Assembly (NCBI RefSeq): GCF_001463765.1
Contig: NZ_BBWK01000019.1
Location: 1-61,888, forward strand
DNA from: Aureimonas sp. AU4
GTDB lineage: Bacteria; Pseudomonadota; Alphaproteobacteria; Rhizobiales; Rhizobiaceae
Direction: 5' to 3'
Length of the DNA stretch: 61,888 nt
The notes under the pieces were generated by a model. That model saw only the letters and a program-made list of their open reading frames with translations. It ran no database searches and had not been told where the DNA came from. Below are positions 1-61,888 of this stretch, piece by piece. Both the position numbers and the translations under genes were made by a program. Position 1 is the first letter of the stretch. Every line of letters begins with the position of its first letter.

Positions 1-1
1 C

Positions 2-1636
2 GACGCGCGAACCGCCGCCACGATCGCCAACGCCTTCGCCGACGCCTACCGGGCGACGCGCGCGGAACAGGAGGCGGGCGCGAAGGACGAGCGCGTGACC
101 CAGATCGCGGCGCAGATCGCGCAGGCCGAGCGCGAGGCCGACGAGGCCGGACGGGCGCTGCAGTCCTTTGCCGAGCAGACCGCCTTGTCGCTGCCGGCCG
201 CGGGCGCGGTCTCGGCGACCGACCAGCAGCTGCGCGACCTTCTCGCCCAGCTCGCGGTGCGCCAGGGCGTGCGGCGCGAGAAGGAACTGCGCGTCGAACG
301 GCTGCGCCAGGCGGCCGAGCGCGGCACCGTTCCCCTGGCCGGCGACCTCGACGGGGCGGGCGAGGCCCAGCGCCTGGTGGACGCCGAGCTCATGGCCCGC
401 CGCGACCTCACCCTCCTGCGCACGAGCCTCGGCCCCCTTCATCCGCGCTACGAGAAGGCGCAAGCCGCCCTGAAGGCTCTCGAGACCGACCGCGCCCGCG
501 CCGTGACGGACGCGCTGGCGCTGGCGCAGAGCGATCTCCTCAGCACCCAGATCGGCGAGCGCTCGCTCCTGTCCGACATCACGCGCATGCAGGGCCTCGC
601 GGTCGGCGAGGGTCCGGGACATCAGGAGGCGCTTCGGCTCCAGGCACGCTGGCAGTCCGCCGTCGCCAGCCTCGACCAGCTGCGCGCCCAGCTCCAGCAG
701 ACGCGGGCGGCGGGCCGGTCGGGTCCGGTCGGCGCCGTCGTCGTCAGCCCGGCCGAGGCGCTGGAGCGCTCCCTGCCGCAACGCCTCGTGACCGCGCTCC
801 TGATCGGCCTGTTCGGCGGGGCCGCCTCGGGCCTGGCGCTCGTCTATGCGCGCGAGGCGCGAGACACGGGATATGCCGAGGTCGCGCCGGCCGAGCGCGG
901 CCTCGGCATGGCCTGCGTCGGGCTTCTTCCGGGACGGGCGCATTCCGCCATCCCGAAGGAGCGCGAGCTGCGCGACATCGCCCTGCGCGGGCTGATCAAC
1001 CGCTTCGGCCTGTCGGACACGGCGGCCGGCCGCCGCTTCATCGTGTTCGGCGCGGCGCTGCCCGGCGAGGTCGCGACGGGCCTCGTGCGCGAGCTCGCGC
1101 TGATCCTGACCGAGGCGGGGCGCCGCGTCGTGCTCGTGGAGCCCACGGCCACGCCCGCCGGGGCCGCCGCCTCCCCGGCCGACGCGCCGCCCAAGGGCAT
1201 GATCGCGACGACGATCGCGCGCACGGTCGGCGAGGAGGCGGCCGAGGCGGAAGCGGGCGGGCATGTGGTGCCCTCGTTCGAGGAGCCCGCGCAGCTTCTC
1301 GACTGGCTCGATACGAATGCGGGCCCCTGCGACGTCGTTCTGGTGCAGGCGCCGGCGATCCTCACCGATCCGCGCGCCGCGATCCTCGCGCGGGCCGCCG
1401 ACGTCTTCGTGCTGACGCTCGCCTGGCATCGCACGCCGCGCGCCGCGCTCGCCCTCGCCGTGCGGCAGCTGGCCGCCCTGCCCCGACCCGCCGCCGCGCT
1501 CGCCTTCGTGTTCACGCAGGTCGACCTGAAGCGCCACGACGCCTTCGGGCCGCGCGACAGCCTCTACTTCCAGAACCGGCTCCTGTCGCGCCGCGCCAGG
1601 GGCTCGGCGCGGGCCATGGCGGGAGACTGCGTGTGA
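2..1636 (+). CDS. GumC/Wzc-like exopolysaccharide chain-length/export protein (5' end cut by window edge)
   Basis: The frame is open from the left edge to the TGA, giving 544 visible residues; the true start lies outside. The first residues contain IANAFADAYRAT, typical of the periplasmic end of Wzz/GumC domains. A long Ala/Glu/Arg-rich coiled coil follows (about residues 25-235), then a membrane segment near residue 260 (LLIGLFGGAASGLALVYA) and a cytoplasmic C-terminal P-loop-like domain. That domain resembles a BY-kinase, but the Walker A position reads GAALPGEVATG without the usual Lys and the Walker A' Asp is missing (VVLVEPTA). It is therefore probably a non-catalytic polysaccharide co-polymerase controlling chain length and export in the inner membrane. 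It overlaps the next gene by 4 bp (GTGA). Confidence 0.8.
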   Translation, partial: DARTAATIANAFADAYRATRAEQEAGAKDERVTQIAAQIAQAEREADEAGRALQSFAEQTALSLPAAGAVSATDQQLRDLLAQLAVRQGVRREKELRVERLRQAAERGTVPLAGDLDGAGEAQRLVDAELMARRDLTLLRTSLGPLHPRYEKAQAALKALETDRARAVTDALALAQSDLLSTQIGERSLLSDITRMQGLAVGEGPGHQEALRLQARWQSAVASLDQLRAQLQQTRAAGRSGPVGAVVVSPAEALERSLPQRLVTALLIGLFGGAASGLALVYAREARDTGYAEVAPAERGLGMACVGLLPGRAHSAIPKERELRDIALRGLINRFGLSDTAAGRRFIVFGAALPGEVATGLVRELALILTEAGRRVVLVEPTATPAGAAASPADAPPKGMIATTIARTVGEEAAEAEAGGHVVPSFEEPAQLLDWLDTNAGPCDVVLVQAPAILTDPRAAILARAADVFVLTLAWHRTPRAALALAVRQLAALPRPAAALAFVFTQVDLKRHDAFGPRDSLYFQNRLLSRRARGSARAMAGDCV

Positions 1637-2985
1637 CGAGCGCCTTCGAGGCGCCGGAGCCGACTGCCGCCTCCTGGACCTCCTGGTCCGGGGCGGGTGC
1701 CGCCTCGTGGCGCGACCGCTACTTCGCGGCCCTTCTTCTCGCCATCGCCGGCTATGCGACGCTCGGCAAGGGCTTCGCCTATGCAGGCATCCCGCCCCTG
1801 TTTCCGGCCGAGATGCTCCTGGGCGTCGGGCTCGCGACGCTTGCGTGGCCCCGGCCCGGCACGCTGCCCCTGTTCAGCCTGCCCATGGCGCTGATGCTGG
1901 CCGGCATCATCTGGACGGTGCTTCGGACGCTGCCCTTCCTGTCGCTCTACGGGATCGACGCGCTGCGCGACAGCGTCATCCTCGTCTACGGCTTGTTCGC
2001 GATCGTCACCGCCAATCTCCTCCTCGAGCGTCCGAGACGGATCGGAAACGCCGTGCGGTGGATCGGGACCTTCGTCTTCTTCTACGCCCTGGTGATCGTC
2101 CCGATCTACGCGTTCGAGACGGCGATCGGCGAGGGCATGCCGGTCTGGCCGCTGTCGGGGGCGCCGATCCTTCTGGTGCGCGGGGGCGAGATCGGCGTGC
2201 ACCTGTGCGCGGCGGTGGTCTTCGCGCTTCTCGGCTTCCGGCGTTTTCACCCGGTCTGGATCGCGCTCCTGGCGGCGGACGTCGCCTTCGTCGCCTCGCT
2301 CAGCCGTGGCGGCCTCGTCTCGATCGTGCTGCCCGCGCTCGCGGCGGTGGCCCTGTCGGGTCGCGTGCGCCCCCTCGTCAACGCGGCGCTCGTGATCCTC
2401 CCCGTTCTGGCCCTTCTTTATGCGACCGGCGCCGAGATCGCCCTGCCCGGCATCAAGCGCTCGGTCGATGTCGGGCAGCTCGTCGACAACGTCGTCAGCA
2501 TCGCCGGGTCGTCGGGCGACAGCGGGCTCGACGACACGAAGGCCTGGCGCCTCGCCTGGTGGGACAAGATCTTCGGCTACACCCTGCACGGCGACTATTT
2601 CTGGACCGGCAAGGGTTTCGGCATCAACCTCGCGCTGGACGACGGGTTCACGACGTTCGTGGCCGACGGCCCCCTGCTGCGCAGTCCGCACAACGGCAAC
2701 ATGACCATTCTGGCGCGCGCGGGCGTGCCGGGACTGGCGATCTGGGTCGCGATCCTCGTCTCGTGGTTCGCGACCATGCTGTGGTACGTCGTGAAGGCCA
2801 GGCGGGCGAGCGACCGCGACTGGTCGCACTGGTTCATCTTCCTGTTCGCCTACCTCCTGTCGGCCTATATCGACGCGAGCTTCGACGTGGCGCTCGAGGG
2901 GCCGCTGGTCGGCGTCGTGTTCTGGGTCCTGTTCGGGGCGGGGATCGGCAGCGCGATGGTCTACGACCGGCTGGCGCCGTCATGA
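1633..2985 (+). CDS. Wzy/O-antigen-ligase-like polysaccharide polymerase
   Basis: This is a 450-residue integral membrane protein with about ten hydrophobic segments, beginning at GTG in a GTGA overlap with the upstream gene. The Wzy_C/O-antigen ligase signature is visible: SLSRGG in the middle, then a long periplasmic loop with WWDKIF, WTGKGFGINLA and SPHN before the last membrane helices. Proteins of this family join lipid-linked repeat units into a polymer in the periplasm, or ligate glycan to lipid. Its place between a GumC-like exporter and a Wzx-like flippase favours polymerase. It overlaps the next gene by 4 bp (ATGA), so the three are co-translated. Confidence 0.8.
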   Translation: MTSAFEAPEPTAASWTSWSGAGAASWRDRYFAALLLAIAGYATLGKGFAYAGIPPLFPAEMLLGVGLATLAWPRPGTLPLFSLPMALMLAGIIWTVLRTLPFLSLYGIDALRDSVILVYGLFAIVTANLLLERPRRIGNAVRWIGTFVFFYALVIVPIYAFETAIGEGMPVWPLSGAPILLVRGGEIGVHLCAAVVFALLGFRRFHPVWIALLAADVAFVASLSRGGLVSIVLPALAAVALSGRVRPLVNAALVILPVLALLYATGAEIALPGIKRSVDVGQLVDNVVSIAGSSGDSGLDDTKAWRLAWWDKIFGYTLHGDYFWTGKGFGINLALDDGFTTFVADGPLLRSPHNGNMTILARAGVPGLAIWVAILVSWFATMLWYVVKARRASDRDWSHWFIFLFAYLLSAYIDASFDVALEGPLVGVVFWVLFGAGIGSAMVYDRLAPS

Positions 2986-4304
2986 TTTCCGGGCCGGCCG
3001 CGGCCGTCCTGGCGCTGCGCCCGCGCTGGCTGCGCTGGCCGCGCGCGACCTGGGTCCTGGCGGACCAGGCCGTCCTCAGCCTCGGCACCTTTCTTCTCAG
3101 CGTGGCGCTCGCGCGCAGCCTGTCCCTGGAGACCTTCGGCACCTACGCGCTCTTCGTCAGCGCCCTGCCGCTGGCGCAGACCTTCGGCAACGCGGTGATC
3201 TTCTACCCCCTGTCGGTGCGAGCCACCGTCCTGCCGGAGCCCGAGCGACGCCGCCTGATCCGCGCCACCTTCAAGCTGACGCTCCTCGCCGGCGCGCCGC
3301 TCGCCCTTCTCTTCGGAATCGTGAACCGATGCTTCGTCGATCCGGCGCTCCTCCTGCCTTCGGCCTGCCTTCTCCTGTCGAGCCAGATCCAGGAATGCAC
3401 CCGGCGGGGGCTTCTGTGCGCCTTCCGGCACCGCGCGGCGATCATGGGGGACGCGGTGAGCTATCTCGGCCAGGTGCTCCTGGTCGTGGCGCTCGCGCGC
3501 GTCGCGGCGCTGGATCTGGCCGTCGCCCTCTATGCCGCCGCCGCGACCTCGGTCGTCGGCGCCCTTCTCCAGTCCGTCCAGATCGGCCTCTGGCGGCGGG
3601 ACCCCGGCCCGGTCTGGCCGGTCCGCGCCACCTTGCGCGACTACTGGACGCTCGGTCGCTGGTCGCTCGGATCGAACGCCCTTCTGGCGCTGCGCGGAGG
3701 CGTCCTGCCCTGGCTCCTCGCCTCGTTCCACGGGCCGGTCGCAGCGGGAACCTTCCAGCTCGCCGTCAATGTCGTCAACGTCGCGAACCCGGTGGTGATC
3801 GGCATCGCCAACGTCATCCCGCAGGCGGCGGCGCGCGGCCGGAGCGGGGGCGCGCGCGCCGCGCTACGCCTGTCGCTTCCCTATATCGCGACGGGCCTTC
3901 CCATCGTCGGCCTCCTGTCGCTCGGCATGATCCTAGCGCCCGAGCGGATTCTCGATCTCGTCTACGCCCGCAGCTTCGCCGATCCGGTCCTGTTCGAGGC
4001 CGTGCGCATCATGGCGGTGGGCGCCGTGTTCGGCTTCCTCGCGGCCGGTGCCGGGGCCCATCTCTACGGCTCCGGCGACGGTCGGATCGCCTTTGCGGGC
4101 GATGCCGCGACCGGCCTTGCGGTGCTGGCCGCCGCGGTTCCGCTGGTGGGCGCCCTCGGCCTCCTCGGCGCCTGCGTCGCGGCGGCGCTCAGCCTCGTCG
4201 CCCGCACCGCCTGGATGACCGCCGTCGTCGCCCGCCGTCTCGCGCAGGAGCGCGACCGTCCGGCCCCGTCGTCCCCCACCATCGCGGCGATGGACCGGTT
4301 CTGA
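2982..4304 (+). CDS. Wzx-like lipid-linked oligosaccharide flippase (MOP/PST family)
   Basis: The ATG start overlaps the previous stop (ATGA) and gives 440 residues. The protein has roughly 12 hydrophobic segments. The N-terminal pattern ATWVLADQAVLSLGTFLLSVALARSLS, then FGTYALF, is typical of polysaccharide-transport flippases (a first helix with an Asn/Asp-Gln motif, then an LG..FG.Y segment). The predicted role is flipping undecaprenyl-diphosphate repeat units to the periplasm for the preceding polymerase. The reading frame stays open far upstream through the polymerase gene, but only the part from this ATG looks like protein. It is the last rightward gene before a convergent terminator. 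Confidence 0.8.
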   Translation: MISGPAAAVLALRPRWLRWPRATWVLADQAVLSLGTFLLSVALARSLSLETFGTYALFVSALPLAQTFGNAVIFYPLSVRATVLPEPERRRLIRATFKLTLLAGAPLALLFGIVNRCFVDPALLLPSACLLLSSQIQECTRRGLLCAFRHRAAIMGDAVSYLGQVLLVVALARVAALDLAVALYAAAATSVVGALLQSVQIGLWRRDPGPVWPVRATLRDYWTLGRWSLGSNALLALRGGVLPWLLASFHGPVAAGTFQLAVNVVNVANPVVIGIANVIPQAAARGRSGGARAALRLSLPYIATGLPIVGLLSLGMILAPERILDLVYARSFADPVLFEAVRIMAVGAVFGFLAAGAGAHLYGSGDGRIAFAGDAATGLAVLAAAVPLVGALGLLGACVAAALSLVARTAWMTAVVARRLAQERDRPAPSSPTIAAMDRF

Positions 4305-4340
4305 CGGCGCCTCGCGTTCTGGAACTTGCGGACGCGCGAA

Positions 4341-4364
4341 AGCCCCGCCCGGGAGGGCGGGGCT
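4341..4364. terminator. bidirectional terminator hairpin
   Basis: There is a perfect 10-bp inverted repeat (AGCCCCGCCC / GGGCGGGGCT) with a 4-nt GGGA loop, between the convergent flippase and UDP-glucose dehydrogenase genes. No long T-run follows, as is usual in GC-rich genomes. Confidence 0.7.
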
Positions 4365-4389
4365 CGAGAGGAGGCGGGCCGGGGTCGGC

Positions 4390-5817
4390 CTATTCGGCGG
4401 CCTGCGCCAGCGGCTGGTCCTCGAACCGCTGGAAGGGGCGACGGTCGGCCGGTCCCGTCGACGCGGCCAGTATGGGCCGCGGCGCGGGCGAGGCGAAGCG
4501 GCCGACGCCGCGATACGCGAAGCCGAGCCGCAGGAGACAGCGGGCGTCGAGCATGTTGCGCAGGTCGACCACGACCGGCGTTCGCATCGCAAGGCGCGCC
4601 TCGGCCCAGTCGATCGCGAGAAACTCGGCCCATTCCGTCGCGACCACCGCCGCGTCGGCGCCCACAAGTGCTTCCGTGACGCTTCCCGCGAGCTCGATGG
4701 CGGGGCACTCGCGCCGCGCCTGCGCGCCGGCCACCGGGTCGAAGGCGACGACGCGGGCGCCAGCACGCGTCATCGCGAGCGCCACCGCCAGCGCCGGGGC
4801 CTCGCGCACGTCGTCGGTCCCGGCCTTGAAGGCGAGGCCCAGGAGAGCGACGCGCCGTCCCTCCAGCGAACCGCCGAGCGCCTCGGCGACCTTGCGCGCC
4901 ATGGCGCGCTTGTGCCGCTCGTTGGCCTCGATCACCGCCGCGGCGATCCCCGCGCCGTCCTCGCCGCCCGCCGCAAAGCGCGTGAGGGCCGCCAGGTCCT
5001 TGGGAAAGCAGGATCCGCCGAAGCCCGGTCCCGCCTTCAGGAAGGCCGGGCCGATGCGCCGGTCGGCGCCCACCGCTTCGGCCAGCGCCGAGACGTCCGC
5101 GCCCACGCTCTCGCACAGGCGCGCGAACTCGTTCAAAAGCCCGATCCGCGTGGCCAGGAAGACGTTCGCCGCGTATTTGATCATCTCCGCCGTTTCCAGC
5201 GTGTCGATCTCGATCAGCCGGGTGCCGCGCTCGGTCAGGGGGCGGTAGACCTCGCGCATCGCGGCGGCGGCATCCGCGTCCTCGCACCCCACCACGATGC
5301 GGTCCGGGCGGAGGAAGTCGTCCACCGCGCAGCCCTCGCGCAGGAACTCGGGGTTCGACACGACCGCGAAGCGCCCCTCCTCCAGCCGCGCGCCGACCAT
5401 CGCCTGGAGCCAGCGGCAGGTGCCGACCGGAACCGTGGACTTCACGACGAGCGTCAGCCGTCCTTCGGGAGACTGCGCCGCGCGAAGGCGGACGGCCTCG
5501 TCCACGGCGGCAAAGAAGCCGCGCAGGTCGGCCGAGCCGTCGGGCGCGGACGGCGTGCCGACGGCGACCACCAGCACGAGGTCCCGCGGTCGCAGCGCCG
5601 CGCCGAGGTCGCCGGTGAAGCCGAGGCGTCCCTCATCGAGATTGCGGCGCACCAGGGGCTCGAGGCCCGGCTCGAAGATCGGCGGCTCGCCGCGCCGAAG
5701 CCGTTCGACCTTGGCCGGATCGACGTCGACGCAGACCACCGCGTGGCCGAGTTCGGCCAGGCACGTGCCGGTGACGAGGCCCACATAGCCGGTTCCCAGA
5801 ATGCAGATGTTCGACAT
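4390..5817 (-). CDS. ugd: UDP-glucose 6-dehydrogenase
   Basis: This 475-residue protein oxidises UDP-glucose to UDP-glucuronate with two NAD+. The N-terminal Rossmann motif GTGYVGLVTG is at residues 8-17. Conserved family blocks include STVPVGT (127-133), NPEFLREG (155-162), the KYAAN helix (214-218) and the catalytic-Cys motif GFGGSCFPKDL with Cys270. The C-terminal UDP-binding domain contains GLAFKAGTDDVREAPA. An AGGAAG ribosome site sits about 9 nt before the ATG. UDP-glucuronate is a direct EPS precursor and the substrate of the UDP-xylose synthase-like gene at 13,220. The C-terminus is slightly longer than in the shortest homologues. Function is near certain. Confidence 0.95.
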   Translation of the reverse strand: MSNICILGTGYVGLVTGTCLAELGHAVVCVDVDPAKVERLRRGEPPIFEPGLEPLVRRNLDEGRLGFTGDLGAALRPRDLVLVVAVGTPSAPDGSADLRGFFAAVDEAVRLRAAQSPEGRLTLVVKSTVPVGTCRWLQAMVGARLEEGRFAVVSNPEFLREGCAVDDFLRPDRIVVGCEDADAAAAMREVYRPLTERGTRLIEIDTLETAEMIKYAANVFLATRIGLLNEFARLCESVGADVSALAEAVGADRRIGPAFLKAGPGFGGSCFPKDLAALTRFAAGGEDGAGIAAAVIEANERHKRAMARKVAEALGGSLEGRRVALLGLAFKAGTDDVREAPALAVALAMTRAGARVVAFDPVAGAQARRECPAIELAGSVTEALVGADAAVVATEWAEFLAIDWAEARLAMRTPVVVDLRNMLDARCLLRLGFAYRGVGRFASPAPRPILAASTGPADRRPFQRFEDQPLAQAAE

Positions 5818-5876
5818 GGGAGGGTGCTTCCTGTGCTGAACGGCGATGGAAGGCGCGGTGCGCGCGAGGGCGGCGG

Positions 5877-7310
5877 TCAGCGCGCGCCGCGCGCCAGGAG
5901 GACGGCCGGCAGCGTGTGGACCAGGATGTAGAGGTCGAGCCAGACCGACCAGTTGCGGATGTAGAAGACGTCGAGGCGGCGCTGCGCCTCGAGGTCGGAG
6001 TCGCTGCGGGCGCTGATCTGCCAGTAGCCGGACAGACCCGGCATCACGCTCGCGCGCAGGTCACGAAAGCCCGCCTCGAAGGCTTCGAGGTGGTAGAACG
6101 GAAAGGGGCGCGGCCCCACCAGGCTCATGTCGCCCCGGACGACGTTCAGGAGTTGCGGCAGCTCGTCGATGCTGCTGCGGCGCAGGAGCGACCCGATCAG
6201 CGGCAGGATGCGCGGGTCGGAGCGCAGCTTGAAGGAGCGCGCCCATTGCGCGGCCGCCTCCGGGTTCTCCGCCAGGTGGCGCTCGAGGCGCGCCTCGGCG
6301 TCGCGGTACATGCTGCGCAGCTTGAGGACGCGGATCGTACGCCCCCGGTGGCCCTGGCGCGGCTGGGCGTAGAACGGGTTGCCGGGATCGACCGCCACCA
6401 CCGCGAGCGCCGCGAGAAGCACGAGCGGCGCGGCGAGGCAGAGGAGCGGCAGGGCGAGCGCGAGGTCGAACACGCGCTTCAGCCGGAGGTTGCCGGGCAG
6501 GAGCAGGCCGTGGCGCAGCTCGAAGCCGACGGCACTTCCCACCGCGCGCGGCTGCATCCAGAGCGTCTGGAGCGAGCCGGCGTCACGAAGGACGAGGACG
6601 CTCGGCACCGGCAGGTCGGCCGCGATCCGCCAGTCCCGCTCGCCGTCGCCCGTGGACAGGAGGATCACGCAGGCCACCGGCTCGCCCGCCCGGGCCAGCT
6701 CGGCGAACCCCTCGCCGAGCGCCGCGCCGATCGAGGGCGCGGCGTCCATCGCGACCTGGAGCGCCGGCCGTAGGCCGAGCCGGGGCTCGGCCTCGAGCCT
6801 GGCGGCGAGCGGCCCGACCGCGCCGGCCGGCCCGACCAGCGCCACGGGCTCGCGCCAGAGATCGAGGCGGATCAGCGCCTCCTGCACCAGACCCCGGGCG
6901 AGAAGCCCGAGAACGGTCATGAGCCCGAACACCAGAAGCCACGACGCAAGAAGGGCCGGCGCCGCCAGATGGGCCGCAAGCGCGAAGGCCGCCATGCTCG
7001 ACAGGAGGGCGCAGGCCAGGACATGGTCGCGGAACTGCTCGATCGGCCCGCGCCGACCGACCGCGTAGAAGCCCATCGCCTTGTGAAGCGCGACGAGCAG
7101 CGCGCCCCAGGCCAGCGCCAGCATCAGCCAGTCGCCGGGCGAGCCGGCGCCGGGACCAAGGCCAGTCGACCGCAGGATGGCCGCAAGAAGCGCGATCGCG
7201 AGCGTGGCCGCCGCGACGTCCGCCGCGACCAGCGCGCCGGTGCGGATCGCCCGCCGCGCGCTTGCGCCCGGCCCGGCCCGCTCGGCCGTGAGAAAGCTCG
7301 CATCCGACAT
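5877..7310 (-). CDS. undecaprenyl-phosphate sugar phosphotransferase (WbaP/PssY-type EPS initiator)
   Basis: This 477-residue polyisoprenyl-phosphate hexose-1-phosphate transferase starts EPS repeat-unit synthesis by moving a sugar-1-phosphate from a nucleotide sugar to the carrier lipid. The N-terminal half has about four hydrophobic helices and a CoA-binding-like region (CoA_binding_3 style). The catalytic half begins with KRVFDLALALPLLCLAAPLV and contains KLRSM, SSIDELPQLLNVVRGDMSLVGPRP and the C-terminal PGLSGYWQIS and D.FYI.NWS blocks, all hallmarks of the bacterial sugar transferase family. It lies 59 bp downstream of ugd in the direction opposite to transcription (i.e. it is transcribed before ugd). 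Whether it uses UDP-glucose or UDP-galactose cannot be read from sequence. Confidence 0.92.
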   Translation of the reverse strand: MSDASFLTAERAGPGASARRAIRTGALVAADVAAATLAIALLAAILRSTGLGPGAGSPGDWLMLALAWGALLVALHKAMGFYAVGRRGPIEQFRDHVLACALLSSMAAFALAAHLAAPALLASWLLVFGLMTVLGLLARGLVQEALIRLDLWREPVALVGPAGAVGPLAARLEAEPRLGLRPALQVAMDAAPSIGAALGEGFAELARAGEPVACVILLSTGDGERDWRIAADLPVPSVLVLRDAGSLQTLWMQPRAVGSAVGFELRHGLLLPGNLRLKRVFDLALALPLLCLAAPLVLLAALAVVAVDPGNPFYAQPRQGHRGRTIRVLKLRSMYRDAEARLERHLAENPEAAAQWARSFKLRSDPRILPLIGSLLRRSSIDELPQLLNVVRGDMSLVGPRPFPFYHLEAFEAGFRDLRASVMPGLSGYWQISARSDSDLEAQRRLDVFYIRNWSVWLDLYILVHTLPAVLLARGAR

Positions 7311-7346
7311 GACGAAAAACCCCGCGCCTCGCCGCCAAGGGGACCG

Positions 7347-8375
7347 TCAGCGCGCCGGGGCGGCAGCGGCGGCGGCCTGTGGGCGGAGCGGCCGGGCGGC
7401 GCGCGCGCCGACCTCTTCGTCGATCCACCGGTAGGTCGGCACGATCCCCTCGCGCAGGTGGATGCCGGGCTCCCAGCCGAGCACCTGCCGCAGGAGGCTG
7501 TTGTCGCTGTTGCGCCCGCGCACGCCTTGCGGCTTGGCGAGGTCGTGCCGCTTGACGAGCGTCTTGCCGGCGGCCTCGCAGACGATGTCGACGAGCTCGT
7601 CGATCGTCACGAGCTCGTCCGTTCCGAGGTTCAGCGGCGCGCGGTGGTCGGAGCGCATGAGGCGCACGAGGCCCTCGACGCAATCGTCGATATACATGAA
7701 GGAGCGGGTCTGCTGCCCGTCGCCCCAGATGTCGATCGCGCCGCCCGGCTCGGCCATGGCGACCTTGCGCGAGATCGCGGCCGGCGCCTTCTCGCGCCCG
7801 CCGTCATAGGTGCCGAGCGGGCCGTAGACGTTGTGGAAGCGCACGATGCGCGTTTCCATGCCGAAATCCTCGCGCACGTACTGGCAGAACTTCTCGGCAT
7901 AGAGCTTCTCCAGCCCGTAGCCCTCCTCGGGCTGGGCGGGAAAGGCGTCGTCCTCCTTAAGGGGCCGCACGTCGGCGTCGCGCTGGAGGTGCTGGGGATA
8001 GACGCAGGCGGACGAGGAATAAAGGAAGCGCACGACGCCCGCCCGCCGCGCGGCCTCGACCATGTGGAGGTCCATCAGCGTGTTGTTGAGCGTGATCTCG
8101 GCATGGGACTGGCTGATGTAGCCGATCCCGCCCATGTCGGCGGCGAGATGATAGACCTGGTCCATCCCCTCGACCGCCGCGGCGCAGTTGGCGGGATCGC
8201 GCAGGTCGACCTGCAGGAACTCGTCGGCGGCCGTCGCCTCGTATTCGGGGCGCTTGATGTCGGCGCCGCGCACGTGGTGCCCCTCCGCCTTGAGGCGCGT
8301 GGCGAGATGGTGGCCGATGAAGCCGCCCGCGCCGGTGACGAGGATGCGCAGAGACGTCGATGAGCGTGTCGGCAT
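7347..8375 (-). CDS. GDP-mannose 3,5-epimerase homologue
   Basis: This 342-residue extended SDR begins with the NAD motif TGAGGFIG (14-21). The match to plant GDP-mannose 3,5-epimerase runs along the whole chain: MGGIGYI, LNNTLMDLHMVEAAR, SSACVYP with Cys124, LKEDDAFPAQPEEGYGLEK with Tyr153 and Lys157, GGREKAPAA with Lys196, WGDGQQTRSFMYIDD and GVRGRNSDN (284-292). The plant enzyme uses this Tyr/Lys pair plus a Cys and a Lys for the double epimerisation, and all are present. The product would be GDP-L-galactose (with GDP-L-gulose as intermediate). A GGAAGG ribosome site precedes the ATG. It is transcribed first of the leftward trio with the sugar transferase and ugd. The last ~20 residues (Ala/Arg-rich) are an extension. 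Confidence 0.85.
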   Translation of the reverse strand: MPTRSSTSLRILVTGAGGFIGHHLATRLKAEGHHVRGADIKRPEYEATAADEFLQVDLRDPANCAAAVEGMDQVYHLAADMGGIGYISQSHAEITLNNTLMDLHMVEAARRAGVVRFLYSSSACVYPQHLQRDADVRPLKEDDAFPAQPEEGYGLEKLYAEKFCQYVREDFGMETRIVRFHNVYGPLGTYDGGREKAPAAISRKVAMAEPGGAIDIWGDGQQTRSFMYIDDCVEGLVRLMRSDHRAPLNLGTDELVTIDELVDIVCEAAGKTLVKRHDLAKPQGVRGRNSDNSLLRQVLGWEPGIHLREGIVPTYRWIDEEVGARAARPLRPQAAAAAAPAR

Positions 8376-8530
8376 GGGTCCGGGCCTTCCTTTGTGGGAA
8401 CGGCGTCATCTTGAGAAGCGGCGTCCGGCGAAGTCACCTTTCGCAATCGGAGTACCCTCATTCTCGCTGCCGCGCGGAAAAGGTGTTCCCGATCCGCATC
8501 ACCCCACCCCCTCGCTCGGGAAATTCGCGC

Positions 8531-8544
8531 TTGATCCCGATCAA
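8531..8544. promoter_or_regulatory. distal Crp/Fnr-type box
   Basis: The sequence TTGATCCCGATCAA is a perfect match to the FNR/FixK-type consensus TTGAT-N4-ATCAA. It lies about 220 bp before the beta-helix gene and about 160 bp before the divergent epimerase gene. Confidence 0.65.
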
Positions 8545-8643
8545 ACCTGCGGGGTCCCGCAGGCGACCGCGCGGGCCGGAGCCCGGCGTCGCGGCTTCTG
8601 AAAAGACTGCCGCCACCGCATGTTACGCCGATCAATCATGCAG

Positions 8644-8657
8644 TTGATCTCAATCAA
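8644..8657. promoter_or_regulatory. proximal Crp/Fnr-type box
   Basis: The sequence TTGATCTCAATCAA is a second perfect TTGAT-N4-ATCAA palindrome, at the edge of the AT-rich promoter core of the beta-helix gene and 113 bp from the first box. A further half-site GATCAA lies just upstream at 8630-8635. Confidence 0.7.
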
Positions 8658-8762
8658 AAACATTCCAAAAACGAATTAATCAGTCAATTTTACTTAAATA
8701 GATGCCCATCTTTGCCCGATTTTCGAAAATCTAAGGGGGGTGCCTCAAACGGAGCACTCATT

Positions 8763-10667
8763 TTGGCAGTTACCAAAGCAGACACGTTCGGTCAGACGGA
8801 CCATGCCATGCCTTCAGGCGCGATCGTCCTGACGCCGAATTCCGACGTCCAGTCCATCGTCTCGGGATCGCCCAACGGCTCGACCTTCTGGTTCGAGGCG
8901 GGCACCTACCACCTCGGCAGCCCGATCGTCCCCAAGGACGGCCAGACCTTCATCGGCGCCAAGGGCGCCGTCCTGGACGGCGGCACGGTCCTGAAGGACT
9001 TCACGCAGGAGGGGTCGCATTTCGTGGCCTCGAACCAGACGCAGGAAGGGGAACGTTACGCGACCGACCAGGGCGCTCCCGGCGCCGAGCGCGCCGGATA
9101 CCCCGAGACGGTCTTCGTCGACGGCAAGCCGCTGACCCCGGTCGACAACATGGCGGATCTCAAGTCCGGCCATTTCTTCTTCGACTACGGGGCGGACAAG
9201 ATCTACCTCGCCGACGACCCGAACGGCCACGTCGTCGAGGCCGGCCGCAGCCCGGCCGCGTTCCAGTCCAACGCCAGCAACGTGACGGTCTCGAACTTCG
9301 TCGTCGAGCACTTCAACTCGCCCACGCAGTACGGCGCGATCCGGGGCGACGGGCCGGGCTGGACGGTCGAGAACAACGAGGTGCGCTTCAACTACGGCGT
9401 CGGCATCACGGTGCGCAACGACGGCGTGATCTCGGGCAACAACTCGCACGACAACGGCCAGATGGGCGTCGGCGCGACCGGCACGCACATCACCGTCGAG
9501 CATAACGAGCTCGGCCACAACGGCTACTGGTCCGGCATCAACCCGAACTGGGAAGGCGGCGGCTCGAAGTTCGGGGCGGCGACCGACCTCGTGGTGCGCG
9601 ACAACTACTCCCACGACAACCACGGCTACGGCCTGTGGACCGACGAGAGCAGCAAGAACGTCGACTACGAGGGCAACCTCGTGGTGAACAACGACGGCGG
9701 CGGCATCAGCCACGAAATCTCCTACGACGCCACGATCCGCGACAACACGCTGGTCGGCAACGGGAGCGCGCATGTCGGCGACTGGCTCTGGGGCGCCCAG
9801 ATCCAGGTCCAGAACTCGCAGAACGTCGAGGTCTCGGGGAACCGCGTCGACATGTCGGGCGGCGTGAACGGCATCGCCCTGATCCAGCAGGATCGCGGCG
9901 ACGGCCCGCTCGGGAACCACCTGACGACCGGCAACAACGTCCACGACAACCTCGTCGTCTCGCAGTCGGGCGAGGGCCTGAACGGGGGCGTGGCGGACTA
10001 CCAGGAGAGCACCCTTCTGAACAACAACAGCTTCGCGAACAACACCTACGAGATGTCCGACGGCAGCCACTGGCGCTGGGGCAGCAACATCAACGATTCC
10101 AACTGGGATTCCTTCGTCGCCGCGTCCGGCCAGGAGCACGGCTCGACGCTCGCCGCGCCGACGACCGACACCTCCGCCTGGCTGGGCGCGGCGCCGGCCG
10201 CTTCCGCGCCCGAGGCCACCCCTCCCGTGACCGGCGGCGAGACCCCGCCGCCCGCCGACACCCCGCCGGCCGATCCGGCGCATCCCGTCACCCCGGCGGA
10301 CCCGGCCGCCCCGGTCACCCCGGCGGACCCGAGCGCGCCGGCGACCCCGACGACGCCCGCAACGCCGGCGCCGACCACGCCGGACGCCCCGGCCACCCCG
10401 GCCGACGGCATGGGTGCGGGCCAGCCCGCGACGGGCGGAACCGCCTCCGACACGTTCCACTTCGGAACGCACTGGGGCGCGGACCGGGGAGCGAACCTGT
10501 CGTTCCTGCCCGACCAGCACGACATGTCGTTCCTGTCGCAGGGCCATCTCGCATTCGCCCAGGATGCGTCGGGAGCCGCGTCGGCGGCCACGCCGGCGCC
10601 CCACGAGATGACGATCGAGAACCTGTCCCTGTCGCCGCTGCACTCGGACTTCTTCCTGCTCGGCTGA
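8763..10667 (+). CDS. right-handed beta-helix protein with low-complexity linker and putative type I secretion tail
   Basis: I chose TTG at 8763 because GGAG sits 8 nt upstream; an earlier in-frame TTG at 8712 lacks a good ribosome site. This gives about 634 residues. An N-terminal GAKGAVLDGG-type cap leads into many Asn/Asp/Gly-rich PbH1 turns (VENNEVRFNYGVGI, VISGNNSHDNGQMGV, VRDNYSHDNHGYGLW, VVNNDGGGISH, IRDNTLVGN), the parallel beta-helix seen in polysaccharide lyases, C5-epimerases and hydrolases. About residues 480-560 are a Pro/Ala/Thr/Asp linker. The C-terminal ~75 residues (TFHFGTHWGAD to DFFLLG) are acidic and end in hydrophobic residues; there is no signal peptide. That pattern suggests type I export, as for rhizobial EPS glycanases. 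The exact activity is unknown; action on the EPS is inferred. Confidence 0.75.
   Translation: MAVTKADTFGQTDHAMPSGAIVLTPNSDVQSIVSGSPNGSTFWFEAGTYHLGSPIVPKDGQTFIGAKGAVLDGGTVLKDFTQEGSHFVASNQTQEGERYATDQGAPGAERAGYPETVFVDGKPLTPVDNMADLKSGHFFFDYGADKIYLADDPNGHVVEAGRSPAAFQSNASNVTVSNFVVEHFNSPTQYGAIRGDGPGWTVENNEVRFNYGVGITVRNDGVISGNNSHDNGQMGVGATGTHITVEHNELGHNGYWSGINPNWEGGGSKFGAATDLVVRDNYSHDNHGYGLWTDESSKNVDYEGNLVVNNDGGGISHEISYDATIRDNTLVGNGSAHVGDWLWGAQIQVQNSQNVEVSGNRVDMSGGVNGIALIQQDRGDGPLGNHLTTGNNVHDNLVVSQSGEGLNGGVADYQESTLLNNNSFANNTYEMSDGSHWRWGSNINDSNWDSFVAASGQEHGSTLAAPTTDTSAWLGAAPAASAPEATPPVTGGETPPPADTPPADPAHPVTPADPAAPVTPADPSAPATPTTPATPAPTTPDAPATPADGMGAGQPATGGTASDTFHFGTHWGADRGANLSFLPDQHDMSFLSQGHLAFAQDASGAASAATPAPHEMTIENLSLSPLHSDFFLLG
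10287..10330. repeat. 27-bp tandem repeat in the linker of the beta-helix gene
   Basis: The 17-mer GTCACCCCGGCGGACCC occurs at 10287-10303 and again at 10314-10330, a 27-bp period coding a nine-residue VTPADPAAP-like unit. Degenerate copies extend on both sides within the Pro/Ala linker. The repeat can change length by slippage without a frameshift. Confidence 0.7.
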
Positions 10668-10689
10668 CGTCGGGTCCGTCCCGCTGACG

Positions 10690-10737
10690 GCCCGGTCGGG
10701 GTTCCGCCCTTCTCCAAAGGGCGGGCCTCGACCGGGC
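10690..10737 (+). terminator. terminator-like hairpin after the beta-helix gene
   Basis: This is a long, slightly imperfect hairpin with outer arms GCCCGGTCG / CGACCGGGC and inner arms CCGCCCTT / AAGGGCGG, starting 22 bp after the stop. No T-run follows, so termination is inferred from the structure. Confidence 0.6.
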
Positions 10738-10836
10738 TACCGCCTTGGGGACGTCGCTTGATTGATCCAAGGCAAGGACAAGGGCGGCTCCCGGTCGATC
10801 CTCGGAGCAGGATCCGTGTCCGAGGAGCGACGAGCC

Positions 10837-12096
10837 GTGAACCTTTTCGTACCCTTCGCCCGCCCCTTGCCGCCCCCAGCCCCGCAAGCCGGACGCCCCG
10901 TCGCGCGGGCGGCGCAGGCCCTGGCGCGCTGCCTCTTCGAGGACATCCTGCCGCTCTGGGCGGTGGTCGGCCTCGACCATGCGCAGGGCGGATTCGCCGA
11001 GACCATCGAACCGGACGGCCGGGCCGGGACGGGACCGCGCAGGGTGCGGGTCAGCGCGCGGCAGGTCTATGCCTTCGCGGTCGCCGAGGAACTGGGCTGG
11101 AGCCGCATGGCGGCCCGTGCCTGCGTGCGGCACGGCTACCGGTTCCTGTGCGGCCACACGTCGGCCCACGGCTTCCTGTTCCACTCGCTGGAGAGCAACG
11201 GCTCGCTGCGCGACGGGGGGCACGAGCTCTATGACCAGGCCTTCCTGCTTCTGGCCTATGCCCATGCCCACCGGCTTCTGGGCGGCGGCGAGGCGTGCGC
11301 CCGGGCGCACGAGCTCCTGCGCCAGATCCTGGCCCGTTTCCCGGCCGGCGGCGGGGCGTTCGCGACGCGGCTCGACGCGGGCGGACCGATCCTCGCCAAC
11401 CCGCACATGCACCTTCTCGAGGCGGCCCTCGCCTGGATCGAGATCGACGACGCCCCGCAATGGCACGCCCTGGCGAACCGCATCGTCCACCTCTTCTCGA
11501 CATGCTTCTATGATCGCCGACACGGCGCCGTCCTGGAAGCGTTCGACCTGGCCGGCAAGCCGCTCGCCGAGGGCGGGCGGTACCGCGTCGAGCCGGGCCA
11601 CAACTTCGAGTGGGCCTGGCTCCTGATGCGCTGGGAGCGCCTGGCCGGCGGCGAGGCGGGCGACCTGCCCCATACGCTGATCCGGTTCGCCGAGACGCAC
11701 GGCGTCGACCCCGTCCGGCGCGTCGCCGTGAACGCGGTCTGGCACGACGGCTCGAGCGCCGACGCGCGCGCCCGCCTCTGGCCCCAGACGGAGCGTCTCA
11801 AGGCCTGGCTCGCCCTCGCCGAGGAAAGCCGCGCCGGCGCGGTCGAGGAAGCCGAGCGCAAGGCGGCCGAGGCGGCCGAGACGCTGCTTCTCTATCTCCG
11901 GCCGTCGACGGCGGGCCTTTGGCACGACGTCATGGAGCCCGCCGGCAGCTTCGCAGCCGAGCCCGCGCCCGCGAGTTCCCTCTACCATATCGCCTGCGCG
12001 ATCCGCAAAATCCTCGCCTATGCCGGCAGCGAGGGCGAGGCCGCCCGCCGCCTTCCGGCGCCCCGCCTCGAACGCGAGGCGCAGACGGCGCACTGA
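10837..12096 (+). CDS. AGE-family sugar epimerase/isomerase
   Basis: GTG at 10837 has GAGGAG 9 nt upstream and gives 419 residues, the usual family length; a possible upstream in-frame start at 10762 has no such site. The protein belongs to the N-acylglucosamine 2-epimerase / mannose isomerase (alpha/alpha)6-barrel family. Active-site blocks are visible: GGFAETIEPDG, the RVRVSARQVYAF segment with its RxR, GGHELYDQAFLLLA, NPHMHLLEA and GHNFEWAW (the two catalytic His regions). Members interconvert mannose/fructose, cellobiose/glucosylmannose or GlcNAc/ManNAc. Which sugar is used cannot be told. In this locus it may feed mannose units towards GDP-mannose. A weak TTGAT half-box (10762-10775) lies upstream. 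Confidence 0.85.
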   Translation: MNLFVPFARPLPPPAPQAGRPVARAAQALARCLFEDILPLWAVVGLDHAQGGFAETIEPDGRAGTGPRRVRVSARQVYAFAVAEELGWSRMAARACVRHGYRFLCGHTSAHGFLFHSLESNGSLRDGGHELYDQAFLLLAYAHAHRLLGGGEACARAHELLRQILARFPAGGGAFATRLDAGGPILANPHMHLLEAALAWIEIDDAPQWHALANRIVHLFSTCFYDRRHGAVLEAFDLAGKPLAEGGRYRVEPGHNFEWAWLLMRWERLAGGEAGDLPHTLIRFAETHGVDPVRRVAVNAVWHDGSSADARARLWPQTERLKAWLALAEESRAGAVEEAERKAAEAAETLLLYLRPSTAGLWHDVMEPAGSFAAEPAPASSLYHIACAIRKILAYAGSEGEAARRLPAPRLEREAQTAH

Positions 12097-12119
12097 GCGG
12101 CGCCGCCCGGGCCGTCCCT

Positions 12120-12902
12120 TCAGGCGCTCTCGTGAGGGCCGGCATGCGCGTTGGCCCGCGCCAGGGCGAGAAAGGTTTCCGCGTCGCGCACGACCACCGA
12201 TCCGCGCTGCGTGGCGACGAGACCGAGATCGCGCAGGCCGCGCAGGATGCGGTTCACATGGACATGCGTCAGGCCCGCGGCGTCGGCGAGGTGGCTCTGG
12301 GTCAGCGGCAGCCGGATGGCGCCGCCCGTGCCCTTGTAGGCCACGATGCGCGCCACGAGATCGCCGAGGACCTCGATCACCCGCACCCGGGCGTCGCGCC
12401 GCTCCAGCATGCCCACCCGGTCGCGCAGCCCCGCGCATTCCCGCTCCGCCGCCTCCCACAGGACGACCTGCCCCGCGCCCCCTTGCAGGAACAGGATCTG
12501 CAGGTGGCTGATGAGAATGCGCTCCACCACGACCGGCGTGACCGCCGCCACGACGTGGTCGGCCGGCGCCCTGGGAAACGGGTTGGGATTGCAGATGTCG
12601 CCGGGCAGCAGGAAGCCGAGGATGTGGCGGCTGCCGTCCGAGTTCTCGCGGTGCCGGATCGCCAGCCCGTCGCGGATCGAGATGACGTATTTCGGCTCGG
12701 CGTTCATGGCGATGATCTCGCTGCCCGCCGGAACGTTGGCGACCGTGCCGTGCAGGCTGACCGCCGCCGCCTCGTCCGCGTCGTATCGCTGACGGATCGC
12801 GTCGGCGAGGGTCGGGCGGGCGGGAAGGCGCGGCGCGTGGTTCACCGGTGCCGGCATCAAGGACATCGCCTCCCTGCGCGAAGAGGGACCGAACACGACC
12901 AT
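12120..12902 (-). CDS. Crp/Fnr-family transcriptional regulator (HVNR-type)
   Basis: The longest frame gives 260 residues; ATGs 12 or 15 codons in (near an AGGGAGG) are alternative starts. An N-terminal cyclic-nucleotide-binding-like beta barrel contains [14 protein letters not shown], followed by a dimerisation helix and a winged helix with [30 protein letters not shown]. The recognition helix reads V-H-V-N-R where FNR has V-E-T-I-S-R, so only the Arg of the ESR triad is kept. Only two Cys are present, so it lacks the ligands for an FNR iron-sulfur cluster, and the Crp cAMP-binding cassette is not evident. It is convergent with the AGE gene and close to three TTGAT-type boxes, making it the obvious candidate local regulator. 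The signal it senses is unknown. Confidence 0.88.
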
Positions 12903-13219
12903 GTCCCCGCGGGACCCCTTTCACCCCATGGCCGGTCCATGCCCGGCGGCGCCCGGCGGCAGGTTCGCCCGCGACCGGACTCATCCCTTTCTTCATCTAT
13001 CTTCTTTTTGCTCTCGGGCAATTATCCGTGCTGGGTAGTAAAGCGCCGCGCACGTCAACATCCAATCGGAACCGGCCGGTCGGATGCCCTTTCGATCTGA
13101 GAAGGTTACTGCTTCTGCCACCGCGCATACTTGATCGCCGTCAAGGACCGCAGGCCCCGCTTCCTGCGACCAACCTCCTTGTCGCTCGCCACCGGGGCGG
13201 GTCTTCATGGAGATCAGCG
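12903..13219. promoter_or_regulatory. divergent regulatory region between the Crp/Fnr regulator and the UDP-sugar decarboxylase gene
   Basis: About 317 bp without a convincing gene. It includes a relatively AT-rich stretch around 12985-13060 that probably holds the leftward promoter, and a Crp/Fnr-type box at 13131-13144 facing the rightward gene. A frame open across this region gives a short hydrophobic stretch ([12 protein letters not shown]), but it has no start signal of its own. Confidence 0.5.
13131..13144. promoter_or_regulatory. Crp/Fnr-type box upstream of the UDP-xylose synthase-like gene
   Basis: The sequence TTGATCGCCGTCAA matches TTGAT-N4-ATCAA at 9 of 10 specified bases (ATCAA is GTCAA). 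It lies about 76 bp before the GTG at 13220. Confidence 0.55.
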
Positions 13220-14230
13220 GTGAACGAACCCCTTTCCCCCGCGGCGGCGCGCGAGCGCGCTCCCGGCTCCCTTCCCGTTCTCGTCACCGGCGGCGCGGGG
13301 TTCCTGGGCTCGCATCTGTGCGAGGAGCTGCTGCGGCGCGGCCACTTTGTCCTGTGCCTGGACAACCTCCTGACCGGCAGCCTCGGCAATGTCGAGCATC
13401 TCCTTGGAAACGAGCGGTTCCGCTTCCTGCGGCACGACGTGACCGAGCCGCTCTCGCTCCGCGTGTCGGCGATCTACAACCTGGCCTGCGCGGCCTCGCC
13501 GCCGCAGTACCAGCGCGATCCACTCCACACGATCAAGACGAGCGTCCTGGGCGCGCTGAACCTTCTGGCGCTCGCGCAGGAGAACGACGCCCCGATCTTC
13601 CACGCCTCGACGTCCGAGATCTACGGCGACCCGGCCGTCCACCCCCAGACGGAAGCCTATTGGGGCCACGCCAACAGCTGGGGGCCGCGCGCCTGCTACG
13701 ACGAGGGCAAGCGCTGCGCCGAGACCCTGTTCTACGAGCACATCCGCCAGAACGGCGTCGACGCGCGGCTCGCCCGGATCTTCAACACCTACGGGCCGCG
13801 CATGAGCCCCGCCGACGGGCGGGTCGTCTCGAACTTCGTCGTCCAGGCGCTCACCAACGCCGACATCACCCTTTACGGCGACGGCTCGCAGACCCGCTCC
13901 TTCTGCTTCGTCTCCGATCTCGTGGAGGGCTTCCTGCGCCTCATGGCGCTGGACCGGGCGCCGGCCGGTCCGGTCAATCTCGGCAACCCGATGGAGATCA
14001 CGGTCGGAGAGCTCGCCGAGCGCGTCGTCGCCATGACGGGATCGCGCGCGCGCATCGTCTACCGTCCCCTGCCGCAGGACGACCCCCGTCAGCGCTGCCC
14101 CGACATCACGCAGGCCGGCTCGCTTCTGGGCTGGCGGCCGACGGTCACGCTGGATGAGGGCCTTGCCCTGACGATCCGGCATTTCGACGCGCGTCTGTCG
14201 GCGCCGGACCTCCTCATGGCGGCCGAGTAA
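13220..14230 (+). CDS. UDP-glucuronate decarboxylase (UDP-xylose synthase) family protein
   Basis: GTG at 13220 with GGAG 7 nt upstream gives 336 residues. It is an extended SDR with GGAGFLG (24-30), then the UXS hallmarks [41 protein letters not shown] (catalytic Tyr160 and Lys164), [43 protein letters not shown] and [12 protein letters not shown]. The family converts UDP-glucuronate to UDP-xylose with NAD+ recycled internally. The substrate is the product of the ugd gene at 4,390, so both steps are encoded in the same locus. In the TSE/YDEGK region it looks fully active. A related UDP-sugar dehydratase activity is possible but less likely. Confidence 0.88.
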
Positions 14231-14240
14231 GGACGGTCCA

Positions 14241-14262
14241 GCCGGAGCGGCCTCGCTCCGGC
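14241..14262. terminator. bidirectional terminator hairpin
   Basis: There is a perfect 9-bp inverted repeat (GCCGGAGCG / CGCTCCGGC) with a GCCT loop, followed by TTCCCC, between the convergent UDP-sugar decarboxylase and FAD oxidoreductase genes. Confidence 0.7.
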
Positions 14263-14270
14263 TTCCCCGG

Positions 14271-15428
14271 TCAGGCGAGGCCGTCCCGCGCCGCCTGGGG
14301 TTCGAGCGCGCGGCGCAGCCAGCCCCGGCCGGCCCGCTTGCCGAAGCGCAGCCAGCGCTGCGCCGCCCAGTCGGCCCGCGTCTGCGTGGCCAAGGCCCGC
14401 ATCCGCAATCCCCGGCGCCAGGCCAGCCGGTCGCAGGCCGCCTTGGCGGGGTCGGCATAGAAGCGGTCGACGCGCGCGGCCGGGATCGCCCCCTCGGCCA
14501 GCCAGCGGGGCGCATGAACCTCGCAGAGCCGCTCGACGTCGGTCATCACCTTCATCGTGCCGAGCCCGGTCGCGGGACAGGCCGGACGGAAGGCGTCGCC
14601 GATCGCGACGACGCCCGGCACGCGCGGGCGGCACTCGTCCTCGAGGTCGGTGGAGCGGACGCGCACCGGCGAAACGATCTCGACGTCGCCCGTGAGGTTG
14701 CGCAGGTGCGGAAACACGCGGGCGAGCGTCTCGGCGGGCTGCGCCCGGAAGGCGGCGATCAGGGGGTCGCGCATGTCGTGGTAGACGAAGAGGTTCGCCC
14801 GCATGACGCTTCCGAGGCGGAACAGCGACAGGTATCCGACCCCCACGGAGTGGCGCTCGGGGTTGTTCTGGAGGGCCGGGAACAGGAAGCCGCCGGGCTC
14901 GCGCGACGCCATGTCGAAGCCGATCGTGATGGAATGCCCCCGGTGGCTCACCCGCCGGCGGGCGCCGAGCGCGGTCCGCAGCGGCTGGCTGAGGCCCGTC
15001 GCGAGCACCGTGAGGCGCGCGTCGAGGCTCGAGCCGTCCGAAAGACGAAGGCTCTGCCCACGATCATCCGCCGCGATGTCGACGACACGCGCCGCCCTGC
15101 GCGCAACCGACGGCGGCAGGGCGGCGCGATAGGCCGTGACGAGCCCCTCGTAGCGGAACGAGCACTGGCGGAAGGGCATGACGTCGAGAAGCCGGCCGAA
15201 CCGCGCGACCCACAGGTGGTCGAGCTGCGTCGCGGTGGCAAGGAGTGGGCCGGCAAGACCCAGGCGGGCGAGCCGGTCGAGATGCCCGGGCTCCATCTTC
15301 TCGCACCGGAAGTCGGCGGGAACGTCGTCGTTCGGGTCGATCAGCACGACCTCGTAGCCGCGCCGCGCCAGGAGCGAGGCCGACAGGCATCCGGCCAGGC
15401 CACCGCCCACGAGCGCCACGTCGAACAT
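14271..15428 (-). CDS. FAD-dependent oxidoreductase (UbiH/halogenase-like group)
   Basis: Start ATG at 15428 (MFDVALVGGG) is preceded by GGGGAA; an in-frame codon 11 residues earlier is a weaker choice. The 385-residue protein has the FAD dinucleotide motif VGGGLAGCLSASLLARRGYEVVLIDP (residues 7-32), a mid-chain TVLATGLS, and the second FAD motif GVVAIGDAFRPACPATGLGTMK (GD..RP.CP..G.G). This places it with p-hydroxybenzoate-hydroxylase-like monooxygenases and reductases, close to tryptophan-halogenase/geranylgeranyl-reductase-like forms. The substrate is not evident. It sits at the end of the EPS locus, convergent to the UDP-xylose synthase gene, but nothing in the sequence ties it to sugar chemistry. 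Confidence 0.75.
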   Translation of the reverse strand: MFDVALVGGGLAGCLSASLLARRGYEVVLIDPNDDVPADFRCEKMEPGHLDRLARLGLAGPLLATATQLDHLWVARFGRLLDVMPFRQCSFRYEGLVTAYRAALPPSVARRAARVVDIAADDRGQSLRLSDGSSLDARLTVLATGLSQPLRTALGARRRVSHRGHSITIGFDMASREPGGFLFPALQNNPERHSVGVGYLSLFRLGSVMRANLFVYHDMRDPLIAAFRAQPAETLARVFPHLRNLTGDVEIVSPVRVRSTDLEDECRPRVPGVVAIGDAFRPACPATGLGTMKVMTDVERLCEVHAPRWLAEGAIPAARVDRFYADPAKAACDRLAWRRGLRMRALATQTRADWAAQRWLRFGKRAGRGWLRRALEPQAARDGLA

Positions 15429-15497
15429 GTTCGTTTCTTCCCCCATCGGACCCCGCGGCATCCTGCGTCAGGGGACGCGCCTTGGCAGCACCGATCG

Positions 15498-15509
15498 GGG
15501 AGTACTCCC
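15498..15509. other. perfect 12-bp palindrome in an intergenic region
   Basis: GGGAGTACTCCC lies between the divergent FAD oxidoreductase and diguanylate cyclase genes, 70 bp from the first start. It may be an operator; only a single copy is seen. Confidence 0.3.
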
Positions 15510-15650
15510 GAGGAGCATGAGCGGCTCGGCCTTGCGCCGGATTGCGATCCCGCCAAGGGAGCTTCCGACTGACCGCATCGAAGCATCGATTCGAACGCTT
15601 TCTTCAGCCGCCTGGCGCATCATCGAAACGGTGCGTTGGAGCCGGGGCCC

Positions 15651-17030
15651 ATGGAAGGATCGCAGACCGGATACGGACGGCTTGTCGCGCGGGTCACCAT
15701 GCCCGCCGCCGTTCTCGTCGGGCTGTCGCTCCTGTGCCTTCTGGTTCTTCTGTGGCTCGTCGCGGGATACCAGACCTCGGTCGCCCAGCAGGAACAGGCC
15801 CGTCTCGCCGAGAGCGCCCTCGCCGTCCGGGGCGAGGAGATGGAGAAGGTCGCCACCGACTACGGGGCCTGGGACGAGGCCGTCGAAAAGCTGGTCGACC
15901 ATCCGGACCGGGCGTGGAGCGACGAGAACATCGGCGCGTCGACACAGGCGACCTACGGCCTCGACATGACCTTCGTGGTGCGGCCCGACGGGACGGCGAG
16001 CTACGCCGTGGTGCGGGGCGAGCCCTTCGATCGGCCGGTCTCCGACATCCTGGCGGGCGGCTTCGACACGCTTCTCGCCCACCAGCGCACGCGCGGGTCG
16101 GAGGGCGCGACCGCCGGGCTCGTTCTGGCGCAGGGCCAGCCGGCGATCGCGGTGATCGTTCCGATCCGCCCCCAACTCGCCGACGCGACCGACGCGACGC
16201 CGAGGCACCAGCTGGTCTTCGTGGACGTGGTCGATCCGACGATGATCGCGAGCGTCGCCCATGTCTACCGCTTGCCCGGCCTCCATCTCGCGCCGGCACC
16301 GCAGGGCGAGGCGTCCGTGCCGCTCGTGAGCGCCGACGGACGGCTCGTGGCGGCGCTCGCCTGGGACGGCGCGCGCCCCGGCGACCGTCTGCTCGAACTC
16401 GCCGTGCCCGGATGGGCCGCGGTGGCCCTCGCCTTCGGCGCCCTGACCGCGCTTTTCGTCCGCCAGACGCGCTCGGCCGCACGCGCCGTCGCCGAAAGCG
16501 AGCGCCGGGCCTCGCACGATGCGCTGACCGGCCTGCCGAACCGCGTCCTCCTGTTCGAGCGCCTCGACCGGGCGTCCCGGCGTCTCGCCGCAGGCGGCGA
16601 GGGCTTCGCGGTCGGCTATCTCGACCTCGACGGGTTCAAGGCGGTGAACGACAGCCGGGGCCACGAGGCGGGCGACGAGGTCCTGCGCGAGGTCGCCCGG
16701 CGCCTCGAGGCGAGCCTCGGCGCGCGCGACTTCGCGGCGCGGCTGGGCGGCGACGAGTTCGCCGTGATCCTGCCGGGCCTCTCGCACCCGCGCGAGGCGC
16801 TCGCCGTCGGTCGACGGATCATCGCGGCGATCGAGCAGCCCATCATGGTCGGCGACGGCGAGCGGGCCTGCATCAGCGCGACGGTCGGGGTGACCTTCGC
16901 GCCGGCCGACGGCGCCGACCCCCTCACGCTGCTGCGCAATGCCGACCAGGCGCTCTATCTCGGCAAGCGCCAGGCAAAGGGCGAGGTCCGCTTCCACGCC
17001 GAACCGGTCGCCGGACGGCTCACCGCCTGA
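15651..17030 (+). CDS. membrane diguanylate cyclase with CHASE4 sensor and GGDEF domain
   Basis: ATG at 15651, with GGAG nine bases upstream, gives 459 residues. A membrane helix (about 17-40) is followed by a periplasmic CHASE4 domain with the typical EKVATDYGAWDEAVEKLVDHP and NIGA segments, a second helix near residues 247-267, and a GGDEF domain starting at SHDALTGLPNR. The catalytic GGDEF is intact at 366-370 (RLGGDEFAVIL), and the upstream GYLDLDGFKAVND metal-binding loop is present. The allosteric I-site RxxD is degenerate (GARD), so feedback inhibition by c-di-GMP may be absent. It makes c-di-GMP in response to an external cue. EPS production is a common c-di-GMP target, and the gene flanks the EPS locus. 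Confidence 0.92.
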   Translation: MEGSQTGYGRLVARVTMPAAVLVGLSLLCLLVLLWLVAGYQTSVAQQEQARLAESALAVRGEEMEKVATDYGAWDEAVEKLVDHPDRAWSDENIGASTQATYGLDMTFVVRPDGTASYAVVRGEPFDRPVSDILAGGFDTLLAHQRTRGSEGATAGLVLAQGQPAIAVIVPIRPQLADATDATPRHQLVFVDVVDPTMIASVAHVYRLPGLHLAPAPQGEASVPLVSADGRLVAALAWDGARPGDRLLELAVPGWAAVALAFGALTALFVRQTRSAARAVAESERRASHDALTGLPNRVLLFERLDRASRRLAAGGEGFAVGYLDLDGFKAVNDSRGHEAGDEVLREVARRLEASLGARDFAARLGGDEFAVILPGLSHPREALAVGRRIIAAIEQPIMVGDGERACISATVGVTFAPADGADPLTLLRNADQALYLGKRQAKGEVRFHAEPVAGRLTA

Positions 17031-17112
17031 GGGAATCGAGCGGCCCGCCCCCTTGAAGCGCGGCGAAAGCCTCGCATAGTCGTCACGATCGCCCGTGCCC
17101 CGGAGACCCGTC

Positions 17113-17526
17113 GTGACCGTCACGATCTACCACAATCCCGCCTGCGGAACCTCGCGCAACACGCTGGAGATGATCCGCCGCTCCGGCGAGGACCCGCAGG
17201 TGATCGAATATCTGAAGACGCCGCCAAGCCGGGAGGTGCTGGCCGAGCTTCTCGACATGATGGGCCTGCGGCCGCGCGACATCCTGCGGGAGAAGGGCAC
17301 GCCCTATGCCGAGCTCGGGCTCGGCGACCCGAAGCTGTCGGACGAGGAACTCCTGGCGGCGATGGCGGCGCACCCGATCCTGATCGAGCGGCCGATCGTG
17401 GTGACCGGCAAGGGCGCCGCGCTCTGCCGGCCGTCCGAGAAGGTGCTGGACCTCCTCGACCGGCCGGTCGAAACCTTCACCAAGGAGAACGGCGAGGTGG
17501 TGGGGGCGACAGCCTCGGGCGCGTGA
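17113..17526 (+). CDS. arsC: arsenate reductase, glutaredoxin-type ArsC
   Basis: GTG at 17113 with GGAG at 17102 gives 137 residues, typical for ArsC. The catalytic Cys lies in YHNPACGTSRNTL. The three Arg regions that bind arsenate in the plasmid R773 enzyme are matched by ILREKGTPYAEL, IERPIVV and ALCRPSEKVLDLL. It reduces arsenate to arsenite with glutathione/glutaredoxin. There is no arsenite pump or ArsR nearby, so it stands alone, as often seen in alphaproteobacteria. The upstream diguanylate cyclase ends 82 bp before it. Confidence 0.92.
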   Translation: MTVTIYHNPACGTSRNTLEMIRRSGEDPQVIEYLKTPPSREVLAELLDMMGLRPRDILREKGTPYAELGLGDPKLSDEELLAAMAAHPILIERPIVVTGKGAALCRPSEKVLDLLDRPVETFTKENGEVVGATASGA

Positions 17527-17693
17527 GACGGCGGACGGACGCAGCCGCCGCTCCGGATCTTCGCCCGGCGCCCGATCCTGCGGCGAAATCAGGGAGCTAG
17601 GACTTTCGCGCCAGGTCGAATTCCGCCAAGACGTCTTTCGCAAACCCAAGCAGGCGCGGCCGTCGCGGGCGTTTCGCCGGATACCTTCTTCCC

Positions 17694-19721
17694 ATGACCC
17701 TTTCCTCACCCATCGATCCCGCGCGCGATCCTCTCTCCGGCTCGGCGCTCGACGATCCCGAGCGTCTCGCGGCCCTGGACGCCCTGGACATCCTCGACAC
17801 GCCGCCCGAGGAAGGCTTCAACAGCATCGTCTCGATCGCGAGCGAGGTCTGCGCCACGCCGATCGCGCTGGTCAGCCTCGTGGACAAGGACCGGCAGTGG
17901 TTCAAGGCGCGGGTCGGATTCCAGCCGGACCAGACGACGCTCGACCGCTCCGTCTGCGCCCACACGCTGGACCGGCGCGAGGTCCTCGTCATTCCCGACC
18001 TGACGCGCGACCCCCGCACCGCGGCCAACCCGCTCGTCACGGGACCCGAGGCGATCCGCTTCTACGCGGGCGCGCCGCTCGTCACCGAGGCGGGCCATTC
18101 GCTGGGGGCGCTCTGCGTCATCGACACCGTGCCCCGCCCCGGCGGCCTGACGGAGCAGCAGCGCAACATCCTGCGCCATCTGGCACGGGAGGTCGTGGCG
18201 CAGATCGAGATGCGCCGCCTGCTCGCGCAGCGCGACGAGCTGGTGGAGCATCTGCGCGTCGCGCGCGACGATGCGGCCGAGGGCCGCCGGCGCCTTGCCT
18301 CCCTCTTCGACAACGCGCCGAGCTTCATGGCCCTTCAGCGCGGGCGGGAGCATGTCTACGAGATGGTCAACGCGGCCTATCGCGAGGCCGTGGGCGGGCG
18401 GGACCTCATCGGCCTTGGCGTTCGCGAGGCGCTGCCGGACGCGACCGCGCAGGGCTATACCGACATTCTCGACCGGGTCTACCGGACCGGCGAGGCCTTC
18501 TCCATGAAGGCGGCCCCCTTCTCGGCCCGGCCCGACCCTGCCGGGCCGGCGATCGAGCACTTCCTGGACTTCCTCTACCAGCCCTTCGTCGAGGAGGGGC
18601 GGGTCACGGGCATCTTCACGATCGGCTACGACGTGACGGAACACGTGCTGCAGGTGCGCCGCCAGGCGGCGCTGGCCGATCTCGGCGAGCGGCTGCGAAC
18701 GCTCGCAGAGCCCGAGGAGGTGACCCGCGCGGCCGCCGAGATCCTGGCGACGGCCCTCAACGCGACGCGCGCTGGCATCGGCACCGTGGATCCCGAGCGC
18801 GAGAGCGTCCTCATGCACCCGAACTGGTGCCGCGAGGGGGCCGTGCCGGTCGAGGGGTCGTTCCGCTTCCGCGACTACGGCTCGTTCATCGACGAGCTGA
18901 AGCGCGGCCAGACGGTGATCGTCGAGGACGTGACCACCGACCCGCGCACGAGCGCCAGCGCGCAGGCCATGGCGACGATCGGCATCCGCGTCCTTCTCAA
19001 CTTCCCGGTGATCGAGCGGGGCCGCTTCGTGCTGGTCGCCTTCGTCCACTTCGCGGAGCTGCGCCCCCTGTCGCCCGAGGACATCCTCTTCGTCCAGCAG
19101 GTGGCCGACCGCACCCAGACCGCCCTGTCCCGCATCCAGGCCGAGCAGCAGCAGCGCACGCTCAACCAGGAGCTCGCGCACCGCATGAAGAACTCGCTCG
19201 CCATGGTGCAGGCGATCGCCTCGCAGACCCTGCGCCAGGCCACAGGCGTCGAGGCGGCGCGCCATGCGATCGAGAGCCGCCTGGCGGCGCTCACGCGCGC
19301 GCAGGACATCCTCACGCGAACCTCCTGGGAGGAGGCCGACGCGGCCGATGTCGTGGAGGCGGCGATCGGCCCCCATCGCGGCGAGGAGGACCGCATCCGG
19401 CTCGACGGATCGAGCTTCCGGCTGAGCGCACAGCAGGCGCTCGGCCTGTCGCTCGCGATCCACGAGCTCGCGACCAATGCCGCCAAGTACGGCGCCCTTT
19501 CGAACGAGACCGGCCGGGTGTCGGTCTCCTGGGGGGCGCAGGACGGGGCCTTCGCCTTTCGCTGGGTCGAGACGGGCGGGCCGCCGGTGGCAGCACCCGA
19601 ACGGCGCGGCTTCGGCTCGAAGCTTCTGGAGCGCGTCGTCGCGGCCAACTTCGAGGGTACGGGACGCCTCGACTTCGCCCCGTCGGGCCTGTGCTTCGAG
19701 CTGGGGCGCGGCGACGCCTGA
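17694..19721 (+). CDS. GAF-PAS-GAF sensor histidine kinase, HWE family
   Basis: 675 residues, soluble, with no membrane helix. The first GAF domain (about 25-170) has the common LDTPPEEGFNSIVSIASEVC opening and FYAGAPLVTEAGHSLGALCVID. A PAS domain (about 200-310) and a second GAF domain (about 330-475) follow. The kinase core has the HWE/HisKA_2 dimerisation block LAHRMKNSLAMVQAIASQTLR with phospho-acceptor His496, then HELATNAAKYGALS, the FRWVETGGP W-x-E block and GFGSKLLERVV. HWE kinases are frequent in Hyphomicrobiales and often work in general stress or light signalling. No response regulator is adjacent. An intergenic space of about 170 bp precedes it. Confidence 0.9.
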   Translation: MTLSSPIDPARDPLSGSALDDPERLAALDALDILDTPPEEGFNSIVSIASEVCATPIALVSLVDKDRQWFKARVGFQPDQTTLDRSVCAHTLDRREVLVIPDLTRDPRTAANPLVTGPEAIRFYAGAPLVTEAGHSLGALCVIDTVPRPGGLTEQQRNILRHLAREVVAQIEMRRLLAQRDELVEHLRVARDDAAEGRRRLASLFDNAPSFMALQRGREHVYEMVNAAYREAVGGRDLIGLGVREALPDATAQGYTDILDRVYRTGEAFSMKAAPFSARPDPAGPAIEHFLDFLYQPFVEEGRVTGIFTIGYDVTEHVLQVRRQAALADLGERLRTLAEPEEVTRAAAEILATALNATRAGIGTVDPERESVLMHPNWCREGAVPVEGSFRFRDYGSFIDELKRGQTVIVEDVTTDPRTSASAQAMATIGIRVLLNFPVIERGRFVLVAFVHFAELRPLSPEDILFVQQVADRTQTALSRIQAEQQQRTLNQELAHRMKNSLAMVQAIASQTLRQATGVEAARHAIESRLAALTRAQDILTRTSWEEADAADVVEAAIGPHRGEEDRIRLDGSSFRLSAQQALGLSLAIHELATNAAKYGALSNETGRVSVSWGAQDGAFAFRWVETGGPPVAAPERRGFGSKLLERVVAANFEGTGRLDFAPSGLCFELGRGDA

Positions 19722-19837
19722 CTCCTTGGCGCCGACGGCCCGGGAACGGCGCAAGACACGCGTCAGCCAGACCGTTGCCGGGGCGCGAGCGGGCGATAGA
19801 TGCACGCATCTCGGACGAACGATGGATCGGGGGTGCC

Positions 19838-20266
19838 TTGTTCTGGACGGATCATCAGCTCTCGCAGCTGCGCTCGGTTCTGGTCGCGCAGGGGCTGCGC
19901 TCGGTGCTCGGGGCCAGCGGAACGGACGAGGCCATCGATCTTCTGGGCCAATCGCTGGAAGCCCGCTGGCCGGGCGGCGGCCACGACCTCGACCTGGCGC
20001 TCTGCACGACGCGCTGCGCCCGGGTCGTGCGGCGCGACGGCACCGCCGAGATGGCGTCCTGCCTGTCGCGCTTCGGCATTCCCTTCGGCCTCGCCGCCGC
20101 GCTGATGAAGGGCTGGTACGTCAGCCTCGACCATGACGGGCTCGGCCTGCGCCTCGCCCCGCTGGAGCCGGGTGCCTCGATGCGCCGCTGGCGCGCCGTC
20201 GCCACGCGCCAGCCGCCCGCGGCGGCGAACTCGCAGCCCTTCGCCCTGACGTCCCGCACCGGCTGA
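19838..20266 (+). CDS. hypothetical protein, 142 aa, unrecognised
   Basis: I do not recognise this protein. The frame runs to TGA at 20266 and has the codon pattern of a real gene (GC-rich third positions). The start is uncertain: TTG at 19838 has GGGGG 4 nt upstream, and TTG at 19775 is an alternative. The visible sequence starts LFWTDHQLSQLRSVLVAQGL and has a Cys-containing mid-part, FGIPFGLAAALMKGWYVSLDH, and a Pro/Ala-rich tail. It lies between the HWE kinase and a frameshifted methyltransferase gene. The antisense frame is also open but looks less protein-like. Confidence 0.5.
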   Translation: MFWTDHQLSQLRSVLVAQGLRSVLGASGTDEAIDLLGQSLEARWPGGGHDLDLALCTTRCARVVRRDGTAEMASCLSRFGIPFGLAAALMKGWYVSLDHDGLGLRLAPLEPGASMRRWRAVATRQPPAAANSQPFALTSRTG

Positions 20267-20289
20267 CGCAGGCGGCGCGCCGGGATCCC

Positions 20290-21085
20290 ATGCCCGAGGC
20301 CGAGACGTCGTTCGAGCGCGCCGACCGGATGCGGGCCGAGCTCGCCGCGCCGGTCGACCTCCAGCTCGACCCGCTCGGACGGGCCGCCATGGAGGCGCTC
20401 GGTCCGCGCGCGGGCTGGAAGGTGCTGGATGTCGGCTGCGGCACCGGCCGGACCGTGGCGCAGCTGGCGGCGCGGGTCGGAGCGTCGGGCCGCGTCACGG
20501 GGATCGACATCGCCCCGCATGTGCTTGCGATCGCGCGCGAGCGCCTGAAGCATCTCTCCCAGGCCGTGCTCGTCCAGGGCGACGCGGCGGTGGTGGATCT
20601 ACCCCCCCGCCAGCCTCGACGCCGTGTATTCGCGCTTCGGCGTGATGTTCTTCGACGACCCGGTGGCGGCCTTCGGCCACCTGCGGCGTCTGCTGCGCCC
20701 GGGCGGCCGGATCGGCTTCGTGTGCTGGCGCGCGGCCGGCGAGAACGAGTTGGACCACGCGCCCGTTCAGGCTGCCGGCCTCGCGTTCGAGAATGCCCCG
20801 CATCTCGGCTTCGCCGATCCCGGCACGATACGCGACACGCTGCGGCGGGCGGGTTTCGGCCCGTCCTCGATCGCCCCCTTCGACGTGCCGGTCTCGTGCG
20901 GCGGCGTCGAGGAGACGCTGCGCGTCGTGACCCGCGTCGGCGCGCTCGGCCGCATCCTGCGGGACCGCCCGGACCTGCGGCGGGATGCGGAGCCGCGCGT
21001 CCGCGCCATGCTGGCCGGGCGCGCCGTGGACGGCGGCGTCAGCCTGCGGGCCGCGACCTGGGTCGTGACGGCCGGCGCCGCCTGA
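20290..21085 (+). pseudogene. SAM-dependent methyltransferase with frameshift at a C7 run
   Basis: The N-terminal part has a clear class I methyltransferase motif (WKVLDVGCGTGRTVAQLA, then GIDIAP and VLVQGDAAVVDLPP). After seven C at 20602-20608 the frame leaves the family. The next frame resumes with ASLDAVYSRFGVMFFDDPVAAFGHLRRLLRPGGRIGFVCWR and continues to a stop at 21085. Removing one C would join the halves into one ~264-residue protein. The gene is therefore broken by a +1 homopolymer change, phase-variable, or affected by a sequencing error. Both parts keep normal codon use, so any break is recent. Substrate unknown. Confidence 0.8.
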
Positions 21086-21101
21086 GGGGACGAGGCGCCC
21101 G

Positions 21102-22070
21102 TCACCGCCCGCAGCCGACGAGCGCCTCGCTCACCGCCCAGAGCGCCTTGGCACGTTCGGGATCGACGGCATAGGGCCGCACGCCGTCCCGGATGCCCTC
21201 GCCCTGCCGGACGGCGGCGACATGGCAGTCCTCGCAGTAGCGACCACCCACCTCCTCCGCATCCGCCGCCACGGCCGCCCAGACCGAGGTGGCCGCGCCC
21301 TGCGGGATCGACTTGAACGCGAAGGCCGGTCCGCCCGTCGCGCGCGCGGCCGCGTCGAGCCGCTCGACGAGCGCCGCCATGGCCTCCGGCGTCAGGTGGC
21401 GCCCGAGCTCGGTCTGGATGCCGCCGGGATGCACCGCGCTCGCCCGGATGCCGCTCGCGCGGTGCCGCCGGTCGAACTCCACCGCGAAGAGCGCGTTGGC
21501 GGTCTTCGACCGGCCATAGGCGATCCAGGGGTCGTAGGGCGTCCGTTCGAAGTTCGGGTCCTCGAGATCGACATCGGCGAAGCGGTGGCCCGCCGAGGAC
21601 AGGACGACGACGCGCCCGCCTGCACGCATCAGCGGCACGATCCGGTTCACCAGGACGAAGTGGCCGAGATGGTTCGTGCCGAACTGCGTCTCGAACCCGT
21701 CCGCCGTGCGCCCGAGCGGCGGCGCCATGACCCCGGCGTTGCAGATCACCGCGTCCAGGAGGTCGCCTTCGGACAGGAGCCGGCCTGCCGTCTCGCGCAC
21801 GCCGGCGAGCGAGGCAAGGTCCAGCGCGACGAGGCGGAAGCTGCCGCCGCTGCGGGCGGCGGTCTCGCGCACTGCAGCCGTCGCGCGCTCGGCCTTGCCG
21901 AGGTCGCGCGCGGCGCCGAGGACGTCCGCGCCGCGCGCCGCCAGCGCCCGGGCGGTCTCGACCCCGAGCCCCGCCGAGACGCCCGTGACGAGGATCCGCC
22001 GCCCCTTGAGATCCAGGCCGGCCAGGACCTCGTCGGCGGTGGAGGTGGCACCGAGGGAATCGTGGGTCAT
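21102..22070 (-). CDS. short-chain dehydrogenase/reductase (retinol-dehydrogenase-like)
   Basis: ATG at 22070 follows AGGAG by 7 nt and gives 322 residues; the frame is open further upstream but without protein-like sequence. The NAD(P) motif is TGVSAGLGVETA (about 29-40), with CNAGVM at the expected place, SSAGHR for the catalytic Ser, and YGRSKTAN for the Tyr-x3-Lys pair. The layout matches the atypical SDR group related to WW-domain oxidoreductase and retinol dehydrogenases. The C-terminus has CEDCHVAAV. It is divergent from an AraC regulator, which probably controls it. The substrate is unknown. Confidence 0.85.
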   Translation of the reverse strand: MTHDSLGATSTADEVLAGLDLKGRRILVTGVSAGLGVETARALAARGADVLGAARDLGKAERATAAVRETAARSGGSFRLVALDLASLAGVRETAGRLLSEGDLLDAVICNAGVMAPPLGRTADGFETQFGTNHLGHFVLVNRIVPLMRAGGRVVVLSSAGHRFADVDLEDPNFERTPYDPWIAYGRSKTANALFAVEFDRRHRASGIRASAVHPGGIQTELGRHLTPEAMAALVERLDAAARATGGPAFAFKSIPQGAATSVWAAVAADAEEVGGRYCEDCHVAAVRQGEGIRDGVRPYAVDPERAKALWAVSEALVGCGR

Positions 22071-22114
22071 GGGACGGCTCCTGCTGAAACGACGAGGGCG
22101 CCGACGTCCGGCCG

Positions 22115-22138
22115 GCCTCGCTACCGATATGGCGAGGC
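22115..22138. promoter_or_regulatory. inverted repeat between SDR and AraC genes
   Basis: There are 7-bp perfect arms GCCTCGC / GCGAGGC around a 10-nt spacer (TACCGATATG) in the 160-bp divergent intergenic region. It may be an operator for the AraC-type regulator, though such proteins usually bind direct repeats. Confidence 0.3.
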
Positions 22139-22230
22139 GACGCCGCCGGCCCGTGCTCGATCGGATCGAACTCTTGCCTATTCCTATCAGCCGTCTTGCG
22201 GGACGGCGCCCGATCGCCGATCCTGATGTC

Positions 22231-23124
22231 ATGCAGGAGATACTCGACCGCCTGATCCGTCGCGCCCGGCGCCATGCCGACGCCGTGCGCACGCAGACCG
22301 CGCTGCCGCGCGTCGGCCTCGCCCTTCGCACCGAGCCGGGCGCTCCCTCGACCGGCCTCTACGAGCCGATGGTCTGCGTCGTGCTGCAGGGCGCCAAGGA
22401 GGCCCTGATCGGGGACACGGTGCTGCGCTACGACGCGGCGACTTCCTTCGTCGCCTCGCTCGACCTCCCCGCCAGCGGGCGGATCGTCGAGGCTTCCCCG
22501 CACAGGCCCTATATCGGTGCCGGCCTGACGCTCGACCGCGAGGCGCTGGGAGCGATGCTGGCGGAAGCGCCGTCGCTGCCCCGTTGCGATCCGGTGGCCG
22601 GCTTCGGCGTCGCGCCGATCACGCCCGAGCTCCTCGAGGCCCTCGATCTCCTGCTCGCGCTCCTCGACACGCCCGCCGACATCCCCTTTCTCGCCGCCTC
22701 GCGCGAGCGCGAGGTGCTTTACCGCCTTCTTCAGGGACCGCACGGCGCCATGCTGCGCCAGATCGGGCGCGAGGACAGCCGCCTGTCGCGCGTGCGCCGG
22801 TCCATCGAGTGGATCGCGCGCCACTTCGACCAGCCCCTCCGGGTCGAGGCCCTGGCCGGGATCGCGGGCATGAGCGTTGCCTCGTTCCACCGCCACTTCA
22901 AGGCCGCCACCGCGATGAGCCCGCTGCAGTACCAGAAGCGTCTGCGCCTCCAAGCCGCCCGGCGCCTCCTGGTCAGCCGCGGCGAGGCCGGCCGCGCCGC
23001 CTACGCGGTGGGCTACGAGAGCGCCTCGCAGTTCAGCCGCGAGTACCGGCGCCTGTTCGGGGTTCCGCCGGCGCGCGACGCCGCCCGGCTGCTGGGAGGC
23101 GGTGAACAACCGGGCGCGATCTGA
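22231..23124 (+). CDS. AraC-family transcriptional regulator
   Basis: The ATG at 22231 gives 297 residues. The N-terminal half is an AraC_N (CuraC-type) effector domain with GLYEPMVCVVLQGAKEALIGD and LPASGRIVEAS. The C-terminal DNA-binding domain has two helix-turn-helix units: VEALAGIAGMSVASFHRHFKAATAMSPLQYQKRLRLQ and AAYAVGYESASQFSREYRRLFGVPP. The pairing of this subfamily with a divergent SDR gene is common in proteobacteria. It most likely regulates the adjacent dehydrogenase. No strong ribosome site is seen. Confidence 0.92.
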   Translation: MQEILDRLIRRARRHADAVRTQTALPRVGLALRTEPGAPSTGLYEPMVCVVLQGAKEALIGDTVLRYDAATSFVASLDLPASGRIVEASPHRPYIGAGLTLDREALGAMLAEAPSLPRCDPVAGFGVAPITPELLEALDLLLALLDTPADIPFLAASREREVLYRLLQGPHGAMLRQIGREDSRLSRVRRSIEWIARHFDQPLRVEALAGIAGMSVASFHRHFKAATAMSPLQYQKRLRLQAARRLLVSRGEAGRAAYAVGYESASQFSREYRRLFGVPPARDAARLLGGGEQPGAI

Positions 23125-23134
23125 GCGCCCGCCC

Positions 23135-23803
23135 TCACCCCATCACCAGCGGGGTACGCCCGAGCCATGTGTCGGCCTCGACCTGATCGAGAACGAAGCG
23201 CGCGACGTCGTCGCGCGAGATCGAGCCGCCATGGAAGCCCGACAGGTCGTCCAGCGCCCGCACCGCGCCCTGCGCGGGCTTGTTGTTGAGGATGGTGGGG
23301 CGCACGAGCACCCAGTCGAGACCGCTCGCCCGCACGATCGCCTCCTGCCGGTTCTTGTCCGCATAGACGTGGCGCAGGAGCAGCGGGAAGATCACGCGAT
23401 CGAACAGGGGGCCTCCGTGGCCTCGGCTGTCGCCCGCGCCGATGCCCGTGATCGCGACGAGGCGCGGGACGCCGGCCGTCGCCATCGCCTTGACAAGCAC
23501 CCGCGTCGCTTCCGACAGGAACCGGACCTCCCGGAACGGGCTGGCCGGGGTTCCGAGCGCGCTGATCACGGCGTCCTGCCCTTCCAGCGCGCGGGCAAGC
23601 GCCGCCTCGTCGCGCGCATCGCCCACCACGATCCGGGCGCCGGCGAGGCCCGCTCCCTTTTCGGGCGAGCGCACGAGCGCGGCCACCTCGTGGCCTCGCG
23701 CCAGCGCTTGCGCGACGATCCGGCGCCCGGTGCCCCCGGTCGCGCCGAGAACGAGGAGCCTGGGCCGCGCGAGGCGGCCCGGCTGCGTCTGGTTGTCCTT
23801 CAT
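23135..23803 (-). CDS. NAD(P)-binding oxidoreductase (atypical SDR, NmrA/YwnB-like)
   Basis: ATG at 23803 with AAGGAG upstream gives 222 residues. It has the glycine-rich motif LVLGATGGTGRRIVAQALARGHEVAALVR of atypical SDRs, then VVGDARD, ALEGQDAVISALG, ITGIGAGDSRG and the DWVLVRPTILNNKPAQG segment. The family includes flavin-reductase/biliverdin-reductase-like enzymes with weakly defined roles. It is convergent with the AraC gene (11 bp apart) and 62 bp downstream of the AtaL-like gene on the same strand, so the two are probably co-transcribed and controlled by the divergent LysR gene. Confidence 0.85.
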   Translation of the reverse strand: MKDNQTQPGRLARPRLLVLGATGGTGRRIVAQALARGHEVAALVRSPEKGAGLAGARIVVGDARDEAALARALEGQDAVISALGTPASPFREVRFLSEATRVLVKAMATAGVPRLVAITGIGAGDSRGHGGPLFDRVIFPLLLRHVYADKNRQEAIVRASGLDWVLVRPTILNNKPAQGAVRALDDLSGFHGGSISRDDVARFVLDQVEADTWLGRTPLVMG

Positions 23804-23865
23804 GTCGGTCACTCCTTTGAACAAAAAAGGGGGCGGCCGCCCCGGTGCGGTTCGACTTGCCGGAT

Positions 23866-24339
23866 TCAGAGACGGCCTTCCGCCAGCAGCGAGCGCGTGC
23901 GATCCAGCGTCGAGAGAAGCGCGCTGCGATACCCCCTGTCGCCGTCGAGCATGGCCTGCTCGGCCGCTTCCTCCGGCCCGTTCGGCGTCTTCCCGCGCAG
24001 GCCGAGATAGCCGTAGAAACGCAAATGGAGCGCGCCGTCGGCGTCCTCGAACAACTCGTTGACGATCGCGCCCTCGCGCGGGCCGCCGGCCTGGAAGAAG
24101 GTGACCTTGCTGTCCGGCTCGAAGGCGATGATCTCGCGCACGTCCGTGCCCGCGATGGTCGCCTCGCGCACGATGTGCGTGCGGCCTTCCTCCACGACCT
24201 CGCAGCGCGTGCAGAAGCCCTCGGGCAGGAAGAGCCGCGCGTCGCGCGCCTTCAGGACGAGCCCGGCGAAGGCTTGCGAGCGGGTGAGCGGCAACGCTCC
24301 CTGCGGGTTCACCGGAACCGTGGCGGTGGCGTAGATCAT
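23866..24339 (-). CDS. AtaL-like/DUF1857 SRPBCC-fold protein
   Basis: ATG at 24339 with AAGGAG upstream gives 157 residues. The sequence (VPVNPQGALPLTRSQAFAGLVLKARDARLFLP near the start, then REIIAFEPDSKVTFFQAG, LHLRFYGYLG) matches the small AtaL-like DUF1857 family, which has a START/SRPBCC-like fold and is found in bacteria and fungi. The molecular function is not established. It is divergent from a LysR regulator and upstream of a putative oxidoreductase, which suggests a small detoxification or secondary-metabolite unit. Confidence 0.75.
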   Translation of the reverse strand: MIYATATVPVNPQGALPLTRSQAFAGLVLKARDARLFLPEGFCTRCEVVEEGRTHIVREATIAGTDVREIIAFEPDSKVTFFQAGGPREGAIVNELFEDADGALHLRFYGYLGLRGKTPNGPEEAAEQAMLDGDRGYRSALLSTLDRTRSLLAEGRL

Positions 24340-24512
24340 GGGTCGTCTCCTTAGGTGGAACGGGGCCGTCCGTCCGGGTCCGCCGGACGCCTTGGAGCCT
24401 TGGGGCGGGCGGGGCGCTCGCCGGTTCGGCTGGCTGACGAGCCGAAGATGTGCGATCCATGAGCGGGTCGGTAGACGATATTTCGAGATAGACCGTCCCA
24501 CGGGTGGAACAG

Positions 24513-25400
24513 ATGGACCTCCTTGCCCTTGCCGACTTCAACCTCGTCGCGCGCCATGGCGGGTTCGGCCGGGCGGCGCGCGCCAGCGGGCGGCCGAAGG
24601 CGACACTTTCGCGCCGGATCGGCGAGCTGGAGGCCGCGCTGGGTCTGCGCCTCCTGGAGCGCGGGGCGCGCGCGCTGAAGCTGACCGAGGAGGGACGCGC
24701 CTTGTTCGAGCGCACGAGCGTGCTCCTGACCGAGCTCGACGAGGCCGCCTCCGCCGTCGCCTCGGGCGGGCGGCGTCCACGCGGGCGCCTGCGCATCAGC
24801 GCGCCGCTTCTCTTCTCGCAGACGGCGATGGGGCCGCTCGCCGCCTCGTTCGCGCTCCGGCACCCGGACGTGCGGCTGGAGGTGACGACCGACGACCGCG
24901 CCGTGGACATGGTGGAGGAAGGCTACGACCTCGTGATCCGGGTGGACCCGGCGAGCGATGCGGGCCTCGTCGGCCGCGTCTTCCTGCGGGACCGGCTCGC
25001 CGTCGTGGCGGCACCGGACCTCGCGCGGCCCGCGGGCGGCGGCACCGTGCCGGCGGTGCTGCGGGGATCAGCGCCCGCGCCCGCCTCCTGGCGTCTCAAG
25101 GGCCGTGGTGATGCGATTGCGATCGACCCGGTTCTGCGCCTGTCCTCGCACGTCATGGTGCGCGACGCGGTGCGCGCGGGCGTCGGTGCCGGGCGGCTGC
25201 CGGTCTCGCTGGTGAGCCGCGACGTCGAGGCCGGGCGGCTCGCGCTGTGGGGCGAGGCGGATGAGCCGGAGATCGCGCTCTGGGCGCTTTATCCCTCGCG
25301 CCGGCTTCTGAGCGCCAAGGTCTCGGCCTTTCTCGACCATCTGCGGGACGCCTTCCCGCAGGGGCGCCCCGAGGAGCTCGCGGCCTTTGCGGGGGACTGA
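24513..25400 (+). CDS. LysR-family transcriptional regulator
   Basis: 295 residues from ATG 24513; GTG at 24504 in the same frame is an alternative start. The N-terminal helix-turn-helix is DFNLVARHGGFGRAARASGRPKATLSRRIGELEAALGLRLLERGARALKLTEEG. The C-terminal effector domain carries GRLRISAPLLFSQTAMGPL and RHPDVRLEVTTDDRAVDMVEEGYDLVIR, typical of the CrgA/AaeR-like group that controls a divergent redox enzyme. It is divergent from the AtaL-like and NAD(P)-binding protein genes. It ends 9 bp from the convergent PfkB kinase gene. Confidence 0.92.
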   Translation: MDLLALADFNLVARHGGFGRAARASGRPKATLSRRIGELEAALGLRLLERGARALKLTEEGRALFERTSVLLTELDEAASAVASGGRRPRGRLRISAPLLFSQTAMGPLAASFALRHPDVRLEVTTDDRAVDMVEEGYDLVIRVDPASDAGLVGRVFLRDRLAVVAAPDLARPAGGGTVPAVLRGSAPAPASWRLKGRGDAIAIDPVLRLSSHVMVRDAVRAGVGAGRLPVSLVSRDVEAGRLALWGEADEPEIALWALYPSRRLLSAKVSAFLDHLRDAFPQGRPEELAAFAGD

Positions 25401-25409
25401 ACCGGGGCG

Positions 25410-26342
25410 CTAGAGCGCGGCGCGGCGCGGCGCGTCCGCGCCCCGGCGCTCGCAGGTAGCGCTTGCGACGCGCTGCCCGAGCGCGAGGGCCCTGGCGAGC
25501 GCCGCCTCGCCCGCGCTCTCGAGGCTTGCGCGCTTGAGAAGACCGCCATCGTGGAGCCCGGCCAGAAGGCCCGCCATGAAGCTGTCGCCGGCGCCGACCG
25601 TGTCGACCACGCCGGCCGGAATGGCATCGATCGCCAGCCGGCGCCCGCGCGTATAGCCGACGACGCCGCGCTCGCCGAAGGTCACCGCGACCAGCGCTGC
25701 GCCTTGGCCGAGCCAGCGCTCGGCCGCCGCCGCCGGGTCGAGGCCCGGATGAAGCCAGTCGAGGTCGGCCGCGCTGATCTTCACGATGTCGGCGAGCGCG
25801 AGAATGCGCGCCATGCGCTCGCGATAGAGCGCCTCGTCCGCGACGAGCGAGGGCCGCACGTTGGGATCGAACGTGACCAGCCGCTTCCCTCGCGCCTCAC
25901 GTTGCAGGAGCGCCTCGTAGGCGCCGGCTGCCGGCTCGCGGATCAGCGAGATCGAGCCGAAATGAAGGCAGCCGACGCCTTCGAGGGCCGCCTCGTCCGG
26001 CAGGCTCGTCCAGGCGCGGTCGGCGGCCTCGGCGTCATAGAAGGCGTAGGCGGGCTCGTCGGCGTCGAGGCTGACGAAGCCGAGCGTCGAGGGCGCCCGG
26101 CGCCGCTCCACCCAGCGCGTCGCGACCCCGCTCTCCTCCAGTCCCTCCACCAGCATGTCGCCGAAGAAGTCACGGGAGATGCCGCCGAGAAAGCCGGTCG
26201 GCACGTCGAGGCGCCCGAGCGCGCGGGCGACGTTGTAGGGCGAGCCGCCCGGGCAGGGCCGGTAGCCCGAGCCCTCCTCGCGCAAGGCGACCGGCACGAA
26301 GTCGATCAACGCTTCGCCGCAGCACAGGATGGTCGAGGTCAT
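25410..26342 (-). CDS. PfkB-family carbohydrate kinase, fructokinase-like
   Basis: 310 residues. The PfkB signatures are present: GGSPYNVARALGRL near the N-terminus, DPNVRPSL in the middle, and the catalytic signature DTVGAGDSFMAGLL with the base Asp. The closest look is to fructokinases and 2-keto-sugar kinases (CCGEALIDFVP opening). The gene follows a sorbitol-type dehydrogenase in a leftward operon, where it would phosphorylate the fructose (or related ketose) made by that enzyme. The intergenic gap to the dehydrogenase is 52 bp. Substrate choice is inferred from context. Confidence 0.88.
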   Translation of the reverse strand: MTSTILCCGEALIDFVPVALREEGSGYRPCPGGSPYNVARALGRLDVPTGFLGGISRDFFGDMLVEGLEESGVATRWVERRRAPSTLGFVSLDADEPAYAFYDAEAADRAWTSLPDEAALEGVGCLHFGSISLIREPAAGAYEALLQREARGKRLVTFDPNVRPSLVADEALYRERMARILALADIVKISAADLDWLHPGLDPAAAAERWLGQGAALVAVTFGERGVVGYTRGRRLAIDAIPAGVVDTVGAGDSFMAGLLAGLHDGGLLKRASLESAGEAALARALALGQRVASATCERRGADAPRRAAL

Positions 26343-26394
26343 GAGGGCGGTTCCGGGGGAGCGAAGGGCGGGATGAGGGGAGCGCGGCGAGCGC

Positions 26395-27183
26395 TCAGCT
26401 CATGACGTTGCCGCCGTCGACATTGTAGCACTGGGCGACGATGTAGCCGGCGTCCGGCCCCGCCAGGAAGGCGGCCATGGCGGCCTGCTCGGCGGGGGTC
26501 CCGAAGCGCCCGGCCGGCACGGCGGCGGCGACGCGCCGCTTCACCTCGCCCGGCGCGAGGCCCTCGGCCTCGCCGAGCTTGGCGTCCACCACGTTCCACA
26601 TCGGCGTGTCGACGACGCCGGGCGCGATGGCGTTGACGTTGATGCCGTGGCGGATGAGGTCGAGCGCGCAGCTCTGGGTGATGCTGATCACGGCGGCCTT
26701 GGTGGCGCAATAGGCGACGGACGGACCCTCGCCGCGGCGCCCGGCCTGCGAGGCGAAGTTGACGATGCGCCCGCCCCGGCCCTGCTCCACCATGCGGCGC
26801 GCCACGGCCTGCGTCATGAAGATCAGGCCCTCGACGTTCACCGCGAAGACGCGCGCCGTTCGCTCGCGCGTCATCTCGAGGATCGGCTGCACCTCGTAGA
26901 TGCCGGCGGCGTTGACGAGGATGTCGATCCCGCCCGCCCATGCCACGACGCGCGAAACCGCCGCCTCGATGCTCTCGGGCCGGGTGACGTCGAGGGCCAG
27001 GCCGAGGCCGTCCGCGCCGAAGGCTCCCGCGACGCGCTCGCAGGCCGCCGCGTCGAGATCGGCGACCACGACCCGCGCCCCTTCCGCCGCGAAGCGCTCG
27101 CACACGGCCCGGCCGATGCCGCTCGCTCCGCCCGTGACGATCGCGACCCGGCCCGCAAGCTTGTCCGTGGCGACGGCGCTCAT
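26395..27183 (-). CDS. sorbitol-type polyol dehydrogenase (SDR)
   Basis: 262-residue classical SDR. The NAD motif TGGASGIGRAV is at about 18-28, with VNAAGIYEVQPILEMT, FASQAGRRGEG, YCATKAAVI (catalytic Tyr and Lys) and a C-terminal YIVAQCYNVDGGNVMS. This whole pattern closely resembles the Rhodobacter sorbitol dehydrogenase (SmoS/PolS) group, which oxidises D-sorbitol to fructose and galactitol to tagatose. It overlaps the upstream aldolase gene by 4 bp (ATGA), and a PfkB kinase gene follows. No transporter is in this operon. Confidence 0.88.
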   Translation of the reverse strand: MSAVATDKLAGRVAIVTGGASGIGRAVCERFAAEGARVVVADLDAAACERVAGAFGADGLGLALDVTRPESIEAAVSRVVAWAGGIDILVNAAGIYEVQPILEMTRERTARVFAVNVEGLIFMTQAVARRMVEQGRGGRIVNFASQAGRRGEGPSVAYCATKAAVISITQSCALDLIRHGINVNAIAPGVVDTPMWNVVDAKLGEAEGLAPGEVKRRVAAAVPAGRFGTPAEQAAMAAFLAGPDAGYIVAQCYNVDGGNVMS

Positions 27184-27866
27184 CGGGCCGCCGCCTCTTC
27201 GAAGGCGCGCGAGGCGGCGGCCGTGTCGCCATCCGCGAACAGCCCCTCCGCCACCGCCGTTCCGAAGGTGAACGTGTCGCAGCCGGCGGCGGCGAGCCGT
27301 GCCACGTCGTCGGCGCTGCGCAGGCTCGCCACCAGAAGGCGCGTTTCGTCGCCCGCAGTCGCCAGGATCGCGCGCATCTCGTGCATCACCGCCACGCCGT
27401 CGCGGCCCGCGTCGTTGATGCGACCGAAATAGGGGGCGACGTAGTCCGCGCCGGCCGCCGCCGCCGTCAGCGCCTGGTGCGAGGCGTAGACCGCCGTGAC
27501 CGTGGTGCGGATGCCGAGGGCGTGGAGTTCGCACACCGCCCGCATCCCGTTCTCGGTGACCGGCACCTTCACGACGACGCGCGGGTCGATCGCGCCGAGC
27601 GCCCGGCCCGTCTGGACGAGGGCCTTGGTCTCGGTGCCCCAGGCCTGCGCCTGCACCTCGTGGACGGGATAACGGAGAACGGTCTCGACGAGGTCGGCCA
27701 GGACGGGCAGCGCCGAGCGCAGTCCGGACCGCTCCAGGATCGTCGGGTTCGTGGTGACGCCGTGGAAGAGGCCGGTCGGCAGCCACCGGGCATAGGCCGC
27801 GCGGTCCGCCGTATCGAGAAACAGGCGCAGGCCTGTGCGGCTGGAGGGCGCGACGCGATGGGCCAT
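27180..27866 (-). CDS. transaldolase / fructose-6-phosphate aldolase-like protein
   Basis: ATG at 27866 gives 228 residues. The TalC/FSA-type fold is indicated by LFLDTADRAAYARWLPTGLFHGVTTNPTILERSG, the Schiff-base Lys in VVVKVPVTENGMRAVCELHALGIRTTVTAVYA, then YVAPYFGRINDAGRDG and LLVASLRSADDV. Small transaldolases of this group cleave or form ketose phosphates. It is the first gene of the leftward operon with the sorbitol-type dehydrogenase and PfkB kinase, under the SorC operator at 27921. The true reaction (aldol cleavage of a ketose phosphate, or transaldolase) is uncertain. Confidence 0.85.
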   Translation of the reverse strand: MAHRVAPSSRTGLRLFLDTADRAAYARWLPTGLFHGVTTNPTILERSGLRSALPVLADLVETVLRYPVHEVQAQAWGTETKALVQTGRALGAIDPRVVVKVPVTENGMRAVCELHALGIRTTVTAVYASHQALTAAAAGADYVAPYFGRINDAGRDGVAVMHEMRAILATAGDETRLLVASLRSADDVARLAAAGCDTFTFGTAVAEGLFADGDTAAASRAFEEAAAR

Positions 27867-27920
27867 GGAAAACGTCCGTGTAGCGGGAGGGCGCCGCCGG
27901 GCGGGCGATGCGTGGTGGTG

Positions 27921-27950
27921 GACATATGCCTTCTCAAACAGGCATATGTC
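27921..27950. promoter_or_regulatory. SorC-type operator: perfect inverted repeat
   Basis: The arms GACATATGCC (27921-27930) and GGCATATGTC (27941-27950) are exact reverse complements with a 10-nt spacer, so the half-site centres are 20 bp (two helical turns) apart. It lies in the 118-bp region between the divergent aldolase and SorC genes, 34 bp before the SorC ATG. Each arm also contains the short palindrome CATATG. Confidence 0.8.
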
Positions 27951-27984
27951 AATCCGACGCGCTTGGTGCGAAAGGGAGGAATCC

Positions 27985-28953
27985 ATGGCTCGACTGCGCA
28001 GACCGCCCGCCGGCCCGATCGCCGAGGACGCCACGCTGCGCCTTCGCGCGGCTTGGCTCTACTACGACCGCAAGATGACGCAGCGCGAGATCGCCGAGGC
28101 GCTCGGCGTCGGCCGCACTACGGTCACGCGCCTTCTCGACGAGGCGCTGAAGCGCGCCGAGGTTCAGGTCTGGATCAACGAGGGCGGGCGCGAGCGCACC
28201 GACCTCGCGCTGGCCCTGGAACGGGAGTTCGGGCTCGACGAGGCGATCGTGGTGCCCCACGCGCCGGGCGAGGCGGACGCCGCGCGCTCGGTCGGGCTGG
28301 CGCTCGGCAAGTTCCTCTCGGAAGGGCTCGTCGACGGCCAGTCGATCGGCGTCGGGTGGGGGCGCACGCTGACGGCGTCGCTGGCAAGCCTCCGGCCCGC
28401 CACTCACGCGGGCGCACGCATCGTGTCGCTGTGCGGCGGCGTCATCGAGGCGCCGGAGAACAACCCGACGGACTTCTCCTGGCGCCTCGCCAGCCGCCTC
28501 GGCGCGCCGTGCCTTCTGTATCCCGCGCCCCTTCTCGTGGACTCGGCCGAGACGCGCCGGGCGCTGCGCGAGCGCTGCGGTCTCGACCGGGTGGAGCGCA
28601 TCGCGGGCGCGCTCGACGTCGCCCTGTTCAGCGTCGGCGAGGTGGGGCCTGCCTCCACCGCCCTGTCGCGCGCCGTCATGCCGGCGCAGGTCTACGCCGA
28701 GCTCATGGCCGCCGGCGGGACGTGCGACCTCATGTGCAACATCCTCGACGCCGACGGGCGAACGCTCGACCATCCCATCATGGGCTGCGTCATGTCGGTC
28801 GACCTCGAGGCGCTGGCCAGGGCGCGCCACGTGGTGATCGCGAGCGGCGGGGCGCGACGCGCGCCCGCGATCCGCGCCGCGATCCGCCGGGTCGGCTGCC
28901 ACACGCTCGTCACCGACGAGGGCGCGGCCCTGGCGCTGCTCGGGCGGGACTGA
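27985..28953 (+). CDS. SorC-family sugar-responsive transcriptional regulator
   Basis: ATG at 27985 with AGGGAGGA upstream gives 322 residues. The N-terminal helix-turn-helix is LYYDRKMTQREIAEALGVGRTTVTRLLDEA. The rest is the SorC/DeoR sugar-phosphate-isomerase-like effector domain, with SIGVGWGRTLTASLASL, GGVIEAPENNPTDFSWRLA, GLDRVERIAGALDVALFSVG and LMCNILDADGR. Members bind a phosphorylated sugar as inducer. It is divergent from the polyol operon and its likely operator is the perfect inverted repeat at 27921-27950. The inducer may be a ketose phosphate made by that pathway. Confidence 0.92.
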   Translation: MARLRRPPAGPIAEDATLRLRAAWLYYDRKMTQREIAEALGVGRTTVTRLLDEALKRAEVQVWINEGGRERTDLALALEREFGLDEAIVVPHAPGEADAARSVGLALGKFLSEGLVDGQSIGVGWGRTLTASLASLRPATHAGARIVSLCGGVIEAPENNPTDFSWRLASRLGAPCLLYPAPLLVDSAETRRALRERCGLDRVERIAGALDVALFSVGEVGPASTALSRAVMPAQVYAELMAAGGTCDLMCNILDADGRTLDHPIMGCVMSVDLEALARARHVVIASGGARRAPAIRAAIRRVGCHTLVTDEGAALALLGRD

Positions 28954-29037
28954 CGGAACGGCCCCTTCCCCGGAACGCCGCCCCGCCCCAGATCCCGTTA
29001 CGCGGCCGCCATGGCCGGAAGCCGCAGGGAGGATCGC

Positions 29038-29517
29038 ATGATCGACAGCCGGGACCGCCGACATCTGGAGCGCTGCGTCGATCTTGCGGAGGAAACCCTT
29101 TCCGCCGGAAACGAGCCCTTCGGCTCGATCCTCGTGTCGCAAGACGGCGAGACGCTTCTGGAGGCCGTCAACGAAGTGGGCGGGGGCGACCCGACGCGCC
29201 ATCCCGAATTCGCGATCGCGCGCTGGGCTGCGGAGAACCTTGCACCCGAGCAGCGCGCGAAGGCCGTCGTTTATACGTCCGGCGAGCATTGCCCCATGTG
29301 CTCGGCCGCCCATGCCTGGGCGGGGCTCGGCCGCATCGTCTACGCCTCGTCGGCCGCGCAGCTCACCGCCTGGCAGGGGGAGCTCGGCGCCGCCCCCTCG
29401 CCCGTCGCGCCCCTGCCGATCCGGGACGTGGCGCCGGGCGTGCCCGTGGACGGGCCGGTGGACGATCTGGCGACGCGCGTGCGCGATCTGCACCGGCGCT
29501 CGAACGAGCGGGGATGA
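29038..29517 (+). CDS. nucleoside/guanine deaminase-like protein (CDA fold)
   Basis: ATG at 29038 with AGGGAGGAT upstream gives 159 residues. Zinc-site motifs of the cytidine-deaminase-like family are present: RHPEFAIARWAAENL (HPE in place of the common HAE) and YTSGEHCPMCSAAHAW (PCxxC as CPMC). The rest resembles the nucleoside-deaminase group that includes guanine and cytosine deaminases. It lies between the SorC and GntR genes and is convergent with the latter; no other purine genes are near. The substrate is unassigned. Confidence 0.85.
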   Translation: MIDSRDRRHLERCVDLAEETLSAGNEPFGSILVSQDGETLLEAVNEVGGGDPTRHPEFAIARWAAENLAPEQRAKAVVYTSGEHCPMCSAAHAWAGLGRIVYASSAAQLTAWQGELGAAPSPVAPLPIRDVAPGVPVDGPVDDLATRVRDLHRRSNERG

Positions 29518-29532
29518 TGCCGGCGGGGCGCG

Positions 29533-30264
29533 TCAGCCGAAGCGGCTGAGGTCGCGCGCGGCGGTTTCCAGGATCTCGCCCGAGGCGCGGCGAGCCGCCG
29601 CGCCGTCGCGCATACGCAGCGCCTCGACGAGCCGGCCATGCACCTCGACCGTATGGAGATGCGACTCCACCGAGCGGTTGGCGCGGTCGAGCGCCCGCAT
29701 CAGCGCGGCATCGATCACGCCCGACAGCTGGACGAAGACACGGTTGCCGCTGGCGCGAAGGAGGATGCGGTGGAACTCGGCGTCGGCCGCCGTGAAGGCG
29801 TCGTCGTCGCCGGGCTCGGCGTCGCGCATCGCCTCCCAGGCCGCGTGAAGCGCGGCGATCTCATTGAGGCTCGCGCGGGCCGCCGCCAGCTCGGCGGCGA
29901 ACGGCTCCACCGCGCGCCGCGCCTCGAGGACCGAGGCGAGGAGCTCGGCGTCCACCACCGCATCGCCCATCCAGTCGAGAAGGTCGGCGTCGAGGAGGTT
30001 CCACTCGGCGCGCGGCCGCACGAGCGTTCCGGCCCTCGCCCGCGAGCGCACCACGCCCTTCGATTCCAGCGTCTTCAGCGCCTCGCGCACCACGGTGCGG
30101 CTGATCGAGAACTCCGCGCACAGGTCCTGCTCGCGAGGCAGGGTCGAGCCTTCCGGGTATTGTCCCTCCACGATCGTGCGGGCGAGCGCGGCCACGAAGT
30201 CGCGGCCGACGCGGGGCCGGGACCGGGTCGCGGCGGAGGAGGAGGCGACGGGGGCGAGCGGCAT
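29533..30264 (-). CDS. GntR-family regulator, FadR subfamily with FCD domain
   Basis: 243 residues. The winged helix covers GRDFVAALARTIVEGQYPEGSTLPREQDLCAEFSISRTVVREALKTLESKGVVRSRARAGTLV. The C-terminal all-helical FCD ligand domain contains LEARRAVEPFAAELAA, AFTAADAEFHRILLRASGNRV and the metal-binding His residues in SHLHTVEVHGRLVEALR. FCD regulators respond to sugar acids and other small carboxylates. It is divergent from the AraFGH-galactonate dehydratase operon, of which it is the likely regulator, with galactonate or a later intermediate as effector. A short Ala/Ser-rich N-terminus precedes the wing. Confidence 0.9.
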   Translation of the reverse strand: MPLAPVASSSAATRSRPRVGRDFVAALARTIVEGQYPEGSTLPREQDLCAEFSISRTVVREALKTLESKGVVRSRARAGTLVRPRAEWNLLDADLLDWMGDAVVDAELLASVLEARRAVEPFAAELAAARASLNEIAALHAAWEAMRDAEPGDDDAFTAADAEFHRILLRASGNRVFVQLSGVIDAALMRALDRANRSVESHLHTVEVHGRLVEALRMRDGAAARRASGEILETAARDLSRFG

Positions 30265-30353
30265 GCGGCAGGATTCCGGTCTCGATCGAACGGTTCTCGC
30301 TTATTTCCGCGCATCAGACAACGACAGGAATAAGTCATACATTGCGATTGACT

Positions 30354-30367
30354 CGTCAGACATGACG
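30354..30367. promoter_or_regulatory. putative GntR operator
   Basis: CGTCAGACATGACG has 5-bp arms (CGTCA / TGACG) around GACA, in the 161-bp divergent region between the GntR and binding-protein genes. The 7-mer TCAGACA inside it (30356-30362) also occurs at 30314-30320, 42 bp upstream (four helical turns). Confidence 0.4.
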
Positions 30368-30425
30368 GCGCTACCAATCGGGCGGCGCCGAGGGAGAACG
30401 GGCGCGCACCATCCGGGAGGCAGGC

Positions 30426-31409
30426 ATGAAGTTCTGGAAGCAGACGATGTTGGCGGGCGCGGCCCTTCTCGTCGCCCTCGGCTCGGCGAGCGCCGCCGAC
30501 GTGAAGATCGGCTTCGTCGTGAAGCAGCCCGAAGAGCCCTGGTTCCAGGACGAGTGGCGCTTCGCGCAACAGGCCGCCAAGGAGAAGGGCTTCACGCTCG
30601 TCGAGATCGGCGCCGAGGACGGCGAGAAGGTCCAGGCCGCGATCGACAATCTCGGCGCGCAGGGCGCCCAGGGCTTCATCATCTGCACGCCCGACGTGAA
30701 GCTCGGCCCCGGCATCGTCGCCAAGGCGGCCGCCAACGACCTGAAGGTGATGACGGTCGACGACCGCCTGGTCGACAATTCCGGCCAGCCGCTGGAAGCG
30801 GTGCCCCACATGGGCATCTCGGCCACCAAGATCGGCGAAGCCGTCGGTCAGGCGATCGCCGACGAGGCCAAGGCGCGCGGCTGGGACATGGCCAAGGTCG
30901 GCGCGATCAAGGTTTCCTACGACCAGCTGCCGACCGCGGTGGACCGCGTGGCGGGGGCGACCTCGGTTCTGGAGAAGAGCGGCCTGCCCGAAGCCAACAT
31001 CTTCAACGCGCCCCAGGCCAAGACCGACACCGAGGCCGCGCTGAACGCGGCGACGACCGTCGTCAACGCCCATCCCGAGATCCAGCACTGGGTCGCGGTC
31101 GGGCTCAACGACGAGGCGGTACTGGGCGCGGTGCGCGCGACGGAGAGCGTCGGCATTCCGGCCGCCAACGTGATCGGGGTCGGCATCGGCGGCGCGGACT
31201 CGGCCATCAACGAGTTCAAGAAGCCGAGCGAGACGGGCTTCTTCGGCACCGTGATCATCAGCCCCAAGCGCCACGGCTACGAGACGGCCTCCAACATGTA
31301 CGAGTGGATCGCCGACGGGAAGGAGCCCGAGAAGCTCATCCTGACCAGCGGCCAGCTCGCCAAGCGCGGCGACTACCAGGCCGTGCGCAAGGACCTCGGC
31401 ATCGAGTAG
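30426..31409 (+). CDS. araF: L-arabinose/D-galactose ABC transporter substrate-binding protein (AraF-type)
   Basis: 327 residues with a Sec signal peptide (MKFWKQTMLAGAALLVALGSASA, cleavage before AADVK). The mature part matches AraF along its length: IGFVVKQPEEPWFQDEWRFAQQAAKEKGFTLVEIGAED, GFIICTPDVKLGPGIV, MTVDDRLVD and GHYE/GYET-like ends. AraF binds L-arabinose, D-fucose and D-galactose in the periplasm. The ATP-binding and permease genes follow. A hairpin lies between it and the ATPase gene. The accompanying galactonate dehydratase suggests that D-galactose is a real substrate here. Confidence 0.9.
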   Translation: MKFWKQTMLAGAALLVALGSASAADVKIGFVVKQPEEPWFQDEWRFAQQAAKEKGFTLVEIGAEDGEKVQAAIDNLGAQGAQGFIICTPDVKLGPGIVAKAAANDLKVMTVDDRLVDNSGQPLEAVPHMGISATKIGEAVGQAIADEAKARGWDMAKVGAIKVSYDQLPTAVDRVAGATSVLEKSGLPEANIFNAPQAKTDTEAALNAATTVVNAHPEIQHWVAVGLNDEAVLGAVRATESVGIPAANVIGVGIGGADSAINEFKKPSETGFFGTVIISPKRHGYETASNMYEWIADGKEPEKLILTSGQLAKRGDYQAVRKDLGIE

Positions 31410-31429
31410 CGCCAAGCGATCCCGCGCGG

Positions 31430-31451
31430 CGGCGGACCTGAGGGCCCGCCG
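31430..31451 (+). other. intra-operon hairpin after the binding-protein gene
   Basis: CGGCGGACC / GGCCCGCCG with a TGAG loop (one mismatch), followed by TCCCCCTT. Such structures after a binding-protein gene usually stabilise its mRNA and lower expression of the distal genes. Confidence 0.5.
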
Positions 31452-31480
31452 TCCCCCTTCACCCGGGACGGACGGGCCGG

Positions 31481-32992
31481 ATGTCTCTTGAATTCAGCGG
31501 ACTTTCCAAGTCCTATCCCGGCGTTCGCGCGCTCAAGGGCGTCGGCTTCTCGGTTCCCGCCGGCCATGTCCACGGCCTGATGGGCGAGAACGGCGCGGGC
31601 AAGTCGACGCTGATCCGCATCCTGTCGGGCGACACGCGCGCCGACGAGGGGCAGATTCGCATCGAAGGCGTCGAGCAGCGCTTCGGCTCGGCGCGCGATG
31701 CCTTCGACGCCGGCGTCGTGGTGGTCCACCAGGAACTCCAGCTCGTTCCCAACCTGTCGGTCGCCGAGAACCTGCGGCTCGGCCGAACGCCCTCGCGCGC
31801 CGGCATCGTGCGCTTCCGCGCGCTGTTCGCGGAGGTCGCGCGAACGCTCCGCGAGATCGGCGTCGTGATCGACCCGGCGGCCAAGGTCTCCAGCCTCTCG
31901 ATCGGCGAGCGGCAGATGGTGGAGATCGCGAAAGCCGTGATGATCGACGCGCGCGTGATCGCGCTGGACGAGCCGACCTCGTCCCTCTCCTCGCGCGAGA
32001 GCGAGATCCTGTTCCGCCTGATCGACCGCCTGCGCGCGGCCGGCAAGGTCATCCTCTACGTCTCGCACCGGCTCGACGAGATCTTCCGCCTCTGCGACGG
32101 CTGCACGGTCCTGCGCGACGGCGCGCTTGCCGCCCATCACGCGACCATGGAGGGCGTGACGCGCGAGCGACTCGTGTCCGAGATGGTGGGGCGCGAGATC
32201 AGCGACATCTGGGGCTGGCGTCCCCGGCCTGCCGGCGAGGTCCGGCTGAGCGTCGAGGGCCTGTCGGGCGAGAAGCTCCCCGAGCCGCAGCGCTTCGAGG
32301 CGCGCGCGGGCGAGATCCTCGGCTTCTTCGGTCTGGTCGGTGCGGGGCGCTCGGAACTGATGCGTCTCGTCTACGGCGCGGACCGGGCCTCGGGCGGCAC
32401 CGTCATCGTCGACGGCGCGCCCCTGCCCCTCTCCGATCCCCGCGCCTCGATCCGCGCCGGGCTCGTTCTGTGCCCCGAGGACCGCAAGGCCGACGGCATC
32501 GTGCAGGGGCGCTCGGTGGCCGAGAACATCGCCATCTCGTCGCGCCGCCACCATTCGCCCTTCGGCATCGTCCAGCCCAGGCGCGAGGCCGAAACGGCGG
32601 ATCGCTTCATCGCGTCCTTGCGCATCCGCACGCCCTCGCGGCGCCAGGACATCGTGAACCTGTCGGGTGGCAACCAGCAGAAGGTGATCCTCGCCCGCTG
32701 GCTGTCGGAGCCCGACGTCAAGGTCCTGATCGTCGACGAGCCGACGCGTGGCATCGATGTCGGCGCGAAGTCCGAGATCTACGAGATCCTCTACGCGCTG
32801 GCCGAGCGCGGCATCGCGGTGGTGGTGGTGTCGAGCGAGCTGCCCGAGGTGATCGGCATCTGCGACCGCGTCCTCGTCATGTGCGAGCGGCGCATCGCCG
32901 CCGAGTTCCGGCGCGGCGCGCTCACCGAGGCGGCGCTGCTGGCCGCCGCCCTGCCCGACCGCGACACGCCCCGCCAAGCCCGGAAGAGCTGA
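31481..32992 (+). CDS. araG: sugar ABC transporter ATP-binding protein (AraG-type)
   Basis: 503 residues with two ABC domains, as in the CUT2 family. The first has Walker [32 protein letters not shown], signature [15 protein letters not shown] and Walker [14 protein letters not shown]. The second has a degenerate Walker A ([14 protein letters not shown]), the [10 protein letters not shown] block, signature [15 protein letters not shown] and [18 protein letters not shown]. Together with araF and araH it forms the L-arabinose/D-galactose importer. It ends 6 bp before araH. Confidence 0.92.
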
Positions 32993-32998
32993 CCCATC

Positions 32999-33949
32999 AT
33001 GACCACGACGATCAAACGCGTCCTTCTCGGCGAGCAGGGACTGCTCGTCCTCTTCGTCCTCGCCTTCGCGCTCGTGTCGCTGACGGTTCCCAACTTCCTG
33101 ACCGAGCGTAACGTGCTCGGCCTTCTCCAGTCGGTGGTGACGATCGGCATCGTCGCCTGCACGATGATGTTCTGCCTCGCCTCGCGCGACTTCGACCTCT
33201 CGGTCGGCTCGACGGTCGCCTTTTCCGGCATGGTCGCGGTGATGGTCTCGAACGAGACGGGCTCGATCCCGCTCGGACTCGTGGCCGCGCTCGCCGCCGG
33301 CGCGCTGGTCGGGCTCGTCAACGGCGTCGTGATCGCCAAGCTCCACATCAACGCGCTGATCACGACGCTCGCCACCATGCAGATCGTGCGCGGCCTCGCG
33401 CTGATCGCGTCGGACGGGCGAGCCGTCGGCATCAACGACCCGGCCTTCTACGCGCTGGCGCTGAGCCGCTTCCTCGGCGTGCCGACGCCGGTCTGGATCA
33501 TGGCGATCCTGTTCGCGGTCTTCGCCTTCGTGCTCAACCGCACGGTGTTCGGCCGCAACACGCTCGCCATCGGCGGCAACCCGGAAGCCTCGCGGCTGGC
33601 GGGGGTCGACGTCGACTGGGGCCGCATCGGCATCTTCGCGCTGCAGGGACTCGTCTGCGCGGTGGCGGGCATTCTCCTCGCCTCGCGCATCACCAGCGGC
33701 CAGCCCAACGCCGCGACCGGGCTGGAGCTCTCGGTGATCTCGGCCTGCGTGCTGGGCGGCGTATCGCTGGCGGGCGGGCGCGCGACCATGAGCGGCGTCA
33801 TCGTCGGCGTCCTGATCCTCGGCATCGCCGAGAACGTCATGAACCTCCTCAACATCCAGGCCTTCTACCAGTACGTCGTGCGCGGCCTGATCCTCCTTTT
33901 CGCCGTGCTCCTCGACAACCTGCGCTCGCGCGCGCTCGGACGGCGGTAG
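32999..33949 (+). CDS. araH: sugar ABC transporter permease (AraH-type)
   Basis: 316-residue inner-membrane protein with 8-10 hydrophobic segments. The BPD_transp_2/RbsC-AraH signatures are visible: [81 protein letters not shown], and the C-terminal [49 protein letters not shown]. It pairs with AraG. The next gene, aldose 1-epimerase, begins 5 bp after the stop. Confidence 0.92.
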
Positions 33950-33954
33950 CCTCG

Positions 33955-34848
33955 GTGGAAACGCTCGCGCTGCGCGCCGAGGGGCTGGAGGCGCGCCTTT
34001 CGCCGCAAGGCGGCCGCGTCCTCTCGCTCGACTGGCACCTCGACGGGCGGGCCGTTCCGCTTCTCCATCCCGACGAGCGGACCGGTCCCGGCACGCGCTC
34101 GGCCTTTCCGCTCGTGCCCTTCGGCAACCGCCTTCCCGGCAACAGCTTCCGCTTCGGGGCGCACGAATACACCTTCGCTCCCAACACCGAGGACCCGTCC
34201 TACCTTCACGGCGACGGATGGCTCGGCGGCTGGCAGGTCGAGGCGTTCGACGGCGCATCGGCGGAACTCGTCTTCCGGCACGAGGGCTCGCCGTTCCGCT
34301 ACGAGGCGCGCCAGAGTTTGCGCATCGCGGACGGCGCGTTCCACCTCGCGCTCGGCGTGCGCAACGCGGGCGACCGGCCCCTGCCCTTCGGCCTCGGCTG
34401 GCATCCCTTCTTCCCGCGCACGCCGGGCACGCGGCTCGAGATGCGGGCGCGGGGCTTTCGCGAGGAGCGTGCCGGCCATCTGCCGGGCGACGCCGCCCTC
34501 TTGCCCTTCGACCTCGACTTCTCCGCCGGGGCGCCCTTGCCCGGGCGCTGGGTCAACAACGGCCTCGAGGACTGGGACGGGCGGGCACGCATTCTGTGGC
34601 CCGAACGCTCGGCGGGCCTCCTCGTCGAGGCCGGCCCGCTGTTTGCCCACGCCTTCCTGTTCCTGCCGGACCGGGCCCGCGCGCCGGAGGCCGAGTGGTT
34701 CTGCCTGGAGCCCATGAACCACCGCGCCGGCGCCCACCACCACGCCGACGGCGGCGGCCTCGTCGCGCTCTCCCCCGGCGAAAGCCTGTCGGGCGCGATC
34801 CGCCTCTCGCCCTTTCCTCTGCCGCCGGGGAGCCCGAGCCGCCCATGA
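33955..34848 (+). CDS. aldose 1-epimerase (mutarotase)
   Basis: GTG start, 297 residues. It has the galactose-mutarotase-like fold: [32 protein letters not shown] (the His of the active site), [18 protein letters not shown], and the [26 protein letters not shown] end. It would interconvert alpha and beta anomers of the imported sugar so that the dehydrogenase can use the right form. It overlaps the next gene by 4 bp (ATGA). It is a GalM-type protein but need not be galactose-specific. Confidence 0.88.
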
Positions 34849-35993
34849 AGATCACCAAGCTCACGACCTACATCGTTCCCCCGCGGTGGCTGTTTCTGAA
34901 GATCGAGACCGACGAGGGCATCACCGGCTGGGGCGAGCCCGTGGTGGAAGGGCGCGCGCTCACCACCGAGGCCGCCGTCCACGAGCTGGCCGACTACCTC
35001 GTCGGCCGCGACCCGATGCTGATCGAGGACCACTGGAACGTCCTCTACCGCGGCGGCTTCTATCGCGGCGGCGCGATCCACATGAGCGCGCTCGCGGGCA
35101 TCGATCAGGCGCTCTGGGACATCAAGGGCAAAGCTCTCGGCCAGCCGGTCCACCAGCTGCTGGGCGGCCAGTGCCGCGACCGTATCAAGGTCTATTCCTG
35201 GGTCGGCGGCGACCGGCCGGCGGATGTCGCGCAGAACGCCCGCGAGGCGGTGGCGCGCGGCTTCAAGGCGCTGAAGATGAACGGCTGCGAGGAGCTCCAG
35301 ATCGTCGACACGTTCGACAAGGTGGAGCGCGCGGTCGCCGCCGTCGCGGCCGTGCGCGAGGCGGTCGGCCCCCATGTCGGCATCGGCGCGGACTTCCACG
35401 GCCGCGTCCACAAGCCGATGGCCAAGGTGCTGGCGCGCGAGCTCGAGCCCTACAAGCTGATGTTCATCGAGGAGCCGGTGCTCTCGGAGAACCGCGAGGC
35501 GCTGGCCGAGATCACCAAGCACTGCTCGGTGCCCATCGCGCTCGGCGAGCGGCTCTACTCGCGCTGGGACTTCAAGGGCGTGCTGCAGGATGGTTACGTC
35601 GACATCATCCAGCCCGATCTCAGCCATGCCGGCGGCATCACCGAGTGCCGCAAGATCGCGGCCATGGCCGAGGCCTACGACGTCGCGCTCGCGCCCCATT
35701 GCCCGCTCGGGCCCATCGCGCTCGCCGCCTGCCTTCAGATCGACGCCGTCAGCTACAACGCCTTCATCCAGGAGCAGAGCCTCGGCATCCACTACAACGA
35801 AGGCAACGATTTGCTCGACTACGTGTCGAACCCGGAGGTCTTCGCCTACGAGGACGGGTTCGTGGCGATCCCGCAAGGGCCCGGGCTCGGCGTCGAGGTG
35901 AACGAGGAGTACGTGGTGCGGCGCGCGAGCGAGGGGCACCGCTGGCGCAATCCCGTCTGGCGCCATGCCGACGGGTCGTTCGCGGAGTGGTGA
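34845..35993 (+). CDS. dgoD: D-galactonate dehydratase
   Basis: 382-residue enolase-superfamily enzyme of the mandelate-racemase subgroup. Sequence blocks match Dgo[74 protein letters not shown], the metal-ligand region [66 protein letters not shown], and [19 protein letters not shown] with its catalytic His. It removes water from D-galactonate to give 2-keto-3-deoxy-galactonate (De Ley-Doudoroff pathway). The kinase and aldolase of that pathway are not in the window. Confidence 0.9.
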
Positions 35994-35998
35994 GCGAC

Positions 35999-36778
35999 AT
36001 GGCGGGACGTCTTTCGGGCAAGCGCATCATGGTGACCGGTGCCGCGCAGGGGATCGGCGCGGCGATGGCAGAGGCCTTCGCGCGCGAGGGCGCGGCGCTC
36101 CTCCTCGTCGACCGCGACGAGGCGCTTCTCGCCGAGACCGCCGCCGGGCTGCGGGCCGCCGGCGCCTCGCTCATCGCCGTTGCGGCCGACATCACGGACG
36201 CGGAGGCGATCGGCCGTGCCGTGGACGAGGCGCGCGCGGCGATCGGCCCCGTCAACGCGCTCGTCAACAATGCCGGCATCAACGTCTTCGCCGAGCCGCT
36301 CGCCGCAACCGACGCCGAGTGGGACCGCTGTTTCGCGGTCAACCTCAAGGGCGCCTGGAACTGCTGCCGCGCCGTGCTGCCGGGCTTGATCGAGGCGGGC
36401 GGCGGCGCGATCCTCAACATCGCCTCGACCCACGCCTTCACGATCATCCCGCATACCTTCCCCTACCCGCTCGCCAAGCACGCGCTTCTGGGAATGACGA
36501 AGTCGCTCGGCCTCGAATACGCGGGGCATGGCGTACGCGTGAATGCGCTCGCTCCCGGCTATGTCGCGACGCAGAAGGTGCTCGACTACTGGGCGTCGTT
36601 TCCCGACCCCGAGGCGGCGCGGGCCGAGACGCTCGCGCTGCACCCGGGTGGTCGCATCGCGAGCCCGCAGGAGATCGCGCTCGCCGCCGTGTTCATGATC
36701 TCCGACGAGTGCCCGTTCATGAACGCCACCTGCCTCACCGTCGACGGCGGCCTCAGCGTCCTGCAGCACCCGGCGTGA
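35999..36778 (+). CDS. short-chain dehydrogenase, likely sugar 1-dehydrogenase
   Basis: 259 residues from ATG 35999; GTG 35990, overlapping the dgoD stop, is an alternative start. It has NAD motif TGAAQGIGAAMA, VNNAGINVF, NIASTHAF with the catalytic Ser, and the YPLAKHALLG Tyr-x3-Lys pair. The C-terminus has NATCLTVDGGLSVLQHP. In an operon with galactonate dehydratase and mutarotase, the natural reaction is oxidation of D-galactose (or L-arabinose) to its lactone. That assignment is from context; sequence alone gives only SDR. A terminator hairpin follows at 36786. Confidence 0.85.
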   Translation: MAGRLSGKRIMVTGAAQGIGAAMAEAFAREGAALLLVDRDEALLAETAAGLRAAGASLIAVAADITDAEAIGRAVDEARAAIGPVNALVNNAGINVFAEPLAATDAEWDRCFAVNLKGAWNCCRAVLPGLIEAGGGAILNIASTHAFTIIPHTFPYPLAKHALLGMTKSLGLEYAGHGVRVNALAPGYVATQKVLDYWASFPDPEAARAETLALHPGGRIASPQEIALAAVFMISDECPFMNATCLTVDGGLSVLQHPA

Positions 36779-36785
36779 CGCCGTC

Positions 36786-36804
36786 GCCTTCCCGAGAGGA
36801 AGGC
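36786..36804 (+). terminator. terminator hairpin after the galactose/arabinose operon
   Basis: Perfect arms GCCTTCC / GGAAGGC around a CGAGA loop, 8 bp after the SDR stop and before the chemoreceptor gene. Confidence 0.6.
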
Positions 36805-36872
36805 CGCCTTAAGACTTCGCTCGATACAATGTGTCCCGATCTTTCGGTAGAGCCGCCGGTCGGGACGACACC

Positions 36873-38948
36873 ATGAAACTCAGCATGAAGCTTATCGCCT
36901 GCGTCGGGGCAGGCCTTGCGGTGACGCTGCTCCCGGGCGCGGCCTATCTGGCGAGCACCACGCGCGAGAACGCGGTGGCGAGCGCGCAGCGCACGATCCT
37001 CGGCGAGGCCACCAGCGCCGCCCACGTGGTGGAAACCGAACTCTACCAGTATGCGGGCGGCCTCGGCTCGGCCTCGACGCTTCTGGGCGAGCGGCTCGAG
37101 AGCGGCCAGCTCGACCGCCCCGGCCTGTTCGTCGCCTTGAAGCGCAACCTCGAAGCGTTCCCGACGGCGTTCGGCAGCTGGTTCATCGAAAGCCCCAAGG
37201 CCTTCGACGGACGCCAGGACGAGGTGCGCGACAACAAGGAGCTGGGCGCCAACGCCAACGGCATCCTCGCTGCCTACTGGACGCGCGACGACGCCACCAA
37301 GGTCAGCTTCTCGACCTTCAAGGACGACTACAAGGCCGACTGGTGGACGGCCTCCGCGAACTCCGGCAAGCTCGCCATCTCCTCGCCCTATGTGGAAGGC
37401 TCCACCGGGCGCGGCGTCATGATCTCGTCGCTCTCCATGCCGCTTTCCTCCGCTGGAAAGATGATCGGCCTCATCGGGCTCGACGTCGACCTCGGCGGCC
37501 TGTCCACGCGCCTTCTCGCCCTGAAGCCCTTCGGCGTCGGCTCGGTCACCCTCCTGTCGGGCAAGGGCGACTGGATCAGCAACCCGGACGCGGGCCTTCG
37601 CGCCAAGCCCTACGGCGACGGCGCCGGCAGCGCGGAGCTGCGGGCCGCCATCCAGAGCCGGACCGCCACCACGGCGGAAGGGCTCGTCGCCACGGACGGG
37701 ACGGTCTTCCAGCGGCTGTTCCTGCCCTTCGACATGCCGGCGCTGAGCGCGGGCTGGATCATGGTCGTGGACGTGCCGCAGGCGGCGATCATCGGCCCGG
37801 CGGACCGGCAGGCCCTCACCATGTTCGCCGGCGTCGCCGCGTGCCTCGTCGTGGTGGTCGCGCTGCTTGCCTTCTTCAGCCGGCGCATGATCGCGCGCCC
37901 CTTGCGCCATGCGGTGGAGGCGGCCAACGCGATCAGCACGGGCGACCTGTCGCTCAAGATCGCGGCCAAGGGCAGCGACGAGGTGTCCGAGCTCCAGCGC
38001 GCCATGGCGTCGATGACCGCCAAGCTGCGGGAGATTGTGTCCGACGTCGCAGCCTCGGCCGATCTCGTGGCCTCGGGCTCCTCGCAGTCGGCGGCGACCG
38101 CCGAGCGCCTGTCGTCCGGCTCCACCGAGCAGGCGGCGGCCTCGGAAGAAGCCTCGGCGGCCGTCGAGCAGATGACCGCCAACGTTCGCCAGACCTCGGA
38201 GAACGCGACGCAGACGGAGCGGATCGCGGGCGCGGCCTCGCTGAACGCCGAGCGCTCGGGCGAGGCAGTCGCCAAGTCCGTGGAGGCCATGCGCACGATC
38301 GCCGACAAGATCACGATCGTGCAGGAGATCGCGCGCCAGACTGACCTCCTCGCGCTGAACGCCGCGATCGAGGCGGCGCGCGCGGGCTCCCACGGCAAGG
38401 GCTTCGCGGTCGTGGCCTCGGAGGTGCGCAAGCTCGCCGAGCGCAGCCAGGAGGCGGCGAGCGAGATCGGCACCCTGTCCTCGAACACGCTGCATGTGGC
38501 CGAGGAGGCCGGCGCCCTTCTCCAGCAGCTCGTGCCCGACATCCGCCGCACCTCGGAGCTGGTGGCCGAGATCTCGGCGGCCTGCCGCGAGCAGTCGGTC
38601 GGCGCCGAGCAGATCAACCAGGCGATCCAGCAGCTCGACCAGGTGACGCAGGCCAATGCGGGCGCGGCGACGCAGATGTCGGCCACCGCCACCCAGCTCT
38701 CCGCCGAGGCCGCGCGCCTCACCGAGCGCGCCGGCTTCTTCCGGATCGGCGCCGCGACCCTGGCACGGCCCGCCCAGCCACCCGCCGAGCGGCGCGAGTC
38801 CGTGCGTGTCCTGCAGGAAAAGGTCGCAGCCTTCGGCGAGCGGCACCGTCCCGCGGCGCGCCCGCCGGTCGCAGCCTTGGCCGGGCCGGACAAGGGGATG
38901 GCGCTGGACCTCGACGGCGACGGCGGCTTCGAGCGCATGAGCGCCTGA
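36873..38948 (+). CDS. methyl-accepting chemotaxis protein with large periplasmic (dCache-like) sensor
   Basis: ATG at 36873 gives 691 residues. TM1 is about 6-26, a periplasmic Cache-type domain is about 35-290 ([52 protein letters not shown]), TM2 is near 310 ([18 protein letters not shown]), followed by HAMP and the signalling domain. The highly conserved hairpin tip is [45 protein letters not shown]. No C-terminal CheR-tether pentapeptide is seen. Its place beside the sugar operon suggests, but does not prove, that it senses a sugar or amine ligand. The 68 bp after the preceding hairpin must hold its promoter. Confidence 0.92.
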
Positions 38949-38974
38949 GCACCCGCGCGGGCAGGCGGGCGACC

Positions 38975-39580
38975 TTAGCCCTGCCCATCCCGCTCGCGCA
39001 GGAGACCCGAGGCCATCAGGCGAAACGCCGCGTCGGCCCGCGGCAGCACCGCCTCCGGGGCGTCGCTCGCCGCGACCCAGAGCGCGGCGTTGAGCGCGGC
39101 GCCGTTCAGGAGGCGCGCGGCCGCCTCGACATCGACGGGGCGCAGGATCCCGTCCCGCAGGAGCTGCGCCACGGCCTGGCGCGTCAGATCCAGGCAACCG
39201 TTCTGGCTCGGCCATTGCGAGGGGTCCCCGAGGAACGCCGGTCCGTCCAGAAGGACGATGCGCCGGACCTCCGGGTCGAGCGCCATGCCGATATAGGCCG
39301 ACCCTTCCGCCAGCAGAGCGTCCCAGGCGCTGGGCGCCGATGCCGCCGCCTCGCGGGCGCGCGCCGCCATCTCGCCGTCGATCTCGGCCACGACGGCGGC
39401 GAGCAGACCGCGCTTGTCGCCGAAGCTGTGATAGAGCGCGCCGCGCGTCAGCCCTGCCTCGGCGGTCAGCTCGTCCATCGAGGCGGCGGCGAAGCCCGTC
39501 GCCGCGAAGGCCCGTCGCGCGGCGGCCAGAAGCCTCGCCCGGTTTTCCCCCATCGTTTCGGCTCGGCGGCTAGGTGCCAT
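38975..39580 (-). CDS. TetR-family transcriptional regulator
   Basis: ATG at 39580 gives 201 residues. The N-terminal helix-turn-helix is RARLLAAARRAFAATGFAAASMDELTAEAGLTRGALYHSFGDKRGLLAAVV. The C-terminal ligand domain has VRRIVLLDGPAFLGDPSQW, as in YbiH/TetR_C groups. It is divergent from the RidA-type gene, and three palindromic operators (39596-39660) lie just upstream of its start. It probably represses both itself and the RidA/amino-acid dehydrogenase pair. The last codons run into a GC-rich tail. The effector is unknown. Confidence 0.92.
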   Translation of the reverse strand: MAPSRRAETMGENRARLLAAARRAFAATGFAAASMDELTAEAGLTRGALYHSFGDKRGLLAAVVAEIDGEMAARAREAAASAPSAWDALLAEGSAYIGMALDPEVRRIVLLDGPAFLGDPSQWPSQNGCLDLTRQAVAQLLRDGILRPVDVEAAARLLNGAALNAALWVAASDAPEAVLPRADAAFRLMASGLLRERDGQG

Positions 39581-39595
39581 ATCGACTCTCGGTTG

Positions 39596-39660
39596 GCATA
39601 CGCCCCGTATGCGAATTGACATACGTTTCGTATGCGAATATCTCACATACGCCTCGTATA
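39596..39660. promoter_or_regulatory. three TetR operators, CATACG-N3-CGTATG
   Basis: Site 1 at 39597-39611 is CATACG-CCC-CGTATG (extended to 7-bp arms at 39596-39612). Site 2 at 39620-39634 is CATACG-TTT-CGTATG. Site 3 at 39646-39660 is CATACG-CCT-CGTATA, with one mismatch. The start-to-start spacings are 23 and 26 bp. The array begins 16 bp from the TetR start codon, so it overlaps its promoter and the divergent RidA promoter. Confidence 0.85.
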
Positions 39661-39745
39661 TCACTTCGCGAGATCATTCGAAACCGAAGCCGTTTCGGTT
39701 CGGCGCGCCACGATGCGCGAACCGACGGCCGAGCGGAGACACGAC

Positions 39746-40144
39746 ATGACAAAGCGCGACGCCATCTTCCCCGAAGGCCGCCATGCGCTCTACGAGAAGC
39801 ACGGCTATTCCGCCGCGATCCGGTCCGGCGATCTCCTGTTCGTGTCCGGCCAGGTCGGCAGCGGGCTCGACGGCGAGCCGGTGCAGGGCTTCGAGGCCCA
39901 GGTCGAGCAGGCGTTCCGCAACCTTGCGGCGGTGCTCGCCGCCGCGGGCTGCGGCTTCGACGACGTGATCGACGTCTCGACGTTCCACACCGACCCGCAG
40001 GCACAGCTCCCGGCCGTGATGGCAGCCAAGAGCAAGGCCTTTCCCGACGCTCCCTACCCGACCTGGACGGCGGTCGGGGTCACCTGGCTCGCGGGCTTCG
40101 ACTTCGAGATCAAGGTCGTCGCGCGAATTCCCACAGGAGCCTGA
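39746..40144 (+). CDS. RidA-family protein (enamine/imine deaminase)
   Basis: ATG at 39746 with GGAG upstream gives 132 residues, the family size. It has the RidA layout: GYSAAIRSGDLLFVSGQVGSGLDGEPVQGFEAQVEQAFRNLAAVLAAAGCGFDDVIDVSTFHTD and FPDAPYPTWTAVGVTWLAGFDFEIKVVA. The strict RidA catalytic Arg (in the RP.RTAV... motif) is replaced: the same place reads YPTWTAVGV, so this is a Rid subfamily rather than the archetypal RidA. The likely role is hydrolysing reactive enamines or imines, which D-amino-acid oxidation by the downstream DadA-like enzyme would form. Confidence 0.85.
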   Translation: MTKRDAIFPEGRHALYEKHGYSAAIRSGDLLFVSGQVGSGLDGEPVQGFEAQVEQAFRNLAAVLAAAGCGFDDVIDVSTFHTDPQAQLPAVMAAKSKAFPDAPYPTWTAVGVTWLAGFDFEIKVVARIPTGA

Positions 40145-40301
40145 GCCGGCCCCTTGCGGGCGGTCTTGACCCGGCCGCTCGCCCGGGTCCATCGATAGCC
40201 GGTCGCGTCCGGGGGAGAGGTTCGCGGGGGCCGGATCCGAGACGCTTGTCGGCGCCTCTTCGGCACTTCCGTTCCGGACGCGAGCGGTCGGAGGGCATGG
40301 C

Positions 40302-41555
40302 ATGAAGGTCGTAGTTCTGGGCGCCGGCGTGATCGGCGTCACGTCGGCCTGGTATCTGGCGCGCGCGGGGCACGAGGTCGTGGTCCTCGACCGGCAGGAG
40401 GGGCCGGCGCTGGAGACGAGCTTCGCCAATGCGGGCGAGGTCTCGTTCGGCTACTGCAGCCCCTGGGCCGCGCCGGGCATCCCGCGCAAGGCGATCAAGT
40501 GGCTGATGATGGAGCATGCGCCGCTGGTCCTGCGGCCCAAGCTCGACGCGGCGATGCTGCGCTGGATGGCGCAGATGCTCGCCAACTGCACCTCCTCGGC
40601 CTATGCGCGCAACAAGAGCCGCATGCTGCGCCTGTCGGACTACAGCCGCCTGTGCCTCGCCGAGCTGCGGCGCGACACCAACATCGTCTACGACCAGCGC
40701 ATGAAGGGCACGCTCCAGCTCTTCCGCACGCAGGCGCAGCTCGACGCCTCGCTCAAGGACCAGAAGGCACTGGAAGCGGACGGCATCCCATTCGCCGTCC
40801 TCGACCGCGACGGCTGCATCCGCGCCGAGCCGGCGCTGGCATACACGAGCGCGGAGTTCGTGGGCGGCCTCCAGACCCCGCAGGACGAGACCGGCGACTG
40901 CTTCAAGTTCACCAACGCGCTGGCCGAGATGGCCGAGAACCGGGGCGTCGCCTTCCGATGGGGGGTCGGCGTGCGCCGCATCCTCAGCGACGGCGGTCGC
41001 GCGAGCGGCGTCGAGACGGATACGGGCACGGTGAAGGCCGACGCGGTGGTGGTGGCGCTCGGCTCCCATTCGCCGGGGCTGGTCGCCGAGCACGGCGTCC
41101 GCCTGCCGGTCTATCCGGTGAAGGGCTACTCGCTGACGATCCCGATCGTGGACGCGTCGCGCGCGCCCGAATCGACCGTCATGGACGAGACCTACAAGAT
41201 CGCCATCACGCGCCTCGGCGACCGCATCCGCGTCGGCGGCATGGCGGAGATCTCGGGCTTCACCAACGACCGGCCCGAGCGACGGCGTCGCACGCTGGAG
41301 CACTCGGTCGGCGATCTGTTTCCGGGCGGCGACCTGTCCCGCGCGGCGTTCTGGTCGGGCCTTCGCCCGATGACGCCGGACGGGACCCCGGTGATCGGCC
41401 CGACCAAGCTGCCGGGCCTCTTCCTCAACACCGGCCACGGCACGCTCGGCTGGACCATGAGCTGCGGCTCGGGACAGCTTCTCGCCGACCTCGTCTCGGC
41501 GCATGCGCCCGCCATCGACGCGCGCGATCTCGGCATGGCGCGCTACGGTCGCTGA
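40302..41555 (+). CDS. dadA: D-amino-acid dehydrogenase (DadA-like)
   Basis: 417 residues, beginning [32 protein letters not shown], the FAD-binding DAO opening. DadA signatures follow: [17 protein letters not shown] (here [30 protein letters not shown]), [37 protein letters not shown], and the C-terminal [14 protein letters not shown] and [22 protein letters not shown]. It oxidises D-amino acids (mainly D-alanine) to 2-keto acids plus ammonium at the membrane. The RidA-like gene lies upstream and could clear the imine product. A perfect hairpin begins one base after the stop. Confidence 0.92.
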
Positions 41556-41589
41556 GGTCGGGGCCGCGACGCGCGTCGCGGCCCCGACC
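41556..41589. terminator. 34-bp perfect palindrome, terminator
   Basis: 17-bp arms without a loop, starting directly after the DadA stop codon; left arm begins GGTCGGGGCCGCGACGC. With the second hairpin it separates convergent genes. Confidence 0.75.
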
Positions 41590-41596
41590 GATGCGA

Positions 41597-41618
41597 GCGC
41601 CGCCCGAGGGGGCGGCGC
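41597..41618. terminator. second terminator hairpin (convergent)
   Basis: Perfect 9-bp arms GCGCCGCCC / GGGCGGCGC with a GAGG loop, 10 bp before the end of the leftward binding-protein gene. Confidence 0.7.
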
Positions 41619-41627
41619 CTCGTTTCC

Positions 41628-42731
41628 TCAGAAGTCGAAGTTGTTGATGTCGGCCTTGGTGAAGACCTTCGGGGCGCCGAGCAGGATCTGGCTCTGGTTG
41701 ACGATCTGGAGCTCGCCGAGGCGGCCCGCCTTGAAGGTCTTGTCGCCGGGCTTCAGCGTCCCGTCCGCCACCGCGCGCATCGCCATGCCCGCCGCGTAGC
41801 CGAGGTCGACCGTCGACCACAGGATCGTCGACTTGATGCAGCCGCCGTTGACGTAGGGCTTCATCGCGTTGGGCAGCGCGAGCCCCACCACCGAGACCTT
41901 GTCGCACAGCTTGTTCTGCTGCACCGCCTCGGAGGCTGCCGGCGTCGCGACCGAGGTCATGCCGAGGATGCCCTTCAGGTCGTCGCCGTACTTGTTGATC
42001 AGGGTCTGGGCCTGGTTGAAGGACAGGATGTTGTCTTCCTGCGCCTCGACCGTCTCCAGGAACTTCAGCTTCGGGTGGCACTTGGCGGCATAGCCGCTCA
42101 TCTCCGTGATCCAGCGCGCCTGGTTGGGCGTGGTGAAGGTGGAGGTGACGATGGCGAACGAGCCCTCCTCGCCGATCTCGGAGGCGAGCTGGTCGATCAT
42201 CGCCTTGGCGACGCCGTTCGGCTCGGCCTGGTTGACGAACCACTGGCGGGCGTCGGCCTCGGCCTCGGCGTCGTAGCCGACGACGTTGATGCCCGCTTCC
42301 AGCGCGCGCTTCAGCACGGGGGCGATCGCCACCGGGTCGTTGGCGGCAAACAGGATGCCGTCGACGCCGGACGTGATGTAGTTGTCGATAAAGGTGATCT
42401 GCTCGTCGATATTGGCCTTGGTCGGACCGTCGGTCGTGACGGTCATGGAGCCGATCTCCTTGGCCGCTTCCTGGATGCCGGCCGCGGTGGAGGCGAAGTA
42501 GCCGACGCCGACGAGCTTCGGGATGTCGACGACGCGCAGCGGCTTGCCCTTGCGGTCGGGCGCGTTGGTCGGCATGCCGCCGTTGTATTCGCCGGGCGCG
42601 GCCGCCGACACCGAGGCGTCGCAGGCGAGCGGGTTGGCGGGCTGGTCGTCGCCGCCGGTCCAGGCGGTCTGCGCCATGGCGGGTGCGGTGAGAAGACTGG
42701 TTCCGACGAGGAATGCCAGAAGGGTGCGCAT
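41628..42731 (-). CDS. sugar ABC transporter substrate-binding protein (RhaS/LsrB-like)
   Basis: ATG at 42731 gives 367 residues with a Sec signal peptide (RTLLAFLVGTSLLTAPAMA). The CUT2-type periplasmic binding domain follows: DIPKLVGVGYFASTAAGIQEAAKEIG, NIDEQITFIDNYITSGVDGILFAANDPVAIAPVLKRALEAGINVVGYD, GILGMTSVATPAASEAVQ. The pattern resembles rhamnose-, fucose- and AI-2-binding proteins, not ribose. It is the last gene of the importer set, which is unusual because binding proteins are often first. A hairpin separates it from the upstream permease gene. Context points to L-fucose or another 6-deoxy sugar. Confidence 0.85.
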   Translation of the reverse strand: MRTLLAFLVGTSLLTAPAMAQTAWTGGDDQPANPLACDASVSAAAPGEYNGGMPTNAPDRKGKPLRVVDIPKLVGVGYFASTAAGIQEAAKEIGSMTVTTDGPTKANIDEQITFIDNYITSGVDGILFAANDPVAIAPVLKRALEAGINVVGYDAEAEADARQWFVNQAEPNGVAKAMIDQLASEIGEEGSFAIVTSTFTTPNQARWITEMSGYAAKCHPKLKFLETVEAQEDNILSFNQAQTLINKYGDDLKGILGMTSVATPAASEAVQQNKLCDKVSVVGLALPNAMKPYVNGGCIKSTILWSTVDLGYAAGMAMRAVADGTLKPGDKTFKAGRLGELQIVNQSQILLGAPKVFTKADINNFDF

Positions 42732-42770
42732 GGGGTCTTGTGTCCTCCCTGAGACAGTGACGTTTCGCTC

Positions 42771-42791
42771 GCGCGGCCCTCCCGGCCGCGC
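42771..42791 (-). other. intra-operon hairpin between permease and binding-protein genes
   Basis: Perfect 8-bp arms GCGCGGCC / GGCCGCGC around a CTCCC loop. It may stabilise the downstream binding-protein transcript or partly attenuate it. Confidence 0.5.
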
Positions 42792-42799
42792 GCCGCCCT

Positions 42800-43744
42800 T
42801 CAGTCGCCGGAATAGCGACTGAGGAAGTTCGAGATCAGCACGGCGGCGATCAGCACCGCGCCGATGATGACGATGGTGCCGTCGCCGCGCACGCCCGACA
42901 AGGCGAGGCCGTTCTTGAGCACCTGGACGAGGCAGAGGCCGAGAAGCGTACCCACCACGAGGCCGCGCCCGCCGAAGATCGAGGTACCACCAAGGACCAC
43001 GGCGGTGATGACGTCGAGCTCGATGCCCGAGCCCATGTCGGAGCGCGTGGTCGAGACGCGGCTGACGAAGACGAGCGCCGCCAGCGCCGACATGAAGCCC
43101 GACGCCGAGTAGATCAGGAGCTTGGTGCGCGTGACGTCGATGCCGGAGAACTCGGCGCCCCGCTCGTTGTTGCCGATGGCGTAGGTCGCCCGGCCGAAGG
43201 CGGTGAAGCGCAGGATGAAGAAGCCGAGAAGCGCGGTGGCCAGAAGCAGCCAGAGCTGCGTGGGAACGCCGAAGACGCTGCCCTGGCCCAGCGTGAAGAA
43301 CCACGTGGGATAGCCGCGGATCGACTGCGCCTGGCTGATGCCCTCGGCAAGCCCCCGGTAGAGCGCGAGGGTCGCGAGCGTCGCGATCAGCGGCGGCACG
43401 CGGAAGCGCGTGATGATGACGCCGTTCACGAAGCCGGCCAGCGTGCCGACCACGAGGCACAGCGCCATGGCGAGCGGCAGCGGCAGGCCGAGCGTCTTCC
43501 AGAAGACGCCGACCAGGATGGCGCAGAGCCCGAGGATCGAGCCGACCGACAGGTCGATGCCGCCGGTCACGATGACGAAGGTCATCACCACGGCGATGAG
43601 CCCGACCTCGGTCATCAGCCGGCCCTGATTCAGAAGGTTGGCGCCGGTGAAGAAGCGGTCGTTGTTGAAGGCGAGGATCGCGAGCGCGACCGCGAGGATG
43701 AGGGCCAGAAGCGTCTCGTGGCGCAGCATGGAGCGCAGGGTCAT
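42800..43744 (-). CDS. sugar ABC transporter permease (RbsC/RhaQ-like)
   Basis: 314-residue membrane protein starting at ATG 43744. Conserved CUT2 permease blocks: TGGIDLSVGSILGLCAI, VNGVIITRFRVPPLIATLATLALYRGLAEGISQAQSI, GRATYAIGNNERGAEFSGIDV, and LGGTSIFGGRGLVVGTLLGLCLVQVLKNGLALSG. It pairs with the other permease (43759-44712) to form the channel, as in RhaPQ-type importers. The 14-bp gap and shared direction show co-transcription. Confidence 0.9.
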   Translation of the reverse strand: MTLRSMLRHETLLALILAVALAILAFNNDRFFTGANLLNQGRLMTEVGLIAVVMTFVIVTGGIDLSVGSILGLCAILVGVFWKTLGLPLPLAMALCLVVGTLAGFVNGVIITRFRVPPLIATLATLALYRGLAEGISQAQSIRGYPTWFFTLGQGSVFGVPTQLWLLLATALLGFFILRFTAFGRATYAIGNNERGAEFSGIDVTRTKLLIYSASGFMSALAALVFVSRVSTTRSDMGSGIELDVITAVVLGGTSIFGGRGLVVGTLLGLCLVQVLKNGLALSGVRGDGTIVIIGAVLIAAVLISNFLSRYSGD

Positions 43745-43758
43745 GGGTCTCTCCCCTC

Positions 43759-44708
43759 TCAGCCGGTTCGCCCGCGCCGCGCCATGTCGATGAGCACGGT
43801 GCCGAGGATGAGGACGCCCTGGACGGCGCGTAGCCAGTAGGCCGAGACGTTGAGGAAGATCAGCGAGGAGCCGATCGCCGCGAACAGGATCGCAGCGAGC
43901 GCCGCGCCCGTCACGGTTCCGATGCCGCCCAGGATCGACACGCCGCCCACCACGGCGGCCGTGATGATCAGGAGCTCCAGCCCGTTCGGCACGGTGGACT
44001 GGATGACCTGGAGCTGCGTGGCGAAGAGGATCGCGGCGACGCCCGCGATCAGCCCGTGGATCGCGAAGACCTTCACGATCGTCCGCTTGTAGGGAATGCC
44101 CTCGGCCTCGGCCGCCTCGCCGTTGCCGCCCACCGCGTAGATCGATCGCCCGAAGGCGGTGTTGCGCAGGAGAAAGGCCGCGACCGCCGTCATGCCCACC
44201 ATGAACCACACCGGCGAGGGAACGCCGAGGAGGCGGAACTGGGCGAGCTGGAACTCGGGCGGAAGACCCGAGATCCAGGCGCCGCCGGTCGCCGTGATCA
44301 GCCCGCCGCGCAGGATCGACAGGACGGCGAGCGTCGCGATGATCGAGGGGACCTTGAGATAGGCGATCACGGCGCCGAGCCCGGCGTTCCAGAGGCCGCC
44401 GATCAGGACCGGCAGGAGCCAGGCCACCCAGACCGGATAGCCGTTGGTGACGAGCAGCCCCGATATCGTGGCGAGCACGCCGATCAGGGCGCCGACCGAG
44501 ACGTCGATATGGCCGGAGATGATGACCATCGACATGCCGATCGCGGCCACCGCCACATAGGCGTTGCCCACGAAGATCGAGGTCAGGTTGTTGGGTGAGA
44601 CGAAGCGCGGATTGAGCCATCCGACCACGAGGAAGATCGCAAGGATGGCGAAGAGGAGCAGGAGCTCCTGACCCGAGCCCGCGAGGCGTCGGGCGAGCGA
44701 GGGCCCGT

Positions 44709-44712
<4 letters not shown>
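43759..44712 (-). CDS. sugar ABC transporter permease (RbsC/RhaP-like)
   Basis: 317-residue membrane protein, ATG at 44712 overlapping the ATPase stop by 4 bp. Blocks: SGHIDVSVGALIGVLATISGLLVTN, IIATLAVLSILRGGLITATGGAWISGLPPEF, GRSIYAVGGNGEAAEAEGIPYKRT, and VGGVSILGGIGTVTGAALAAILFAAIGSSLIFLNVSAYWLRAVQGVLIL. Two different permeases with one ATPase and one binding protein is the layout of RhaSTPQ and LsrABCD importers. Confidence 0.9.
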
Positions 44713-46206
<1,494 letters not shown>

Positions 46207-46217
<11 letters not shown>

Positions 46218-46932
46218 GGAAGCCTCCGTCGATCGGAAGCGTCGTGCCGGCGATCATGGCCGCCGCGTCGCTGAGGAGAAACAGGATCACCTCGGCGACG
46301 TCGCCGGTCTCGGCGAAGCGGCCGACCGGGGTGCGGGCGAGCATGGGTCCGCCCTTCTCCGGCGCCTCCCAGGCGACGCGGGCCAGATCCGTCAGCGTGA
46401 TGCCGGGGGCGACCGAGTTGACGCGGATGCCGTGGGGACCGAGCTCGTTCGCCATGACGCGGGTCAGCCCGTCCATCGCCCCCTTCGAGGCGCAGTAGGC
46501 GGCGTGGTCGCGAAAGCCGAGGAAGGAGGAGATCGAGGAGACGTTGACGATGGCCCCCGGCTGCCCGCGCCGCACGAGATCGCGCGCGAAGACCTGCGAG
46601 ACGATGGCCGCGGCGCGCACGTTCACGCCCTGGACGAGATCGAAGCTCTCGTCGCGCATCTCCAGGAAGGGCTCCAGGATGTTGATGCCCGCGCAGTTGA
46701 CGAGAAGGTCGGCCGGCAGGGCCCGGCTCGCCGCCTCGCGCGTCCCGGCGGCGTCGGCGAGGTCAACGGCGATGCCCCGCGCGTCGATCGCCCGCTCCAG
46801 TGCGGCGAGATCCTCGGCCGAGCGCGACAGCGCGACGACGCTCGCGCCCCGTTCGGCCAGAAGTTCGGCGGTGCGCCGGCCTATCCCCTTGCCCGCGCCC
46901 GTGACGATCGCGGTCCTGCCCTCGAAACCCAT
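46207..46932 (-). CDS. SDR similar to L-xylulose reductase (possible 2-keto-3-deoxy-L-fuconate dehydrogenase)
   Basis: ATG at 46932 has GGAGG 8 nt upstream (241 residues); ATG two codons earlier is possible. The chain strongly resembles DCXR-type enzymes: TGAGKGIGRRTAELLAERGASVVALSRSAEDL, VDLADAAGTREAASRALPADLLVN, PFLEMRDESFDLVQGVNVRAA, PGAIVNVSSISSFLG, YCASKGAMDGLTRVMANELGPHGIRVNSVAPG and ILFLLSDAAAMIAGTTLPIDGGFLA. In an L-fucose operon the fitting role is oxidation of 2-keto-3-deoxy-L-fuconate, or L-fucose itself. Sequence alone does not decide. Confidence 0.82.
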
Positions 46933-46981
46933 TGCCATCCCCTCCCGGTCACTCCTCCCCTGAACCGTCTGCCCGCCCGCC

Positions 46982-47836
46982 TCAGTCGGGCAGGCGATAG
47001 AAGCGACGAGCGTTGATGCCGAAGATCTTCTCCATGCCCTCCGGCCCGAAGCGGCGGCCGAGCAACGCACGCGCCGCGTTGGCGACCTCGCCGTAGGTCG
47101 CGGCGAGGGTCGCCACCGGCCAGTCGGACCCGAACAGGAGCCGGTCCTCGCCGAAGCAGGCGGCGACGTGGTCGACGTAAGGGGCTAGGTCCTCGAGCGC
47201 CCAGTCGCCCCGCGCCTCGGTCACCATGCCCGACACCTTGCAGGAGACGTTCGGGAAGGCGGCGATCGCGGCGATGTCGTCGCGCCAGGGATCGAGCGTC
47301 CCGTCCGCGATCGAGGGCTTGGAGAGATGGTCCACCACGGCGCGGAGCCCCGGCACCTCGTGGAGCGCTTCGGCGACGTGCGGCAGGTGGCGCGGAAAGG
47401 TCAGGATGTCGAAGGCGAGCCCGCTTTCGCTGACCCGCTTCAGGTTGTCGAGGACGCGCGGGCGCAGGATGAAGCGGTCGTCGTCCAGGTCCTGCAGCAT
47501 CGGCCGCAGGCCCAGGAAGTGCGGGTTGCGGCCGTAATGCGCGAGGCGCCCGACGAAGTCGTCCGCCTCCATGTCGAGCCAGCCAACGACGCCCGCGACG
47601 AAGGGGGTGCGCGCGGCGATGTCGAGGATGAAGTCGGTCTCGGCCTCGGTCGCCGCCGCCTGGACGATGATCGTGCGCCCGATGCCGGCGCGGCGCAGGA
47701 GCGGCTCGAGGTCACCCGGCATGAAGTCGCGCAGGAGCGGCTTCACATGCTCGCCCATCCAGCCGTAGTCGCCGCGCGAGACGCGCCAGAAATGCTGGTG
47801 GCTGTCGATCGTGGAAGGCTCGGCCGGGGCGCTCAC
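46982..47836 (-). CDS. amidohydrolase-family sugar lactonase (L-fuconolactonase-like)
   Basis: GTG at 47836 follows GGGAG by 10 nt and gives 284 residues. The amidohydrolase-2 (COG3618) fold is indicated by IDSHQHFWRVSRGDYGWM, IIVQAAATEAETDFILDIAART, VVGWLDMEADDFV, FLGLRPMLQD, VVDHLSKPSIADG, CKVSGMVTEA and LFGSDWPVATLAATYGEV with the metal/base Asp. This set is typical of L-fuconolactonase and related lactone hydrolases. It would open the lactone made by the aldo/keto reductase encoded next to it. Confidence 0.85.
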   Translation of the reverse strand: MSAPAEPSTIDSHQHFWRVSRGDYGWMGEHVKPLLRDFMPGDLEPLLRRAGIGRTIIVQAAATEAETDFILDIAARTPFVAGVVGWLDMEADDFVGRLAHYGRNPHFLGLRPMLQDLDDDRFILRPRVLDNLKRVSESGLAFDILTFPRHLPHVAEALHEVPGLRAVVDHLSKPSIADGTLDPWRDDIAAIAAFPNVSCKVSGMVTEARGDWALEDLAPYVDHVAACFGEDRLLFGSDWPVATLAATYGEVANAARALLGRRFGPEGMEKIFGINARRFYRLPD

Positions 47837-47966
47837 GGGCGGAACGCTCCCGCGTGCCGGTGCCGCGAAAGCCTTGCCGTCCCCGCTTGGGCGGAGGCGG
47901 GACACACGGCGCCGGGCGGCGGATCGATGGTCTTCAGCATGGCATGTTCCCAGACGCGATCCCGAC

Positions 47967-48995
47967 TCAGGCCGAGGGGATCAGACCCTTGTTTTCGAGG
48001 CTGGTCCAGAGGGCATCGGGAATGGGCTGCTCGAACCACTCGACGTTCTGGCGGACCTGCGCGGCGCTCCGGGCGCCGATCACCACGTTGCCGGTGGCCG
48101 GATGGCGCATCGGGAACTGGATGGCGGCGGCCGCGAGCGGCACGCCATGCTCGGCGCAGGCTGCCTCCAGCGCTTCGGCCTTCGCGACGATCTCGGCCGG
48201 CGCGTCGACGTAGTTGTATTTCTTGCGGCCCGAGGACGAGGCAAGGATGCCGGAGTTGAAGACGCCGCCGACCACCAGCGCCACGTCCCGCTCGAGAGCC
48301 TTGGGCAAGAGCGCGTCCGTGGCCGACCCGTCCAGCAGCGTATAGCGGCCGGCCAGCAGGCAGACGTCGAGGTCGGCCTCTTCCATCGCGTCGAGGATGG
48401 CCTGGTTCTCGTTGACGCCGAGGCCGAAGCCCGCGATGAGCCCCGCCGCGCGCAGCTCCTCCAGCGCCCGGAAGCCGCCGCCCTTCGTCAAGGCGTTCCA
48501 GTGATGGTCGTGGAGCGCGCCGTGGGTGACGCGGCCGATGTCGTGGACGAAGAGGATGTCGAGTTTGGACAGCCCCGTCCGCTGCCGCGAGTCGTCGTAG
48601 GAGCGCAGGATCGCGTCGCGGGAGTAGTCGAAGACCTCCCGGAAGGAGAGGCCGTTGTGCCAGCCCGAATCGAACTCGTTCTTCGGGGGCTCGGGCGGCA
48701 GCGTGCGGCCCGGCCGCTCGAAGGTCATGAGGCGGCCGACCTTGGTGGAGACGGCGAAGGACGACGGGTCCTCCTCGCGCAGCAAGCCGCCCGTCAGGTG
48801 CTCGCAGCGCCCGAGCCCGTACATGGGCGCGGTGTCGAAATGGCGGATGCCCGCCTCCCAGGCGGCGTCGAGCGCGGCGCGCGCGTCGGCGAGCGCGACC
48901 GGCGCGTAGAGCCCGCCGAGCGGCGCGGTGCCCATGCCCAGCGCCGTCAGCTCGATGCCGGCGCGCTTCAGCGGTCGCTTGTCGGATGCCTTCAT
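47967..48995 (-). CDS. aldo/keto reductase, D-threo-aldose 1-dehydrogenase (L-fucose dehydrogenase)-like
   Basis: 342 residues. The catalytic tetrad is complete: Asp and Tyr in FDTAPMYGLGRCEH, Lys in STKVGR, His in LFVHDIGR. The family match is to D-threo-aldose 1-dehydrogenase / pyridoxal 4-dehydrogenase (LGMGTAPLGGLYAPV, GHNGLSFREVFDYSRDAILRSYDDSRQRTGLSKLDIL). These enzymes oxidise L-fucose (and L-galactose, D-arabinose) at C1 to the lactone. The adjacent lactonase fits. About 130 bp separates it from that gene. Confidence 0.87.
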   Translation of the reverse strand: MKASDKRPLKRAGIELTALGMGTAPLGGLYAPVALADARAALDAAWEAGIRHFDTAPMYGLGRCEHLTGGLLREEDPSSFAVSTKVGRLMTFERPGRTLPPEPPKNEFDSGWHNGLSFREVFDYSRDAILRSYDDSRQRTGLSKLDILFVHDIGRVTHGALHDHHWNALTKGGGFRALEELRAAGLIAGFGLGVNENQAILDAMEEADLDVCLLAGRYTLLDGSATDALLPKALERDVALVVGGVFNSGILASSSGRKKYNYVDAPAEIVAKAEALEAACAEHGVPLAAAAIQFPMRHPATGNVVIGARSAAQVRQNVEWFEQPIPDALWTSLENKGLIPSA

Positions 48996-49049
48996 GGAGA
49001 TACGGCCTTGCGAAGGGTTAAGCGGGAATCAACGGTCTCGGCCGATGTA

Positions 49050-50162
49050 TCATGCCGACTGGCGCAGAAGCTCGCGATACTCCTCGCGGGTCGGCACGCG
49101 CGGGTTGGTACCGTGGCAATGGTCCTTCAGCGCCTCGCCCGAAACGCGTTCCATCATCGGCTCGGTGACGCCCATGGCCGTGAGGCCCGGCGGCAGGCCG
49201 ATGCTTCTCGAAAGGTCGCAGATCACCCGGTCGGGCTCGCCGCCGAGGATCCCGGACAGGACCTCCCACTTCGCACCGATCGCCTCGCGGTTGAAGCGCA
49301 GGACGGCTGGCATGAGCACGGCGTTGAGAGTGCCGTGGTGAAGGTTCAGCTCGCGCAAGGCGCCCAGCGGATGGGTCAGGGCATGAACGGCGCCGAGCCC
49401 CTTCTGGAAGGCCATCGCGCCCTCCAGCGCGCACATCATCATGTCCCAGCGAGCTTGGCGGTTCGAGCCGTCGCGTACCGCCTCGCGGATCGCGCCCATG
49501 CCGCGCTTCAGGCCGTCGATCGCGATGGCGTCGGCCGGAGGGTTCACGGACGGGGCCATGAAGGTCTCGAGGCAGTGGGAGATGGCGTCCATGCCGGTGG
49601 CCGCCGTCAGGAAGGGCGGCAGGCCGTAGGTCAGTTCGGGATCGCACAGCGCGACGGTCGGCAGCATGTGGGGGCTGACGATGCCGAGCTTGCGCCCCTC
49701 CGCCGTGATGATCACGGCCGCGCGCCCCACCTCGGAGCCGGTGCCCGAGGTGGTGGGCACGGCGACGAGCGGGCAGATGCGAGAGTGGATCCTGGCGGCT
49801 CCGCCCTCCACCGCCGTGTATTGCGCAAGGGGCCCTTCGTGGCCTGTCAGGAGGCGCACGGCCTTGGCGAGATCGATCGACGAGCCGCCGCCAAGGCCCA
49901 CGATGCCGTCGCACCCGTCCGCACCGTACTGGCGAAAGGCCGCATCGACGGCAGCCTCGGTCGGGTTGGCGGGCGTTTCGGAAAACACCGCCGGGCGCGC
50001 GGCGAAGAGGGCGAGCACGCGCTCCACGAGTCCGCTCGCCACGAGGCCCCGATCGGTGACGACGAGCGGGCGCGTCACGCCGAGCCCGGCGAGGATTTCG
50101 GGAAGCCGGGAGATTGCGCCCTCGTCGAACTCGATGCGGGTCAGGTACGTGATGAGGGCCAT
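49050..50162 (-). CDS. iron-containing alcohol dehydrogenase (FucO/lactaldehyde reductase-like)
   Basis: ATG at 50162 gives 370 residues. The group III Fe-ADH motifs are present: NAD region GVGGGSSIDLAKAVRLL (GLGGGSSIDLAKA), VPTTSGTGSEVGRAAVI, the metal ligands in CDPELTYGLPPFLTAATGMDAISHCLETF, GLGAVHALTHPLGALRELNLHHGTLNAVLMP. In sugar operons it commonly reduces L-lactaldehyde to 1,2-propanediol or oxidises a diol. It is the first gene of the leftward deoxy-sugar operon. That would fit a pathway ending in lactaldehyde; if the route ends in L-lactate the role must differ. Confidence 0.88.
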   Translation of the reverse strand: MALITYLTRIEFDEGAISRLPEILAGLGVTRPLVVTDRGLVASGLVERVLALFAARPAVFSETPANPTEAAVDAAFRQYGADGCDGIVGLGGGSSIDLAKAVRLLTGHEGPLAQYTAVEGGAARIHSRICPLVAVPTTSGTGSEVGRAAVIITAEGRKLGIVSPHMLPTVALCDPELTYGLPPFLTAATGMDAISHCLETFMAPSVNPPADAIAIDGLKRGMGAIREAVRDGSNRQARWDMMMCALEGAMAFQKGLGAVHALTHPLGALRELNLHHGTLNAVLMPAVLRFNREAIGAKWEVLSGILGGEPDRVICDLSRSIGLPPGLTAMGVTEPMMERVSGEALKDHCHGTNPRVPTREEYRELLRQSA

Positions 50163-50386
50163 GGCGAGACGCTTTCGGATCGGCTTGTCTTGAGGGGCGC
50201 GGACGGTCGCCTGCGGGGCGTCGCCCGGAGCGTGGGGAGACCGTCGCGGCGGGAGACCCGCGCGTTCGGCATCGTCGATTTCCGGGGGTCTGATCGGGTC
50301 GCCGAGCGGTCCATGCCCCGTCTCGACCTCGAGCTGGCGGCCTCCCCTCCGCCTTGTCGCAACACGTATCGAATCCCGGCTGACAT

Positions 50387-50503
50387 CGTCAACCGATATA
50401 TGAGTTTGGCGAACACTCGTTGTGTCAGATCCGCACTGCAAGCATCCGACTGTTGGCGCGCCTGATCATCAGGTCACCGTCCAAGGCCGAACAGATATAT
50501 GAG
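50387..50503 (-). promoter_or_regulatory. promoter region with GATATATGAG direct repeat
   Basis: The AT-rich leftward promoter candidate (TTGACG-N16-GATACG on the minus strand, running to plus 50365) sits beside the first of two identical 10-mers, GATATATGAG at 50395-50404 and 50494-50503, 99 bp apart. Identical AT-rich 10-mers in a 70% GC background suggest binding of an operon regulator. Confidence 0.4.
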
Positions 50504-50828
50504 GCGTGATGGCTATACGCGTGTCCGGCCCGGCCCGACGCCCGGCTCTCACCACGAAAACGGGACGATGGCCTCGGGTGCGATATGGCGGACGTCGGTG
50601 GCGGTTCTCGACCCGTATCCCCGGCACGAACGGCGGGGCCCGGAACGTCGGCAACCGCCGCGTCGCCGACGCCTCGCCCCGAACCCGTTGCCGACCGTCG
50701 ATGCGCGCTGCCGAGCTGTTCTCGCGGCACCGGCGATCTGCTTTGCGACGTTCAGGCCCGTCGCGCGCGGTGCCCGATCCCGCGCCGCGCGGCGCGCCGG
50801 CCAAGGCTTCGCGTCTGCGCCGTGCCCG

Positions 50829-51026
50829 TCAGCCTCGGTCGCCCCGATGGCGGATCGCGACGTCGATCGCCGAGCTCGGTACATCGAGCCGGTGCCGGAT
50901 CACGGCGTAGGAGCAGCCCTCGTCGAGCATCGAGACGATGAGATGCTGCTCGTGCGCGCTCCGGCCGCGACCGTTGCTCCGGACGCCGAAGGGGCGGAGG
51001 GACAAGCCAAGGAAGTGACGGAGCAT
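50829..51026 (-). CDS. possible small helix-turn-helix protein, 65 aa
   Basis: ATG at 51026 with a weak AAGG 7 nt upstream. The C-terminal part, HEQHLIVSMLDEGCSYAVIRHRLDVPSSAIDVAIRHRG, has the spacing of a helix-turn-helix found in small regulators and in transposase N-termini. The rest is not recognisable. Overlapping frames on the other strand are also open, so this is a tentative call. Confidence 0.3.
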   Translation of the reverse strand: MLRHFLGLSLRPFGVRSNGRGRSAHEQHLIVSMLDEGCSYAVIRHRLDVPSSAIDVAIRHRGDRG

Positions 51027-51111
51027 GACGGGCCTTGGATGGTTCGCGTGAGGCGGCTCCATGCCTGAGCCCCATGACAACGCGATGAAGGCCGCCCCGT
51101 CGGCGGGACCG

Positions 51112-51639
51112 TCAGGACGCTCGCATGCGCCGCTCGCCCGTTTCCCGCAGGAGCTCCGACAGGCCGATCCGCCCGCGATCATGGGCGCAGAGCATCAGGA
51201 GGTTCGCGTGGCGAAAGCGCGGGTCGCCCGTCACCTCCCGGCCGGCCCAGGGCGGCAGCGTGATCGCCTGCGTCTCGCTCTCGAGCTCGACCTCGGCCCA
51301 GACGAGCCCGGAGAGCGGCCCCTGAAAGACGTCCACCTCCCATTCATGGCCCGCATGAGGCACGAGGAAGCGAGTCTTTTCGATCATCGAGCCGCTGCAG
51401 ACATTGGCGAACATGTGCTCGGCATCGGCGACCGGGATCTCGTACTCGAACTCGGTTCGGCTGATGCCCGATCGCGCGCCCTTCACGGTCAGCCAGGCCC
51501 GATCGCCGTCGAGCCTCACGCGCACCTTGCCGTTGGCCCCCTGGCTGACGAGGCCGTCGCGCAAGGCCCTGCGGCTCGTCGCCCCTTCGCGCCATCCGGT
51601 GCCCGTGACCAGGAACTTGCGCTCGATTTCCAAATGCAT
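51112..51639 (-). CDS. CYTH-domain protein (triphosphate tunnel metalloenzyme)
   Basis: ATG at 51639 gives 175 residues. The diagnostic ExExK motif opens the protein (MHLEIERKFLV: Glu4, Glu6, Lys8). Other tunnel residues follow: GKVRVRLDGDRAWLTVKG, RTEFEYEIP, KTRFLVPHAGHEWEVDVFQGPLSGLVWAEVELESE. CYTH enzymes hydrolyse inorganic triphosphate or act as ThTPase or cyclase. In bacteria the YgiF-type inorganic triphosphatase is the usual case; here there is no CHAD domain. It stands alone next to a LacI regulator on the other strand. Confidence 0.9.
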   Translation of the reverse strand: MHLEIERKFLVTGTGWREGATSRRALRDGLVSQGANGKVRVRLDGDRAWLTVKGARSGISRTEFEYEIPVADAEHMFANVCSGSMIEKTRFLVPHAGHEWEVDVFQGPLSGLVWAEVELESETQAITLPPWAGREVTGDPRFRHANLLMLCAHDRGRIGLSELLRETGERRMRAS

Positions 51640-51901
51640 TCCGCCATCGTCTCCGTACCGGCCGAAATGCCGAAAGTCGGCCTGCGTCTTTAACACGGGA
51701 CGGAACGGTCCGGGGAGTCTCCCCTCCTCTAGTCCGTCGCCGCCGCCGACCCCAACGCGTCGGGTGGGCGCCTGATCCAAACCCGCGAGCGAAATTGCGC
51801 CACGCTTCGCCCTGCGCCGACCCGACGAGGGGTGGCCTTCTTTCCGGTGGATCCGGTCTCGCGCGCTGGTGAGTTGACAAAGCTCGTGGGCTCCATCAAC
51901 C
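51640..51901. other. intergenic region without recognised gene
   Basis: This is about 260 bp between the leftward CYTH gene and the LacI operator. It must hold the promoters of both divergent genes. I see no RNA structure or convincing coding frame. Confidence 0.4.
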
Positions 51902-51921
51902 TTGCTAATACGTTTTAGCAA
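51902..51921. promoter_or_regulatory. LacI-family operator overlapping the regulator's start region
   Basis: TTGCTAATACGTTTTAGCAA is a 20-bp palindrome with a central CG and one mismatched pair (ideal TTGCTAAAAC / GTTTTAGCAA), the classical form for LacI-family operators. Its last base is the A of an in-frame ATG at 51921. Confidence 0.85.
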
Positions 51922-51935
51922 TGCTGCAGCGCGAA

Positions 51936-52997
51936 ATGATGAAGCCGAGACCCCGATCCGTGACGAAGCGAGCGCCGACCAGCGCTGACGTCGCGCGTCT
52001 AGCCGGCGTATCGCAGACGACGGTCTCGCAGGTCCTGAACGGCAAGGCGGGCGTCACGCGCATCTCGCCCGATACGCGCGACAAGGTCATCGAGGCGGCC
52101 CGGCAGCTTGGCTACACCCCGAACCACGCCGCCCGCAGCTTGCGCGAGCGCCGCACGAAGCTGATCGCACTGATTCTGCCGACCATCGACAATCCCTATT
52201 TCTCGGACGTCGTGAACGCCGCGCAGGAGGCCGCGCGCGAAAGCGGCTACGCCGTCGCCGTCATTCCGATCCGGGCCGGCGAGGAATTTCGTGTCTCCAG
52301 CCTCCTTCAAGGCGCCGCTTGCGACGGCATCATCGTGGCCGGTCACGACAACTGCTCGTCCCCGGAGTTGAATCTCCTGCGCGCCCGCGGGCTGGCGGTC
52401 GCCGTCCTGCAGGAGGAGAGCCCCGATCCGGCGATCAGCTCGATCAGCGTGGACCTGGCGGAGGGCGGATACCTCGCCACGCGCCATCTCGTCGGCCTCG
52501 GGCACCGCCGCATCGGCCACGTGACGGAGCGGCTGCGGCCTGCCGCCGAAGGGCGCAGCCGCATGGACGGCTACCGGCGGGCGCTGGAAGAGGCGGGAAT
52601 TCCCTTCGACGGCGATCTCGTCGTGGTCACCGAGAACTCGATGGGAGGCGGCGCGGCGGCCCTCGACAGGCTGCTGCTGGCGGGGGGCGAGCGTCCCACC
52701 GCGGCCTTCGTCTACAACGACCAGCTCGCGGTCGGCGTCCTGTCCCAACTCCGCGCGAGAGGGCTCCGCGTGCCCGGCGACTTCGCCGTCGTGGGCTTCG
52801 ACGGCTTGGCGATCGGCGCCTTCACGGCGCCTCCGTTGACCACGGTCGACAGCCCGCGCGGCGCGCTCGGGCGCCTGGCCGCGCAGACGCTGATCCGCGC
52901 GATCGAAGAGGGCGCCGCCGTCGGCGAGGCCCATCGCCTGCCCGTGCGCCTCATGGTGCGCGGCTCCTGCGGGGCGCTGGAGCATCCCGCCCCTTGA
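51936..52997 (+). CDS. LacI-family transcriptional regulator of the alpha-galactoside operon
   Basis: I place the start at ATG 51936 (353 residues), since 51921 lies inside the operator; ATG 51939 is equally possible. The helix-turn-helix is TSADVARLAGVSQTTVSQVLNGKAGVTRISPDTRDKVIEAARQLGYTPNHAARSLR, including the hinge helix. The ligand domain has LIALILPTIDNPYFSDVVNAAQEAARESGY, GHRRIGHVTE, TAAFVYNDQLAVGVLSQLRARGLRVPGDFAVVGFDG and PPLTTVDSPRGALG. It is followed by the binding protein, permeases, GH4 enzyme and ATPase of one sugar operon. The operator at 51902 points to autoregulation. Confidence 0.93.
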   Translation: MMKPRPRSVTKRAPTSADVARLAGVSQTTVSQVLNGKAGVTRISPDTRDKVIEAARQLGYTPNHAARSLRERRTKLIALILPTIDNPYFSDVVNAAQEAARESGYAVAVIPIRAGEEFRVSSLLQGAACDGIIVAGHDNCSSPELNLLRARGLAVAVLQEESPDPAISSISVDLAEGGYLATRHLVGLGHRRIGHVTERLRPAAEGRSRMDGYRRALEEAGIPFDGDLVVVTENSMGGGAAALDRLLLAGGERPTAAFVYNDQLAVGVLSQLRARGLRVPGDFAVVGFDGLAIGAFTAPPLTTVDSPRGALGRLAAQTLIRAIEEGAAVGEAHRLPVRLMVRGSCGALEHPAP

Positions 52998-53007
52998 GAC
53001 GACGCAA

Positions 53008-53044
53008 GGGCCCGCCGGGGGGAAGCGGCGGCCCCGACCCTTTT
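53008..53044 (+). terminator. partial terminator/attenuator after lacI
   Basis: Imperfect stem GGGCCCGCCG / CGGCGGCCCC with a GGGGGAAG loop, then GACCC and TTTT, in the 73-bp space between the LacI and binding-protein genes. It may reduce read-through into the transporter genes. Confidence 0.5.
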
Positions 53045-53070
53045 CATCTGAACGCTTCGGGAGGAAGCCC

Positions 53071-54357
53071 ATGACACGATTGATCGATCGACGCAGCATC
53101 CTGAAATCCAGCCTGGCGCTGGGCGCCGGCCTCGCCACGGGGGGCCTGGCCCGTCCGGCGCTCGCGCAGAGCCGCGAGATGACGTTCGCGGTCTGGGGCA
53201 GCGACGCCGAGGTCGCAGCCTACAATGCGGTGATCGCAAAATATCAGGCCGCCAATCCCGGCACGACGATCCGCCTCGACGTCATGCCCTTCGCCCAGTT
53301 CTACCAGCAGGTCGACACGCGGCTCGCCGGTCGCCAGGCCCCCGACCTCTTCCGCGTCACCTACCAGCAGGTCGGCCGCTACGCCTCCGGCAAGGCCGCC
53401 GTGGACCTCAGCCCCTATCTGGAGGCCAACACGGGCGAGTCCTTCACGCCCGCGGTCTGGAGCGCGGTCTCGGTGAACGGCGCGCACTTCGCGCTGCCTC
53501 ACCACACCGATACGTTCGCGCTCTACTACAATGCGGACATGCTGGATCAGGCGGGCATCGCGCTGCCGACGTCGCTGGACGACGCCTGGACCTGGGAACG
53601 GTTCATCGAGAACGCCAAGGCGCTGAAGGAGAAGCAGCTCGGCTCCTACCCCTTCGCCATGAGCTGGCAGAACGGCGCGGTGCACCGCTGGCTGGTCTAT
53701 CTCTACCAGCACGGCGGCAAGCTCCTGAGCGACGACCTCTCGGCCTCCGCGATCCAGGAGCCCGCGGGCATCGAGACGATCCGCTGGACGCAGAGCTGGT
53801 TCCAGGACGGGCTCGTGCCGCCCTCGACCTCGCTCAAGAGCTCGGAGCGCATCCAGAACCTCTTCGTGAACGGCACCATCCCGATGATGCTGAACGGAAA
53901 CTGGCAGATCCCCTTCGTCCAGGCGCAGGCGAGCCGCTTCAAGTGGGGCGTCACGTATCTGCCGCGCGACAAGGCGATGGCGGACGATCTCGGCGGAACC
54001 TGCGTCGCGGTCTCGCGCGACGCCAAGGACCCGGCGGCGGCGGCGGCCTTCCTGCGCTTTCTGACCGACGAGGCGAACATGCGCGACTTCGTCAACGAGG
54101 CGCAGTTCCTGCCCGTGCGCCGCCAGCTGGTGGATGCGGGCATCGACTACAAGCTGCGCCCCGACGAGATGCGCGTCTTCGTGGAGATGACGAAGACCAT
54201 CCCCGAGCACCTCGTGCGCACCGTCACGCTGCCGACCTGGGGGCGCTTCAACCCGCGCTTTGCCGATCAGCTCGACCTTGCCTTCACGTCGGGCCAGTCG
54301 CCCGAACAAACGGCCGAGACCATCGCGGCCGACGCAGGCCGCATCCTCGTCGCCTGA
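53071..54357 (+). CDS. sugar ABC transporter substrate-binding protein (CUT1, Tat-type signal)
   Basis: 428 residues. The N-terminus MTRLIDRRSILKSSLALGAGLATGGLARPALA has a twin-arginine-like RRSILK motif, so export may be by Tat. The mature protein is an SBP_bac family-1 protein: EMTFAVWGSDAEVAAYNAVIAKYQAANPGTTIRLDVMP, FRVTYQQVGRYASGKAAVDLSPYL, ALYYNADMLDQAGI, MLNGNWQIPFVQA and WGRFNPRFADQLDLAFTSG. The GH4 alpha-galactosidase two permease genes later suggests melibiose/raffinose-type galactosides. Its GGGAGGA ribosome site lies 8 bp before the ATG. Confidence 0.88.
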   Translation: MTRLIDRRSILKSSLALGAGLATGGLARPALAQSREMTFAVWGSDAEVAAYNAVIAKYQAANPGTTIRLDVMPFAQFYQQVDTRLAGRQAPDLFRVTYQQVGRYASGKAAVDLSPYLEANTGESFTPAVWSAVSVNGAHFALPHHTDTFALYYNADMLDQAGIALPTSLDDAWTWERFIENAKALKEKQLGSYPFAMSWQNGAVHRWLVYLYQHGGKLLSDDLSASAIQEPAGIETIRWTQSWFQDGLVPPSTSLKSSERIQNLFVNGTIPMMLNGNWQIPFVQAQASRFKWGVTYLPRDKAMADDLGGTCVAVSRDAKDPAAAAAFLRFLTDEANMRDFVNEAQFLPVRRQLVDAGIDYKLRPDEMRVFVEMTKTIPEHLVRTVTLPTWGRFNPRFADQLDLAFTSGQSPEQTAETIAADAGRILVA

Positions 54358-54401
54358 TCCCAAGAGCCGTCCGCGCAAACGACCGGAGGAAGGACCGCTC
54401 C

Positions 54402-55343
54402 ATGACGCAAGCCACGACACTCGACATGGAGCGGGCCGGAACCCGCACCACCGGACGCCAAGGCGTCCGGTGGCAACGCTTCAAGGCGCGCGCGACGCCT
54501 TACGTCTTCATCGCGCCGAACCTCGTCCTGTTCAGCGTCTTCATCTTCTTTCCGCTGTTCTACGCCTTCTTCATCAGCTTCCACGAGTGGTCGCTGATCG
54601 ACACGCCGCTCTACACCGGCACCGAGAACTACGAGCGCCTCCTGAGCGACCGGCAGTTCTGGCAGGCGCTCGGCAACACGGTGCTCTACTCGCTCGCCAC
54701 CGTGCCGACGAGCCTTGCGATCGGCCTGGGCGTCGCAATCGGGCTCAACCGCGAGCTGTTCGCCCGGACGCTCCTGCGCAGCGCCTTCTTCCTGCCCGTG
54801 GTGATTTCCAGCGTCGCGACCGCCGTGATCGCGGCGTGGCTGTTCAACGACAACTACGGCGTCATCAACGCCATCCTCGGCCATCTCGGCATCCGCCCCG
54901 TCGCCTGGCTCTCCACCACGCAATGGGCCCTGCCCTCGATCATCATCACCACGCTGTGGACGCGCATCGGCTTCTGCATGGTGGTGTATCTCGCGGCTCT
55001 CCAGTCGATCTCGCCCAGCTACTACGAGGCAGCCCGCATCGACGGCGCGACGCGCTGGCAGCAGTTCCGCTACGTCACGTGGCCGCTCCTGCGCCCGACC
55101 ACGTTCCTGCTCCTGATCCTCAACGTCATCCATTCCTTCCAGGTCTTCGACCTGATCTTCGTGATGACCGGCGGTGGACCGGGCTTCTCCACGACGATGC
55201 TCGTCCAGTACATCTACCAGGCCGCCTTCGTGACCTCGGAGATGGGCTACGCCAGCGCCATGGGTGTCGTGCTCTTCGCCCTCGTGCTCGTCTTCACGCT
55301 GATCCAGTGGCGCGTGAACCGCCGCACCGAGCAGTTCATCTGA
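54402..55343 (+). CDS. sugar ABC transporter permease (MalF-type)
   Basis: ATG at 54402 with GGAGGAAGG upstream gives 313 residues, six hydrophobic helices. The cytoplasmic EAA loop is YYEAARIDGATRWQQFRYVTWPLLRPTTFLLLI. Other CUT1 signs are ATPYVFIAPNLVLFSVFIFFPLFYAFFISFHEW and FDLIFVMTGGGPGFSTTMLVQYIYQAAF. It forms the channel with the MalG-type protein that starts 10 bp downstream. Confidence 0.92.
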   Translation: MTQATTLDMERAGTRTTGRQGVRWQRFKARATPYVFIAPNLVLFSVFIFFPLFYAFFISFHEWSLIDTPLYTGTENYERLLSDRQFWQALGNTVLYSLATVPTSLAIGLGVAIGLNRELFARTLLRSAFFLPVVISSVATAVIAAWLFNDNYGVINAILGHLGIRPVAWLSTTQWALPSIIITTLWTRIGFCMVVYLAALQSISPSYYEAARIDGATRWQQFRYVTWPLLRPTTFLLLILNVIHSFQVFDLIFVMTGGGPGFSTTMLVQYIYQAAFVTSEMGYASAMGVVLFALVLVFTLIQWRVNRRTEQFI

Positions 55344-55353
55344 GGAGCGCCCC

Positions 55354-56196
55354 ATGATCGTCTCGAACGCAAGTCCGCTCACGCGCCGCGCCGAGCGCTT
55401 CGGCCTCTGGCTCCTGCTCGCGGCCGGCGCCCTCGTCATGCTCTTCCCGGTCTACTGGATGTTCGCGACCGCGATCCGTCCGGCCGACGAGATCTTCTCG
55501 GGCGAAACGAGCTTGGCTCCCACCGGCTGGGTCTGGGTGAACTTCCGCGCCGCCCTCGACGCCATGCCCTTCCTCCACTGGGCCTGGAACTCCACGGTGA
55601 TCGCGGTGGTCGCCGTCGCCATCACGGTGAGCCTCAATCTCCTGTGCGGCTACGCCTTTGCGAAGTTCCGCTTCGCAGGCCGCGACCTCCTCTTCATCGC
55701 GGTGATCAGCGCGCTGATGATCCCGATCCAGGTCATCATCGTCCCGCTCTTCCTGCTTCTCGCCGACATCAACCTCCTGAACAGCTACTGGGGCGTGATC
55801 CTGCCGCGCGCGGCCGAGGCCTTCGGCATCTTCATGGTGCGCCAGTTCATGCTGGGCATTCCGGACGAGCTTCTGGAGGCGGCGCGCCTCGACGGGGCGA
55901 CCGAGTTCCAGATCTTTCGCCGCATCGTCCTGCCGCTGTCGAAGCCGATCATCGCGGTCCTGATCATCTTCACCTTCATGTGGCGCTGGAACGACTTCGT
56001 CCTGCCGCTGATCGTCCTGACCGACCAGGACATGTACACGGTGCAGCTCGGGCTGAACCTCCTGAAGGGTCAGTACAACGTCGAGTGGACGAGCATCATG
56101 TCGATCGCCCTCCTCTCTCTCGTGCCCATGCTCGTGATCTTCGCCTTCTTCCAGCGCCAGCTCATCCAAGGCATCGCCGGCACCGGCCTGAAATAA
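55354..56196 (+). CDS. sugar ABC transporter permease (MalG-type)
   Basis: 280 residues, six hydrophobic helices. The EAA loop is LLEAARLDGATEFQIFRRIVLPLSKPIIAVLIIFTFMWRWNDFVLPLIVL. The N-terminus ALVMLFPVYWMFATAIRPADEIF is typical of MalG/LacG proteins. It works with the MalF-type partner and the ATPase at 57,614. GH4 alpha-galactosidase follows 30 bp later. Confidence 0.92.
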   Translation: MIVSNASPLTRRAERFGLWLLLAAGALVMLFPVYWMFATAIRPADEIFSGETSLAPTGWVWVNFRAALDAMPFLHWAWNSTVIAVVAVAITVSLNLLCGYAFAKFRFAGRDLLFIAVISALMIPIQVIIVPLFLLLADINLLNSYWGVILPRAAEAFGIFMVRQFMLGIPDELLEAARLDGATEFQIFRRIVLPLSKPIIAVLIIFTFMWRWNDFVLPLIVLTDQDMYTVQLGLNLLKGQYNVEWTSIMSIALLSLVPMLVIFAFFQRQLIQGIAGTGLK

Positions 56197-56226
56197 TCCT
56201 CAGCATCGCATACGAAGGAAAATCCC

Positions 56227-57543
56227 ATGTTCAAGGTCACCATGATCGGCGCGGGCAGCGTCGTGTTCGTCAAGAACCTCCTCACCGACATCCTCGACTT
56301 CGACCAGCTGCGCGAGGTCACGATCTCGCTTCACGACATCGATGCCGAGCGCCTCGAGACCGCCGGCATGATGGCGCGCTGGACCGCAGCGCAGTTCAAG
56401 GCGAACCCGGTGATCGAACTCCACGCCGACCGGCGCGCGGCGCTGGAAGGCGCCGACTTCGTGATCAACATGGTCCAGATCGGCATGCACGAGGCGACGC
56501 TGATCGACTTCGACATCCCCCGCAAGTACGGGCTGAAGCAGACCATCGCCGACACGCTCGGCATCGGCGGCATCTTCCGGGGCCTGCGCACCATCCCCTT
56601 CATGACGGCGCTCGTCGCCGACATGCGCGAGCTCTGCCCGGACGCGCTGCTGCTCAACTATACCAACCCGATGAGCATCCTGACGCAGGCCGTCTACGAG
56701 GCCTATCCCGAGCAGAAGGTCGTCGGACTCTGCCACAACATCCAGAACACGGCCAAGGAGCTGTCGACCTATCTCGGCGTGCCGGTGGAGAGCCTGTCCT
56801 ACGACTGCGCCGGGGTGAACCACATGTGCTGGTTCATGAAGCTGCGCATCGGTGACGAGGACGCCTATCCCCGCCTGTGGGAGGCCTCGCGCGATCCCGA
56901 GATCGTGGCCAAGGACAAGGTGCGCTTCGAGCTGATGCGCGTCTTCGGGCGGTTCATCTCGGAATCCTCCGAGCACAACGCCGAGTACACGCCCCACTTC
57001 CTGCGCTCCGACAAGGAGATCGCGGACTACGACGTGCCCGTGGACGAGTACGTGCGCCGCTCCGAGCGCAACCTGCGCCGCTACGCCGAGACGCGGCGCA
57101 AGCTGCTCGCCAGCGAGGCCTTCCCGATCGAGCGCTCGGTCGAGTACGGCTCGCTGATCATCCACGCCATGGTGACGGGCGAGGCGCGCGTGATCTACGG
57201 CAACGTGCGCAACACGGGCCTCATCACCAACCTGCCCGAGAACGCCTGCGTCGAGGTGCCGATCCTCGTCGACCGCAACGGCCTGCGCCCGGTGCATGTC
57301 GGCGAGCTGCCGCCCGAGCTCGCCGGCTACTGCGCGCCGCACGTCTTCGTGCAGGACCTCACGGTCAAGGCGGCGCTGGAGGGCGATGCCGAGCGCGTCC
57401 ACCGCGCGGCCGTCCTCGACCGCAACACCGCGAGCGTCCTGTCGATCCGCGACATCCGCTCCATGGTGGACGAGATGATCGAGGCGCACGGCGACGCGAT
57501 GCCCGCCGGCATCGCCCGCAAGCGCCGCGCCGCGGCGGCCTGA
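56227..57543 (+). CDS. melA: alpha-galactosidase, glycoside hydrolase family 4 (MelA-like)
   Basis: 438 residues. The GH4 NAD-binding N-terminus is [54 protein letters not shown] (the Cys and His metal ligands), [14 protein letters not shown] (second His) and the C-terminal block ([44 protein letters not shown]) match MelA. GH4 enzymes cleave alpha-galactosides by an NAD+-dependent redox elimination with a divalent metal. No signal peptide is present, so it acts on sugar imported by the flanking ABC system. A GC-rich hairpin follows. Confidence 0.92.
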
Positions 57544-57557
57544 GACGCCTGGCAGAT

Positions 57558-57583
57558 CCGGGCCGCCGCGACCGGCGGCCCGG
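57558..57583 (+). other. intra-operon hairpin
   Basis: Perfect 11-bp arms CCGGGCCGCCG / CGGCGGCCCGG with a CGAC loop, between melA and the ATPase gene. It probably tunes the relative expression of the ATPase or protects the upstream mRNA. Confidence 0.6.
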
Positions 57584-57613
57584 CACGATGATCCAACGGG
57601 AGGAGAAACCAGC

Positions 57614-58744
<1,131 letters not shown>

Positions 58745-59620
58745 CGCAGAGCGCGGCGATCGACAGGAGGTAGGGCATCATCAGGAAGAGCTGGTAGGGC
58801 ACGGCCTTGCCGATCACGGTCTGGAGCCGGAGCTGGTAGGCGTCGAACAGGGCGAAGAGCAGCGCGCCGACGACGGCCCGCCCCGGCCGCCACGCCGCGA
58901 AGACCACAAGCGCGATGGCGATCCAGCCGCGTCCCTGCACCATGGTCGGAAAGAAGCTGTTGAAGGCGGATAGCGTCAGGAACGCGCCGCCCATGCCCAT
59001 CAGGGCGCTGCCCGCCACCACGGCGCCGATCCGAATTGCCACCGGGTCCAGCCCCTGCGCCTCCGCGGCATGCGGGTTCTCGCCGGTCAGGCGGATCGCA
59101 AGGCCGAGCGGCGTGCGCCCGAGGATCCAGGCGAGCAGCAGAGCCAGCGCCAGCGCCAGGTAGGTGGGCGTCGTCTGCGAGAAGAGCGCGGGCCCGACGA
59201 AGGGCAGGTCCGACAGGCCGGGCACCGCGACCGGCTGGAAGGGCTCGATCGTGGGCGGCGTCGACTGGAGCGGCACGACGAGGCGGAAGACGTAGTAGCT
59301 GAGGCTGGAGGCGAACAGCGTGATGCCGAGGCCGGTGACGTGCTGCGACAGGCCGAGCGGCACGGTCATGAGCGCGTGAAGGAGTCCGAAGGCGGCGCCC
59401 GACAGGGCGGCGGCGAGAAAGCCGACCCAAAGGTCCGCCCCGTTGAAGACCGCGAGCCAGCCCGCCATCGCCCCGAAGGTCATGATCCCCTCGATGCCGA
59501 GGTTGAGGACGCCCGCCCGCTCGCACAGAAGCGCGCCGAGGGTCGCGAAGACGAGCGGCGTCGCGATGCGCAACACCGCCGCCCAGAGACCCGCGGAGGC
59601 GAGGATGTCGAGAGAAGCGC

Positions 59621-60679
59621 TCACCTGAGGCGGACCCGGAAGTTGACGAGAAGAAGGGCGACGAGCATGGCGAGGAGCGACAGCGACACGGTGACGTCGG
59701 CGATGAAGCTCGGCACGCCGAGCGCCCGGCTCATGGAATCGGCGCCGACGAACATGGCCGCAGCAAACAGCGCCGCGGCCACGGCGCCGAGCGGCTGGAG
59801 GTTGGCGAGCATGGCGACGACGATGCCGCTGTAGCCGTAGCCGGGCGAAAGGTCCGTGGTGACGTAGCGGCGCACGCCCGTCACCTCGACCGCGCCGGCC
59901 AGCCCCGCGAGCCCGCCCGACACGAGCGCGGCCAGGAGAAGCGTGCGCACGAGCGGCACGCCGGCAAAGCGCGCGGCGCCCGGGTTGAGACCGGCGGCCC
60001 GCACCTCCAGCCCGAACACGGTGCGGCTCATCACGACGTGGACGAGCATCGCCGCCCCGACCGCCAGCGCGAGGCCGAAGTGAAGGCGCGAGCGGGCAAG
60101 CAGCTTCGGCAGCATGGCATCGGAGACGACCGGCACCGACTGCGGCCAGCCGAAGGCCATGGGATCGCGCAACGGCCCCTCGATCATCATCGAGACGAAG
60201 AGGATCACGACGAAGTTGAGAAGAAGCGTCGTCACGACCTCGTCAACGCCGAAGCGCAGGCGCAGGAGGAGCGGGCCGATCAGGAGCAGGGCGCCGGCCA
60301 GCGCCCCGGCCAACATCAGCGCGGGGATCAGGGCGGGCGCCGGAAGCCCCGCGAGGAGACCGCTGCCCGAGCCCAGCGCGGCCACCACCAGCGCGCCGGC
60401 ATAGAGCTGGCCTTCCGCGCCGATGTTCCAGATGCGCGCGCGAAACGCCACCGCGACGGCGAGGCCCGTCAGGATCAGCGGGGCGGCGCGCGTCAGCGTC
60501 TCGGTCGCGGCGAGGCGCGAGCCGAAGGCGCCGAGCGCGATGCGCCGGTAGGCGTCGAGAACCGGCGCGCCCGCCAGCGCCAGAAGCACGCCGGACAGGG
60601 CCAGCGCCACCGCCACCGCACCGAGCGGGGCGAGAAGGAGGAACAGGACGGGTCGATGCTCGCGGCGTTCGATGCGCAT
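59621..60679 (-). CDS. ABC transporter permease, nucleoside-type (YufP-like)
   Basis: ATG at 60679 (ATGA overlap with the ATPase stop) gives 352 residues; a start six codons earlier is possible but less likely. Family blocks: LTRAAPLILTGLAVAVAFRARIWNIGAEGQLYAGAL, RLRFGVDEVVTTLLLNFVVILFVSMMIEGPLRDP, GLEVRAAGLNPGAARFAGVP, LSGGLAGLAGAVEVTGV-like (here VSGGLAGLAGAVEVTGVRRYVTTDLSPGYGYSGIVVAMLANLQPLG). It forms a heterodimeric channel with the other permease. Confidence 0.88.
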   Translation of the reverse strand: MRIERREHRPVLFLLLAPLGAVAVALALSGVLLALAGAPVLDAYRRIALGAFGSRLAATETLTRAAPLILTGLAVAVAFRARIWNIGAEGQLYAGALVVAALGSGSGLLAGLPAPALIPALMLAGALAGALLLIGPLLLRLRFGVDEVVTTLLLNFVVILFVSMMIEGPLRDPMAFGWPQSVPVVSDAMLPKLLARSRLHFGLALAVGAAMLVHVVMSRTVFGLEVRAAGLNPGAARFAGVPLVRTLLLAALVSGGLAGLAGAVEVTGVRRYVTTDLSPGYGYSGIVVAMLANLQPLGAVAAALFAAAMFVGADSMSRALGVPSFIADVTVSLSLLAMLVALLLVNFRVRLR

Positions 60680-61888
60680 CAGGCCGCGTGCTCCCATTCA
60701 CCGGCCATCATCAGGCCGAGCGCGCGCGCGTCGAGTTTCTCCGCCGGGACGCTGGGTCCCAAACGTCCCTTGTGGATCGCCTGGACGCGGTCGGACAGCG
60801 CCAGCACCTCGTCGAGATCCTCGGAGATGAGGATCACGGCGGCGCCCTGCCGGCGCGCCTCCAGGATCTCGCCGTGGACGGCGGCGATCGCGCCCTCGTC
60901 GAGGCCGCGCGTCGGCTGGGCGGCGACGAGTAGGCGCGGCACCCGGTCGAGGTTCCGGCCGAAGATGAGCTTCTGCATGTTGCCGCCCGAAAGGAGGCGC
61001 GTGCGGCTGTCGGGCGTGCCGCCGCGCAGGTCGAAGCGCCGGATCAGGTCTTGCGCGAAGCGCCGGGCAGCGCCCCGCCGCACGAAGCCGAGGCGCGAGA
61101 AGCGTGGCTCGCGCACGCGCTCCAGCACGGCGTTCTCCCAGATCGGCAGGTCGCCCACCGCCCCGTCCGCGTTGCGGTCCTCCGGGATGCGGCCGACGCC
61201 GGCCTCCACCAGCGCGCGGGCCCCGAGCCGTCCGGCGTCCTGCCCGAGGATGCGCAAGGTGCCGCGATCGGGCGCCGCCAGCCCCGACAGAAGGCGGGCG
61301 AGCGCCGCCTGCCCGTTGCCGGAGACGCCGATGATGCCGAGCGTCTCACCGGAGCGGGCCTCGAAGGAGACGTCCGCCAAGCGGCGCACGCCGCCCAGCG
61401 TCAGGTCGACGCCGCTGGCCTGAGCGACGAGGTCGCCGACGTCCGCGCCCTCGCGCTTCGGGCGCGCGACGCGGCGCCCGACCATGAGTTCGGCAAGCTC
61501 GTCCTTGGTGGTCTCGGCCGCGCGCCGTTCGGCGACGACGCGGCCCGCCCGCAGCACCACGATGCGGTCGGCCGCGCCCAGGACCTCGCCGAGCTTGTGC
61601 GAGATGAAGATCAGCGACAGGCCCTCGGCGGCCATGCGGCGCAGCGTCGCGAAGAGCCGCTCGCCCTCGCCTTGCGTCAGAACGGCGGTCGGCTCGTCGA
61701 GGATCAGGACGCGCGCGTCGTTGTAGAGCCCTTTCAGGATCTCGACGCGCTGGCGCTCGCCGACCGAGAGGTCGGCGACGCGCGCGTCCGGGTCGACCGC
61801 GAGGCCGAAGCGCTCCGAGAGCTCCGCGAGCTTGCGGCGGGCGGCCCCGCGCGCCGAGCGCAGGGACACGAGCCGCTCGGTTCCCGCC
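60679..61888 (-). CDS. ABC transporter ATP-binding protein, nucleoside-type (cut by right window edge)
   Basis: The frame stays open to the right edge, giving about 402 visible residues; the N-terminus with the first Walker A is outside. Visible motifs: first signature VADLSVGERQRVEILKGL and Walker B VLILDEPTAVLTQ, H-loop FISHKLGEV; second domain GVSGNGQAALARLLSGL (degenerate Walker A without Lys), RIPEDRNADGAVGDLPIWENAVL, LLSGGNMQKLIFGRNLDRVPRLLVAAQPTRGLDEGA. This matches the double-domain ATPase of BmpA-type importers. It precedes the two permease genes with a 1-bp-type ATGA overlap. Confidence 0.9.
   Translation of the reverse strand, partial: AGTERLVSLRSARGAARRKLAELSERFGLAVDPDARVADLSVGERQRVEILKGLYNDARVLILDEPTAVLTQGEGERLFATLRRMAAEGLSLIFISHKLGEVLGAADRIVVLRAGRVVAERRAAETTKDELAELMVGRRVARPKREGADVGDLVAQASGVDLTLGGVRRLADVSFEARSGETLGIIGVSGNGQAALARLLSGLAAPDRGTLRILGQDAGRLGARALVEAGVGRIPEDRNADGAVGDLPIWENAVLERVREPRFSRLGFVRRGAARRFAQDLIRRFDLRGGTPDSRTRLLSGGNMQKLIFGRNLDRVPRLLVAAQPTRGLDEGAIAAVHGEILEARRQGAAVILISEDLDEVLALSDRVQAIHKGRLGPSVPAEKLDARALGLMMAGEWEHAA

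Follow-up and report, generated by a model that had tools for sequence, protein, structure and literature searches.

Local boxes and a local regulator

Which regulator reads the FNR-like palindromes lying among the EPS genes of Aureimonas sp. AU4: the Crp/Fnr-family protein encoded between them, or a more distant protein of the FNR type? The window analyzed here is the whole contig NZ_BBWK01000019.1 (61,888 nucleotides, contig C19; the letters G, C and L denote our genomes, contigs and loci), and the features that matter are the following.

7347..8375, minus strand, GDP-mannose 3,5-epimerase-like (Pfam Epimerase; PDB 2c59, E 3e-107)
8531-8544, box 1, TTGATCCCGATCAA, perfect FNR-type dyad, 155 bp before the epimerase frame
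8644-8657, box 2, TTGATCTCAATCAA, perfect FNR-type dyad within an AT-rich stretch
8763..10667, plus strand, right-handed beta-helix protein (Pfam Beta_helix, E 1.8e-16)
10762..12096, plus strand, AGE-family protein (N-acylglucosamine 2-epimerase; Pfam GlcNAc_2-epim, E 4e-58), true start possibly downstream
12120-12902, minus strand, Crp/Fnr-family regulator of 260 aa with two Cys and a THVHVNR helix, without the FNR cysteine motif
13131-13144, box 3, TTGATCGCCGTCAA, 9/10 match, a TTGAY-N4-RTCAA variant
13220..14230, plus strand, UXS-like, i.e., UDP-glucuronate decarboxylase (Pfam; PDB 2b69, E 1.3e-107)

All three boxes were found where the initial annotation had placed them, two as perfect TTGAT-N4-ATCAA and the third at 9/10, and the names it had given to the GDP-mannose epimerase and the UDP-xylose synthase-like gene agree with the closest PDB entries, a GDP-mannose 3,5-epimerase (E 3e-107) and a UDP-glucuronate decarboxylase/UXS (E 1e-107). 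The beta-helix protein presumably modifies the polymer. Box 2 lies 105 bp before the beta-helix gene if this begins at TTG 8763 and 54 bp before it if it begins at TTG 8712, both distances depending on a start codon that is our own choice. Box 3 is 75 bp from the UXS start (GTG 13220) and 228 bp from the ATG of the regulator and, as it stands between two divergent genes, can serve either. A further perfect 14-bp palindrome, GATTTTCGAAAATC, is present at 8718-8731, just before the beta-helix gene.

The perfect motif occurs twice in the window and in none of 100 dinucleotide shuffles, the relaxed motif TTGAYNNNNRTCAA (TTGAY-N4-RTCAA) three times and likewise in none of 100, and with two mismatches allowed there are 16 matches against a shuffle mean of 3.3. 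Each of the three boxes fits TTGAY-N4-RTCAA, the dyad that defines an FNR/FnrN site; no clear -10 element was seen at class I/II distance (-41.5 or -61.5) for the window sites, and sites in the fnr island described below were no better. We consider the window boxes to be non-random and best read as predicted FNR sites.

The EPS cluster probably continues on a second contig

A Wzc-type protein of a relative, G043, matches two contigs, the right end of C18 (L047 13218-13658) with residues 17-180 and the left end of C19 (window 1-1636) with residues 188-717, and the two contig ends have 13 bases in common. Given this split gene and the common bases, C18 and C19 are in all probability neighbors, and the EPS cluster very probably continues from the left end of the window onto C18. 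The C18 part comprises an export gene (Poly_export, SLBB), a LuxR-type regulator and a second beta-helix gene (C18:35124-36653; L047 10124-11653) whose product is 39-41% identical to that of the window; G043 also has two. A fourth, perfect box lies at C18:32571, 117 bp before the LuxR-type frame. The cluster as a whole therefore holds 4 of the 18 boxes of the genome within some 22 kb (Poisson P of about 2e-6, for a span chosen afterwards): one before the LuxR-type gene, two between the epimerase and beta-helix genes, and one between the Crp-type and UXS genes.

Boxes across the genome and an FNR-type protein

Scanning all 4,492,370 bases of the genome, as the initial annotation had suggested, we found the placement of the boxes not to be random, with clusters around fnr and also in the EPS cluster. 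There are five perfect TTGAT-N4-ATCAA sites and 18 TTGAY-N4-RTCAA sites, against 0 and 1 for the reversed pattern that served as control, the excess being smaller when one mismatch is allowed (57 versus 9). The 18 sites are distributed as follows.

C2:133-153 kb, around fnr, 7 sites
C6:76-78 kb, 4 sites
window, 3 sites
C2:202 kb, C16, C18 and C83, 1 site each

Chance as the origin of the boxes was considered and rejected on the basis of the window shuffles together with these genome controls.

All seven boxes of the C2 island (7 of the genome's 18) lie at most 11 kb from a Crp/Fnr gene, C2:143517-144254, among genes for Usp, Hsp20, BON and Nramp proteins and an alcohol dehydrogenase, and a MgtC/DUF4010 gene stands immediately before fnr. 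The region of the C6 boxes holds SPW, CBS, SDR and PhaC genes, and the genes at both places partly resemble published FNR/FixK targets. The 14-mer of box 3 is found twice on C6 (C6:77629 and C6:77680; L053 3630 and 3681), in opposite orientation and ca. 50 bp apart, beside the SDR, CBS and PhaC genes.

Eight proteins of the genome exceed the Pfam cut-off for HTH_Crp_2 (10 further matches fall below it), and of these eight none but the C2 protein has an E-x-x-S-R recognition helix (E-T-V-S-R). The TTGAT half-site would be contacted by the Glu and Ser residues of that helix. The protein also carries C-x2-C-x7-C CQGCEVRRSGIC plus one further Cys, i.e., the N-terminal set and central Cys of the Fe-S proteins FNR/FnrN. 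Its best NCBIfam model is FnrL, at 180 bits and below the 300-bit cut-off, which designates it as an FNR-type protein and not as the Rhodobacter equivalog. Judged by these motifs, we predict C2:143517-144254 to be a bona fide FNR/FnrN gene (FnrN/FnrL type). The initial annotation had offered two options, of which the second, that a distant FixK/FnrL protein uses the boxes, gains support from this protein with its C-x2-C-x7-C and E-T-V-S-R motifs and from the seven boxes within 11 kb of its gene.

Box number follows FNR-type proteins across genomes roughly and not strictly. Among 21 genomes of the genus, an FNR at least 55% identical to the C2 protein is encoded only in G000 (the window genome) and G012, which have 18 and 19 boxes, and the other 19 genomes have 2-9, except for G005 with 16 (control 9). 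As many as 12 of the 19 boxes of G012 lie at most 30 kb from its fnr. One G012 box precedes an SPW gene, and the next small gene resembles, by eye, the one after SPW on C6. When each of the 21 genomes is classed by its best match to the FNR query only, the 14 with E-x-x-S-R have 3-19 boxes and the seven with an N-R helix 2-9 (one-sided Mann-Whitney P 0.021; P 0.065 without G000, G012 and G005); two of the 14 (G008 and G010) do not have the Fe-S motif. Outside the genus, G121 (FNR 51% identity) and G043 have 8 boxes each, and G265, G152, G211 and G192 have 12-19. In G043, TTGATTTCGATCAA occurs at L190 1501 (G043:C8:320389), just before a gene that resembles cydA (cytochrome bd oxidase) by eye; cydA is a typical FNR target.

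The local regulator belongs to another branch

The description of the local regulator in the initial annotation proved accurate in its coordinates, its two Cys and its V-H-V-N-R helix (in full, T-H-V-H-V-N-R). Both of its domains exceed their Pfam cut-offs (cNMP_binding, 28.4 bits against 27.5; HTH_Crp_2, 48.8 bits against 27), which makes it a member of the Crp/Fnr superfamily. The E-x-x-S-R helix that marks FNR/FixK proteins is absent from it, and with the Glu and Ser of FNR missing from the helix and no FNR cysteine motif, the earlier statement that it is not a classical FNR holds. In a tree of 66 rows (the identical L118 and L119 both kept, 30 loci of the order-sample search left out), a single group of 23 (99/89) unites the E-x-x-S-R proteins. 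The local regulator is not among them; it joins regulators of G152, G211, G121 and G192, all with a TH-x-H-x-NR helix, in a group of five (100/99). Owing to its long end branch (the program warns of long branches), its position beyond this group is unsure.

These four are also its nearest relatives in a sample of 199 family genomes queried with the local regulator (39-43% identity), and when the G152 protein was queried against 397 genomes of the order, the local regulator was the best match (E 3e-41; next 1e-32). The helix of the kin reads TH-I-H-F-NR, and in three genera the nearest kin stand before an algD-like gene. In G152 and G211, they are flanked by an AGE-family gene and the algD-like gene; in G121, the algD-like gene comes after the regulator, and an AGE match was not found there. 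The G152 locus, where a GT2 synthase, a PilZ protein and a large protein with a beta-helix are encoded nearby, looks like an alginate cluster, a name that we infer. The three regulator-algD spacers share a dyad followed by MGAA (TTGATGGGGATTAA, TTGATGCAGATTAA and TTAATTGACGTTAA), i.e., a conserved TTRAT-N4-RTTAA-MGAA before the algD-like genes (L113 9514, L114 8836 and L115 about 8818), with 11 of 18 columns invariant among the three, a value equalled in 2 of 200 mononucleotide shuffles. In G152 and G121 this dyad is 9/10 like the FNR consensus. It may be the branch's own site, a promoter element, or an FNR/Dnr-like site such as the TTGAC-N4-GTTAA described in Dinoroseobacter. No such dyad with an MGAA flank is found in window positions 1-20000, where the best candidate has three mismatches.

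Could the local regulator nonetheless be the cluster's own regulator and bind the TTGAT boxes via changed contacts, the first option of the initial annotation? Its gene sits between the boxes, with box 3 in its upstream spacer, and its TH-I-H-F-NR kin precede algD-like genes with a spacer dyad that, in two genomes, comes within one base of an FNR site. We consider this unlikely, however, as the Glu and Ser of FNR are missing from the helix, the protein belongs to a different branch of the tree, and its kin go with a different dyad, one that is absent from the first 20,000 positions of the window. Moreover, the 7 of 21 genus genomes whose best match has the N-R helix have few boxes, and those far from the local regulator (on C2 and C6) outnumber those near it. 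This option is thus left unsupported, and the protein is probably a second regulator with another DNA code, whose own gene FNR may control through box 3.

A variant would combine oxygen with a second signal: FNR would occupy the TTGAT boxes, and the local regulator would bind sites that overlap these or lie close by. Two regulator genes of the cluster (LuxR type and Crp type) carry boxes in their upstream spacers, and control of other regulator genes by FnrL/FnrN is on record for Dinoroseobacter, Rhizobiales and sinR; even so, the algD-type dyad search of window positions 1-20000 revealed no site for the local regulator, and we regard joint action as very unlikely. It is a speculative and rather improbable thought that the TH-x-H-x-NR branch specifically serves polysaccharide clusters, alginate-like ones in three genera and the EPS cluster here, and that its half-site is shifted to TTRAY, in which A is tolerated at the position where the lost Glu of FNR would require G. 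The local protein and FNR would then share the sites at the EPS promoters or compete for them, with oxygen and a second signal as inputs.

Conservation of the boxes

The beta-helix protein of the window has at most a short C-terminal match in the 20 other genomes of the genus (in 3 of them). Given that the genus offers no full match, two more distant relatives, G043 and G265, drawn from 394 family genomes of which five matched, were compared. The divergent epimerase/beta-helix pair is present in both, the spacers being homologous by gene content, and the beta-helix protein of G043 matches at 62% over the first 412 aa. The parts of the EPS clusters that were compared (39 kb of G043 and 21.8 kb of G265; 0/2) contain no TTGAY-N4-RTCAA, G265 having a 9/10 match 15 bp before the epimerase frame, and none was found in two MAG loci with 37-40% identical beta-helix relatives. 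As far as seen, the EPS boxes appear to be lineage-specific. Such lack of conservation in two relatives with a homologous gene pair speaks for chance palindromes without function; however, the empty shuffles, the genome controls and the clustering of the boxes make this explanation extremely improbable.

A predicted link between low oxygen and the EPS genes

We consider it probable (roughly 75%) that the three window boxes and the box at C18:32571 are predicted binding sites of the genome's own FNR, through which low oxygen would affect the EPS genes. When oxygen is low, an FNR dimer whose Fe-S cluster is intact would occupy the four boxes and alter how the LuxR-type regulator gene, the epimerase/beta-helix pair and the UXS/Crp pair are transcribed, and the THVHVNR protein would be a second regulator, maybe under FNR itself. 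We infer binding by FNR, oxygen as the signal and an effect in the sense of activation or repression from DNA and protein motifs. This reading is backed by the rarity of the boxes, by the way they cluster near fnr and within the EPS cluster, and by the motifs of FNR, both its cysteines and its helix. Against it count the missing boxes in G043 and G265, the want of a clear -10 element, the FnrL score under the cut-off, the few boxes of G121, and a genus trend that loses significance without the top three genomes. Of the redox or oxygen link to EPS that the initial annotation had envisaged, oxygen remains the best reading, with FNR and not the local regulator as the mediator.

If true, an EPS cluster with two transcription factor genes joins the oxygen regulon of this bacterium, and a homologous cluster in which one lineage seems to have acquired FNR sites would make a clean case. 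The comparison also brings out a Crp/Fnr branch that goes with alginate-like and EPS clusters.

Comparison with known systems

The loci of the regulator's kin beside algD-like genes (G152, G121/G192 and G211) share with the window the TH-x-H-x-NR helix, within one supported group of five, and in G152 and G211 an AGE-family gene adjoins the regulator as it does here. They differ in that the proteins are 39-43% identical, the loci are alginate-like rather than this EPS cluster, and a different dyad stands at algD.

With the FnrL/FnrN/FixK regulons, as far as the published tables and texts present them, this genome shares the TTGAY/RTCAA consensus variants and an FNR with Fe-S cysteines (PMC2908626, PMC4999443). 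The ChIP table of Rhodobacter sphaeroides FnrL lists the same variants, one of them identical to C2:138815, and Y/R variants like box 3 occur in it (PMC2908626). Targets that recur among the box-flanking genes are Usp, alcohol dehydrogenase and PHB polymerase as well as Crp-Fnr genes. The alphaproteobacterial FNR regulon includes Usp, and in the same table a zinc alcohol dehydrogenase comes just before the FNR block (PMC2908626); for Rhizobiales, PHB polymerase has been proposed as a FnrN/FixK target, and Crp-Fnr genes under FnrN/FixK are reported (PMC4999443). Neither main text uses the words "polysaccharide" and "exopolysaccharide" (PMC2908626, PMC4999443), and the passages covered, mostly from literature outside the subscription journals, contained no statement on FNR sites in an EPS sugar-nucleotide cluster.

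RedB of Rhodobacter capsulatus, compared by its published description, resembles the local regulator in belonging to an uncharacterised Crp/Fnr subgroup and in a regulon that overlaps that of FnrL (PMC9603854, PMC9603517), but its published motif is a 12-bp, non-palindromic, AT-rich one (PMC9603854). In Agrobacterium, according to a review, FnrN acts on sinR via a canonical FNR site and hence on biofilm maturation (PMC4018554), a close precedent that makes the general idea less surprising. The likeness, drawn from the described roles, lies in a canonical FNR site upstream of a second Crp/Fnr-family gene and a surface phenotype at low oxygen, whereas the target there is sinR and biofilm maturation and here an EPS sugar-nucleotide cluster (PMC4018554).
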